From Capitulum mitella (Eukaryota > Arthropoda > Thecostraca > Pollicipedomorpha > Pollicipedidae), in the NCBI GenBank assembly GCA_030062745.1, contig CP099840.1:11050437-11114436 (forward strand): 64,000 bases of DNA, written 5' to 3'. Below the pieces are notes generated by a model. It saw only the letters and a program-made list of their open reading frames with translations. It was not told the origin of the DNA and made no database searches. Shown piece by piece: positions 1 to 64,000 of the stretch (the first letter of the stretch is position 1; every line of letters begins with the position of its first letter). Both the position numbers and the translations under genes were made by a program.

Positions 1-64
1 CAGCCGTGCACGGAGTACCAGCGCCGGCGAGATGACGTGCCACCTGACCTCTTCACTGGCGATC
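1..64 (+). CDS. Possible 3' end of an exon entering from the left (partial)
   Basis: The first 64 bases are open in one frame (beginning QPCTEYQRRRDDV, ending PPDLFTGD) and are followed exactly by a strong donor, GTAAGT, at 65-70. The base composition is GC-rich like other exons here. No family is recognised and no matching acceptor exon was found downstream, so this could be the penultimate exon of a neighbouring gene or a chance open stretch. What is seen is only the open frame plus the donor. Confidence 0.3.
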
Positions 65-1482
65 GTAAGTGCAGCCGACGAGGTGCCTCAGCCTGACGTC
101 CCGCGGCCTTCTTCTTCGCGTGTAGGTTTCGGAAGAGGCAATTTCGTAGCGTCCGTCGTCACGGGAGGAGAGATGCGACTGGAAACGTGTTCAGCTGGAC
201 CCCAGTAGCAATTTGGTCCTACGCAGGGAGCCGCTACAAGAAACACCTAAAATACTGCCTTTTTAGTTCAGTGTTCCTATCTCGAATATATCCACCTTGT
301 GACCTTCATATGTTTTGAGGGGTTGCATTTTTGAATTTAGGAATTCGCGATATTTATTTGCTTAAAAAAGTATTGTCGACGTCGATCATTTCGGATAGGA
401 CTTTCGCCACCCGCTTCGTCGCTTGTTGCAATGTATTCGGAAAATATAAGACCTAGTTGCATTCAGACGGAAATACAGACATGGTGGTCTGGAAATGCAG
501 GAAGCATAGTTCTTTGCTCACGAAAATTAAGTTGTCCCACAGCATTTCGGTCTGAGTTATCGGAAAAGTTCCAAATTAAGGCTGAAACATTGATACCTAT
601 GTCAGTATTCGTAATGAGGTTCGTTCGTATTTCGTATTTGTAATGTTAAATGTTCTTGGCCTTAAGTACAACAGAAATCTGCGGGAAAAGGCTTCACGAC
701 CAGTCGTTTTTGTGATGTCTTCGAAATACAGGCAACTTTCGTTTCTCTCTCAGTGCTCTTGTGTCGTGTCTTCCTGCATTTAACAACAACGTTTGATGGG
801 TTGAGCGAAAACACGGTTGAGAAAGCATTCAGAGTTGCTTAACGGAAGCGACCAACTTGTTACATCACCAGCTCTAATATCACCAAAAGTACAGGCGTTT
901 CAGGTTTTCTTCTTTATTCGGCCGTTTATTTGGTTACTGAGATCTCATTCACTAACGATCAGCTGCGCCGGTCCCGCTCTGCCGTGAAAACTCGTCCGTG
1001 CACACGAATAACTTGTATGTGAATGGGCTAAGCTGAACCGACGTCATTGTGTTTGACCAATCACGTTTTATTAGGGCTTGTGTAAAAAAACTCCAGATAT
1101 AAGTCTTTTATAACACAGTTGGACGGATATCGTTATGAAAAATAAATCAACCTGTCAATGCAGATCAGTCATTTCTGGTGAAAAAAAAAACATATTAAAT
1201 CCTTGATTTCAATCGCAGACAAATGCCACGCCGCGTCGGGATGCATTTGAGAGTGTTGGCTATCTTTGAAGACATTAAGCCTGTTATACAGGGGAAACCA
1301 TTAACGATCCTATCAAGGACTCTGCGCTCCGGGGTCCACATAACCAAAAACATTCTAACGGTGGAACCATGAACAGACCAGGCCAATCGTGAATGAGCGA
1401 AATATGCCCTGCAAGCGTGCCGTAGGATTTTTCCCGTCTGTCGCGTATAGTTAGGTGACAAGGAGTATTCCTTCCCTAGCTC
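65..1482. other. Gene-free stretch, AT-rich, no supported feature
   Basis: No open frame here resembles a protein and the short ORFs lack codon bias. It may be intron or intergenic sequence following the possible exon at 1-64. I see no RNA gene or clear repeat in it. Confidence 0.5.
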
Positions 1483-2497
1483 TTCACCCGTCCCCGACTG
1501 GGGGGCAGTTGACTGTCCCCCCTGAGGTTTTTCGAAGATTGCGAGAGAACCAACAAACACAGAGTCACGAAACTTTGTGTACCTTTTGCTTCATCAATTT
1601 TACATCTCGTGTCAAGATTTTGACCTCAGGTCACGTCAGGTGCCTGACCTAGGTCAGGTCAGACAGACCTATGTCAAAAAAGTTTAGCGCCCTCTAATTT
1701 TCGCAAAACAAGATATCTCAATAATACTTTCAGGGATTAGTGATCGTGATAGATGCAACAAATCCGCTATCTCAGATTTTTCGGAATTTTTCGGGTCATT
1801 GACCTAAGCTCAAGTCCATTTTTAAGACATATCGCCGTTTTTTCGGAAATTGGCGGAATATTCCGTAACATTTTTAGTGTGGAGTGAAGCAGACATCTAG
1901 TTACCGTCATTGGGAAAAGTATCAGTGACTTCCAGCCATTGACCTGAGGTCAGGTCACGAATAACTGTAGTCAGTCAAAATGTACCACCGTCAAAATCGG
2001 CGATGAATTACTCAGAAAGGGTAGAAAATGGCAGAACTAGCTTGCACAGACGTAATTAATACTAGGAACCTCAAAAAGTTTGCAAAATTTCATATTTTGG
2101 AAATAAACAGGCTCTCGCAAATAAAGCTCCGCCAATTTTGTAGATTGGTAACTAATGAATTTTTTCTACATTAAAGCATGAAAAACCATCACAAGAACCT
2201 CTAAGATCAATAAGATATACATAGATCGTCTTTTTCGCGAAAATAAAGGAACGCTAGAATTAGTTCCCGTCAATTTGTTAGTGGATACGGCAGCAGCGCA
2301 CGCCTAGCAGCTGCCGCGAGAAATGCCGTGTCTTTAACTGAACGTTTCGGCGTATATATTGAACAAATCTGGGAAATTAGACGTGTATCGGTATCCGCGG
2401 ACCTTTATTTGTGCGCTGATGCCTTTACCTATGCGTTTTTAGTCACAGCCCTTGAGATTCAGGCCATTTCTCAGTCTCATGCAGCCGGCTGTGAGAA

Positions 2498-2549
<52 letters not shown>

Positions 2550-2742
2550 ACGTAAATTGGTTTACATATTATCTAAAACTAAAAATGAGACCAGCTTCGA
2601 GCTCTACTCGTCACAAGCTTTCCAACGGTGTGCTTATTTTTATCGTGCGACCAACTATTCGTGAGTTAGAGGGTGGGCGGCCAACTGCCCCCCCCCCCAG
2701 TCGCCGGTGTTCGAAACGGACCGACGGTCGTGCACGGGTTAA
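1483..2742. mobile_element. piggyBac-like non-autonomous element, copy 1
   Basis: The left end reads TTCACCCGTCCCCGACTG and continues with a G-run and CAGTTG. The reverse complement of the right end reads TTAACCCGTGCACGAC and, after a short insertion, has the same CGACTG, G-run and CAGTTGG. The right flank is TTAA; the left TTAA has one change (TTCA). The interior has no transposase-sized frame, is rich in AGGTCA/TGACCT half-sites (about 1620-1660 and 1935-1965) and contains a TA microsatellite. TTAA flanks with CCC-starting termini are typical of piggyBac-type transposons; the assignment is by ends only. Confidence 0.6.
2500..2547. repeat. (TA)n microsatellite
   Basis: About 48 bases of uninterrupted AT alternation inside mobile element copy 1. 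Apparent Tyr-Ile repeat reading frames across it are artefacts. Confidence 0.95.
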
Positions 2743-4695
2743 ACACTTTGACAACCGGTTACAGCCATATGTCACTGCGCTCATCCAGAACGTCTTTTTT
2801 AAGTCGATTCCTGAGCCCTATGCGTAAATTATTGTGAGAAATGGTTGCTTTTGCTCATTTTACCTCGTGAAACAGCTATTTCATGCCTAGAAAAGCTCGA
2901 AAGCGCTGCGCCAGATGAAACCGATCTTTGACGGACAAGACGGAGACAAACCTGTTTACAAGACGTCCACAAAACTTTTCAAAAATGTTGCCCAAAATGA
3001 ATCAGTTGTAATAGAAATGGTATTATAGCGGGGATAACGCAGCAAAGGCGATGGCATGTCACGAGCTTCCCAAAAATTACTGGGATCCGAGGATTTCAGG
3101 CTGTCTGTTTCCAGTCCTTGTCATAGACCTAACGTTAAAATCTCTTAAAAAGATGGGATGTTTGACCCTCCCAACCCTCCAACCCCTTCGGGACCACCAG
3201 TCATGCGAGACAAGTGAGGCGCGGAAGATATGCCACTGTTGCGGTTCTGGTTATTCCATGTGCTACGGTCATTTGGAAAAGCCAGGCAAAAGTTGTTGAC
3301 GAAGTAAAGTAACGACATACGCATGTTCTTTATCCACGCTGTTTGTTACAGTTTATTCTAATGCCCGATACCTACCCTGACCTTGGAGTAAGTTGCATAC
3401 CTTTCGCGTGTATCTGGACGAGACAAATAGCAAACATAATATTTTCTCCGCAATCTGATGACACTGGACTGGTGAGACTGGACCTCATATTTTCCCAGTA
3501 GAAGCGCTAAATTTCAGTCTGTATCGCGATGTTGACCCGGAAAAATTGCTGCATTCGGCTATGGACTCCTTGTTTTTGGACGAGGTGTTCTGCAATATCC
3601 GACGGTCGAAGGCGGCATTCAAACTAAGTACCTTACAGTCCTTTGCGTGACTACAATGTGATGCCTCACAACAATGGCAGCAGAGGTCGTACATTTCAAT
3701 TATGCATGAGGCATGCGCAAGCTCGTCAAATTTTGCAAGAGATTCGCGGCAAAAGCATTAAAAGGTCGGATTTTGAGCAACCAAGAACGTCCGGAATAGT
3801 AAACAGTGGGAGGTCGCTTTCAGTAATACATAAGGCCCTAGTTATGCACCACGCCAAACTCGAGTAGCTCCTCCTCCTTGTCCAGGTGATTGTCATTCCA
3901 AGTAAGGCCCTTCGGCCCCAAAATTCCATTGTTTCGGAGGCCAGACTTCCGATCTTTGGATTCATTCACATGTCAGAGGCCTGACGAGCCTTGCCCAACG
4001 ATTGCGAGTCTCCGATGGCGATGTCCTGCGTAAATCCGGCATACTGTTCGGGAACGGCGCTGGGGGCCGACAGCTCGTCCGCACGGAGGCGCCGAGTCAG
4101 GCGACGGAATCGGCGGCGTCACTCCGTCTTCCGCGGACACCGGACGCCCCATTCGCACGTCCCGGGCCCACGGCTCGGGCTCCGGCTCCAGTGGCGGCCC
4201 GGATACATGAACGTCCCCGGTCTCACATGAGGACCGGGTCGGCCGGTGCCGTGACCAGCCGATCCGCAGCGAAAAAGGGCCGCTTCCGCAGCCTCTGGCC
4301 GCGCCGACCGAGCTCAGGCATTGCCCTCATCGGAATGGTCTGAAGCCGGACGTTGAGTTGGTACCGAAGCGGGCACTGGAAATTCGTCGGCGGAGCGCCA
4401 GGAGCCAGCCGTTCAAAACGAATTACAACATCGATACGTCTCTGTTGGTTGGTTGGTTATTGGGGCTTAGGGGCGCACCGACTGCAGGGTCATTCGGCGC
4501 CCAGATACGTCTCTGTGCGTAAAGCGATGTCAATGGGAGAGCAATTGATGGCCCCTAAACATTTGACGCCACTCGCATACATTTAATGCGACCGTATCAC
4601 CTGTGTAATATTTGTTGGCTGATTTCTTTCTCTGTCGACTAAGTTGCGCTGTGATTGTCATGACCCACAAAATGTGACCTTAGGCTAAACCTCTC

Positions 4696-4728
<33 letters not shown>

Positions 4729-5029
4729 GTTTCTCTCCCTCTTCCTTGTCGTAAGTCTTAAGCACGGATATCAATCAGTTAAGTCATATGCACTCACCGT
4801 GGACGTCAGTCCAGTCGGTAACCCACCGGTGTAAAATTCATAGTCCGCGCAACAAGCTGTAATCAGCGCTGGCTGTGATCCCTAACATCACCAAATTGCA
4901 AACTGGTGATGAGCAAATTGCCTGGGTTAAGTTCCAAGAAAAAAAGACAGAAATTATTCGGCTCCGTGTACGTGTGTCTACCGCTTAGACTCGGCAGCTT
5001 TCTCAACTGAATGTCGACTTCTGCTTCAG
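2743..5029. other. Upstream region of the lectin-repeat gene; GC-rich block at about 3,980-4,420
   Basis: No supported exon. A block around 3,980-4,420 is strongly GC- and CpG-rich and open in several frames on both strands, which is expected from composition alone; it could be a promoter-proximal island for the gene whose main exon starts at 5030. A CT microsatellite lies at 4690-4730. The first coding exon of that gene (start codon and first part of the signal peptide) should lie here or further upstream, but I could not identify it. Confidence 0.4.
4690..4730. repeat. (CT)n microsatellite
   Basis: An imperfect CT dinucleotide run with two CTGT interruptions, followed by further pyrimidine-rich sequence. 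Confidence 0.9.
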
Positions 5030-8000
5030 ACGTTGCTGATCACGGCCGCAGCAGTTCAAGGCCAGCACAGCGGGCAGCAGGGACGGCGGGGCGGCTACTC
5101 AAAGTGGAGGCCCCTCTACCCCTTCTCCAGTTCCAACAGTCGACCGTACGCCACACGGTCAAAGAGAATTTACGGCTCCGCCAAGACCACGTACGGACCT
5201 CCCAAGACCACTTATGGTCCTCCCAAGACCACTTACGGCCCTCCCAAGACCACGTACGGCCCTCCCAAGACCACGTACGGCCCTCCCAAGAGCACCTACG
5301 GGCCTCCCAAGAGCACCTACGGGCCTCCCAAGACCAGCTACGGTGTGCCCAGTGTCGGCCATGTAGGATATGATGATGGTAAGGGACGTTATCATGGAGG
5401 ACATCATGCAGGCGGTGAAAATTACCACCATGGATACCACAAGCCGGAACCCCCCGTAAACCTGTGCGAAGGTTTCATTCTTTGCAAGGATGACAGCGGG
5501 TGCGGCGGCTATCAATACTGCGCGAAGTCACCGTATCGTCCGTTCTGTGGCTATGAATGTGTACCTGACAAACCCGACATGGCTCCATGCTACAGATACC
5601 AACAGTGCCAGTCAGGTTACTGCGATCCTCTTCTTCACCTTTGTAAACCACCACCAGATCCGTGCGAAGGATTCGTGCCGTGCTCCGTTGACAGCGATTG
5701 CTTGGGAAGTCAATATTGCGGCCAGTCTCCCACAAGACCCTCGTGTGGCTATGAATGCCTGCCCGACCTGCCTGACATGTATCCGTGTGATAGGCCTGAA
5801 CAGTGCCAGTCTGGCTACTGCGATCCACACCTGTCGCAGTGTAAACCACCACCAGATCCGTGCGAAGGATTCGTGCCATGCTCCGTTGACAGCGATTGCT
5901 TGGGAAGTCAATATTGCGGCCAATCTCCCACGAGACCCTCGTGTGGTTATGAATGCCTGCCCGACCTGCCTGACATGTATCCGTGTGATAGGCCTGAACA
6001 GTGCCAGTCTGGATACTGCGATCCTCAACTGTCGCAGTGTAAACCACCACCAGATCCTTGCGAAGGATTCGTGCCGTGCTCTGTTGACAGCGATTGCTTG
6101 GGAAGTCAATATTGCGGCCAATCTCCCACGAGACCCTCGTGTGGCTTATGAATGCCTGCCCGACCTGCCTGACATGTATCCGTGTGATAGGCCTGAACAG
6201 TGCCAGTCTGGATACTGCGATCCTCAACTGTCGCAGTGTAAACCACCACCAGATCCTTGCGAAGGATTCGTGCCGTGCTCTGTTGACAGCGATTGCTTGG
6301 GAAGTCAATATTGCGGCCAATCTCCCACGAGACCCTCGTGTGGTTATGAATGCCTGCCCGACCTGCCTGACATGTATCCGTGTGATAGGCCTGAACAGTG
6401 CCAGTCTGGATACTGCGATCCTCAACTGTCGCAGTGTAAACCACCACCAGATCCTTGCGAAGGATTCGTGCCGTGCTCTGTTGACAGCGATTGCTTGGGA
6501 AGTCAATATTGCGGCCAATCTCCCACGAGACCCTCGTGTGGTTATGAATGCCTGCCCGACCTGCCTGACATGTATCCGTGTGATAGGCCTGAACAGTGCC
6601 AGTCTGGATACTGCGATCCTCAACTGTCGCAGTGTAAACCACCACCAGATCCTTGCGAAGGATTCGTGCCGTGCTCTGTTGACAGCGATTGCTTGGGAAG
6701 TCAATATTGCGGCCAATCTCCCACGAGACCCTCGTGTGGTTATGAATGCCTGCCCGACCTGCCTGACATGTATCCGTGTGATAGGCCTGAACAGTGCCAG
6801 TCTGGATACTGCGATCCTCAACTGTCGCAGTGTAAACCACCACCAGATCCTTGCGAAGGATTCGTGCCGTGCTCTGTTGACAGCGATTGCTTGGGAAGTC
6901 AATATTGCGGCCAATCTCCCACGAGACCCTCGTGTGGTTATGAATGCCTGCCCGACCTGCCTGACATGTATCCGTGTGATAGGCCTGAACAGTGCCAGTC
7001 TGGATACTGCGATCCTCAACTGTCGCAGTGTAAACCACCACCAGATCCGTGCGAAGGATTCGTGCCGTGCTCTGTTGACAGCGATTGCTTGGGAAGTCAA
7101 TATTGCGGTCAATCTCCCACGAGACCCTCGTGTGGTTATGAATGCTTGCCTGACCTACCTGACATGTATCCGTGTGATAGGCCTGAACAGTGCCAGTCTG
7201 GGTACTGCGATCCTCAACTGTCGCAGTGTAAACCACCGCCAGACCCGTGCGAAGGATTCGTGCCGTGCTCTGTTGACAGCGATTGCTTGGGAAGTCAATA
7301 TTGCGGCCAGTCTCCCACAAGACCCTCGTGTGGCTATGAATGCCTGCCCGACCTGCCTGACATGAATCCGTGTGATAGGCCTGAACAGTGCCAGTCAGGA
7401 TACTGCGATCCTCAACTGTCGCAGTGTAAACCACCACCAGATCCTTGCGAAGGATTCGTGCCGTGCTCTGTTGACAGCGATTGCTTGGGAAGTCAATATT
7501 GCGGCCAATCTCCCACGAGACCCTCGTGTGGTTATGAATGCTTGCCTGACCTACCTGACATGTATCCGTGTGATCGGCCTGAACAGTGCCAGTCAGGATA
7601 CTGCAATCCTCAACTGTCGCAGTGTAAACCACCACCAGATCCGTGCGAAGGATTCGTGCCGTGTTCCGGTGACAGCGATTGCTTGGGAAGTCAATATTGC
7701 GGTCAATCTCCCACGAGACCCTCGTGTGGCTATGAATGCCTGCCCGACCTGCCTGACATGAATCCGTGTGATAGGCCTGAACAGTGCCAGTCTGGGTACT
7801 GCGATCCTCAACTGTCGCAGTGTAAACCACCGCCAGATCCTTGCGAAGGATTCGTGCCGTGCTCTGTTGACAGCGATTGCTTGGGAAGTCAATATTGCGG
7901 CCAATCTCCCACAAGACCCTCGTGTGGTTATGAATGCCTGCCTGACCTGCCTGACATGAATCCGTGTGATAGGCCTGAACAGTGCCAGTCCGGGTACTGC

Positions 8001-8708
8001 GATCCTCAACTGTCGCAGTGTAAACCACCGCCAGACCCGTGCGAAGGATTCGTACCGTGCTCCGATGATTTCAATTGCCTTATCACGCAGCACTGCGCTC
8101 TGTCGCCGTCGCGCCCGGAATGCGGCAATGAATGCGTGCCTGACTTGCCAAAAAACTCCCCGTGCGACCGTAACGACAAGTGTCTCTCCAACTACTGCGA
8201 ACCCAACACGCGCAAGTGTCGGCCGTTCGAGGAGCAGCCCAAGCCGGAGCCGTGCTGCGTGTTCGGCTTCACGCGGCTCGGCGACTTCTGCTACGAGGCG
8301 CAGAAGACCACGGCCGACTTCAACGCGGCGCGCACCTTCTGCCAGACGCAGTTCCTCGGCGACCTGAGTCCGGTCACCGACGCCGAGGTCAACGGCCTGG
8401 TGTCCAGCCTGCTGACCGACGCCGGCCTGGCGTCCGCGTGGATCGGCGTCAGCGATCAGGGGGCCGAGGGCGTCTTCCAGACGGTGGACGGCACCCCGGT
8501 GACGACGTTCCAGCCGTGGGCGCCGCTGGCGCCGCACGGCTCCACGGCTCGCAACTGCGTGGCCATGGCCGGCGACGGCTATGTGGAAGGCATCACCAGC
8601 ATCACGGCCGGCTCCTGGAACGACGAGGCTTGCTCGCTGCAGAGGCCGTTCGTGTGTCGCGGCCCGCTGCTGCCCGTCTGCAACAAGCCGGCAACAACAA
8701 GCCTCTGA
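5030..8708 (+). CDS. Secreted YGPPK / ten-cysteine-module / C-type lectin protein, main exon (frame broken once)
   Basis: An acceptor (cttctgcttcag) ends at 5029 and the frame continues TLLITAAAVQGQ, which looks like the second half of a signal peptide, so a short first exon is missing upstream. Next come Tyr-Pro-Lys heptads of the TTYGPPK type (about 5170-5345) and a His/Gly-rich linker. Then follow 14 modules of about 66 residues with ten cysteines each: a diverged first (about 5459), twelve near-identical (5657-8033) and a diverged last (from 8034). A C-type lectin-like domain runs from about 8243 to 8690 (WIGV, WNDEAC, FVC); the Ca-site EPN/QPD position reads QPW, so sugar binding is doubtful. 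The stop is at 8706-8708. One extra base at 6145/6146 shifts the frame inside module 4; without it the exon encodes about 1,225 residues. Role unknown; an extracellular matrix, cuticle or adhesive protein is plausible. Confidence 0.8.
5164..5350 (+). repeat. YGPPK heptad-coding tandem repeat
   Basis: A 21-base unit encoding T-T-Y-G-P-P-K (variants S-T-Y and T-S-Y) is repeated about seven to eight times in frame in the 5' part of the lectin-repeat gene. Regular Tyr/Pro/Lys repeats occur in cuticular and adhesive proteins, where Tyr can be crosslinked or hydroxylated; that role is inference here. Confidence 0.9.
5657..8033 (+). repeat. 198-bp tandem coding repeat, 12 near-identical units
   Basis: Unit starts fall at 5657, 5855, 6053, 6252, 6450, 6648, 6846, 7044, 7242, 7440, 7638 and 7836. 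The spacing is exactly 198 bases except for one extra base in the third unit. Each unit encodes a 66-residue module with ten cysteines that looks like two related halves (SDCLGSQYC and EQCQSGYC). The units starting at 6252, 6450, 6648 and 6846 read the same including silent sites, a sign of recent unequal exchange or gene conversion. Confidence 0.95.
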
Positions 8709-9160
8709 CGGCGCCGGGCGGGCCGCAGACGGGCGGCCGCCGCCGCGCGGTGACGAGCCGTCCCACCGAGCGCGACCGCTCAGCCCGAGCGGTGACGCCG
8801 GCCCCAGCTGTCCCCGCGTGCTTCGCGGACTGGGCGGTGCGGAACGGGAGAGGTGTCAGAGTCAGAGCCAGAGTCAGAGGGACGCCGGTGTTTTATAAAG
8901 GATCGGTAGGGATCCGCCCAGTCAGCGCGGCCCTCTGAGGCGTTTGGGGCTAGATGCAGGGAGACGCGTCGCATTGACTGACAGCTGGCGAAGGTGGAAT
9001 GCATGGCTTGTGGTAAGTGTTGAAAACGATGTGCCAATGGCGTCTTTGGTGATCTTATGTTATCTTGAGCTGAACGTAATTTCTGCGTTGGCTGCATGTT
9101 GTTACAATGGGTGACGCTCATGTGGCTCTGCCGCCTGTCTTCTGCGGTGTGCTGTAGATT

Positions 9161-9166
9161 AATAAA
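9161..9166 (+). terminator. Candidate polyadenylation signal AATAAA
   Basis: AATAAA lies about 450 bases after the stop codon of the lectin-repeat gene, at a plausible 3' UTR distance, and no other gene ends here. Confidence 0.45.
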
Positions 9167-9367
9167 ACTCATCGAAGACACCAGATAGTTCAGGTGGTTT
9201 GACAGATTTACCAAAAAAGGGGAAAAGAGCTGGAGAGCAAGAGATCAGCGTCAGTTCAGACATTTCCCAATGACAATGTACAGGTAGATCTTGAGAAGCT
9301 GCGCTCAGCTCAGCCGACCAAGAACGAGGGTAACCTTTGTCTCTAAAGGACGTGCAAGTAGCTGGTA

Positions 9368-9630
9368 TATAAAAATAGTTAAAAGCATGTTTTTAGCTTC
9401 TACAAGCCATGTTATGCTGAAGAAGTACAAATAATATTACTCTGTTTGTATAATGTTAGCATAGGCGGTGCCAGGAACATGAAAAAAGGGCATTGTCATG
9501 GTCACATGCTCATCAGGTCAACTTATGTCCTTTGACCTTAAATGACCTCCAATGGCCTTAGAGTCACTAGGAATGATCTTGTGGGCATTTCATATTGTTT
9601 GAAAATGTTTCCCACCATTTGCTTTCACGA
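9368..9630. repeat. Partial copy of the interior of mobile element copy 2
   Basis: This segment matches about 10,218-10,483 nearly base for base (shared AGCATGTTTTTA..., GGTGCCAGGAACATGAAAAA and TTTGACCTTAAATGACCTCC blocks) but lies outside the TTAA-bounded element, as a direct repeat about 850 bases upstream. It is either a truncated older insertion or the product of a tandem duplication. Confidence 0.75.
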
Positions 9631-9829
9631 TACTATACAAAGTGCCCATATATCGCAAGTATGCAGTGATAGTGTAACGATAATGTAGGTGCTAAGGCCA
9701 GGGAAAATAATATTTTTGTGATGTCAAACTACATCTGCATACTAACCTGACACTTAAACCTGATCACTTCTCCAAAGACGAGAGCACTTGGTATTTTTTT
9801 CAGAATTTCAAGGATATCGGCCAAAGATA

Positions 9830-11031
9830 TTAACCCTATTCCCGGATGGTTAGACGGCATGGCCGATTCCCGGCAGTGAGAGGCGGATTCGTCCCCCCCA
9901 GGTCTCGAGAACTACGAATCCGATTTTATCGCCACAAACGGCAATCGATTTGCCATGAGTTAAACCATATTTTTATAAAAACAAGTTTCCGAATTTCTGA
10001 AAGAGGCGAATACAGGGGGTGGGAAGTCCAAGTAGGGATATTTTTGGATTCGTTATAACTCTGTTGTTTATGAACCGATTTTAATGAAACTGACATGAAT
10101 CGAAATATTAAGAACAGGACTTTTACCACTGGTCCACACATTTGAAATTTCGAGAAAATTTATGGGTGTTGACAGGGTTTCAAAAATAGGGGGAATAGTT
10201 TTGAAAAACCGAATTAACAAAAAAGTTAAAAGCATGTTTTTACTTCTACAAGCCATGTTATGCTGAAGAAGTATAAATCATATTACTCTGTTTGTATAAT
10301 GTTAGCATAGGCGGTGCCAGGAACATGAAAAAAAGGGAATTGTCATGGTCACATGCTCATCAGGTCAACTTATGTCCTTTGACCTTAAATGACCTCCGAT
10401 GGCCTTAGAGTCACTAGGAATGATCTTGTGGGTATTTCATATTGTCTGAAAATGTTTCCCACCATTTGCTTTCACGATACTTCTAAAATACTATTTCATG
10501 GCTGTTGTGATGTATAGCATGCATGCTGACATTTTAAGTCATAGCCCCGTGACCCAACCTGATATCAGCCTGGACTTTGGTACATAAGTAGACGGCACCC
10601 TTTTACGCCAAACGCGTTCCAGGTTCGGCATTTTAAAAAACAATGCCAAAATTATTACTATAAAACCAAATTTTGACATTTGGCCTTGGCCTGACCTTGC
10701 GAAGTGACCTCAGATGAATGAAATTTTATTTGTACGTTGCCCAACTATTTACCTATACATCAGTTAATTCTAAGTTCTATCTTAAAAAAGTTTTTTGGCA
10801 AACATTTTCCTTTTATCCACAACAGGGCCAAAAATGGCTTGAGGTGCCTCCCAAAAACGTTACCTGACTCCGCCCCTGAGGAAAATAGGATTACGAAATT
10901 TTGTCACAGTACGTAGAAAGAATAACTAAGATAAGTCACCAAGTTTCGTGGGCTAAGTCAAAAAGTCTGGAATTGGTAGGCGGAAAACCCGAGGGGAGGC
11001 GGATTCAGCCTCCTGCCGGGAATAGAGTTAA
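9830..11031. mobile_element. piggyBac-like non-autonomous element, copy 2
   Basis: TTAACCCTATTCCCGG at the left and CCGGGAATAGAGTTAA at the right form inverted termini with TTAA flanks. Just inside each end is a shared GGCGGATTC...CCCC block. The interior carries several TGACCT/AGGTCA motifs and no long frame. Orientation is opposite to the related element at 34,648-35,954. Confidence 0.75.
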
Positions 11032-12083
11032 TGCAATATTTCACTGCTACATCAATAAACTGAAAATCGATAGAAAAAATGCCTTGGCTTACGTCAAAGA
11101 ATACATCGTGCTGAAGCGTATGTTGGAACCATCTCAGATAGGGAATGGATTCTGAGAACATACCTGCACATTGCGAGGTGCACATAGGTACGTTGGGATG
11201 CATAAGTAGAACGTGCAAGGACGGCGAGCACCACTATCGACAAGTTTCTCAACCAGTCCATCTGGTTTCACCATGGAGCACACCGCTCGACTGTCAAGTT
11301 GGCGTTCACGCGGAATGATTACGCAACACTGCCAGGTCTTTTCCCATTAAAAATGTATAGATTACTCGACGTTAGAACGACGACAAAATGCCTCGTATAT
11401 TAACGGATGGCAAGCTTTTTTGTTCGTTCACTAACTGCGACCGGTTGCACCCGTTTTGGGCGTGCTACGAAGGTACCCTCGGGTTCAGGATTGCTGCGCG
11501 ACGAAAAAGCCGTAAGCTGACTGCGAGACAGAGCTCAGCAAGGAAGAGATCGGCATTTCGGCGTCCGGCACCCGCGTCATATCTGGCACTCTCTCCAAAC
11601 GTCGGCTTTGCGCGTCGCTTGCCAACTAAGGCGACGTTACAGAATGCTGTCGTGCAAGTCGCCTGGACGGTCTAGCGCCTGTGATAATCGTGCACGGGCG
11701 GCCTGTCTGATGGGACACTGCAGAGTGCAGAAGTCGTCTCGCCTGTTTGCTTTGCTGGACACCGGCGGAAACATTAAACGGACGGAGGATTTCACCTCCC
11801 AGCGGTTCCAGATGCCGCTTCGTGATTTCTGCTGAACCATACCTGCTCATGCGAAGCAAAACTTGCACCTCAGATCGGCACTTGCGAGAAGTTTTTTTTC
11901 CTAGAAAGGTATACCGTGAAAGTCCTCAAAGGATTTTGTGGTGTAGCCTTCGATAAAAGGATGACGCCTTTCATACACTTTGATTTCTAACGTACCTATG
12001 CCCTCTACAGAGGTGTGAGAACGGAGGTAGGTAAAAAGGATGTGGTCGACGGCCTCCCAACTTTTTCTGACTTGTTATCGGTA
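11032..12083. other. Gene-free stretch between two mobile elements
   Basis: Short frames around 11,388-11,870 occur on both strands in a modestly GC-rich patch and resemble no known family. I see nothing I can support as a gene or RNA. Confidence 0.4.
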
Positions 12084-13602
12084 TTAACCCTATTCTGTGC
12101 GGGGGCAGATTCTGCTCCTCCCTCCCGGTTTTTCGCCCGCCATTGGGACCTTTTGGTAGCTGCTTCACGGAACTTGGTGACTTCCCAAATACGTTTGTCA
12201 AATGTCGTGACAAAATTTCAAAAAATTTTCTCCTCCAGAGGTGGTTCCGGGGCGTGTATTTGGGAGGCACGTTTCAGGAACATCGCGCTTTCTGGAGATC
12301 GCGCACTTCGACGTGGTCATATGCAATTTTGATGTCCTTTATAATGCCACACGCAGTTCAGATGATCAAATGTCTTTAATCTGCACACCTTCAAGTCATT
12401 TTAAAAAATGTTGGTCAATGGTGAATCCAATTACAAGTTAAAGAGGATGTTTCTATTTTCTTATTTCTAGGAATTTATGGCTGATTGTATGGACAAAACA
12501 AAGCTAACATGTGATGTAGACATGCTTGTCCTAATTTGCACATATAATTCGCCCATATCTACTGCCAGGGACGCTTCCAGACATCGGTTTTCGGGTGCAT
12601 ATGTCGACCGATAACACGTTCAGTGGGCCTAACAAACATCTGGACCTATGTGATTGGTTTTGTTCACTCCACATCTATCACGATCAAATGCCATATATTT
12701 AAGTGAAAATAAAGATCAAAGGCGGCTCCAGGGTAATCTAAAAGGGGTATTTTACTTGTTGTTATTCATAAGAAATCTTGGTTCGATTTACAGAACGAAA
12801 CACAGCTATCATCATGTAGTTTTTGATCCCTCTTTTCCTAGTACCTGGTTGCGCCTATGAGCACTTGCAGTGATACATGATATGGCATGTAGCACATATG
12901 AAAATGTTTTCTTGGCACAGGTAAGTCGAAAATCACCCCCTTTAATGTGCCGTGGTTACGTGTACGAACCTATTACTTCAAAATGTGATTAGCCTATAAT
13001 CTCAAAATATTAACTTTAAGCACAATGCAAAATATCATTCACAATATGTTTGAGTCTGATAGCTGATCACCAATAGTTCACCTTGTAGAAGGCTAGCCCA
13101 CTTTTTCTGGTAAGTGGATCGTGAGCATTCGTTCTATGTAAGTGGTATGAGATGTGGTACATATGCAAATGTTTTCCGAACACGACTGTGTTCGCCAGAC
13201 TCAAAATATTTTGTAGAGTGAATTAATATTTTACAAAAACGTACACCCTTTTCAAGCTCCCTGGATATGCCTTTCCGTTTTGAAAATCGATCTCATACTA
13301 ATGTATGTCATATACCTATCAACTGTGGATAGAAAGACAAAAAGTAGAATGAAATCGGTCATAAAATGTGTCCCGAAAGCTCGTGTAAGTAAACCCCTAC
13401 TTCTACCTAATTTTAACTTTCTCCCCCTGTGCAAGATTTTTGACATTTCTTTTTTCAGAAATGCAGATCTCGCTACAGGCTATCGAACACCGTTTTCCGC
13501 TAGGAAATCAGACCAGTAGTTTTTTAAGATCAGATAGGGCAGATTCTGCTCCCCTTCAGCACGGAATCGTATGTAGCGGGTAGGAGCACGGAATAGGGTT
13601 AA
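12084..13602. mobile_element. piggyBac-like non-autonomous element, copy 3
   Basis: TTAACCCTATTCTGTGC begins the element and the right end, read in reverse complement, is TTAACCCTATTCCGTGC. Both ends continue into a GGGCAGATTCTGCTCC block. It is TTAA-flanked and about 1.5 kb, without a transposase-length frame. Termini are shared with the other copies but the interior looks different, so it may be a sister subfamily. Confidence 0.7.
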
Positions 13603-16130
13603 TCTATCGTGTGGAGATGAAATAATTTCTTAAAATCTTTTCGTGGTTCCTCACTTTCCAAGACTTTTAAGCCTTACCTATGCTTGCGTTGCTGAACACG
13701 TGACAAAAACCGTCCCTTGCAGTGGTGCCTGCGTTAGCAGTAATTGCCTAATAGCCGTGCAACACCGCTGATGCTTAGTGTAAGCTGAAACGTCTGGAAG
13801 TCGTCCATCTGCCAAGTTTTAATACGCCACGACGAGTGTGTCACCGTGTCGACACGAACAAGCTGGAACTTCCAGTGCTGCTTTCACCAGTCTGCCGCTG
13901 AGTGGACGTGTGCGCCGACGGCTCGTAGGCGACAGTCCGATGTCGACCGTGCCGAGTCTCGCTCCGACCGCCGACGCCCGCGAAATGAGACGGCCATTTT
14001 CCTTCAGCCGAGTAAATCCATCAAGCGTTCCAGTGGCACGTGGAAGTCACGGGACCCGGCGGCAGACATGTGCCTGGATCGCGATGGAATGCCGGTTTTC
14101 CTCATTCTGCGTCGGATTCTAAGCTCACCAAGCCGTATATTTTTTTCCTGTGTGCTTTATGATAACGGGTGACGGCAAATCAGAAGAAAAATACCGTCCC
14201 CGTCATCCCTTTTTTATAATACTGGCCTCAGGGTAAGTGTTGCATCATCTCGACGCCGCTTTGCTCCGAAGGGACACGACCTTTCCGGGATGACTCCGCA
14301 ATGACCCGCCCGGGTCAGCGAGGGATTGAGTACAGCACGGGGATAACGTGCATTCCATCGGAATCCTCGCATACGTCTGCGTGGTAAAAACGCGCCGGCG
14401 GATAGCAGCCCTGCGTTCGGCTGACGGCCGAACCGTTCGGTGCGACCACTGCTGCAGTCTCGCCGGCGTCGCTAGCCGAACACGCGGCGGGCTTTGTTCG
14501 TCCACCGCCAGGACGCCCGCGGGTGCAGCAGGATGTGATCCTCGCTGGGGGCCGGGCCGTCACACGCGGACTGTAAGTGAGCGGGCGAATTCTCTGGTGC
14601 GGTGGCCATGCACCCACTGGCCTGAGAAAATGAATGCTTGAATGGAGGAAACGGCTGTAAGCTGTATGTAAACACTGTAAGCGAGAGACCCGGGCTCGCT
14701 CAGTTGCGCTCCGATAGGAAGACGGCGGTAGGAGCTTTCCCAAGAGACGGTCGTTATGAACTGCACAACAGGCGTCGGGGGAAAAATTAGACCGAGTTTG
14801 TTGGGCAGCTTGCATTCGTAATGCAGAGCAACTGAGCCTCTTGAACTTGAGTGAACCGGCAAATATGTGACGAAGGGTCCACTATATGAAGCGCTTCTCG
14901 ACCACAGAGATATCGAGAATGTTTTTGTTGTGGCGTGCCAAGAGTGTTCATGGATGCCGCACAGCTGGATCAACATGCCATGCGTTTTAACCCGGCACTG
15001 CCTGGCGTGTTTCTGCACCCATGACCGCCTGGTGGGCGTCAAAAGGGGCACTCCTTGTAATCTCAGGATCTAACCGTCGGATCTGAACCGGTCTACCACC
15101 AACCGATAGCCCTGAGTCTTGCGATCTAGAAAACACTACGTTAGGCCTGGTCACGTGGCTGATGAAGTCACAGGCCACGGAAAACGCATAACACGGTTCG
15201 GGAAACTCACGGCGGTTCGTACTTTATATCATCGGCAATACTGGTCTTAGAGCCTTCAGCTAGGTATCAAACGAAAGGCCACGACCTTCTGCATCAGAAG
15301 CATGATAAAATTTAACAAATGTCGGGTGAAGGTTGGATGGTGTATTGTTCATGTTATATTGTTCTCTACATGTCAAAGATCGATAATTATTCGCAGCCGG
15401 CTTGATCCACGTGACAAAAGAACGGAACTGAAACCTTCTCATGATCAGTTTTGCATTGCCTGCGTTTTATCAAGTCAAGGCCATTCTAGTTCTGGTCAGA
15501 TAAGGTTGCATTACTCTTCCTGACAAAGCGTAACAATTGCTCGTTGAGATTCGTAACTGTGTGAAGCATGGAACTGAAATGACTTCTCGTGATAAATGAA
15601 TCTGCTCTTCCTTCTCCTTATCGGTTCAAGGTCAAGCCAGGGCAGGACAGATAGTCATTTTTCGTTTTCTGACTAGGAACAATAATTGCTCTCTGCTTCC
15701 ACTGAACGATCTTCCACGGACAATGATGTATTTCATTCCGTTTTGACATCTACCTATGACCTGACCTGGCATGGCCTCACGTTACACTTAGTGAGTCGTG
15801 CTAAGAGGCGTATATAGATTGGCTTGTCTGGCCTGGACAATAGGGAAGGTCAGCAGCAAACAATTTTATCACTTACAATGTAAATCAGCCCAATTGTCGT
15901 TATGCCTGTGACCTAGCATGACCTCTAATGTTGATGTGTCACGGTTGCATATCCTTTTGGAGACCGTGTCCTAGGTAAATCCAAATAATCCATGCATTTT
16001 ATTCGCGAGCATTTTAAAAAAATGAAGCATGCTCATGCCACCACCCGCAAAGACGAAACATGCATGATGTCAGATCTCCATGACCTGACGCAGCATGGAA
16101 ATAGTTTTGACGTCGGAATATGTAGAATTA
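13603..16130. other. Gene-free stretch with a GC-rich block at about 13,840-14,600
   Basis: The GC-rich block holds overlapping frames on both strands. One feature stands out: about 14,064-14,105 on the plus strand and about 14,335-14,380 on the minus strand encode similar peptides (ADMCLDRDGMPV and ADVCEDSDGMHV) in inverted orientation. No protein family is recognised. 15,640-15,930 is rich in TGACCT/AGGTCA motifs, like the interiors of the mobile elements. Confidence 0.4.
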
Positions 16131-16744
16131 ATTCATGAACAGGTACAGAGGTTTGGTTGGACTGGCTCCAACGGTTCAGAAGTTATTCACGAAAAAAACT
16201 GAAGGATTTCCTCTTTTTGACACCCAAGGTGTCAGAATCAGGGCTGACTCTCCATTCAACAATTGTGATTCAGAATCAGAATCGCCTTTTGGCTTAAAAA
16301 TCGGAATCAGAATTCACAATGCTTTTGTGAGTCGATTCAGGGAATCGATTCACAAATCCAGAACCATTTGAATGGATGCTTTGTTTTTCTGATACATGAG
16401 GCCATCTACTAACGATTTTTATCAGAATAATAATGAGGCCAATCAGCACTGACGGCAGATGAGAAATGAGTTTAGAAAGTGAAAATGTCAGTCGTGGTAC
16501 AATGGAAAATGAAATATTTTCTTTCCTATTGTTAGTTACTGTTCTTAAATGTAAGATGCTCGATCTGTTGGGGATTATTGATGGACATTTCGGTAACCGG
16601 GTAAAAGATCATGTGACCAGAGATCGTATTACAAAACATCGTATAACAAAAATATCATAAGCAAAAGATCGTATGACAAAAGATCGTTGGGGATAAAAAT
16701 CGTAGAGGATACATATGGTAAGGACTAAAGATGGTATTGGCAAA

Positions 16745-16925
16745 GTCGGTTGCCGTAGGCGTAGTATTCAGTTTGCCTGGGCATAGCAATCAGTCTGCCG
16801 TGGGCGTAGTAATCGGTTTTCTACAGGCGTAGTAATAGGCTTGCCGTAAACGTTGTGATCGTTTTGCTGTAAGCATAGCGATCGGTTTGCCGGACGTGTA
16901 TTGATCGATTTGCTGTAAAAGCTGG
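16745..16925. repeat. About 23-bp tandem repeat, roughly 8 degenerate units
   Basis: Consensus by eye is GTTTGCCGTRGGCGTAGTAATCG, repeated with substitutions between the arms of the fold-back element. Confidence 0.75.
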
Positions 16926-16934
16926 GTCTGGCTA

Positions 16935-17005
16935 GGCTGAATAAGGTTAGGTTAGGTTATATTAGATAACATTGGCTTAAGTTAGGTGAGGTTAAGTCAG
17001 GCATT
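16935..17005. repeat. Short GGTTA/TTAGG-rich tract
   Basis: It contains GGTTAGGTTAGGTTA and scattered GGTTA/GTTAGG motifs. TTAGG is the usual arthropod telomere unit, but three tandem units inside another repeat do not make an interstitial telomere. Confidence 0.4.
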
Positions 17006-17829
17006 ATGATCTTAAAACTTACCTTTGTTTGACGATCTTTTGCAAGCAATTTCTCGCCATGCGATCTTTTACTCCATACGATCTTTTTCTTACGATTATT
17101 TGTGTACGAACCTCTACCAAACTAAAAACCTCTTCCATGAGATCTTTTGGCATGCGATTTTTTGTCTGGTAACCGGACATTTCTACCCTCACCCTGTTCA
17201 CCCTCATTTACAAGTTGGGATTTTCTCATATCTTGACAGTACAAACTAAATCGAAATACAGTGCTCTATTCCCACGCAAGAAAATGTCATGCAGTACACA
17301 ATCTACCTTCTATTGCTTCCTTCTACTATACCATAATCTAAAGCAGGTCCTGGGATGGGATTCAGGACTATTTATGGCAAAAAACTGACCAGCACGGCGA
17401 TTCCGTTATTTAGTATAAAATTGGACCGTGAATCAGATCGTGAATAATGAATGGTGAATCAAGTTCATACGTTTCAATAAAATTGGTCTTTGTGTCGGAA
17501 TTGAATCGATTCTTTGTTTTCCAACGTGAATCAGAATAAGAATCAAAGTCATCTTACTGGGTTGTGATTAAGAATCGAAATGATTCCCAATTTCGTAAAT
17601 CGTTTATAAGTCTGAGGTGCCCACTTTTTACCACGGGCGGATTCAGGATTTCGTTCTGGCTTGGCGCTAACCCCCCACATTTTCCTGTCAGATAAGAGAA
17701 AACGTTGGTCTGCTCGGATCCTGGCTGAAATATTTGATGTAGTTTTGCGGTTTTTTCATTTAAAGTGACATTGAGAAGATTCTGCGTTTTGTTCTTCTAC
17801 AAACTGGCCGAAATATGACAACAACGACG

Positions 17830-18520
17830 GGACTTTGCCGTCCTGGGACCCACCTGACCTTCCCGGGGCTTCCCGACTGCATCAGGAATGCCTCAGGTTA
17901 AAAATACCATTCTGGCCCATTTGGGACCATTCTCGAAGTTGAGAAAGTCACTGATGAGCCCCTGTTCAGAGGGCTCTTCCGGCTGGCCACGGTCTCCTTA
18001 TGCCGTTCTAAGCCCCCTCTTAAGTTCTTGCCGTCTCAGGGGCCTCTCTGGCACCTTAAACGGCCTCATGGACCTTTCGCCATTTAAGGACCCCTCTTGC
18101 GGGCCCAGGGATCCTTGGAGAGTTTCAGGGGCTCTTCTACCCATTTTAAGGGCCATTTTTCCGTCTCAGGGTCTAATTAACCCTTCCGGAGGGTCTCTGG
18201 CTGCATCACGAACCTTCAGCTTTTCACACAAGTGAAAAACTGAATGTGCCGTGTTGCCGACTTTGTTGTGGTCCCAGGGGTCCTTTGGGAATTGCAGGGG
18301 ACATTCTGTACGTCTCAAGGTTATCTAACCCTCCCAGAGGCCCTCTGACTGCACCAAGAACCCGTCACGTTTTCACAGAGACCCCGTGAAGCTCATACGG
18401 GCCCCTCCGGGGTGCCTTTTGAGTCTGAGAGAGGCCCCTTCGGGCCCCCTCTCGTGGAACCCTTTCCCAGGCCTCGGGGAGGGTGCGATCGCCCCATCGC
18501 TCCCTCCCTCCGGATCCGCA
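17830..18520 (-). repeat. Degenerate interspersed repeat (matches 42.2-43.5 kb in inverted orientation)
   Basis: Short GGGGCCCC, AGAGGCCC and AAATGGC-type phrases recur every 30-40 bases. Reverse-complemented, the sequence aligns by eye with about 42,600-42,800 (shared CCCCTGAAA-CTCCAAG-TCCCTGG phrases, then AAGAGGGG, AAATGGC and CAGAGAGG). Apparent ORFs (for example 17,888-18,235) come from its regular structure. Confidence 0.65.
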
Positions 18521-21500
18521 CCTGCTTCAAAGAGCTCGAGGACATCTAGGCCAACATACCGCGCTACGATGACTGCAGTGATAATGAATTTACTTTTTAC
18601 TTTTCCATTATGGAGTGCCAGAGTTTTGAGCATTACTATAGTCATGTAATGGCAGTGGTCTATGGTCAGGGCGTATCTGGATGTTTCTAGCCAGCCTGCT
18701 CGCGCAAAATGGCTTTTGTTTAAAAGCTATTTGATCGCACCAATAAAATCGAGTGAAAAGGACATAAAACCCTGCTTCTGACTAGAAGCTGCCCCTAGAT
18801 GACACTAGCAGCATCAACACAAGCCAATATAGATGGCGGTAGCAGTGACTTCCGCACAGCCCTTAATCCGGAGCATTTCCACGCCCGTTTTGGAAAGCCG
18901 TAAACGACAACCGTCGAAAGTGCAGCATGTAGTGCCAGGTCAGGACTGGTAGTGTTTTCCAATCGAGAAGTTATGTTGCATTCGGAATGGGCTGTTCTGT
19001 CGGTTTGCTTGTATGGTAGAAGATATATTGGCTTCTCGTTTCGATTGCTTCCATTTTCCAAATTGAATAACTTGCCTGTTGCGTGGCATGTAATCGGGGA
19101 GTTTCAAACCACTTAGCATGCGTGCTATCAATTAATGTCTTTGAGTTCATGTGCCGTGTAGTATGTTTGACTGAAGCAAATACAGCACGCGATGAGGTAC
19201 GTCTAATGCCTTTTCCAAAAGCGTCAGCCTGTCAAAGCTACTCGGTTTTTGATAACACCACAAAGCATGTGCAAAGTTGATCCGGCCATGGTTCCGTGAG
19301 CGGCTTCGTACGGCCGGGAGCGCTGGAACGCCGCCGCTACCGCCGCCAGAGGGTGAAAGTCTCGGCCAGTGTGGCCACCAGGGGGCGGCAACGGCGGGTT
19401 CCCGGCAATGCGGCCGTCAGGCGGTGTCCGTTGTAGAATCCCGGCCATCGGGGCACTCCGCACCGTGGCTTCTTTTGGGTAGGTCATGTGGGTGTCGGAC
19501 CAAAGAGGGTCTCAGGATTCTGGGGTTGGGATTCCCCTTGCGTGAATGTAGGCACCGTGACTGTAAGTGTATTTGTATCGAACGTATCGCCTTGAATGTT
19601 TAGGTTGATTGTGCACTGCTGTAATTGTTACTTGAAATTTGTAAATATGTGGGATGCAAGAGATCAGTTATCTTTTCCCCTTCGTGCGGGGTGCCGAGGC
19701 TGTCCTACGGTGAACGAGCATTCATTCCCTACCCCGGATGCTAGTAACTACCGTGTGGCAGGCGGTTAAAGAGTAAATGTTGCTACACCCGGAGGTGGCG
19801 TCTGTTGATTAAGACCCTTCGCCTTGTAACCCGCCTGGCCAGCGTGTGACAAGGGGGTCCGTGGATATCTGAGGTACACCTTCTACACATGCCCATCGTC
19901 CTCCGGACACTTGAAAGAAGACCCTGGGAACTAATGATCACTCGAAGGAAACTAAAGCCCCCAGTGCGTAAGTATGTAATACCAGGAGCGTTACCGGTGA
20001 GGCTCGGAAAGCCTCCAATCTCCAGGCTCCTCTCAAAACGTTTCAATCTCCATCACAAATTTTTAAAGGTGAAATTTTGCCCCGCATTCTACAGTTGTGT
20101 TCAGGGCTACCCATTCTAGTCATATAGTTAATCTCGCATTCACTTTGACGGCCCCCTCTGATGTGGTATCCTGGTGACGCCCTGATGGCACGTTTGTGTG
20201 AAACATTGAAAAGACCAGCTTGAGCCCGGCCAGAAAATGAGTTCTTTGATCACCAACCGGGGATGAGATAGCAGAGATGCACGCTGGCAACTCTCCCTCC
20301 ATCCCGACATCTGACATCAGCTCTGCATGATGTGGCGTCGTGCGTAAAAAGCCATCGTGAAAACGACTTTTGTCTTCAAACTCTGAAAAATGTTTTGGTG
20401 CCCGAAGGCCGGCCGGCGGTATAGGGCGCCGGTCGAAGCCCTGGCTTCTGGTGCGTTGTTGTCCCGCACCCCGCGGGCTCCCGCAGGGTGAGTTTCCGGG
20501 CGCCATGTTGCGGTGTCCGGGCAGGGCGGGGACGGGACCGCGGGCCGGACGCGGCCGACCACAGCTCGCCATCTGTCTCGCGGCCTGATCTGGGCGGCCC
20601 GGCGCAGCGCCGGCCGTCCGCCGCCGACTGCGCCGCGACAGCACCGCTTTATGACTCACCAGCCGCCGCCGGGGCAGGCCGCGTCTTCCGCGGCTGCTGC
20701 CCGCAAGCGGCCGCGGCCTGGCATCCGCTGAGGGCCGCTACGGTCTGAGAAACGCTGCGGTTCCAAGTCTGCTCCGTGTTTTCCTCGTCGGCACGTGAAA
20801 TTTAGGTCAACGATCGTCATCACGCATGACATTCTATTCAATGGAATTGAATCATCAAAGCTTTGTGCATTACACTAAACACAATACCGACATCATGACA
20901 AGCTTCGCGTAGAACAGTTAACATATTTAAGACGTCATTGTAATCAACAACAAAAAGAAACGGAGCACTGCAGTTCAAGGCCGTCGACAGGATATCATTA
21001 TCAGGCGCACTAAAAGATATCACGAGCTCTCGGCTCTGCCGTCAAATGTGAGGTACAGAGCATTCAGCCTTGGCTTCGGCTGACTCACGTGACTGCAAAC
21101 AGTACAGGCCGTGACTGGTGTCCGACTTTTGGCACTTCTCGTCTAGTCCATACAATTGGTATCGCCGAAAAAGCGGCTCATACGCGTCACAGCCACGGCA
21201 GCGTTCACTGACGATCGTAAACCACGGCGCTCAAATCGTCACTGAAGGCCAGCGTCGCCCCTGCTGATGGGTGTAAAGTTACACCCCATTTGTACGCACG
21301 CCCCAATATCGCAATCGTCGACTAGAAGACTGTTCTCCCGTGAGTCGTTCTCTTCTGCCAGGAGAGGCCGTGGGTGGTTGCCCCAGGACTTCCGTGTCCA
21401 GCTCGGGTTAACGACTCGGTCACAGCGTCATGCCACCGCGGGGACCCCGGGCCGGACCGCCGGCCGAGAGCCCGTGCCGCCGTGTCCAGCGGCGTCACCT

Positions 21501-21523
21501 CTAGACGGCCGCGGCAGCCCGGC
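18521..21523. other. Gene-free stretch with GC-rich islands (19.27-19.50 and 20.38-20.75 kb)
   Basis: No supported exon. Two CpG-rich islands have open frames on both strands with no recognisable product. The first contains a CTCF-like site. The second has a GCAGGGTGAGTTT donor-like sequence near 20,485 and could be a non-coding first exon, but nothing confirms this. Confidence 0.35.
19375..19389 (+). promoter_or_regulatory. CTCF-like binding motif
   Basis: CCACCAGGGGGCGGC fits the conserved core of the animal CTCF motif, and a weaker related sequence (CCGCCAGAGGGTG) lies about 30 bases upstream at 19,344-19,356. It sits in a CpG-rich gene-free stretch, which would suit an insulator. Function is inferred from the motif only. 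Confidence 0.4.
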
Positions 21524-24430
21524 TCACAGTTCGGTCACGTTCGGATGCCGACCTTTTGAACCGTTCATGGGGTTATCGGTGACGGTCGCCGGCGGCGCAG
21601 GCACCAGCGGCGCGATCTCGGCGTACGCGCCCTCCTGCGGCGCGGCCGGCGCCAGCGCCAGCGAGTCACGCGGGTCGGCGTACTCGGACAGCGGCAACAC
21701 CGGCCGAATCTCGGCGTAGATGTGTTCCGGCGCCGGCTCCGGGTCCGGCTCCGGCTCCGGCTCCGGCGCCGGCGCCGGCTTCGGCTCCGGTCCGTACCGG
21801 CCGGCCGGCGCCGAGCGCAGCAAATCCGGCAGTCGTCCGGCCGAGCTCAGGTCCGTCTGGCTGGTGGGTGCCGAGGCGCCGCCGGCGCCGCGCCGGCCCA
21901 GCAGGGAGCCGCAGCCGGCCGCCGGCGCCGGCGGCGGCGAACGGCGGCCGCAAAGCGCGGCGCCCAGCCGGCGCCGGTTCGCCACCAGCACGGCCAGCGC
22001 GGCGGCGGCCACCAGCGCCGCGCCGCCGATCACGCCGTAGAAGACGATGTTCTGGTCGATGCTGACGCCGCTGCCGCCGCCGCCGCCGGCCGGCACGTCC
22101 GGACAGCCGGCCACAGCGTCAGCCAGCGGCTGCGGCGCACCATTGACGCCGCTGCAGAAGCCGGTGCGTTCGACGAGTTCGACGAGGGCACGCTGGGTGT
22201 CGGTGAGCGCGGCCGTCGACTCGCCGGCCACCATCTGGCGGGTCCAGCGGAGCGTCTCGCACGAGCAGCGCTTGTCGAACGTCAGCGAGTCCCAGCTGAC
22301 CCGCGCCGCCTCCAGGTCGGCGTGCACCGCCAGCGACTCGTTCTCGGCCACCCCGACGTGCAGCGAGTGGATGGCGAACGGGCGCATTTCCTTGCGCGCA
22401 CAGTCGGCCAGGTGGAGTGCCGTCAGCGCGCGTCGCCGCAGCCTCTCGACGCGGGTGTTCAGAATAACAGCCGAGTCGCAGACGCTCACACTCAGCGCCC
22501 TTGGCCGCAGATTGCCGATGCTGAGGCGCTTCATGTCCAGCAGGTCGACCTCCAGCTGCAGCGCCTCCTCGTGCAGCGTGGTGACGTTGCAGGCCTCCAG
22601 CACGACGGCCTTGACCTGACCGGAGAGCGCCTCCCGATGCATGTCCCCCACGCGACAGGAGCGCAGAGCCACGCGTGACCAGCCCGGCCCCGCCCGCACA
22701 CAGTGGCTCTCCATCGACTGCAGGCGGCAACCGAGCAACTCCAGGTTGGCGACGGTGCCGCGGAACGTGTCCGGCTGGCAGACGGCCAGGCTGACATTCA
22801 CCAGAGACAGCTGGCCCACAGTGGCGTGGAAGGCGTCCCGCTCGGCCGAGAGCGCGCTGACGTGCTCCAGCAGCACCTGCGGGCCACGCGACGACGACTC
22901 GAAGTGCAGCGCGAGCCGCTCCAGCCGCAGGTGGTCGATGCTGCGCAGGGTGATTTCGGTCTCCTCCGGCCACCGGCCCGACAGCGCGTCCCTATTGAAC
23001 TGCACCTGGCGCACGTGGGCCACGCGCACCATCTGCAGCGCGGACGAGGCGGCCACGCTCAGACCGTCCGACAGCACCTCCAGCGAGTCCACGTCCCGGA
23101 TGGTGATTGCGCGCAGGTCGTGCAACGCGTAGATGGTCTTACTTGCAATGGTAACGATGCTGGCTCCGGTGATTTTCACGTCGTTGACCGTGTTCGGAAT
23201 GTAGTCTGCTCGTAGATTTATCTGCAGCGAAGTACGAGTACAACTAAAGTTCACGAAAATCGGTATCCTTTGCATTCGTTCATCGAATGGCTCTTGAGAG
23301 CACTTAGCGCTTGCCGCCCATTAACAGCAAGTGCTTCAATGGATGGGCCTTGTTGAGCTCGTTAGAATTAATAATTTCATGGTGCGTTGTTCCTGCCATC
23401 GCGCAGCGGCCGGCAGAATTCGACGGCACGTAATGCTGCGCAGAATGACTGTCCAGTGGCAGGAAAAAGTGAACATTTTTATTGGCCCAAAAGGTGCACT
23501 GTCCCGGACATATGCGCGCGACAAAAATGTGCATAACCGGAATGTGTGTCATTACTGCTTCATTCACCCCGTTTTCCTGAACAGTTTCGAGAAGCCTGTG
23601 TCGGTGAAACGCTGGGCTAACCACGGAAAACTGGGAAATTGACATATTGCTGTTCTGATTCGATGCAGGCCTCCACAACACAGCCCAAATGCCGTGCTGA
23701 GGTCGCCACGAAGGCCAGGATGTCATAAAAAAATGTGGCATAGGAGTCTTCCAAACCACAGCTAAAACTGAACCGATTGCGGTGAAGCGCAGTTACTGGA
23801 ATTAGTGCGCTGAGTTGCAGCGCCAAGTGCGTGTTCCGACATGCGCAGTCTCCGTGACGCAAGCCCGGTTCGTCACATGACTCATGCGATAGGCTGATGG
23901 CCATATCAGCGTGCGGATCATCGGATCGCCAGCAGTGGTGTAACAGCACGTAAGGCAGATATGGCGGCTGCCATACGCCAGCTTTGAACAATTTCAACAT
24001 TAACCCAATGGCGTTGCGTGGAAACAACGAACTAATAACGGCTGTTGCCGCACCAGCTCTGAAAGCGCCCCGACATCGGCGATCGCCAGGCTCCGCGCTT
24101 TTCTGCTGCCGCCATGTTTAAGCGAATAACTGCCGAGCGCTGGGACCAGCGGAACTGCACGAAGCGCCGGCCGGCGCCTGGCATTGACACCGGCTCAGCG
24201 GCGGTCCAAGCGACGACCGCGGGCTGTCCCAGAACAAGGACCGGCTCGGCACTCACCTTGTCCGTGTGCGGGCAGTCGCAGCTCATGCTCGTCGCCGCCT
24301 CGCAGCTCGGCGCGAACGCGCAGCAACGGATGTCGCACGCCAGGAACCTCTTCCCGTGGAGGGCCAGGCCCGGGCCCAGCAGCGCGCAGGCGGCCGCTGC
24401 CGCCCACAGCCGTGCTCCGGCCGACGCCAT
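21524..24430 (-). CDS. Single-pass membrane protein, leucine-rich ectodomain, YAEI motifs in the tail
   Basis: Exon 1 is 24430-24257: the start codon, a signal peptide (Ala/Leu-rich core after MASAGARLW), then a Cys cluster (CDIRCC, CDCPHTDK) like an N-terminal LRR cap, and a donor AAG|GTGAGT. The large exon ends with the stop at 21524; the phase-compatible acceptor I prefer is just before 23302 (gcgctaag), but a small extra exon in the 24256-23303 gap cannot be excluded. The ectodomain has irregular leucine-rich repeats, a C-terminal Cys cap (CSCETLRW...FCSG...AGC), a Gly-rich stalk, a transmembrane segment (VFYGVIGGAALVAAAALAVL, about 22,000-22,050) and an Arg-rich stop-transfer. The tail is Pro/Glu-rich with IYAEI and AYAEI. 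About 650 residues. No specific orthologue is recognised. Confidence 0.75.
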
Positions 24431-25605
24431 GGCAGGCCGCAACACCGCCGGCCGTCTGCCGGCGTCCGCAGACCCCCGGCGTCCCCCGGCCGACCGCGTC
24501 CGGTGGCTCCGGTGACCAGCGCCGTGCCCGGCGCACTGGCCGGCCGCGCTGCCGACAGAGGGCGTCGCGGCCGGACGCCGCCGGCCGGCCGCCAGTCGGC
24601 CCCGTATCGGCTGCAGCCGCCGATACCGCCGATAGCGACCGCCGCGCGACGACGGTGGGCTGCGCACGCCCGGCCCGGGGCCGCGCCACACACTGCGGCT
24701 TCCGGAGCCATGTGAGCGCTGGACAGAGTCCAATCGCCAGCTCGGATCACTGTCCTTGTTTGTCGAAGGACTTTGTGACATTTCCAAGCGTGATGACCCA
24801 TAATAGGAATGGCGTTCATCTGGCGTGTCATGTTCGCGGTGGATCTGAACCGACTGGCATGACGCTGGCGTCGAGAGCGGGACTGTAGTCTTCATGCAGC
24901 TGCTACGTATGTTCACACGTATCGGCTCATTATCTCCCCAGCCTTCGTTAGCAGGAGTTCCGAAACCAGCAGAAATGGTTCGAATTCACTTGGGGTGGGC
25001 TGCGGCCAACGCATGACATTTGAAACTAAGGCCATGGACACCACCAATGTCAACAAGCCCTTGCTTCTGTGGCACGGAAAAAACTATTTTTTATGCAGTC
25101 AGCTTCTCTATTCTCGCTGTTCAAGGGAAATGAGCGAAATCTGATCCACATCGAAGAGCGCTGACGTGGAGCGCAAAGAATGAATCAATGATGACATGCA
25201 CCTAACCAGGATACAATGCACAAGGTTCGTCGTCGCACCTCATGTAAGCGTAGTCGAACGTGATACACAAAGCATTCTGATCAGCTGGGAACAGCTATTT
25301 ATTCTGAGCTCATCACCCACACATGCCAGGCAAGCATCCATCGTCAACCAGACTGCAGCCATGGAACATCAACTGACCACATATATCATATAATACGCTG
25401 ACTGACTAGGCACTTGGCTTTCAGCACGGGCCGATGTCACCACGAGACAACGACGCACAATACGACACCGAAAACCTCCGGTCAAAAGCAGGATCCTACC
25501 GCCGCCAACATCCGGTACACACGGGCGTCAACTGGATAGTGCCCGGGCAAAACAGAAGTCCTGCCACCATGTCCACAATGGTCTCCGTCCGGTCCAAACC
25601 CGAGT
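24431..25605. other. Intergenic region between the leucine-rich gene and TRUB2
   Basis: 24,431-24,720 is GC-rich and probably holds the 5' UTR/promoter of the leucine-rich gene (minus strand). 24,720-25,605 shows no supported gene and may contain the 3' UTR of TRUB2. Confidence 0.45.
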
Positions 25606-26748
25606 CTAGCCGCTGCTCCTGTTCGGTCTCAGCTGGCGGCAGGCGGCGCTCACGCACGGCGGCGGCGGGGGGGGGGGGCAGGCGGCGCTCCCGCACGGCG
25701 GCGGGGGGGGGCAGGCGGCGCTCCTGCACGGCGGCGGGGGGGGGGGCAGGCGGCGGCCATCAGACGCGGCCGGCGGAGGGTCTACCGGGCCGGCCGTCGC
25801 TCCCGTCGGCTGAAGGTTGCCCGACAGCGGCCGGCACAGCTCGCCAGCGGCCACCGCCAGGCACTGCGCCATATTATCGCGCACGTGCACCAGCCGCCAG
25901 TGCTTGAGCAGCAGCGCGTGCTCCAGCGTGAACGGGCCGTGACGCAGGCAGCGCGCGCGCACCGTGGTGGCCGCCGAGCGCAGCATTCGGCCGAGATCCT
26001 GCATCAGCGTCAGCAAGTACTGTTCGGACTCGTTCACGGCGTGCACCTCCAGCGTGAAGAAGGGCGGCGCGAACTGGACGCAGCGCAGGCCGTACACCAC
26101 GGGCGGCGAGCCGGGCTCGGGCCGCGGCGGGCCGCGCGCCGCCAGCTCGTACGCCGCCTGCGAGTTGGCCGGCAGGCCGGAGCGCTCCATCATGTGCCGC
26201 TGGTGGGCCGCCTGCAGGCTGCTCAGCACGGCCTCCAGTCGGCCGCGGCTCACGTGGCCGTACGTGGCGCGGTCCGTGGCGCGGCCGTCCGAGAACAGCG
26301 TGTCCGTGGCCAGGCCGAGCCGGCCGGTCAGCTGGTGGACGCGCAGCTGGCGGCCGACGGCGCGCAGGCTCGGCACGGCGCGCGTGCCGGCGTTCAGGCC
26401 GAGCACCAGCGGGCCGGACGTGCGCCAGCCGAGCGAAGCCAGCGGCGTCAGACGCACGTCCACGTCCTCGAACGCGGGGCCGGTGACCAGGCGCCGGCTG
26501 AGCCGCTGCTCTGGCGCCGTCTCGGTCAGCGCGGACGGCGCCGAGACGGCCGCGGCCGCCGACCACCCGCCGGCTGGCAGCAGCGGTCGCGGCGACTGCG
26601 CCTCGTCGATGGCGTTCAGGTCGGCGACCAGCTTGTGCCGCAGCACCCTCAGGCACTTGTTCACGGAGTAGCACGACGGCTTGTACACACAGATGAGTCC
26701 ATTCAGCTGCTTCCATACGACTCCTGCAGCACTCTGCTTCGCATTCAT
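25606..26748 (-). CDS. TRUB2: Mitochondrial pseudouridine synthase TRUB2 homologue, catalytic Asp replaced
   Basis: Intronless frame of 380 residues. Conserved TRUB2 features occur in order: GLICVYKPS (7-25), RRLVTGPAF (about 85-93), the degenerate TruB catalytic loop (103-119, ending GPLVLGL), GRLGLATDTLFSDGR, TYGHVSRGRLEAVL, SSLQAAHQRHMM, ELAARGPPRP, GLRCVQFAPPFFTLEV and HGPFTLEHALLLKHW. TRUB2 acts with other factors on mitochondrial 16S rRNA and mRNAs. At the position aligning with the catalytic Asp (L-D-x-x-A-S-G in other animals) this protein has Gly107 (codon GGC). After residue about 316 the tail is a Pro-rich low-complexity repeat, so the true C-terminus is uncertain. A pyrimidine-rich acceptor-like sequence just upstream of the ATG suggests a non-coding first exon further 5'. 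Confidence 0.88.
   Translation of the reverse strand: MNAKQSAAGVVWKQLNGLICVYKPSCYSVNKCLRVLRHKLVADLNAIDEAQSPRPLLPAGGWSAAAAVSAPSALTETAPEQRLSRRLVTGPAFEDVDVRLTPLASLGWRTSGPLVLGLNAGTRAVPSLRAVGRQLRVHQLTGRLGLATDTLFSDGRATDRATYGHVSRGRLEAVLSSLQAAHQRHMMERSGLPANSQAAYELAARGPPRPEPGSPPVVYGLRCVQFAPPFFTLEVHAVNESEQYLLTLMQDLGRMLRSAATTVRARCLRHGPFTLEHALLLKHWRLVHVRDNMAQCLAVAAGELCRPLSGNLQPTGATAGPVDPPPAASDGRRLPPPPPPCRSAACPPPPPCGSAACPPPPPPPCVSAACRQLRPNRSSG
25648..25775. repeat. GC-rich minisatellite with G-runs in the TRUB2 3' coding end
   Basis: Three to four copies of a unit containing CAGGCGGCGCTC, CACGGCGGC and a run of 7-11 G. On the minus strand it encodes Pro-runs alternating with S-A-A-C. Length errors in the G-runs would change the TRUB2 C-terminal frame. 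Confidence 0.85.
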
Positions 26749-27077
26749 CTTGAAGATTTTAAGCTGAGTTTACCTACAAAAAAGTTGTGGTTCTGAGCCA
26801 AACTGACGATCTGTGCATTCAAAGCATAGCCATGGTGATGCTGATATCTCTGTTACCATAATTTTGAGCTTGTAATAACACTGCACATGTCTACTATCTA
26901 CCCACGAACCATAGGACACTGGGTGCTCTGCAAGCCATGCAACAAACAAGGGAAGGTAGCATTCATCAATGATGTTACATCAACAGGTTACAATTAAGGG
27001 ATAATGGCAAAGCTTAGAGGAGTCTGTGGAGGGATAGAAATGCAGAAACATATGTTAAATGATGTATGGATGACCAT

Positions 27078-27851
27078 CTAACCCCATTCCCAGATAAGGA
27101 CAAGGGGGATGGAAGCTTTACAGGCCCCTTGGCCTTAGGATTTTTGCATGTCATTTGCAAGTATATTTTTGAAGCAGCTCTATGAAACTTGGTGACTTTT
27201 GTTACCCATTTTTGCTACATATTACAACAAATTGTCATAATTCTAGCTTGCTCCGAGATAGTGCAAGGCCAAATTTTCGGGAGAAACCTCAGGTATTTCT
27301 GGAAATGTTAAAGGAAAGAAAAGGAAAAGTGACCATCAAAAATAGAGTTTTTCAGTTAGTGCTGAAAACCTTGTGAGTGTATAGGCAAAAAACTACAAAA
27401 ACATAATGAATATTTTGTTGATCTGTGGAAGGGCTGGAAATTTGGTTTTTGTTACTGGTATCAGAGTATAATTTCTGTTTTGGGGTGCGAAATTTTACAA
27501 ACAGTAATACCAGTTTAAGTAAGCATTCTTGGTGTAAATCAGTTATTACATCAGACCTTCTTATGGAATGGAGACAGAGTCATTTACTTGAAAAGTTAGC
27601 AATCTGTCAATATGATTATGATGTAACTTTTTAATGGAGGCACAAGATCAAACTTTTGGAGTGTAAAGTGATTTAAAACACATACCAACTGTTGTTCTTC
27701 CAACACCAAAAAATGAAACTTTTCCCAACCTTGATCTGAGGTCAATTCACATGGCAAGGTCAAGGTCAATAGTCAACTGACTACTGACCTTGACTTGAAT
27801 TTGGTTTTGTGTAGATACTTTTGACATTCATATTCAAAAAACAAAATACAA

Positions 27852-27928
<77 letters not shown>

Positions 27929-28340
27929 GAACAGCACTTTCTAGTTGTGTTTCCACATTCAGGTTTATATTAGGTTGAGTCATGGGACTATGACATAAAA
28001 TGTCCAGACATAAGCCCCACATCCTCATGGCTATAAGCATGACTTTTACAATTATAATCCACTCAAATGACTGAAATTATTCTCAAATGATCTAGGTTAT
28101 TTCACATGACTGAGGCCATTTGAAATCATTTTACCATCAAAGACTGCAAGTTAATCCCATGAACATGTGGCCATGACAATGTCCACTTTTCCATGTCTCT
28201 GTCACTGCCTATGCCAACATTATGCTAATGGCATCATATGATTTGCAGTTCTTTGTATATTATGACAAGTGAAAGAAAAAAGAAAAAAAGACAAGAACAT
28301 TCCTGACTTTTATGGTAATTCAGTTAAAAGAAAATATCCC
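27078..28340. mobile_element. Decayed piggyBac-like element, copy 5
   Basis: The left end reads CTAACCCCATTCCC, and the interior shares ACTTGGTGACTTTT (27,187), a GAGGTCAATTCAC/AAGGTCAAGGTCAA block (about 27,740) and GAACATGTGGCCATGACA (28,160) with the 34.6 kb copy, in the same orientation. The right terminus is not recognisable. Confidence 0.5.
27853..27923. repeat. (TA)n microsatellite
   Basis: About 70 bases of AT alternation within the decayed element; the Tyr-Ile ORF across it is spurious. Confidence 0.95.
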
Positions 28341-29770
28341 ATGTTCTAAGTTGTATGAAAAACAATGAATCCCCTCTAAATTTTGAATGTATGCACCAGT
28401 GGGAAGTCCCTTTGATCAGCCCATGATTGTCCCAACTGTGTTCAGATTGCTTTGTTTTCTTCATGGTTTTAAATGGCCTGAAAATCTATTCAGTACAAAT
28501 CTATTTTTCCAGACATTAGTGCTTAAAGCCCAAAACAATATGGATCAGGCTCACCAATGTGAAATGGTAGTCCATACAGAGGAAATACAAATAAGATCCA
28601 TGGTGAAAAATAGAACTTCCAAATAAGAACAACTAGTCTGCAAACTATTGCGACAAGATTTCCATAGGACAGGGTTGGGACAAAATGCTAGGTTCCAAGA
28701 ACCTTCCAATATTTTTAGCATAAATGCCAAAATTGAGGCAGCACAGTCCACCTTGGGGAAGCAGGTTGGACTGGGGTTTACAATATCATTATAATCTCCC
28801 TAAAAAACATTTGTCAATAAGCAGTTTTGTTGATTTGTTGTAGATTAAGATACTCAGCCTGTTGGGCTCAAGCATCCATGTCCAGAGTCAAGTCTTGCTC
28901 CTCATCAGCCATCAGTGAGTCAACAAGCAGGATACTGTTGTGCCATATTTGTCTTGAATGCATCACAGATGCCATATTTTGTGAAAAATACCATAAAAAC
29001 ATTATGTGAAGTTTTGCAGACCAAAAAATAAAGTAGCATAAACTGAGATCAAATGAGGAACCACATTTTAGGGGAAGATAAGATTCATACATTCTGTCCC
29101 AACAGGGCAGCTTGCTGCTCCCTATAGGATAAAACTGAGGCTGCCCAACATATCTTGGTCCTATTCAAGGCCCTACTTGTGATTGCTTGCATAACCCCAC
29201 AAATAGAGACCAGTCAATGGAATTCCTGTGCTGAGGCAAGGAACAGAATGCAAGCTCAAAGCCTTTTGTTTGCAGATGCTTGAGCCGAAACAGGTAAACA
29301 TGCAACATGAAACCACAAGCCAGACAAGCCACACAGCATGGCAAAATTGGAGTTGTGAATTCTTACTATTTGCATATGTAAAATGTTTGGTGTAATGTAA
29401 GTACTGTAAATTTATATTGTTAACTAGTCATAATATATAAATTACGTTGCAAAATAAATGCCCTTACCATGGCTTGCAACCTTTCCAAATCATTTGTGAT
29501 TGGCCACAAGTACACAGCTTGCAAAACTATCCAAGGAGGATCTCAAACAGGAACCCTGTTGATCTTCTATGACATGGTTTGCAGACTGAGGTGACAAAAT
29601 AGCCAGTTTTGAGGAGATTCTTTATATATGTCACCATAAATGTTTAAAGAAGGAAATCTGGCAGTGACATATGATGGAGAAGTCTCAATCCAAACAGAAA
29701 ATCTAAGGCACTGACCATTTAAACACGCAGTGGTAACTATACGAATAGTACACAACCAGCAAAATACTGG

Positions 29771-31218
29771 CCAACACACCCGTGATACGATTTTCAAGCA
29801 TCAAAATTTCCAGCATTGAAAAAACTTCCACAAACACCAGAAACTTCCTGATCAGTGAAATGCAGTATTACTGTACCGACTATGCAACGTGTAAGGCACA
29901 CTAGTGGCACTATTGCTGAAACAGTGGACATGCCCGGCATGCCCCTTGGCACTCTGGTATCGGTTGGTATACAGCAAGATACCTTTACTTTCGGTTGGTA
30001 TATAGCACTCGGCGGCACTCTCAGTGCCGGCATAATCGAACGGGAAAATCTAATCGTCTCCTATGCGTCGATATGCAGTTTCGTTTGCACGCCTTTTTCC
30101 TTTATACCGAAGATGTTGGGTTTTGCACGCTTTTGTAGGGCGTTTTGCAAAGTCCATCCTAGAGACGGACTTCAGCAATTGCTGGGTTGAAGCGGTCAAT
30201 CGGTGGGTACGACCTTGGGTCACCCATAGGTATTTTTTTATTACATGATGTGTCACAAGTCATATACGGTGACACTTGTTGCTTCGTGAACATGTGCAAA
30301 TTTTCCGAAACTCTTACAGAGAACATGAAAATTCCGGCCACAGCACCAACATAACAACTGAAGCAAACCATCCAATGACCAAGTTCGGTGCTCCATTATT
30401 CCTCCCTTCGGTCTACGCTTGCAGGAACGTAAAAACTGAGCACCCCGACAGAAAAAAACGTTTCTAAATTATCGCATGCTGATCATAATAAGCTACAACG
30501 CAACGAAATCTGTCCCAGCCCGTGCACACGACATTCTCTCAACGTAAGAACCAACAAATTCGTGTACAACTTTCTCAATGAAGACATAAACTGACCAACG
30601 CAACACAATTTCCAGTCTTGTTATCCTTGCCGAGACAGGATTCTAACTTAGTGGTACATTCCGAGCCAGCATTCCGCCAGAACTTTACGCCGCACCCGAA
30701 AACTCATCCAACGACGAGCAATCCAGTCCACCGTTCGTCTGTCTCTAGTCACAGTGGCCGCGAGAGAAACATGGCAGCGCAGCCTACATCACACTACAGA
30801 GGGGTTCGAGCTGTCCACTTCCCGTCGACAACGCATTTTAAACGCCACTCTGGTAATCAAATACCGCTTCAAGCACAGTAACTGTGCACTTTACGCCAAC
30901 ACAACAAAGTTGCCGATAAAAATCTCCGATGCCAGCATTTTAGTCCTAAATCCTTGGCGGGAAATACGGATCCGGCGATGACGATGACCACTAAAACAAA
31001 TATAAAGGCTTGCCAGCGCATGAACAAACTCCAGCTGCAAAATACGGTCATCACGTTTTTCGTCTTTCAGGTGACAAACGTGATGAAAACGCACTCCGGC
31101 CAGATGCCACCCAGAAACATCTTGTGATTCCTTCACGCATGCGGTGCCAGTCACCAAACCACGCACAGACCAACCGAATGCACCGGAGAAGGCCACCCGA
31201 CTGCCGCTTCACCGCGCG
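29771..31218. other. Intergenic region with normal CpG content, no supported gene
   Basis: CG dinucleotides reappear here. Frames are short and unlike any family. It may hold the TRUB2 promoter at its left edge and the 3' UTR of the astacin-like gene at its right edge. Confidence 0.4.
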
Positions 31219-33948
31219 TTATCTGGGTCTGCTGTCCATGCCCCTGCCGTCCCGCCTGCCGATACGCATGGGCCTTTTCGGCCTTTTCCATGGAGAAGCT
31301 TTGCTGTTGCCGATCGGGGCACGGTAGCCGCCCTGTGGGCTCTGGGAGCGGTCGCGGGGCGAACGATAGTCCTCTTTCGGCGTCTGATAACCGTCCGGCG
31401 GTTCCGGACGGTCAGTACGCGCGGCTCGCGAGCCGCCCATGAACGACGCCCGCCAGCCGGCGAAGGAGGCGCGCAGTCCGCCGAACGAGGCGCGCAGGCC
31501 GTGACTGCCGCGCGCCCCGCCGGCAGGGCCGGCGGCGCCGCGAATCGGCGGCAGCCGCAGCGTCGGCAGCCGCGGCCGGCCGAACGGCGCCGCCGGCGAC
31601 TCGCTGCCGGACCCCTCCGACGAGCGGTCCTTGTCCGGCGGCTCGACGATGACCGGCGCCGGAGCCGGCCGCAGCGCCGGTCCCGGTTCCAGCGCCGGCC
31701 CCGGTCCAAGCGCTGGCCCTGGACCCAGCGCTGGCCCCGGACCCAGCGTACCCTCCGACGTGTCGCTGATACGGGTCATGCTGGAATCGCTGGGGTTCAT
31801 GTCCACGATGCTGTGGCCCATGCATAGCGCACGCACCAACATCCAGCAAATGTAGCCGAGCACGAGACCGGCCAGGAAGGACAGGGTGGCGGTGACGATG
31901 GTGAACTCCCGGGTCATCACCTCCTGGCCCGTGTCGCCCAAGTCCTCGTGCTCGATGCAGGCCGGAACTTCCACGAACGTGACGTTGATTATGATCTCGG
32001 ATATTTGCAGGAACACTTCCGGACGTGGCACGCGCATCATCATGTAGCCGATCGTCTCGTTGATGCTCGTGCGAGACATGAAGTACAGCGACTCGTCGTT
32101 GAAGAAGTAGTCCAAGCAGTAGGTTCGCCAGCCTCGTCGCGACTGTTTCAGCATGATAGTGAAATACAGCTCGCACCAGTTATCGTTCTGGAAAAACAAA
32201 CAGACTAAGAGGGCAGCAGAACATTTTCCTTGCTGCTCATGCGTTTTTGGCACGTGTGACGACGAAATTATGGGAAGCCGTTCGTGGCAGTGCATACCGA
32301 ACCGCATTCTGGCAGAATCGTTCGCAAGAGACCAGCATCGCGGCGGGGGAGAGCAGATGGCTGGGCCGTACGGTCGGGCGGCGCGCAACGTACCTTCAGG
32401 TCCGGGTTGTCGGTGGTGCGCAGCGGGGCTAGCGAGCTGGTATTCACGTGAATTATCGGCCGCATACAGCCCGGCGGTATCACGGTGAAATCGCACGCGT
32501 AAAACGCGTGGCCGCTTTTGAAGAGGCCGATCTCGGCCAGCGAGAACAGCGTCTGGCTGCGGACCACCGTCGAACAGCTGGAGCCCAAGACGTCCTCGCT
32601 GACGGGTGCCCGCAGCTTGCTGCACGTGGGGCCCCGGTAATGTGGCGGGCACACGCAGCGGCAGTGCTTGTTCAGAAAGCCGCCGTGGCGACAGTGTTTC
32701 GGCTTGCGGCAGGTCACGAGCTCGTGGCAGCCGTACACCTCGTTTAGCGTCCGCTGGTCGTAGAATGAGAGACCGAAGTCGCGATGCAGCTTGTAGTCCA
32801 CGATCCACTGGTGTCTGCAGGTAAGACAGGGTTCTGCTTGGGTGGCTCGCTGTTACAACAAGATAAAGACGCAGCTGACTGGGACAATGAGTGAACATCC
32901 AGGATTTCAGTGAATTACCAAGAAAGCATCGTCGCTAATAACGTTATTTTTCTGTTTTGGTGGCGATCATGCTGGGCATATATCAGCCGAAAATTGGCAG
33001 ATAAAAGAGCAAAGCTGACAAAGAACAAGTTTAAACAAAAGAACGAGTTTACATATTGCGCTCGTTTGTCAACTGTAAGAGGTACTGTTCCAACATCACA
33101 CGTATCCGTGCCAGCAAAAATAACTGTTCATATATTCACAACGGCGGTGTGCGGACAAAACGCACCTGACGTTACCTGATATTGAGGACATTCACCACCA
33201 TGCCGGCCTCGAGCGACAGTAGACCAGCGGCGGCGCCGTGTCGGAACGGCGACGCCACCGTGTCGAAATGCGAGACTGAGTACAGGTCGTACGGCGCATG
33301 GCTGCCGAAGTCTTCACACACGCGCGTCTGGCTCTCGGCGAACAGCAGTCGGTCAGTGCCGGCTGCCGGCAGCACCACACGCACCATCTCGTCGCGGTCG
33401 CGGCGCTGGTGCTGGTGCAGCATGCCCAGCGTCTTGACCACGCTCTGCAGTCCCTCGTGGTACGGGCAGCTGTGTGTCGGCACGTGCAGAACCTGAGCGG
33501 CTGAGTCGTAGTCGGGCCCCGATCGGCAGCCGGTCTCGTCACTGTAGCAGGCGTCGCCGTCCTCGGCCGCCGACACACACACCGTCGGCTGCTCCACGTC
33601 CACGTAGCAGTCGATTTCCGGTTTGAGTTGCTCGAACGTGATGCAGGTGTAATACTCCACATGCCTGAATATTGCCTGAAGGAAAGTGATGTTTGTGCGC
33701 CGGCCTTCCGGTCCGGCCAGAAAGTACCGAATGACAGGTCCCTTGCCCGGCGTTCTGGCCCACAGTGCTGACATCAGCATACCGCCAGTGTTCTGGATCG
33801 GCAACCCTTCAGGAGTCATCTCAACCCGGTCACTGATTTGGTGGTGCTGTCGCTGCTCTGCACCGGCAAGAAAATTACTGACAAAAATGCCGACTACGAA
33901 AATAATCGTGGAAACACGTGGGAAGCTGATGCCACAGTCTGCAGACAT
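31219..33948 (-). CDS. Membrane-anchored astacin-like pseudoprotease (astacin-EGF-CUB-like-TM)
   Basis: Exons 33948-33176, 32814-32394 and 32187-31219 join in phase (2, then 0) to a 720-residue protein. Residues 1-30 form a signal peptide. Residues 55-285 match astacin: NITFLQAIFRHVEYYTCITF, HQRRDRDEMV, APYDLYSVSHF, and the closing NHQWIVDY-like and LNEVYGC segments. The zinc site HExxHxxGxxH reads Q168 S V V K172 T L G M L H178, so two of three His ligands and the catalytic Glu are absent. The Met-turn SxMHY reads SVSHF, without Met or Tyr. Next are an EGF module (about 288-325: CRHGG, CRCVCPPHYRGPTC), a CUB-like region of about 160 residues, a transmembrane helix (about 493-515) and a tail of about 205 residues with GPGPAL repeats and Ser/Arg/Pro-rich sequence. 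It is probably a catalytically dead receptor or binding protein at the cell surface. Confidence 0.85.
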
Positions 33949-34647
33949 ATTTAAAATCCTCCAAAGCCGATGAATAAAGCCTAACTGGGCAGTATACGAA
34001 AATTGCGACGTCGTAATTTACCACAAATCTCACACAAGTCGTAAACCAAAAGATTATAAGGACCAAAAAATAACCAAACTACAAATTCTGCCAATGACCT
34101 TTTAGTTTTTTCCGCACAGTTTGCCCAAAAACTGACCGTGGCAATCTATGCACGTGCTTTTCCGACCGGGATACTGGTGGTTAAAGTATGCACAATGAAA
34201 CCTCGTCAGTTTCGTAAAGATCACATTGCCGAACGGACAAACGGACTAATAATCCATCACTGCATCAGCTCAAGACCATTTGCCCAGTCGCCTGATAGCT
34301 GTGGCTCCAATAGTTCACAGATGGATCATTTAGGAACTGCAGGTCTAATGCTGAATAAGCTACGAAATAAAATCCACCACGGGATGGCCTCCAGATCAAA
34401 CGTCTACTGTTGGTCCAGCTCCGAGCGTCTACGACTGGACTACCTCCAGACGACTACTACAGACTCAGCCCCAGGCTTCCACGGCTGGATCAACTCCAAA
34501 CGTTCACCGTTGAATCAGCTCCAAACGGGCACAGCTGGATCTACTCCAAGCGAGAGGGTTAAACAGGGCCGTTTTTCTCGACCAGCCAAATGTTCTGAGA
34601 AAATATCCGGTTTTAATTTTTATCGCCTTCACCATGTGACAACTAGC
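33949..34647. other. 5' flank of the astacin-like gene with a degenerate minisatellite
   Basis: Upstream sequence of the minus-strand astacin-like gene. At about 34,400-34,560 a unit like GCTGGATCAACTCCAAACG(T)TCACC recurs about six times with substitutions. No exon is supported. Confidence 0.5.
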
Positions 34648-35954
34648 TTAAACCCTCTTCCCGGCAGGGGCGGGGGTGGGGGGTGGGGGGGGGGCGAATC
34701 CGCCTTCCGTCTGATTTTTTGCTTGCCAATTCCAGGGTTTTTGACGCAGCCTCACAAAACTTGGTGACTTTTCATAGCGATTCTTTCTTCGTACTATGAA
34801 AAAATTCCAAATTCTACTTTGCTCACGGCTGTGCGGAAAAAAACTAAAAGGTCATTGGCATACTTTGCTCAGGGGCGGAGCCAAGCAACGTTTTTGAGAG
34901 GCACCTCAGGCCATTTTTGGCCCCGTTGAGGGCAAAAGGAAAATGACTGCCAAAAGAGCGCTTTTTGGTTACAACTTGAAGCTTTATATGGATGTATAGT
35001 TAAATAGCTGGGCAACAACAAATACAATTTTGTTTACCTGAGGTCACGTAACCAGGTCAGGCCAAGGTCAAAAATCAAAATTTTCTTTTGTAGTAAAAAT
35101 TTCGGCGCTATTTTTTCAAATGCCAAATCCAGAATACATATGACGTAGTAGGGCGCCCTCTACTTGTGTATCAGGTTTCAGCTTGATGTGAGGTCGGGTC
35201 ACGGAGCTATGACCTAAAATGTCAGTGCGCGTATCCTACATCGTGATAGCCGTAAAATGGAATTTTTGAAACAGAGAGAACTTAAATGATTGAAAACGTT
35301 TCCAAATACTATTAAATGTACACGAGATCATTCCAAATGACTCCAAGGTCACGGGTGGTCATTTAAGGTCAAAGGCCATAAGTTGATCTGAAGAACATGT
35401 GACCATGACAGTTCCCCTCTCTCCATGTCCCTGACATGGAGAAGGGGAACTATGCTATGCTAACATTATGCAAACACTGTAATACGATTTGAACCTCTTC
35501 AGCATAACATGACCACCAGAAGTTAAAAAGGTGCTTTTATCTTTTTTGTTCATCCAGTTGTTGAAAAACTAATCGTCCTATTTTTAAAACACCGTGAACG
35601 CCTATGAATTGTTTTAAGAATTTCAAATGAGTGTGCCAATGGTAAAAATCCTATCCATGATCTATCGGTTCATGCCAATTTCATCGAAATCGGTCCATAA
35701 ACAACGGAGTTATAAGAAGTCCAAAAAATACCCCACATTTTTACCTTTTTGCCATCGTGTATCCACCAATCACAGTTTTGGAGACGTCTTTTTTAAAAGT
35801 GCAGTTTAAGTCATGGTAAATCGGTTGCCGTTTGTTTCATTTGTTTCAATGAGATAGGACGTGTAGTTCTCGAGATTTCAGGTGGTGCTGAATCCGCCCC
35901 CTCCCCGCTGCCGGGAATCGGCCATACCGTCTAGCCCCCCCGGAATAGGGTTAA
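34648..35954. mobile_element. piggyBac-like non-autonomous element, copy 4
   Basis: The left end is TTAA followed by ACCCTCTTCCCGGCAG; the right end is CCGGAATAGGGTTAA. It is TTAA-flanked and about 1.3 kb. Sub-terminal GAATCCGCC and CCCC-rich blocks match copy 2 in inverted orientation, and the interior has AGGTCA half-sites and a strong hairpin (35,410-35,451). No transposase frame. Confidence 0.75.
35410..35451. repeat. Hairpin inside mobile element copy 4
   Basis: AGTTCCCCTCTCTCCATGTC pairs with GACATGGAGAAGGGGAACT across a loop of three bases, with one bulge. The corresponding sequence in the other copies is less symmetric. Confidence 0.75.
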
Positions 35955-37843
35955 CGCATTATCCGGACGTCATGCTATTAACGCTCAGAGGGATGAAAAA
36001 GGTTCTCAAAATCAACATCAGAATCATACGAGCCACGGCAAACCTTTCGAACGTAGATTTCTTTGACAACCAGTATGTTTCTATTCAACTTTTTTATTTT
36101 TCATCGTTACATGAAACTTTCCGGTGCGCATGATATTCCGAAATACATGCTAAAAGGTGTTAAATTTCATCTCCACCATATTCTTCCGCAGCAGTGTTGA
36201 CAGCGTGAGGTTAGGATGGTCTGGTTCTGCTCTTTTACAGGATTTCATCCGCTGTCGAGTACCAACTACCATGCCGTTGGACGAAGATGATCTCACGGTC
36301 CCCGCAAATCTATACGTGCAAGAACCCTATATCATGATCTGCACCTCTTCCATGCTCATTTGTTATCACTACTTAACTTCAGTTATCCGTACTTCACTAG
36401 TCACAGACTTATTTCTATAAAACATGATGCCAAGACATGAATGGAACTACGCGATGACGTGTAGTGTATATTACGGCATAGCAGATTGGGAGCCACATGA
36501 AACATGACAGCTTCCGATTCCACCCTTGGCCTCGTTAAGCTGAGTGAATGCTCAGCTTGTCGCACGTTTCTGTCATTGCGCTGCCCATTTTTTGTCACTT
36601 CTGCAACAACAATAAAATCGAGATGAGTTCGCGAAAAAACTGTGTACTAATTCTGGACAAAACAAACCCGCTTAGCAGTGCTACAAGGAATGAGTCAAAA
36701 ACACGCCTGATAACTGTCAAAACCGTACGCTGATGACGACAAATACATGAGCCAAGCTCGGAGCGCTTCAAAGCCTGTCTGGTCTGATCTGCCGACATTC
36801 GCTGCTACCGCCGTCCGCAACAAAAATCGGAATACCGCAGAAACATCGACCGCAAAAACACCGCAACATATCTACACGCGTTTCATCTGGACAAAAAAAA
36901 ACTAATGAACATATTCGAACACATACATTTGATACTGCGCAATATCCAAGTGGTGAAGAATCGGACAAGAGAGAGACATTTGGATTCAACGAATGTTGGC
37001 ATTGCACCCAACGACTGACGGGGTGCAGAAAGAAGTTACCCGGAATTCGTGAGCAGTAGTCCCTGCATCCTCAGGAGTCAGCTGTCTCCTTCCTCATCTG
37101 AGCTTTCTCCCGGCTTACGTAGCTGGCTCTGAGCAAACACGGAACAGAACCAGGTCACCGGGTGAGCACGGTCCATATCGCCACGAACCAGGGTTGGAAA
37201 TTTGATTTTTTCTTCTTGGTGTCAGAGCATAATCTTCGTTTCGGAGCACACAACTTTGCAGAGTAATACTGGTTTAAGGCGACATTCTTGGTGCAATCTA
37301 ATTATGTTATCGCACATGCTTCTTACTGAATGGAGACAGTAACTTTCTTGCAGAGTTGAAATTTGTCAGCATGGTTATAACGGTGGAGGCACAGGCTCAA
37401 GCTTTTGGAGCACGAAATGTTTTTACAAGGACAGATTTTTCGATGTTCAACACCAGGAGAAAACACCTCTTCCAACCCTGCCACGAACACAAAAGAGCCA
37501 CCTTGCTCCCGGCGAGATCACCGATAAGTTCACATGAACTGAATAAAACCGTTTCCTCACGCTACACGGACTAGAAAGACTGTCGTGGCTAAAAACAGCC
37601 CAAGCTGAACACAAAACCTTTAGCGACAAACCTCACTGTTCACACCATTACTGTGGGGTAGCATTAAGCACGACCCGAGTGCTCAGAACTAGAGAAATGT
37701 AATGCTCACAGAATCAAGCTCACAGAATGTAACACCTTTAGTCACGGCAATGCCCGGGCGTAAAAAGTTGTCGACGCCACTTAAAAATGTTACGTATACG
37801 CAACAGCCGATTTTCAAATCGAGTACATCTGTTACAGCACATC
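35955..37843. other. Gene-free stretch, no supported feature
   Basis: Frames are short. The segment near 37,190-37,480 resembles 27,420-27,650 (shared 'gagcataat', 'ttggtgtca' and 'actggtttaa' phrases), so it is probably an interspersed repeat. Nothing else can be supported. Confidence 0.4.
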
Positions 37844-40800
37844 TCATTGTAAGGAAAGCGGTAACTCATTTCCCCCCACCACCGACGCGCCGACGAGACC
37901 GGAGCGCCTCAAGAGAGGAGGGGTGAGTGATCGGCGACGCATCCGGCGCAGCAGGCGGACAATGTCGTCAGTTGGCTTGAGCGGGGGGGGGGGGGGGCGC
38001 CGCACCTTGCGCAGCAGACGGATGATGTCGTCCGTCTGGCCGGAGCCGGCCAGTCGCAGCACGTCGTAGGGCAGCTCGGCGTCGGCGAACGGCGGCCGCT
38101 GGATGCCCTCGGCGTCGGCGATGTGCTGGAAGACGGGCAGCGCGCCGCCGGCGGCCGAGCAGGCGGCGCACAGCGGCGCCGACGCCGGCGGCGCCTCCTC
38201 GCACCTGGCGGCAGCCGCCGACGGTCGGACGGCGCAACCAGCCAGGGATTGCCGCGGGCCGGCGGACAACAGCAGCGAGGGCGGCGGCCCGACCACAACA
38301 AAGGACAGCGATACAGGCTACGCTACGGAGAGAGAGGAACCATTTCCAACACGTCTTATGGTCATCCGAGATCGGGGTGGTCTGTGAAAACTAATAAAGC
38401 ACTACGATAATTCATAACCAGCAAAATGCGCTGTAACGCAATAAAATATCCAAAACCGTAAACGGCGGAGGAACGACGCGTCTGGAAAAAAAACACAAAT
38501 CAAAAAAACGCAGAAAAAATAAAAGAATTCGTCTAAACAGAGCACGAGAAACGCAAATGCCATACATTGGGTCACACCCACAACATCCTGCTCCGTCGGC
38601 CTAGCCGCCGCTAATCCGAGCGGCCGTTCGACCTGACACGTCAGGAGAGAAGGACCCGGTCGCGTGCGCGGACCTGAGGCAGTGCTCGCCGCGCAGCTGA
38701 GGCCAGGTGAACAGCGCCGGGTCGGAGGGAGGCGACAGCGGGCTGAAGTCCATCAGACGCACTCGGTCCTTCGTCGGCCGGTACACGTCGAAAATGTCTG
38801 AAGCGGAGCCGGGACGACTGGTCTGTGCTAAATAGCGCACGGCACACGAATGCTTCGCGGTCGAAAGATATAAAACAATACCACGGGTGTCAACACTATC
38901 AACACTTTTGGTAAAATGCGTTTTTGTCCCCCCCAGTTTTGGTCGGGAAGTGAACTTTTTTGCAATTCCACGCTGAAAAATAAAATTTTGGGTCAGACTG
39001 TCCCTCAAGATTTTGACACCCCTCCCCCGATTTCTGGGACGCGGCTACATCCATGATCAATATGAACAACATTGAAAGGTTGGGTCGTTATTTTCTTTTG
39101 TAAATGCCTAAGCACACCATGTAGGGAAGAGGGAGACGATGTGGTCCACGTCATAATACAAACCACTTCGTCAAACAGCACTGGCCGATTACATTCACTA
39201 TGGCACATGTGCAGCGACAAACTCCGCTGTTCAGACACCAGACGAATGGGGACGACTGCATGCTCAGTCAGGAGAACAAATGTCCCACATTCCATGGAGA
39301 AAACGCTTAAACGCCGACCGGACTCCATTCCATGCATCAGGTAATGGCTGACAACATAAAGCACTTACAGTTTTGAAGAGGAAAAATGTCTTGGATCTTC
39401 TCCTTGAAAAAGCTGGTGATATCTGTGACAATGCTTGTAGCATCTTGTGCCAAATGTGGAAAATACTGACTGATCTCCCGCTGTGATATGGCTGGAACGC
39501 AAGCACACCAATCAAATTTTGACATGTCTTTCAGTAAATGCCATACTTTTGACTGACGGGGAGCCAGAGAACCTGGCGGGCAAACTCGTAAGAAACATTA
39601 CTACACGAAACTGTACAAGACAGAATGTGAAATTTTACATTCTTTGATGCAATACTGCGACCGGACAACGCTAATTCGGTTATAGAGTCCCTAGACAATA
39701 CAATACCCTAGCCGACAGCTATCACCAATTGCCCACAAACGAGTTTCACGAGTGGTCTTAGAAAGCATCTTGCGGACAAGCGTTGAATATTCTGAATGTG
39801 TCTGAATGTGATACCTTAGGTCTTTTACCTTTCGTTTTGCAGCTCCACTTTCATCCTCCATCTGTACTCATTTCATCTTAATGTTGTGATACTTTGTTCT
39901 GTGTGTTTCGCACTTCCACTGACATCACTACTGACGCAGGATCATTTTAGCCTCGTGTTTTTTTCCTCTTTTACGTGCATGGTGCCAAGGAAATACATGA
40001 CGATATTTCGCATACGGAATTAAGGCCAGCGTACCATATCGGTAACGTGGTAAAAGTGCATGCTTCCGTTATTGCAAAAACGCAGCAGATTGCCAGTAAC
40101 GTTCGACATGTCCCCAACGTTGGAAAAAGACAGCATCCCTCTCAGAGTCGTCTGTTCTCAGCATTTCAACATCAACCGGAATCAGTTTTGCCAGCGACTC
40201 TCCAGAGCTGGCCGGCTTCAGTCCAGGGCCGCGCGCAGGAGCACTCACCGACCAGGTGCCGCCGTTTGACGAAGCACCTGAACTCCGCGGCCGGGCTGAC
40301 GTCCACCCAGCGGCGCAACACCACCTGCGGCGTCACCGAGGCGCCCTCCGCTCCCACGCAGCCCTGCAGCACGGTGGGGGAGGGATTTTTGTTTCCCTGT
40401 GTCTAACCCAGGCACAACAGTCCAGCCACGGACGATGCAGGGCTGAAAATCATTCACGGGCTGATACACTCTCAATCGGTCGACGCACCAACGCGAGCGC
40501 GTTCCAGCGTCTTCTTGCCGCCGACGTGCGGAAGAGACAGCGGAACAATACAGCTCAAAGGGAGAGGACACAGACAAGGCGACGTCGGTACCAGCGGCAC
40601 AAGATCGGGAATATGCCATCAAAATGCAAGATGGAAAAGGAGATGAGCTTGATACAAGACGACATCAGGTCTAAATTTCGGTCTACGTAGCAAGCTTGCC
40701 GTCGACAATGCCTGCCTTCCCCCCACTGCGTCCTGCTGACCATAAAAAACTGCACACCAGAACAGGTCTCGCCCGTCCCGAGCGGCACCTCAGTCCGGCA

Positions 40801-43800
40801 GCGGCGCACGGACCTCGAACGGGTGGCAGAGGTCGTGCTGCAGCCGGTCGGAGCTGCGCAGCAGCAGGTGCACGTCGTCCGCCGTCTGGGTGCGGAGCGC
40901 GCGGCCCAGCGACAGCCAGCGCACGTCCACCGGCGCGCTCCAGTTCAGCTTGATGAACGCTGAGCCGCCCAGGGCCGCCACGGCCGCGCGCAGCTCACCG
41001 TCGAACGCGGCGAACTCTGGCCGCTGCCGACGACGTCACGGCACGGGTCAGGCGTTGGCGGAGGCAACGTTGGGCGTAGGTCAGGAGCCGGCGGAGGTCG
41101 CCGTCGGCACAGGGCCGAAGTACGGCTGATGATCGCACGTGTCGGCAATACGGGCTAGCAACATCCATGCCTGTTCACAGATCTAGAGCTGAGGCGTCCG
41201 ACAACCGCACCTCACTGATTAGGACACAACATCAACTTCAGACAAGTCCAGCAGTGGTGGGATTAAAACGCTCAGCAGGCCACATGGCCAGTCGGCTTGC
41301 CTGCAGTTCGGCCGCTCCCTCCTCGGCTGCCTTCCAGTCCACAGAGTCATCGTCGTCGCTATCGGTCTGCGGGTCGGCCCGCGCCGCCTCGTCGGAGACG
41401 ACGGTGCCGCCACTGCGCACGTACTCGGCCACCTCGTCCGGCAGTGGTAGCCACACACTGGTGACAAGTGCCACAGATGTCAGAGGTGGCAACATAAGTG
41501 ACTGACATGGGTGGCAGTGCCCTGCTGTCATTATCTGCATGCAGCCTTTTAACTTAAACAAAAACAATCAGGCTTTAACGAAAAAATTTTGGTTCTGTAT
41601 ATCAAAAGATGTTTCAGAATGAGCTGTAAGGATTTTAACTACTCCCTCATTCTCATTTATCTATCAAGCTTCCAGGCATATGGTTCTTTCTGAGCTTTAA
41701 GACACAATGTGCATAAAATGCACAAAAACAATGCTACCACCATTTTCCATCAAAGTTATTTGATACACATAACAATGGCTTTCCAACACAGATCCATTTT
41801 TCCAGTTCCAAAATCTTGATAAGACTCTTAGAATTTAATGATCTTGAAATGCATACCAAGATAACCTGCTAAAAAATAATGAATGAAACAACACTACAAG
41901 GAGAATAATGGGTATCATTATTGCAGAGTTGTCTATTTACTTTTCTCATTCATGATAAAATGCATGATATGATTACTGCCAAAACATAAGGTTCTTTGCA
42001 CTGCTCAACTACGCACATTGTCAGACATAAATCCTGTCTGGAACACATGTCAGGTTTCAACAAAATCTTGCTGGACACAGCTGTGGCAAGAAGCCAGGTT
42101 TGGGTAGCTTTTAAGGCCCTTGTGGCAAGATTTTGACAGGCAAACCACCTCAGCAAGCAGATTGGTAAATCCAATGATTCAACATGATTATGTAAAACAG
42201 GCAAAGATCGAGGGGGGGGGGCAATGGAGATGATTGCTCACTTCCAGTCCTGAGAAGGGAACTCATGACAGGGGTATAAGGGGGCCCTTCTTGGACTCAA
42301 AAGGGGTCCCGAAGGGGCTTGTGTAAAAATCATAGGGTCGCTGTGAAAACATGACTGGTTCTTGATGCAGTCAGGGGGCCTCTGAGTGGGTTAGATGATC
42401 CCTGAAAAGCATAGAAGGGTCTCTGAAGCTTTCAAAGGGCACATGAGACTACAACAGGACCCAAACATGGCAGATTGCTTCTGAGACTGCCCAAAGGATC
42501 ACAGGGCCCCTGAGACAGCCAAGATGAGGACTGAGTTTCCAGGATGGCATAGGGATCCCAAATGTGTTTCACAGACCTGTGAAACAGTTAAAGGTTCCTG
42601 ATGCAGTCAGAGGGCCTCTGGGAGGTTTAATGAGACCCTGAGGTGGCAAGATTTCCCCTAACATGGATAGGCTGACCCCTGAAATTCTCCAAGAGTCCCT
42701 GGGACCACAAGAGGGGCCCTAAAATGGCAAAGGATGCACAAGACTGCTAAAAGTGTCAGAGAGGTCCCAGATATTGCACAAACTTAAGAGGATATTTAGC
42801 AAGGCATAAGGAGGCCCTGGACAGCCAGAGGGATCCCTTGGACTGGATTTATCACTGACCTCCCCAACCTTGAGAGGGGCTCCAAACTGGGGGCCATGGC
42901 AGGGTCTGGTGGGCCCTGAGACAGCAAGATGGCCCTACATGCCAATGGCCCTATATGGCCCTACATGGGTCCTAAAATCTGCCAGAAGGCCTTTTGTGAC
43001 TGCCAGAGGGCCCCTGAGATGGCAAAAATGCTCCCCAGAGATAACAAGAGGGGGACTGAGGGCAACAGGGGGTCCAATGAAGCTGCTAGAAAGGGACACA
43101 TGTAACTATTAACTAGCAGTCTCTAGCAAGAGGTCCCTGAGATGAGTGGAGGGGTTCCTGAAACTACTAAACCTTGGGATGTCCAGACAGCTCCTGAAGT
43201 GACCAAAGGACCTGAGCATTGCCAGGGACACCTCTATCATGACAGAGAGAAACTTACAGGGGGTCCTTATTACTTCTCAAGGGGCCCCTCAGATGGCAAA
43301 AATCCCCCATGGATGGCAGGAAGGAACTAGAGCTGGCTAAGTATCCCTAAAACTGCCAGGTGGGCCCATGAAACTGCCCAAAGTGCCCCTGGAACTGCCA
43401 AAGGAATGTCTGAGACATTCCAAGAGACACACAAAACTGTAAAAGGGATCCAAGACCACTTGAGGGTGCTGACACTACAGATGGCCTGAGACCACCAACA
43501 ATATAGATTTAAATGCAAGAGGGAACCTTACCTAAGCTGGTAAAAATATATCTATTAACTGCGAGGTGGCAGAGAGGCTCCCAGACAAGACATGGAAACA
43601 AAATTTCAAATTAAGTGAGACTAACTCCATCTAAAATCCTGCCATTGTTGTCATGATTTGGTTGCTTTGTAGGGGAACATAACACAAGGTTTTCCCAAGT
43701 AACATGATTCACTTGAACTTTTCAGTTACTTGGTATAGCAAAAAGCACAAACATACATGCAATTTTCCTCCTTACACCCATGTAGGTCCACATTTTTCAT

Positions 43801-44004
43801 GTCTCAAGAGCAAAAAAGGGGGCCACAGCTGGGAGGGGCCCACAATGACTATTAGCCCTCTTGCAACATCCTGGATCTGCTCCTGATCTGAAAGGCATTA
43901 AAAATATCACCATCTTACCTTTTAATAGTAACCTTTGCAAATGCTGGATACCAGTTACTGAAAGAACATGCAGTAACATCAGATATATTTCTTGTGCACT
44001 CCAT
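37844..44004 (-). CDS. CDC123: CDC123, eIF2 assembly factor (ATP-grasp fold)
   Basis: Seven exons join in phase throughout: 44004-43919, 41457-41301, 41023-40814, 40363-40249, 39491-39369, 38797-38674 and 38204 to either 38006 or the stop at 37844. Orthologue landmarks in order: CSFSNWYPAFAKVTIK (exon 1), VWLPLPDEVAEYVRSGGTVV then an acidic DSDDDDSVDW stretch (exon 2), EFAAF and LGGSAFIKLNWSAP (exon 3), VLRRWVDVSPAAEFRCFV (exon 4), ISQREISQYFPHL (exon 5), IFDVYRPTKDRVRLMDFSP and LFTWPQL (exon 6), and ELPYDVLRLAGSGQTDDII (exon 7). The family assembles the eIF2 trimer in the cytosol using ATP. The usual DFNP metal-binding motif reads DFSP. The intron after exon 2 starts with GC (CAG|GCAAGC). 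Splicing after exon 7 gives 338 residues plus a last exon; reading through gives 391 and duplicates a TDDI(I/V)RLLR segment. Confidence 0.9.
37984..38000. repeat. Long G-run at the CDC123 3' end
   Basis: A run of about 15-17 G (C on the coding strand) separates the two TDDI(I/V)RLLR-coding copies of CDC123. Such runs are unstable and error-prone, so the frame beyond it is uncertain. Confidence 0.85.
41458..43918 (-). other. CDC123 intron 1, CpG-depleted, contains a degenerate repeat
   Basis: It is bounded by donor AG|GTAAGA at 43918 and acceptor CACCAG at 41458. CG dinucleotides are almost absent from about 41,570 to 43,900, and TG/CA are frequent. It contains the interspersed repeat at 42,240-43,520. 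Confidence 0.7.
42240..43520 (+). repeat. Degenerate interspersed repeat with recurring GGGCCCCT / CTGAGATGGCAAA phrases
   Basis: Phrases such as GAGGGGCCC, CCCTGAGA and ATGGCAAA return every 30-45 bases over about 1.3 kb. It aligns by eye with the reverse complement of 17,830-18,520. It lies wholly within CDC123 intron 1 and, like the intron around it, has lost most CG. Confidence 0.65.
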
Positions 44005-45006
44005 ATCTGAAGCCTTTCAAGTCTGCAAAACACAGCTTCACTTCACCTGGGAAAGAACGATACATGTAACCAATGCCTTATTAACTCGCAAATCTTCCTC
44101 ACACAACGCTTGTACAAACGCATTACACGTAACAGCTGAACGAAAAGATGCTTCTTTCTGCAGACAAAATAAACCGTCATTTACAAAATTTGTTTGTTTG
44201 TTTGTGAGTTACAACACACAGCCTCTTGGGCTCAGGTGCCCAAAATCTTGGGTCAAGTCCTGTGTCTCGTCAGCGTTTATTATAAAATCATACTTCACAG
44301 TGCACTAGCAATTGAAGTAAGAGTATCATGTTTGTATGAAATTTTCCACGGTATATCAGACGAAGGTTGTGGTATCTGTTTTATCTTTTCTCCATGGCAT
44401 TCTGAGAACCCATAACGATGACCTTTATAAATTTTTTGTTCGTATGACTAATTTCATTTTTTGTTGCAAATTTGGTACATCACGAATCAATTTCCATTAA
44501 ATTCTTGTTAATGGGGCCAGCATTTATTACCAACAACGTCAAATAGAACTTAATGTTTTGGCTAGAAGCTAACACAAGCTGCTAATTCTGCTAGTGCTAA
44601 CAAATATGTGACTAATTATACCGAAAATATGACGTCATGTCCTTTTATTCAATATTATATCCAGCAGCAGTACCTTACAGCTTTGAACATAAGCCAGGTC
44701 TCTTCATGACGAAAGTGAAGCAGCTAGTAGCGCAAGTAGCGTCACGGAAAGACGTTCCCGTTTTTTCTAGTTGGCTTTGTTGGTGCGCCAGTTGGTGCTG
44801 TGGTGCGTGTTGCGCATACTTTGCCAGCACGTAGTATCTGGTACTCCTGCGTCCCATGCGAAAAACTGAAGGATCTTGACGATGTCAGCGTCCAAGTGAT
44901 AGAACAAATTACAGCGTTACTAATCGTCTGCGACTCGAAAGAGACATAAGTTTTGGATGTTTAAGACTTGTTTTCCAATCTAGCGACCTCGCTTTTGCCC
45001 CTCGCC
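44005..45006. promoter_or_regulatory. Shared CDC123/UBR5 divergent promoter region
   Basis: The ATG of CDC123 (44004, minus) and of UBR5 (45007, plus) face away from each other with 1,002 bases between them. CG dinucleotides persist across this interval (for example 44,090-44,160 and 44,730-45,005) but are nearly absent in the first introns on both sides. This is the pattern of an unmethylated bidirectional promoter. No TATA box is evident near either start. Confidence 0.6.
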
Positions 45007-45068
45007 ATGTCTTCGGTGCATTTCTTTCTTCAGCCATTGCCTGGATCTGATGAGCAAATGAATGACAG
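45007..45068 (+). CDS. UBR5: UBR5 exon 1 (start codon)
   Basis: The ATG has the good context CTCGCCATGT. It encodes [20 protein letters not shown] and ends AG|GTAAGA in phase 2, which fits exon 2 (G|CTGCGCGAACTG, giving R-LRELAERI). It matches the conserved UBR5 N-terminus. At 62 bases it would be missed by ORF-length filters. Confidence 0.92.
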
Positions 45069-48000
45069 GTAAGAGGAATGAAGCATTGCTGAAGTTCAAG
45101 GAAACCAGTTCTTGATTGAACTCAAGACACAAAAGTTTTGCATGCGTATTTAGGAGACCATTGCTTTTGACATTGCTTAGGGGCTATTATGCCTGCAACC
45201 AAACAACTTCCTGGATCCTGATGGAATGGAATTACCATTTTGTATTGAATGCTTTGCTGATCTGGATAGGCCAATGTGTTGTTCCTTAAAGGTTGTGTTG
45301 TGCCTGAGCCAAACCATATTAAGGTGGTTTGGTACCTGATCATCTTAGCATCAGATGGAAAATGATGGCAGCCTGTAGTCTGTCAGGATCCAGGCACATG
45401 GGCAGCAGCCATCATGAACCACACTGCCATAAACACAAGCACAAGTCACATTCCTGCATGACTGAAAAATAATTGTCAGCTTATTTGTTACTATAAATGC
45501 ATGATTTTTGGATGTTAGCAAGTGTGTCAAAATGCAGGACATGTAAAAGTTAAGATGTACCACTTGGTGGCCTGCTGCCAGAACTTAACCATTTGCTTCA
45601 ATTCAAAGCTTTATAGACCCATTTATTTGTACATAGCAGGAGCTATTGGTCTTGGTGTGATTAAATAGAGTACCAAAAGAAAAATAGTTAAACAAAGTGG
45701 TATGGTACATGGTAACATGGTTATGGTACAGATGACATAAACCCTTATCAAACCCAGACTTCTTTCATTCCTTGGTAATTGCAGGAAATGCCACCAAATT
45801 ATGCAAACTGGGTCTAGTGACACATCTGGCTTTCTGTCATCCACTACATACTGAGAGGAAACTCAAAAGTGCAGAGTGACAGGAAAGTTGTACATAACCA
45901 GTTTTTGTGCATGCTCACATTTTGTCTCCATTAACTTTGTAACACTATGCAAAATTATGCTAAAATGGTAAAATGGTTATACAAGGTCTTAGGAGCAATA
46001 AGGCATGGAAAAGAGATGCAGGATTGCTTTGAAATGAAGCACCCAGCACAAGATTCCATCTGGATTGCACTTGTACATCACCTCTGGTTTGTTACAGTAC
46101 ACAGAACTGTGTGGTGTGCTTCATATGAGCCAGAGGGTATGTCAAAATGTGTGCCAGCTAACACTGATACAGTGATGATACCTCATCAGAACCTGCCACA
46201 GTTTGCCTTCTGGACTTTTTATGTCACATTGTGCATTGTTTGTTACATTTGCTTGTCCTTTTTCTCAAGTTTGGCTAATTTTAAGTCATTGACCACATTG
46301 CCACTGAATCAGAAGTTTGTGTGAATGGTATGTTCTAATTATGCAAATAAAACTTACTGAATGTTTATCCATTCACATCAGTCCTCTATGCATCTTCAGC
46401 TTAAGCATCAGTATTGATTTTCTGGACTTAAAATGTTACATAGGTGACATTGTGACCAGAATTAATGTTTCATATAACTTATGCTTAAACTTGTTTCATT
46501 GTAGTTGGTTTAAGCATGAATATAGTGTTACCCAGGCACCAGGCCAATAAGGGCTAGAGTATATGTGCTACTCTGAGCACTTTTGAGTTTGTGGCAAATG
46601 GCATTTCTTAGTATGAGGTTTGAGCTTGTGCTTGTCACACTTAAGAGTCTTGTGTGGGTCCCATATTTGCTGGCATTATTGGGAATGGGAGAAAATGCCA
46701 TGATTCATCTCCCAAGAGCAAAGATGGATCCAAACCATGTTTTCTAAGGGGAGGCCAAGGTTCTATCTGTGTAACTTCACCTCCCAGATACTGATTTGTC
46801 CCCAAATTTCTGCCACTGTTTTGCTGTCTTTGAGAACTGTTTTTTATTTCAGGAAAAAAATGATTCAGAAACAAAATATTTAGACCTTCCCATCTGGAAA
46901 GAGAAGCCTAAAAAATGTGGGCCCACCTTTCCCATCAAAAAGGGGTACCATGACACCATTGGTGCCTTTGCTGTCAATGCCTTTGAGTCATACATTTTGG
47001 TTCCTGTTTCATAGCAGTTGCATGTGAATATTGGATTTGCTGTATTAATTGTTATAAGGCCTGCTAAAAGTTTTGTTTTCATTTGCCAGTTTGGAACTCA
47101 GCATTCGGTTTACTTGAAAAATGTCCATACCTTGTATTGTGAGAAGGGGAAAATGACACTTCCTCCATTTTCATCCTCTGTGTAATGTTACTCATGTTTA
47201 TTGCCAGTGTCATGATTTGAGAAAAGTTGTTTTGTGAATGCTCTATATTTGCAACTCAAGGCAGTATAACATATTACACACTATTGGTCATAAGCACTTG
47301 CCACATTCAAATATGACATGACATGCAGAAACAGATTGTGTTTCAAAAATGGCATAAGATATATTTGCCATTGGTTCACATATGTGCCATTTATGCATGG
47401 GTGTGTGTGCATATGGTTGCAAGTGCATATGTGTGTACACTGAGAAGTGTCATATGTGTGCATGTATGTGTGTGAGTGTCTTGTGTTTGCATATGTGTAT
47501 TTGTATATGCAGACATTACATGCAGTGGTTAAAAATGTGAACTGTTAATATCTGGCACTGGTTAAGAGTTGCTTGTTAATCCATCAGCATTCAAATATTT
47601 TCCAAGGGTCTGCCATTTTTTTCAAACAAATCCTTATCAACTATTTGGTAAAAGATATTCTATTTCAGCATCATGTTTCAGTTTGTGTTTTAAGCTAGCA
47701 GCATTGGGTTGAGTATCTGCATAATGTGACTCATAAATAATGAGCCTGGCCAAGGGGATTACAAGGATTTTTATTGCTTCTGAGTCAGTTGGCAAGAACC
47801 AGGTTTTGGTGCCTATTACAAAGTCCTTTTGGTAACATATTAGGATCCCAGCTTTGATGTCCTGTATGTAGGCTTAAACTTGAGGACATTTCTAGTACAA
47901 ATGGGCTGGAGTTTCAGACTCTGCTTGACAAAATGTGCAGTTATCATCCTCTTTCACAGTAATTATTTTTAAGTGTCTGTTAGTTGTTATGGTGTGATTT

Positions 48001-51000
48001 ACAAGCTTGCAGTGGAAAATTCCCATGCAGGTTGAATATGTTGAATGTGTTGCATTTATTTCTTCTACAAAACTGTTTTCTTTGAAGAGTCCAGTGTTTG
48101 TTATCCATTTCTCTTCCTGATGTTTGTTTGGTCAATTTATTTTACTTCATCTAGATGCTGAGTATGTGTCATAGGCTAAGCACAAAAATTTAGGATTGCT
48201 CATCACAAGATTTGTTCATAATGGCATAATGGGTTTTGTGGGCAGACTTCTCAAGTTTTCATGTCAGAAAATTATTTTTATTCCACTTTGTCTTCTAAGG
48301 TTTGACTTGTGTGCAACTGCCCTGTGCTCTCATCTACTATGCTGGCAAGAAATCAAGAAGGCCTTTTCTCTCCCAGTTGTTGTGGTCACATACTTAATCT
48401 TGTGTGGTGAGAAAGGTTGCCAATTCATTTGACATTCATTGCAAGTTCTAGGTCCCATAATATTTCAGGGAACAAAGAGAATGAAACATGCTGTGAAATT
48501 CTGCCATAAAATATGTAATGCAGGATGCATTTGTTGCCTTAAATATTGATCCGTGGTCTAGGGTGTCATTATCTCCCAGTATTCTTCATTTTGTCTCATC
48601 CAACTCCTGAATGCCATTGTGACATCATCCCATGCTGTTTTATTAACATAAATATTGCCTCTTTGCCAATTGCCTCTCTTTTGAAGAAATGTATGGTCAT
48701 GCTGTACTGCAGTAGCAGGAGTTAACATTGTCTATACAGTTGTTTTTTGCAACTGTTCATTTTTGGGCAACATGTGAAAAGGGAAGCATGTGCTGTCTTG
48801 GACACTGGACTGCCATTGTAGCACCATCGCTTCTCTCAGCCCTCCGCCATCTGTACTGACTGCAACAACCCACTCTGATTGTGTCATAACCTGTGCAGTC
48901 CACACGGCGACCCGGAGGGACCCTGTTGATGTTGCCCGCCTGCTCCGTCTCTGGCGAGCTCGGCATGTCGGTGCGCTGACCCTGCGTCTCCGCTGGTCCC
49001 AGGCTGCGCGAACTGGCCGAACGGATCAACCGGTACGGCCAGACGTCTCCGGCACCGCTGAGCCAGCTGCGCGTGGCCGTGCGCCAGGCGGCCGTCGGTC
49101 CCAGTCACGTGGCGCTGCTGCTGGAGGACGGCCGCGTCTGTCGGCTGGCCTTCTCCGTCATCACCGAGCGGCTGGACCTCAGCAAACAGGAGACCGGGCT
49201 CAAGGCCCTCTTCAAGGTGGGACGCCCGGAGCGACTGTTGGCCTGTGTCGCCGCTTCGTTCACAAAGTGGTAGGAGTGAACAGTTGACGTCTGCGGTCGT
49301 CAGAAGCATCAAACACTGAACGTGCTTGTTAGCAGTTTCGGGCCGTGACAGTTGTTTGTTCATGTGGAAACTGTAATGTGGAGGCCATGCAAAAAGCAGC
49401 CCAATATCATTAGGACTTCCCATCTGTATGCTGCAGACGATTGAACGTAATACATAAGAACTGAATCGTCCTCAGACACCCATCTCCTACATGGGAAGCG
49501 TCAGCTGTTTTGCTGGACACCACGTAGAACTGTCTTCCAGTGGCCGAGCGCGTCGCGTTGCGTGAGAGGCTATGGGCAGGGTGACAGGCCTGTCCCTGTG
49601 ATGCTCGGCCTGTCGTCCCTGAGCGGCCGCGTCTAAGCTGACACCGACTGGGCCTTGTTCAGGTGTCCTCGGCGCCGACCGGCGGCGGCGCCGGGGCGGC
49701 GGCCGGCGGGGCGGCCGGCGGCGGAGCGGGCGGCGGCGGGGGCGGCGGCGGAGGAGGAGGAGGGAAGCAGACGCAGCGGGCCCGCGGACGTATCCTGCGC
49801 ACGAGCTCCTCCAGCGGCGCCAGAGGTGGGTTTATGGTCCCTCCGATCGGGAGAGACTTTCTGCCGGCTTCTGAGGGCCCGTCCAGCGTTGTTTGTAGTC
49901 CTGACGGGCAAGGCAGGATCTCTTCTCTCGCGCGTGTAACTGTCGTCTTTCTTGCGAAACAGCCCTATTTTTGACGTCTGATTTGTGCCCGTGTGTTGTC
50001 AAAATTGGTGGTGAGTCACAAAAGTCTGGATATATTTGGTCTGGAAGGTACAGGCACGGAATTAGGTGATTGTATGTTCATTAAATATCGCAATTATTCG
50101 TTGTCGACTGGCCATATAGTCGCCATTAGGTCCAGGGACTGTCCGAGGCTCGTGTGGCTGTGCCTCCTGGTCGTCCTGTGGACTGACGCGGACGTGTGGC
50201 CTCGGTCGTCCTCCAGGCCGCGGCACGGGCGTGATCAGCGTGGCCGGCGCGCGCCCGGTCGTGCCGGCCTCGTACGTGCCCGAGGATCTGGTGGCCCAGG
50301 CGCAGATGGTGCTTCAGGGCAAGTCCCGCAACCTCATCATTCGCGAACTGCAGGTCAGGGGAGAGGCCAGACAGCCACGGGCTGAGGAGGGTGGGGGGGG
50401 GGGGCGGCGGAGAGGATCGCCGCGAGGTTCAGTCGGGAGTCTGCGAGTCACGTTGTTTTTGTTTATATATTGGCTTGCAATGCGAGGCTCCTTGGACCCA
50501 CATGGTAACTGAAATTCAGGGATTCGAATGTTGCATACTGTCCTGTGGTGGCATGTCATGGATTCATTCTGGTTATTTGTTTACACTCGTGATCATTGTC
50601 CCAAAATTGAGTTTGTGCCATGGTGTCGCAATGGTAAAAAGAACATCGGAAGGAAAAAGAAAGAGCTCAGTCATGGTCTGCTGTCAAATCTTGTGTTCGA
50701 AGCGTGTAAACCAACAATGCCTTTGAATGCGTTTGATGCTGAAATAATGTTCACCAAAACGTTTTGAATGTATGCGTGTCTGTTGGGTGTAATCAACAGC
50801 ATTTGGGAATGAAAAATTAGTGCTCAAAAGGTGGGGTTAGAGTTGGAAATTTTGTTGTGTGAATGTCACTTTCCACCAAAAACTGGCAATTTTTTGGCAA
50901 TGCTCATAACAATGTGTTCAGTGGATGGTTACAGGATTATCGTTGTCTATTTTTCTTAAGTTTTTGGAAAGTTGCTTCTGTTGCAGCATATGCCATTCCG

Positions 51001-54000
51001 TTACATAAAGGACGATGTTATGCACCAGTTGGTGTATTGTATTTGGTTCGTATGCTTCCAGTTGTAATGGAAACTGTTTGTCATTGTACTTTGTCATCCT
51101 GTCTTACAGAGAACCAATCTAGACGTGAATTTAGCTGTCAACAATCTCCTCTCCCGAGATGATGACGAAGGAGATGACGGCGAGGAGGGCCAGGTATGAT
51201 ACAGTCTTGTGAAGACCGGGAAACCTAGACTGCAAGAGATGCAATAAGTCTCAGAACCTTTGTGTGTGGGTTTTACTGTTGTGCTGCATGGAAAATGCCT
51301 CTTAGACTGGTTTGTTAGCTGTTTCTCAAACGTTTGACAAAAGGCATCGCCTCAGGCGGTTCCTCCCCCGTCTCCCGTCTCAGACCATTAAGGCCGTTTA
51401 ACGGGAGCGCCGGCCGACAGGATTCGTACGTACCGGACGACTTGATGTCGCTGCTGGACGCCGGCATCCACGCCGACCACCCGTCCGTCATCATCGACGC
51501 CGACACCATGTTCAGCGACGACATGTTCGGCTACAGCACGAGCGTGCGCCGCTCGGGCTCGTCGCGCGGCGCGGCGCGCGGCGACCGGGACGAGCGCGAC
51601 ACGGTGTTCCCGTACAGGGAGCGACGGTCCGGCGGCGCCGCGCCGCCCAACCCCTCCCGCCGCTGGATGATCGAGAACGCTCTGCGCGACACGCTCTTGG
51701 AGAAGGACCTGGACGGTGGGTGTGCGGGCGACGGAGGAGGCCGTCGTGAAGCAGACGGGATAGCGTGGAGGAAGGAGGGTGGTGGGGAGTGGTCCCATCG
51801 GTTCTTCCGGGGGGGGGGGGGCGGGATGTGGGTTGCTGATGTAATGCTAGGAAATCTGTAAACTTGCTTGGTACTTGCACCCGATGTTTTTTTGTGCGAC
51901 GTTGCCTGTTGTGGACCATGGAGATTTTTTGTGCTGATTTATGTGAATCAGACGTCTGGCCCGTTGACCCGCCGCTCATTGGTTGTTGGCATGACGACTT
52001 GCGACGTTCGTGGTTGGCTGAGTTGGAAAAATTCCTCTGCGCGACCCTGCTCGGACGTATGCTTTCGCGACGCCCTCCCACCGGCGTCAGCGTCACGTGC
52101 CTGTGCTCGGCCGTGCAGGGAAGAAGAAGGAGGCGAGCCAGCCGAGCCCACTCTGGCTGTCTGACGAGCTCGAGTTTCTGCCGTCGTCGGTCAAGTTCGC
52201 GCACATCGCCGCGCTGCACTCGGAGCTGGCGGCCGTTACCGCGAGCGGCCAGCTGTACCAGTGGAAGTGGAACGAGCTCGAGGCCTTCCGACACCCGGAG
52301 GTACGGACAGACTCTGTGGCCGCTGTCCGGCGCCGGACTGTGTTCACAGCCCGTCTGTTCGACCAGAGTAGACGCCTGTCTGTTAACCGTCTTTATGTCT
52401 GTTTGCCGACCCGCTTGTGTGTCTGTCCGTCTGTCGGCGCCGCTGGCTTGATCTTTGGCCGATACTTTGACTTGTTGCTTCAGCGGGCTGCGGCGCCATT
52501 GTCGCGAGAGTCGTTGACTTAACTGGCCGCTGACGAGTCCGATGCACAGTTTTCTCCGCTAATCCGACCCTGCCTGCTCGGCTGCGCGCAGAACCCTGAC
52601 ATCCGCCACCCGAAGGTGTCCTGCCTGGGCCTGCTGAACGAGGCCATCACGCACATCTCGTCCTCGACGGTGCGGGCCTCGGTGGCGACCGAGTCCGGCC
52701 GCGTGGCCACTTGGGTGGACGAGACGATCGGTACGTGGCCGCAGTGGCCCTTCGGACGGGGTTGGCCGGACGCTGCGTCCGCCGCTTGGCCGATGGTGGA
52801 AACGGTCTGCTCTGTCGGATGGTGTTCGGGTCGAAGGTATTTTGATAATTTTCTAGGATGTGTTCGTGTGTGTCGTCGCTGTAAATTTATAGTGTCCCAG
52901 GCAATTGGTTTTGACATGTAGCAAACAGTATCACTGTGGACCCTTGTGGACCGGTATCGACGTTCGCGGTGTTGAGTGACCTGACCTGACCTGAGCAACC
53001 CTCCCCCCAGCGACGGCGGCCACGAAGCTGGAGCACCCGGCGCACGCGTTCTCGGAGCTGGTGGTGGACAGAGTGCGCCAGCTGCAGACCTGCTCACTGT
53101 ACACCTGCGTCCAGCTCGAGTCCGGCACCATGTACTGGTGGTAAGAGCTCGCCCGGACCCCTCGGGCCGACGTCGGCAGCGGCCGCCGGACGGTGGGGCC
53201 TAGTACTGACCGACCGGCAGCGTTGCGCTGGGACGCGTCGGCCGCTGTGTGGCTTGCCGCATGATCTCCTTGCAAATGGTGTGATTTTACGTTCCATGGC
53301 GTGAACTCTTCACTGTTACGTCCGAGAGATTTGCCTCGCTCTGTTTGCTGGCCCATTTTGTTTTTCGGCACCGTCGTCGGCCATGAATCGTTCTCCCCGT
53401 AACGAAACCACTGGCCTCGCCGAGTGTTGTGCGCTGCCATGCTGAGCCGATTCCCGCCAGTTAGCCGTAGCCCTGAGGCAGAGATGCTCGTGTCCACGCC
53501 GTTCTCGCGTGTCCGGCAGGGGCGTGCTGCCCTTCGGCCAGCGGAAGCGGCTCTGGGAGAAGTACCGGCTCAAGTGCAAGCGACAGCGGCCCTCAACCAC
53601 GGCCGGAGAGGTGCAAGTCGGCGCCACCGTCTGCATGCGTAACGCGCCTTTCTACCACGCTGGAGCCGTCGGTACGAGCGGTTTGTGTGTGTGTGGGGGG
53701 GGGGGCGGTAGCGTGACGGTAGGGGCGTGTAGTGGTTTTGTTGAGGCTGACTACGTAGTCTGTGTACTTCTGGGGTCGTGTTCTCCTGGTTGGTATACTT
53801 AGGTGGTTCGTGTACTTGTGGAGTCATATTGTCCTGGTTGGTATACTCAGCGAGGGCATAACGTTATTAAGTTGAGATATTCATCAAAAATTCTAAGCAT
53901 GGCCAGTTTCTTTTACGCCTTGTTTAGGAAATGCATGCGTGATATGGTTTGCGGCACCATTGGTAGCAGCGCCGTACCACAATCGCATCGTTACTTTTCT

Positions 54001-57000
54001 GCCGTACTGGCCTCCTGCTCGCCACATTCTATCGGCGCTGCCGCGTGCCTGGCTCCGTGCTGGTTCGCGCCGCTGCTGACAGTGCTCCGTGGTGAGACTG
54101 CCCTCGTCGCCGGCAGGCTACACCACGCTGGGCGGCGCGCCGCGTGTCGGCCAGCTGCTGCAGGCCGCCTGGAATCTGACGGACGTGTGCCGCTTCAAGA
54201 TCCTGCAGCCGCCTGCTGAGCCCAAGAAGGTGCGTCTGGGACCGGCGCGGTGCGTTGCCGTGGGCCGGTCGTCACCGCGCGTCGCCGATGGGAGCTGGCG
54301 TTCGGGCTGGGTTCAGGCCCAGCTGCGACCGTGTGTTGGCGTGGGGAAGTGGAAAGGGAGTGGTTTCAACCGTCGTCCTTCTCTGGGAAGATCATGACAG
54401 GTCCCGTGGTGGCCGTTCGCCGCTGTGGGGAAAGGGGGCAGGGGATGAGTGATAGGGACTCCGCTGCCCTCTGGGGTGAGGCGGGTTTGGGACCACCGCG
54501 GAATTGCCGCTGGTGTGGGCAGTTACGGTGAAGAGGCAATGGATTCGGGGTTAGGCCGTTGGTATAAGCCGACGTCTGCTGGGTGTTGGCCGCCTGCTGG
54601 TGTGTGTGGGAGAGGGGGCGGGGGAGGGGAGAACAAACCGGTGCACAGCGTCGTGTGCGCGGACTCTCCGGCCAGCTGTTCACGCGTCCCTGGTCTGTCG
54701 TCAGCCGGCACTGAGGGAGGGCCAACTGAAGACCAAGGAGGCGGCCGACAGGAACGACATGCCGCCGCCGCCCAGTCCGGCCAGCTCCACGTGCTCGGAC
54801 GCCAGCGGCTCGGCCTCCACCGGACCTGTGCCCAGTCAGTGGCGGCCGAACGGCCTTTGCATACGGGCATCCCGTTATGTATCTGCTGATTACGCAGTGA
54901 TACGCAGTAATGGGCTCGTGTACGGACAGTGTACAGGCAGTCAAATACGTATTAACGGCAACGTGACTTGTTTTATAGTGTTAATGGTCGTTTGCATAGC
55001 TACAGTTACGCCAGCAGGTAACATGGGAGTGTTTGCCATTCAGACATCAGCCCTGTGTTTGTGGATCAGCCGGACTCCTTGGTAATGTCGTTCATTCATC
55101 AGCCCTGTGTTTGTGGATCAACCGGACTCCTGGGTAATGTCGTTCGGTCATCAGCCCTGTGTTTGTGGATCAGCTGGACTCTTCGGTAATGTCGTTCGGT
55201 CATCAGCCCTGTGTTTGTGGATCAGCCGGGCTCCTTGGTAACGGCCTTGTTTTCCTCCTTTAGAGCGTGCGCGCCGCTCGGCTCCCAAAAACAACGCCGA
55301 GCGCAAGGACGAGGAGGAGTGGAGTCTGGCGGACGTCATCTTCATCGAGGAGAGCAAGAACATCCCCTACGGTAGGCGCGCTGCGGGAGGCGGCATATGT
55401 ACCAGGGCGACCTGTTTACTGTGCATATCGAACGGGCGCAGTTTGGGTGCTGGACAGGAAGGACGTCACATCACAGAGGATGTTGTTCCATCCATGCTTT
55501 TTTATGAAAAAAGAACTGGATGCATTTTGCAATGTTTTCCTGTCGTGGAGTTTTCGGCGGTTTTTACCCTGGCGCTGTGGTGTGCAGGCAAGGTGCTGAA
55601 GATCGACGGGCCGTACGCGGTGGTGTACTTCTGCCAGGGCCGGGAGGCGCCCGCCACAGACGACCCGCTCGTCATGCTGAACGAGTCGCGACTCTGCCGC
55701 AAGGACGAGCTCATGGTGAGAGGCTCGCCGCGGCTGCTGGGACCGTGCCGGGGCCCGCTGCAGACGGGAGACGGGCGGAACACGGTGCTCAGCAACGCGC
55801 TTTAGGGTCCGGGTTGTTGCTCGGATGAAATCATTGGGAAAACTTGAACGACTTGTTTCGGGGACCTCGGCGGTGGAGTTGAAGCGTAGCGAGTCGCTCA
55901 CGAGATCGTTATCGGTTGTTGTCTGTTGGCGGTCGGCGCCGCTGCTGGCGCTGGACTGCGGTCGGCCGCTGAACGTCAGCTGTCGCTCGCCGCCAGGTTA
56001 TCAAGCCGGGCTCGCCGCCGCGTGTGCCCGAGTGTTTCCAGAAGCTGCCCAAGAAGATCGCGCTGCCCAACTCGCTGCAGGTGCTGACGTACGCCGTCGA
56101 CGGCAAGGGTGAGTCGGGCGGCCATGGCTGAGTGTCGCGTCTGCTAGTTACCTGTTTGAGTCCGGGCAGCTGTTCAGAACAGTGGGCTGGCACACTGGTA
56201 TTTTTAACGTAGGCTTCCGTTGATCCTGCTATGTCGCGCAGGATCAACGGAATGGATAACCTGATTTTGTTTGAATGAACGACGGATTGTGGGCTTAAAG
56301 AAAGGTTTTGTTCGTCGCATGTAGCGTGACGTCAGACGTGACCAGAAACGTTTTTGTTGTCCCCTAAACGTTTTTCTCGTTTCGCGCCGTCGTTTTGTTA
56401 ATGGTTGTATTCAGTTGTAGAATGCTGGCAGCAGGCATAAGTCCGTTTGCCCATGCTGTGGTGATTCCGATCGTTCCTTTCGACGTCCCCTGCGTCTTGT
56501 TCGGCTGTCATTGCCCCTTTCTGACTGCGTGACGGCCGCGCCATGCAGGTCTGCACTGTATCGTGGTGAACGGCGGCCGACTCAGCTACAACGTGTACAG
56601 CCTGGTCAGCTCGAAGCCGGACTCGGAGTGCGTGCTGCCGACCGAGGCGGATATCTTCTGCGGACGCCACCCGTCCGCTATCTCTCTCAGGACCACAGGG
56701 GAGGTGAGTGAACCACATGACCGGGTCGCTGACTGCCTGAAGAGCTGCCGTTGTACGGAGGGAGGGCGGCTTTTTAGATAAAGCGTAAATCTGTTTTTAT
56801 GCGGGGCATCAGAAGGAAATGTACGCAGGACAGGAATAGCGATATCCCGCATTTGGAACAGGGCGTCGGCCGACGCGCTTTGGGCCGGCGGTTTTAAAGT
56901 CGCGAGTTGCGAAATGACCAGCACATTCAATTTACGTATATGCCGTTTTGCGTGTTCAGCCAGTAACCTGGTGCCCCTGTTTGGCAGGGAGACCAAGTGA

Positions 57001-60000
57001 CTCTGCTGCTGGACGGAAACTCCACCGTGTACCCGCTGAACAAGACCTGCACGGGCAACTCGATCCGCGACCCGCTGACTTTCGACCTGATGCCGCTGAG
57101 GTCAGCGCCAGGCCACGGCGGCGGGCGCGGGTCGCGACCGACTGCGCGCCGCCTGCCGCCAAATATCGCCGCTTTCATGAGCAGTGCTGCTCTCATGATT
57201 GATGTGCTTGATGACCAGAGATATGTTATGTTGATGCTGGTCATGTCGGCTGGCAGCATCACTCGAACGCCGTCGCCTGGAAGCACTGGGCTCCGTCGGA
57301 CTGTGTTGTGCGTTGTGAATCACGTCAAGGTGTAGAGGATAAAGCGGTCTTGCTGTAAAGAAAGCCCACTTTTTATTCTTGTACGCTACTCCCGTAATAT
57401 TGCGTGCCCATTAGTTAGCTATTCATCGGTCACCGTCTGGGGAGCTGCGCCCACGCAGACTTTTTCACTTCGTCTTCATGGCGGATTAGGTCGACAGTAA
57501 CCATCTCAGAGCTGTTTAATGGTAATGTATGAGTGCGGGTGTAGAGCCCACAGGCAGTGTCGGTTCGTATGTTGACCGGCTCTGTCGCTCGCGCGGCACA
57601 GGTGCCTCTCGCTGGGCAGCCACCACCTACCGTTCGTGGCGCCGCACCAGAAGACGACCGTGGCGCTGGCCGTGCTGGTGGTGGAGGCGCAGATCCTGAT
57701 GCCCAAAGTGCTGCGCTGCGACCTGGACGCCGTTACACAGCTGCTGCACAGCCTCACGCAGGACACGAGTGAGTGGTGCCGGACGGCGGCCGGACCAGCG
57801 GGACGGGCATCACGCCAGATATTACTGTAGCTGTCCTTTGACGTTACTGGGCCAGGGCAGCAGGAATTCGCGGGACTAGAAAGTACAAAGTGATTCGGCC
57901 CCAATGGTCCGGAAGCACTGGTCTGTGTGCCCCCGCATGTATGAGAATTACGTGGAAGGACATGGTGTTTGCCGCAGTGCCAGGTTCTCCGTGGTATCCT
58001 CCGGTTTGTCGTGACCACATCCGGGCCACGCATTTACGAAACACATACCGATACGGCACCAGGTTCCTGTCATTGGCTGATTTAGGACGTTACGTTTTCT
58101 AGATGATGAACGCCTGGAAACGCTCCCCAGTTGGTGGTTAGTGTCAACTGGAAAATGGTTTCTGGAGTCCCATTTGGTGATCGCAGCGGAAGACATTGTT
58201 GGATTTCTCTTTCTTATCATATGTATTTGAGATCAAAGAAACTTGAATACGGCGTAAGACTTAGTAGTTAAACTGCTGACCACGTCAGGAAACCATGAAA
58301 GCAGAATCACAGAAGCCGACTAAATTTTGACGTTTCATTCGGCGATGTTGGTGCGTCCCGCGATGGCGCACCGTATTGCGACGCTTGATATGTGCAGTTG
58401 TAAACAGGGTGGAGCGGGGTCAGATCCAGGTGGTCGCGGAAGCTTTTGTGCCACTCGTCTGTGAACTGAACTGATCTAGGAGTGTATTTCTAAGAAATAT
58501 TTGCTATTATTCTGTGTCTAAAGATTTTGGGACGCGATGAATCTTTAGGACAGTATCTTTTCAATACAGCAGCCGTAGCCACTGTCCGTTGCATGTTATG
58601 AATTCAGCACGAGAGGCCTCTGCACATGGCTCGATAACCGGGAAGGGGGTGGAAAGAGATGGATGCCGTAGGCCCTCAACAGGTTTTCGAGAATTTTTGT
58701 ATTGGTCTGTGGCAGTGATTGCGAAAAATGGATATAAAATCCTAGTCATCTCCGGAATATGTCAGGAATCTCCAGCTAGGCTGTTTAAATCGTGCTCATT
58801 GGCGCTTTCGTTTTTTTTGCTTATCCTGTTCTGCGTGTAGGAACAGGTGTTCTTGACGCCCGCTTGTCAAGAATACTTGCTCCTGCGTGTAAAAACGAAT
58901 GGTAGGAAAATACTAGCAAGCATATGACGCTGTCAGCTGTTTTGGAAAGTGTGTAGACAGAAAATGAAAACCAGTATACTGGGCAGTACACTTTGCGATA
59001 GGGACAGTTGTTCGTTAGCAGAGGAATGACAGAAAAACTGTTCCGGCACCAAGGGTTTAAATCCATTCCACGCAGGCACGTAGCCAGGATTCTCTTACGG
59101 GGCCGGGGAGCAAATGTAAAGTCTCGTCATATGTCATTGGCATATGACGAAATTTGTAAGAAAAAGTAGCAGTTTTATGTAAATCGTCCCACAATTAACG
59201 CACGAGAAAAACATATGTTTGCTTTTGCATCATATGTATATGATCACTATTCCGTATTCCCGCGAAATAGCTAAATATCTAGTGTAGACTGCTTCACTCG
59301 GGAGGGAGAGGGCATGGCCCCCATACCCCCTCCCTTGGCTTCGTACCTGACTCCACGTTGCTTAGAAGTGTACGGAGTAAGCACTGTCAGAGAAAACTGC
59401 ATTGTCGAGGTGCGTGGCTTGACGAAAAGGTTTTTAAAAGCTTTCATTATGGACCACAGTGATTCCGCTTTGCAGCCGACTTTCTGAATTGATCAACAAC
59501 TTGTCTTACGCTAAATTCATTCCAGTTCTTTCATTTGAGAAGGATACATTGAAAGAAACGAGGTAAAAATCACGTTTGCCCCCTCCCGTAATCTCCACAG
59601 AGGTTCCGACGCTCCTCCTTGCGGTGTCATTTTCTCACTGACTGCCAGACTGCAGCACTGCTATGGCCTTGACGGCAACCAACAATCGAGAAACAATTCC
59701 ACGTATGACGTCATCGAAGAAATGCCACTCGCGTAATCAGCCAATCACAGAAACCTGGTGCCGTATTGGTATGCCTTTCGTAAATGCGCGTCTGTGCCAC
59801 GGTGACGCACTTATCCACGTGCTAACGACATCCGCTTCTTAGTGGTGCCCTCTGCCACGTGCTGACCATGTCTCTCCTGCTCCGTCAGAGTCGGCCGTCA
59901 CCCAGACGACGATCCAGCAGTTGATCTCGGAGCGCTGCGACGGCAACCGCAACATCATCCACGCCTGCGTCTCCATGTGCTTCCCGACCACCAACAAAGA

Positions 60001-63000
60001 GAGCGGACAGGGTCAGTGGTCCGTTCCGCAGCGACGGCGCCTACGGGCGGCGTTTGGAACATGTTTGGAGTAGTTGTGTCGCATACGTGCCAGTCATCCT
60101 GCCTGACACGAATGTGACTTGATATTCATTTACGGTATCATCCTTTGGAACCCGTCCTGTGCTGTCACGGATTCGTGATACGGAGCTCGTCGTATTTGAT
60201 ATCGTTTTCGACGTAATCGATGGCGACCGATATGTCACTGGCTTGTAATGTTGTCCTCTTTTTATGTTAGTATTTGTTTCCGTCGTAAGGATAAACACGG
60301 AATGATATGCCTGAGCTGATTATGTCTCAAAGAATCACATTCGACGTTACGTTATGGTTGTAATTGCGCATGGGATCTTTGAACAGCGTATTCAGACGTC
60401 ATGTCTGGTTTTACATAGAGGAGGAAACGGCAAACGAAGCGGAAAATGCGCGGTTGGCACAGGTGGCGCAGTAGTACAAACGTAAAATCATTAACAGTGG
60501 AGCCATGGAGTCATTTGCTAGTGTTCTGGCGGCGTACGGTTCCCAAGTTCCTGGGATCGTTTTTCATCTGTCCCATGCGTGCCTGCAGACGGTGTCTCTA
60601 GCAGCGGAAGCGGCGGCGGCGGTGGCGGTGGCGGCGGCACTACCACCACCAGTGCCACATCGAACGTGATGAGCTACGAGCCGACTTTCGACTACACCGC
60701 CAGCCGCAGCCAGACGATCCGGGACTTCATCCGACGCTCGTCGAACATCGTCAGGAGCATCAGTAAGCACCGCAGCCGACGCCATGCACACTGCTGGAAT
60801 TGCAACAGGAATTAAATGTTTATGCTGTAGACGTAGTCAGAGCACTTAATACGCCGTTTCGACACTTCTGTTCGGACCTGCGAGACTGTCGCTGGCGTGC
60901 GGTACGGTGCCCAGTCAGTTCTAGTTTGCCCTGGTTCGATTCTGACCGCCTTCCCCGCTCGCCAGGCGCTGTCTCCAGCCAGAGCGGCATGCTGGTGGCC
61001 GGCGGCGGCGGCGGCGGCGGCAGCGGCGGTGGTGGCGGCGGCGGTGGCGGCGGCGGTGGCGGCAGTGGCAGCGGCGGCGGGGCCAGCGGCGGGAGCGGCG
61101 GCGGCGGCGGCGGGGGCGGCGGCGGGAACGGCCCCGATCAGCACGACCCGGCGGCGCTGGAGCGGGAGGAGGTGTACAGCGAGGAGTTCCCGCAGCTGGG
61201 CCGAGCGGTGACCGCCGCCGACATGGGCTGGCTGCCGGAGTCGATTGACTCGCACAGCGGCGACGAGGAGGCGGCGGCCGCCGGCGGCTCCGCGTCCACC
61301 TCCAAGCAGATCGGTGAGTGACGGTCTTATTGGCGACGGGACGCGCTGCTTCTGGTGGTCAGGAGGCGGGGAGCGCCCTATTGTAAAAGGCAACTCTTTG
61401 TTGTTATGAGGCAGATAAACTGTTACTGGTGGCTGCGTTGTTTAAAATGGATCGTTTAACGGGTACTATCTGCTTCATGATTGTCTTCTATCACTAGCTT
61501 TATGAAACAAAATAGAAAGTCAAGTCATCCAGCCAGCCAGCGTTAAGCTGTATAATGTCACCACCACCAGATCACCATGTGCTCGATGATTTTACGGTAA
61601 GCCACCTCGTTCGGTCAGCGCAAAGCTCTCCGGCATCTGTGCCGCGCACGCCGACCGTGAATGTCGTTAACTCCGGGGCGTCGCTGGCGGCCAGGTCCCA
61701 GCATGCCGACGATCCTGACCGACCCTGGCGAGCGCAAGGCCAACGCGCACAAGGCGCTGTGGCGCATCTGCGAGTGTCCGGCGCTGGCGCCCTACATGCG
61801 CGAGCTGCTCTGCAGCCGGGACGTGCAGGGCTACACGCCGTTCATGCAGGCGGTCTGCGGCCGCGCCTACCGGGCCGCCATCCAGCTGCTCGACACTGCC
61901 CAGCGTATTGCCAAGGTGAGCCGGTCCGGCCCGCTAGCCCCTCCGGAGACGGAGAGACTGAGAGTGCAGTGGACAGCGGCTGTCGGTTGGAGTGTGCTGG
62001 CTCGTCGCCGATGGTCCCGCTGTATGCGAATTTCCTCCCAAACGTTACATATCCGCCGCAGTTTGGAACTGGAAACGGGACCGGAGTGTTGGCCTGTGTA
62101 TCAGCAGTGTGGGGATCAGCGGTATTGCAGGCATTTCGCTCATTTCTCATTTGTTTATGTTTATCGCGTTTGCATACAGTCATCAAGCCTACCGACCGAT
62201 GGTGACGTAACCTGAGAAAATGAAGTGCGGTACGCAACGAAGTGGGCACATCAGCCAAGCATGCAAAGCTGTCCCATGGTCCTAGGTTACCGGCACGGTA
62301 GGTAAAGTTTCGACACGCGAGGGACTCGCACGTGTAACGCTCTGTTCTCGGATGTCGGCAGGAGAACTCCAGCGACGCGGAGGGGTGTCAGCAGGTGCTG
62401 CAGTCGATGATATACCCGGCCGGCAGTTCGGCGGACGACAACCCCATGTACGTGCTCTGCTGCAACGACACGTGCAGCTTCACCTGGACCGGCGCCGAGC
62501 ACGTCAACCAGGTGAGGGGCAGCAGCGGCTGCGGGAGCTGGCGGTCCGTGGGGCGGCGGACGGCTGTGACGGCTGCCGCAGGAGCTGGGGATCCATGGAG
62601 CAGCAGTGGGGTCGACTGTGACGGCAGATGTCAAGAGGCTCTTCTTTGTGCTTGGGTGGGAATGAATGTGGGCTTTAATGATTTGAGTTAATGGAGCTGA
62701 TTGTTGTAGGTGTTTTCGATTCCCTGTGTACCGTCTTTGGTTGGTGGCCAGCCTCTTCCCTGACCCCGTCGTCTTGTGCTGCAGGATATCTTTGAGTGCC
62801 GCACGTGCGGCCTGGTTGGATCGCTGTGCTGCTGCACGGAATGTGCCCGGATTTGTCACAAGGGACACGACTATAGGGTAAGTAATGTTATGCGTACAAT
62901 AATAGAGTTAACCGGTATTCCAGTGGGCACTGGACTGTTTCGTGGCTCGCAGCCTGTTTTATGAAGTCCTACTTTGATTTTGAAGTCTCTTCGCGACTCA

Positions 63001-64000
63001 TAATTGTTCTTTGACATAAATCAGGGGTGCTGATTAGAGATCACAGAAATCGTTAGTCCCGTGTATTTGCGGCCATGTCGAGGCGGTGTGTGCTGCGTTC
63101 TGCCTGCCGTTCTCTGGTGAAGCGCGGGCCCGTGATCGTCCGTGGCTCTGACACCTGCCGTTTGCTGTTGTGCGCAGGTGAAGAACACGTCTCCGTCGGC
63201 GTACTGCGACTGCTGGGAAAAGTGCAAGTGCAAGACGCTGATCAGCGGGGCCCAGGCGCCGCGCTACGAGCTCCTCTGTCGACTGGTGGCCGAGACGGAC
63301 CTGGCCAGCCACACCAACGCCCGGTACCACAGCCCAGCACGCGTACAGACACTGGCAGGCAGACGTACAGTGGCTTGACCATCCACACTAATCCCCTACG
63401 CTGGAATCCACCCGTGAGGAAGTGCATGCGCACCTCACGAGCACACCTCACATGCGCATACAGGGAAGTAGACAGGACCTAGCTAGCGATGCCAACATGC
63501 TTTAGAGTACGTCCTCACGGTGGGTGGTAAGCATACCACCATGAACATTGCCTTACCCCGCCAGCTACACTGAAGCCAAGTTGATCAGTCATGACGCCGG
63601 AAACAGTGCATTTTGTCATGACCCTGACATGATATGACTCAGGGCGAAGTTGTAATTGCTGATAAGCAATATGAAAGGTTTGCCATTACCCGAAATATGT
63701 CCTCTTCGCGATGAGGGGGGGATTGTTAAAGAAAAAAAAATATAGAGAATGTCTCACAGTGAAGAAACATCAGTAGTATTATTTTTGTGGCTTTGTCATT
63801 TTTTTCACTTTTTCATTGTCATAGTTTGCTTTTACTGTGACAAACCATGGGAACGTGCGTCAAAGTACGAACTAGCGAGAAGAGAAACATTCGCCTTCTG
63901 TCCGTCTTTTAGCGCTGGTGATTGTCCCTGCTGTGATGGTCAGATGTTTGACTGCGGCTCTCCCTGTCCGCCAGCGGTGAGAACATCCTGCTGTTCCTGG
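45007..64000 (+). CDS. UBR5: UBR5 (hyd) E3 ubiquitin ligase, N-terminal half, continues past the window
   Basis: Twenty-six exons join in phase: 45007-45068, 49003-49216, 49663-49825, 50217-50353, 51110-51193, 51421-51715, 52119-52300, 52592-52730, 53011-53140, 53520-53671, 54117-54229, 54705-54834, 55264-55371, 55588-55715, 55997-56108, 56549-56703, 56988-57100, 57602-57768, 59889-60011, 60589-60762, 60966-61313, 61695-61915, 62362-62511, 62785-62877, 63178-63323, 63975-64000+. They encode about 1,288 residues. The order is the conserved N-terminus ([17 protein letters not shown]), UBA domain, RCC1-like beta-propeller segments and UBR box; the PABC/MLLE and HECT domains would follow outside. 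UBR5 ubiquitinates N-degron and orphan substrates and builds K48 chains in the nucleus and cytoplasm. Poly-Gly insertions in exons 3, 20 and 21 are unusual. Intron 1 is 3.9 kb and CpG-depleted; the other introns are not. Confidence 0.95.
45069..49002 (+). other. UBR5 intron 1, CpG-depleted and TG/CA-rich
   Basis: CG is very rare from about 45,150 to 48,780 and returns abruptly before exon 2. TGTG/CACA-type sequence is common (for example 47,390-47,510). No exon, RNA gene or intact mobile element is visible. Confidence 0.65.
49003..49825 (+). CDS. UBR5: UBR5 exons 2-3: start of beta-propeller, then poly-Gly linker
   Basis: Exon 2 (49003-49216) encodes [20 protein letters not shown] and VCRLAFSV, the conserved first propeller strands. 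Exon 3 (49663-49825) encodes a Gly/Ala-rich linker with a run of about 12 Gly, then [13 protein letters not shown], which corresponds to the vertebrate Gly/Ser/Arg linker. Confidence 0.9.
50217..51193 (+). CDS. UBR5: UBR5 exons 4-5: UBA domain
   Basis: Exon 4 (50217-50353) encodes [20 protein letters not shown] and IIRELQ. Exon 5 (51110-51193) encodes [20 protein letters not shown]. Together they make the three-helix ubiquitin-binding UBA domain. The intron between carries a G-run at about 50,391-50,403. Confidence 0.93.
51421..57768 (+). CDS. UBR5: UBR5 exons 6-18: RCC1-like beta-propeller region
   Basis: Conserved pieces in order: [20 protein letters not shown] (exon 6), [18 protein letters not shown] (7), [20 protein letters not shown] (8), [17 protein letters not shown] (9), [17 protein letters not shown] (10), [18 protein letters not shown] (11), [20 protein letters not shown] (12), [20 protein letters not shown] (13), [15 protein letters not shown] (14), [14 protein letters not shown] (15), [16 protein letters not shown] (16), [18 protein letters not shown] (17) and [20 protein letters not shown] (18). 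Exon 12 ends CCCA|GTCAGT and with exon 13 rebuilds KRARRSAPK, a nuclear-localisation-like basic patch. Confidence 0.92.
53740..53850. repeat. Tandem duplication of about 50 bp in a UBR5 intron
   Basis: GTGTACTTCTGGGGTCGT...TCCTGGTTGGTATACT is followed at once by GTGTACTTGTGGAGTCAT...TCCTGGTTGGTATACT, between exons 10 and 11. Confidence 0.7.
55045..55250. repeat. 52-bp minisatellite, four units, UBR5 intron 12
   Basis: Units start at 55045, 55097, 55149 and 55201 with CATCAGCCCTGTGTTTGTGG and end GGTAATGTCGTTC. The last unit ends about 13 bases before the exon 13 acceptor. Each unit repeats a GGTAATG donor-like sequence, which might influence splicing. Confidence 0.9.
56215..56252. repeat. 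Perfect 14-bp stem hairpin in a UBR5 intron
   Basis: TTCCGTTGATCCTG and CAGGATCAACGGAA are exact inverted repeats separated by ten bases, between exons 15 and 16. Confidence 0.85.
57769..59888 (+). other. UBR5 intron 18 (about 2.1 kb) with mobile-element-like fragments
   Basis: It is bounded by ACGA|GTGAGT and a TCCGTCAG acceptor. A fragment near 59,075-59,350 (GGCACGTAGCCAGGATTC, then CATATGAC motifs and a GGGAGGGAGAGGGC tract) looks like an old transposable-element piece; its family is not recognised. Confidence 0.55.
59889..61313 (+). CDS. UBR5: UBR5 exons 19-21: conserved helix and expanded poly-Gly linker
   Basis: Exon 19 encodes [20 protein letters not shown], strongly conserved. Exon 20 begins with nine consecutive Gly followed by a TTTTSATSN stretch. 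Exon 21 (348 bases) holds a long Gly tract with a few Ser/Ala breaks (about 61,000-61,130), then an acidic region with DSHSGDEE. Both tracts fall where vertebrate UBR5 is disordered. Confidence 0.9.
61695..63323 (+). CDS. UBR5: UBR5 exons 22-25: UBR box and preceding helical segment
   Basis: Exon 22 encodes [20 protein letters not shown] and [20 protein letters not shown]. Exon 23 ends [20 protein letters not shown]. Exons 24-25 carry the zinc-binding UBR box: [40 protein letters not shown]. All expected Cys/His ligands visible in this part are kept, so N-degron recognition is likely intact. Confidence 0.95.
63324..63974 (+). other. UBR5 intron 25
   Basis: It runs from GCCCG|GTACCA to a CGCCAG acceptor at 63974. 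No other feature is seen. The final 26 bases of the window begin exon 26 (encoding GENILLFL). Confidence 0.85.

Follow-up and report, generated by a model that had tools for sequence, protein, structure and literature searches.

The locus examined here lies on the minus strand of a 64,000-nucleotide stretch of Capitulum mitella DNA (hereafter the window) and raises the question of what becomes of an astacin-like protein that has lost the residues for catalysis. Such a gene could be a relic on its way to decay, or its product could have been retained for a task other than cutting. To address this, we combined gene modelling, domain and structure-database searches, codon statistics, simulated drift and a survey of the open-access literature. 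At the level of sequence, it is well supported that the gene encodes an intact, membrane-anchored and catalytically dead protein.

Gene structure and coding signal

The predicted gene comprises three exons:

33176..33948, minus strand: exon 1, 773 bp, aa 1-258, with the start codon, signal peptide, pro-segment and most of the pseudo-astacin domain
32394..32814, minus strand: exon 2, 421 bp, with the C-terminal end of the astacin domain including Cys287, the EGF-like module and the start of the membrane-proximal module
31219..32187, minus strand: exon 3, 969 bp including the stop codon, with the rest of the membrane-proximal module, the transmembrane helix and the cytoplasmic tail

Both introns (361 and 206 bp) are bounded by GT-AG at the predicted splice joins, with a moderate pyrimidine tract at the first acceptor and a strong one at the second. 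The spliced coding sequence spans 2163 bp, a multiple of three, and encodes 720 amino acids plus a stop codon, with no internal stops. An earlier note on this DNA had described three intact, in-phase exons; coordinates, minus strand, phase and exon count all match that description, with the joins being predicted ones.

GC content at codon positions 1/2/3 was 0.64/0.44/0.74 for aa 1-257 (GC3 0.735), 0.56/0.46/0.86 for exon 2 (GC3 0.857) and 0.48/0.37/0.84 for aa 399-520, the portion of exon 3 before the tail (GC3 0.836). The tail itself has a GC3 of 0.81, and position 3 exceeds positions 1 and 2 in every part, giving strong three-base periodicity. The introns have an overall GC of 0.43 and 0.57, and the flanks one of 0.47-0.48. 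Because the tail DNA is 73% GC and long frames arise easily there, we tested it separately, with a codon-usage model built from aa 1-520 and a neighbouring TruB-like frame. In its own frame the tail scored -0.01 per codon; 500 shuffles gave -0.39 +/- 0.07 and reached -0.21 at most. Its five other frames scored -0.195 to -0.40, one antisense frame lying slightly above the shuffle maximum and well below the sense frame. A coding signal is present in every exon and in the tail.

Retention of intron 1 would end translation at the exon border, where the sequence reads AGG TAA (33172-33177, minus strand), and the predicted product would be a truncated soluble form without the EGF-like module, helix and tail.

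Homology to astacin and loss of the catalytic site

The Pfam Astacin profile (PF01400) matches aa 73-287 with an E value of 1.3e-9 and 38.5 bits against a cut-off of 22.5, covering profile positions 7-188 of 189. Searching solved structures by phmmer with the domain only, we found four distinct crayfish astacin sequences (e.g. 1AST) to be closest (E 7.4e-5 to 2e-4), followed by tolloid-like 1 and BMP1 (E about 5e-3 to 6e-3); the whole protein as query retrieved crayfish astacin at E 8e-4 to 2e-3. In NCBIfam, exon 1 gave one weak match to a bacterial zinc protease (19.7 bits against a cut-off of 300), indicating distant kinship only. Judged by these comparisons, the astacin match is real but remote. 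AlphaFold2, run on exon 1 alone without an alignment, returned an unusable fold (mean pLDDT 30.3, pTM 0.20).

The N-terminal segments and the three former catalytic motifs lie as follows:

33859..33948, minus strand: signal peptide, aa 1-30, hydrophobic core about aa 12-28, with AGA before Glu31; cleavage point placed by eye
33757..33858, minus strand: pro-segment-like stretch, aa 31-64
33415..33447, minus strand: former zinc motif, aa 168-178, QSVVKTLGMLH versus HExxHxxGxxH
33391..33414, minus strand: former ExxRxDRD motif, aa 179-186, QHQRRDRD, with RxDRD retained
33265..33279, minus strand: former Met-turn, aa 224-228, SVSHF versus SIMHY

The alignment places QSVVKTLGMLHQHQRRDRD on crayfish astacin HELMHAIGFYHEHTRMDRD, and YSVSHF on YSIMHY. 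Since phmmer aligns the region to HELMHAIGFYH, Q168, S169, K172 and H178 occupy the four motif positions: the first His is replaced by Gln168, the base Glu by Ser169 and the second His by Lys172, and the third His (H178) is kept. In the Met-turn, Met has become Ser and the Tyr ligand Phe. The earlier note had read both sets of changes from the sequence, and the alignment to crayfish astacin bears them out. Two losses go beyond its list, namely the replacement of the family-specific Glu by Gln179 and the complete lack of Lys and Arg in aa 42-64, where the tryptic maturation cut would be expected.

HExxH is absent from the 720-aa spliced protein and from the minus strand of the whole 64-kb window. 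Different exon joins restoring a zinc motif, which the earlier note had considered, thus fall away: with no HExxH on that strand, no alternative join inside the window restores the site. The sole six-frame HExxH in the window, at 9954 on the plus strand, was rejected as lying on the opposite strand and without astacin context. The astacin peptidase hallmarks that we tested (HExxHxxGxxH, SIMHY and the family Glu) are absent from the protein sequence, and with these defining features gone it is an astacin homologue, but no astacin peptidase.

All four conserved astacin cysteines are kept, Cys102, Cys141 and Cys161 by alignment and Cys287 as judged from the end of the profile match; the two conserved disulphides are Cys42-198 and Cys64-84 in crayfish numbering, and the pairs are predicted ones here. 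RxDRD and the motif Gly are also retained. In total, 1 of 7 catalytic or activation positions is kept versus 11 of 12 structural motif positions (Fisher p 0.0017), under classes that follow the roles given in the accessible part of an astacin review (PMC9848320) and were set once the losses had been seen. The sole structural change is Ile to Val. With the astacin scaffold kept and the cutting machinery lost, the protein probably binds rather than cuts.

The position of aa 31-64 suggests that they are the pro-segment, and Asp40 may be the equivalent of the aspartate-switch residue (FEGDI changed to QISDR). In a Limulus enzyme, the accessible text of PMC9629494 places the maturation cut ten residues beyond the switch Asp, next to a basic residue (D38, K48-N49). 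If the stretch is indeed the pro-segment, the lack of Lys and Arg at 42-64 makes trypsin-like removal at the usual place impossible, and the former active-site cleft may stay covered by it.

Domain architecture and membrane topology

Beyond the astacin domain, the protein carries the following features:

32622..32711, minus strand: EGF-like module, aa 293-322, six Cys (293, 299, 309, 311, 313, 322)
32394..32576, minus strand: membrane-proximal six-Cys module, part 1, aa 338-398
31957..32187, minus strand: membrane-proximal module, part 2, aa 399-475, with Cys 403, 422 and 475 and sequons 441 and 466
31834..31902, minus strand: transmembrane helix, about aa 494-516, hydropathy peak aa 493-522
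31222..31833, minus strand: predicted cytoplasmic tail, aa 517-720, rich in Pro, Gly, Arg and Ser (composition over aa 521-720)
31441..31494, minus strand: three RASF repeats in the tail, aa 630-647
31315..31389, minus strand: three YxxP motifs, aa 665-689, containing all tail tyrosines

The EGF_2 profile stayed below the Pfam cut-off (E 0.96 and 0.24), and a netrin-G1 match was weak (E 0.008). The proposal that astacin fold, EGF module and disulphide cysteines are all preserved therefore holds for the cysteines and structural motifs, and the EGF assignment follows from the six-Cys pattern and the weak netrin-G1 match. In related astacin proteins a CUB domain follows the EGF domain, and the six-Cys module at aa 338-475 occupies that place; despite its six cysteines at the CUB position, it gave no Pfam CUB match at E up to 10.

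Kyte-Doolittle hydropathy exceeds 1.6 in two stretches only, aa 5-31 and aa 493-522. The protein has four N-glycosylation sequons (86, 382, 441 and 466), which all lie on the predicted outside. So do 20 of the 23 cysteines, which sit between signal peptide and helix in an even number (8 in the astacin region, 6 in the EGF-like module and 6 in the membrane-proximal module). The predicted topology is a type I layout of signal peptide, ectodomain, one membrane helix and tail. A ladder of small residues spaced small-xxx-small (T497-S501-G505-G509) runs along the helix. Hydropathy (aa 493-522) and composition both agree with the transmembrane helix and long Pro/Ser/Arg-rich tail noted previously.

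The tail has a net charge of +13 and five Ser/Thr-Pro. Three RASF occurred in 0 of 20000 tail shuffles and three YxxP in 81 of 20000; given tail periodicities of 6 and 7 residues, the RASF, Ser/Thr-Pro and YxxP counts are not independent events. These motifs sit in short repeats and may reflect low-complexity drift. YxxP suits Crk-type SH2 domains.

Comparison with known metzincins

The protein resembles astacins (MEROPS M12A, crayfish astacin) in its domain match, four cysteines, RxDRD and motif Gly, but differs from them in the loss of zinc ligands, general base, Met-turn, family Glu and basic maturation site. MEROPS M12A includes non-peptidase homologues. Unlike crayfish astacin, it has gained a membrane anchor and a tail. 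Its order of astacin domain, EGF-like module and Cys-bearing module is shared with invertebrate astacin-EGF-CUB proteins (nematode NAS type, tolloids), which are zinc enzymes and mostly secreted; in contrast to these, no CUB is detectable in it by Pfam, and the transmembrane helix and tail are extra. EGF and CUB domains are both recorded for astacins in the accessible part of PMC9848320. With meprins it shares membrane anchoring and an EGF-like module, but meprins are active enzymes with MAM and TRAF domains, neither of which Pfam detected in the whole protein at E up to 1. The meprin structure match was weak (E 0.29, domain query against solved structures).

By analogy, the nearest precedent is the pseudo-ADAMs. 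Like the present protein, UNC-71, ADAM22 and ADAM23 (M12B) are type I membrane metzincins with a dead zinc motif starting QS, given as QSIGHLLGLEHD, QSLAHNIGIISD and QSLAQNLGIQWE, respectively, in the portion of PMC11266112 available to us. The same portion ascribes to pseudo-ADAMs roles in cell guidance, sperm maturation and synaptic complexes, and has ADAM22 acting through a surface other than its dead site. They belong to a different metzincin subfamily, and ADAM disintegrin and Cys-rich modules were not found here (Pfam, E up to 1). Since the Met-turn is typically retained in pseudo-ADAMs, as stated in that portion (PMC11266112), and lost here, the present site is degraded further.

A tblastn search for paralogues in the 64-kb window recovered the gene itself and eight chance matches (E 3.5 or worse). 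Among viral contigs, exon 1 gave 6 and exon 2 gave 3 pattern matches, and among prokaryotic genome contigs 33 and 14, none of which was confirmed; the scanned collections being viral and prokaryotic, this result is silent on animals.

Among the papers listed in our searches, which covered the open-access literature, we found no described pseudo-astacin. A large 2023 astacin survey admitted only matches with an intact zinc motif, according to its accessible text (PMC9848320), so that pseudo-astacins would have been filtered out. The parts available of three further papers describe eight salmon louse astacins with intact motifs, a scorpion digestion study in which 'catalytically inactive' refers to a chitinase-like lectin, and a caterpillar astacin with an intact motif.

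Proposed mode of action and alternative explanations

We favour, with moderate confidence, a type I membrane protein whose pseudo-astacin ectodomain is non-catalytic and which acts at the cell surface as a receptor or in adhesion, like the pseudo-ADAMs. A binding or decoy role, as the earlier note had put forward, is plausible in general terms. In the proposed mechanism, the pro-segment, uncut for want of a tryptic site, would lie over the dead cleft, so that the protein would bind by other faces of its pseudo-astacin, EGF-like and membrane-proximal modules. The partner would be an extracellular protein or matrix. The helix may dimerise through its small-xxx-small ladder, and the tail would dock cytoplasmic adaptors via its Pro-rich, RASF and YxxP stretches.

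More speculatively, and on balance doubtfully, the protein could represent a lineage-wide family of single-span M12A receptors whose pro-segment stays locked in the cleft and whose docking tail can be phosphorylated. Such a family would have evolved in parallel with the pseudo-ADAM receptors and would share with them even the change of His-Glu to Gln-Ser. Dead metzincin receptors are already well described among ADAMs; if orthologues exist, the present gene would show that a metzincin became a receptor a second time, independently, and would allow a direct test of the role of the metzincin fold in the absence of its metal.

The alternative that survives best, though we hold it to be unlikely, is that the protein is no receptor and pairs with an active membrane astacin in the style of meprin alpha/beta, which it would tether, chaperone or inhibit. 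Its membrane anchor and retained astacin domain would fit this role. In the parts of the sources accessible to us, meprin alpha is anchored at the membrane by meprin beta within covalent heterodimers (PMC10065446), and certain pseudoenzymes regulate active cousins (PMC11266112). However, the MAM and TRAF domains of meprins are missing (Pfam, E up to 1), with an even number of cysteines none is obviously left over to link subunits, such a partner would have no need of the long tail, and the 64-kb window holds no active paralogue.

Still harder to sustain is a decoy that captures substrate or inhibitor peptides in the dead active site, away from active astacins. The sequence around the former site is still recognisable, and some pseudopeptidases bind through theirs, as the available portion of PMC11266112 reports. 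Against this, Lys172 occupies what was the zinc pocket, a decoy could do without a signalling-type tail, and the missing basic maturation site at aa 42-64 probably leaves the cleft covered by the pro-segment, which argues against simple substrate trapping.

That the gene is a recent pseudogene or unexpressed appears improbable. Under simulated neutral substitution, the whole frame stayed free of stops in 287, 45, 3 and 0 of 1000 runs at 0.02, 0.05, 0.1 and 0.2 substitutions/site, and exon 1 alone in 612, 314, 100 and 17 of 1000, with substitutions placed at random and indels ignored, which favours frame survival. Exon 1 survives more often, so the whole frame carries more of the argument than the astacin exon does; few whole-frame copies stay open, which makes a long-neutral relic unlikely. 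The lost catalytic site would agree with decay, and a recent silencing would leave many frames open, as the count at 0.02 substitutions/site illustrates. Drift deep enough for the observed divergence, however, breaks the whole frame; moreover, the loss is site-specific, and the frame, splice sites, signal peptide, cysteines and helix are all intact. The apparent constraint invoked previously is thus backed indirectly, by the breakage of the whole frame under drift and the concentration of losses at catalytic positions.

Catalysis by another route, with other ligands serving a peptidase or some other hydrolase, is very hard to credit. In its favour, H178 is kept, with H180 and other polar residues nearby. 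Against it, only one of the three zinc His is left, and the general base, the family Glu, the Tyr ligand and the Met of the Met-turn have all been substituted.

Other features of the window

At 48980-63375 on the plus strand, serial open frames resemble UBR5/hyd exons; eight pieces tested there gave no Pfam match at E up to 0.01. A D123/CDC123 gene is represented by two pieces at 40175-41035 on the minus strand (PF07065, E 2.1e-21 and 1.4e-9). The TruB-type pseudouridine synthase frame at 25609-26769, also on the minus strand (PF01509, E 4.6e-11), ends in a tandem repeat (33/39 bp) with many Pro codons.

On the plus strand at 5460-8708, a C-type lectin domain (PF00059, E 2.4e-13) lies behind about 12 near-identical Cys-rich, Dickkopf_N-like repeats of 198 bp each (array 5601-8062, 96% matches). 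Near 6.1 kb there is a switch of open frame, between 4931-6151 and 5460-8708; either an indel within the array or a misassembly could account for it.

A second receptor-like gene is found at 21527-23320 on the minus strand, where the sole Pfam match is low-complexity and far below cut-off. Its 598-aa open frame has the top codon score among window frames of at least 45 aa, and contains a membrane span, placed by eye, and a Pro/Glu-rich tail with two YAEI motifs.
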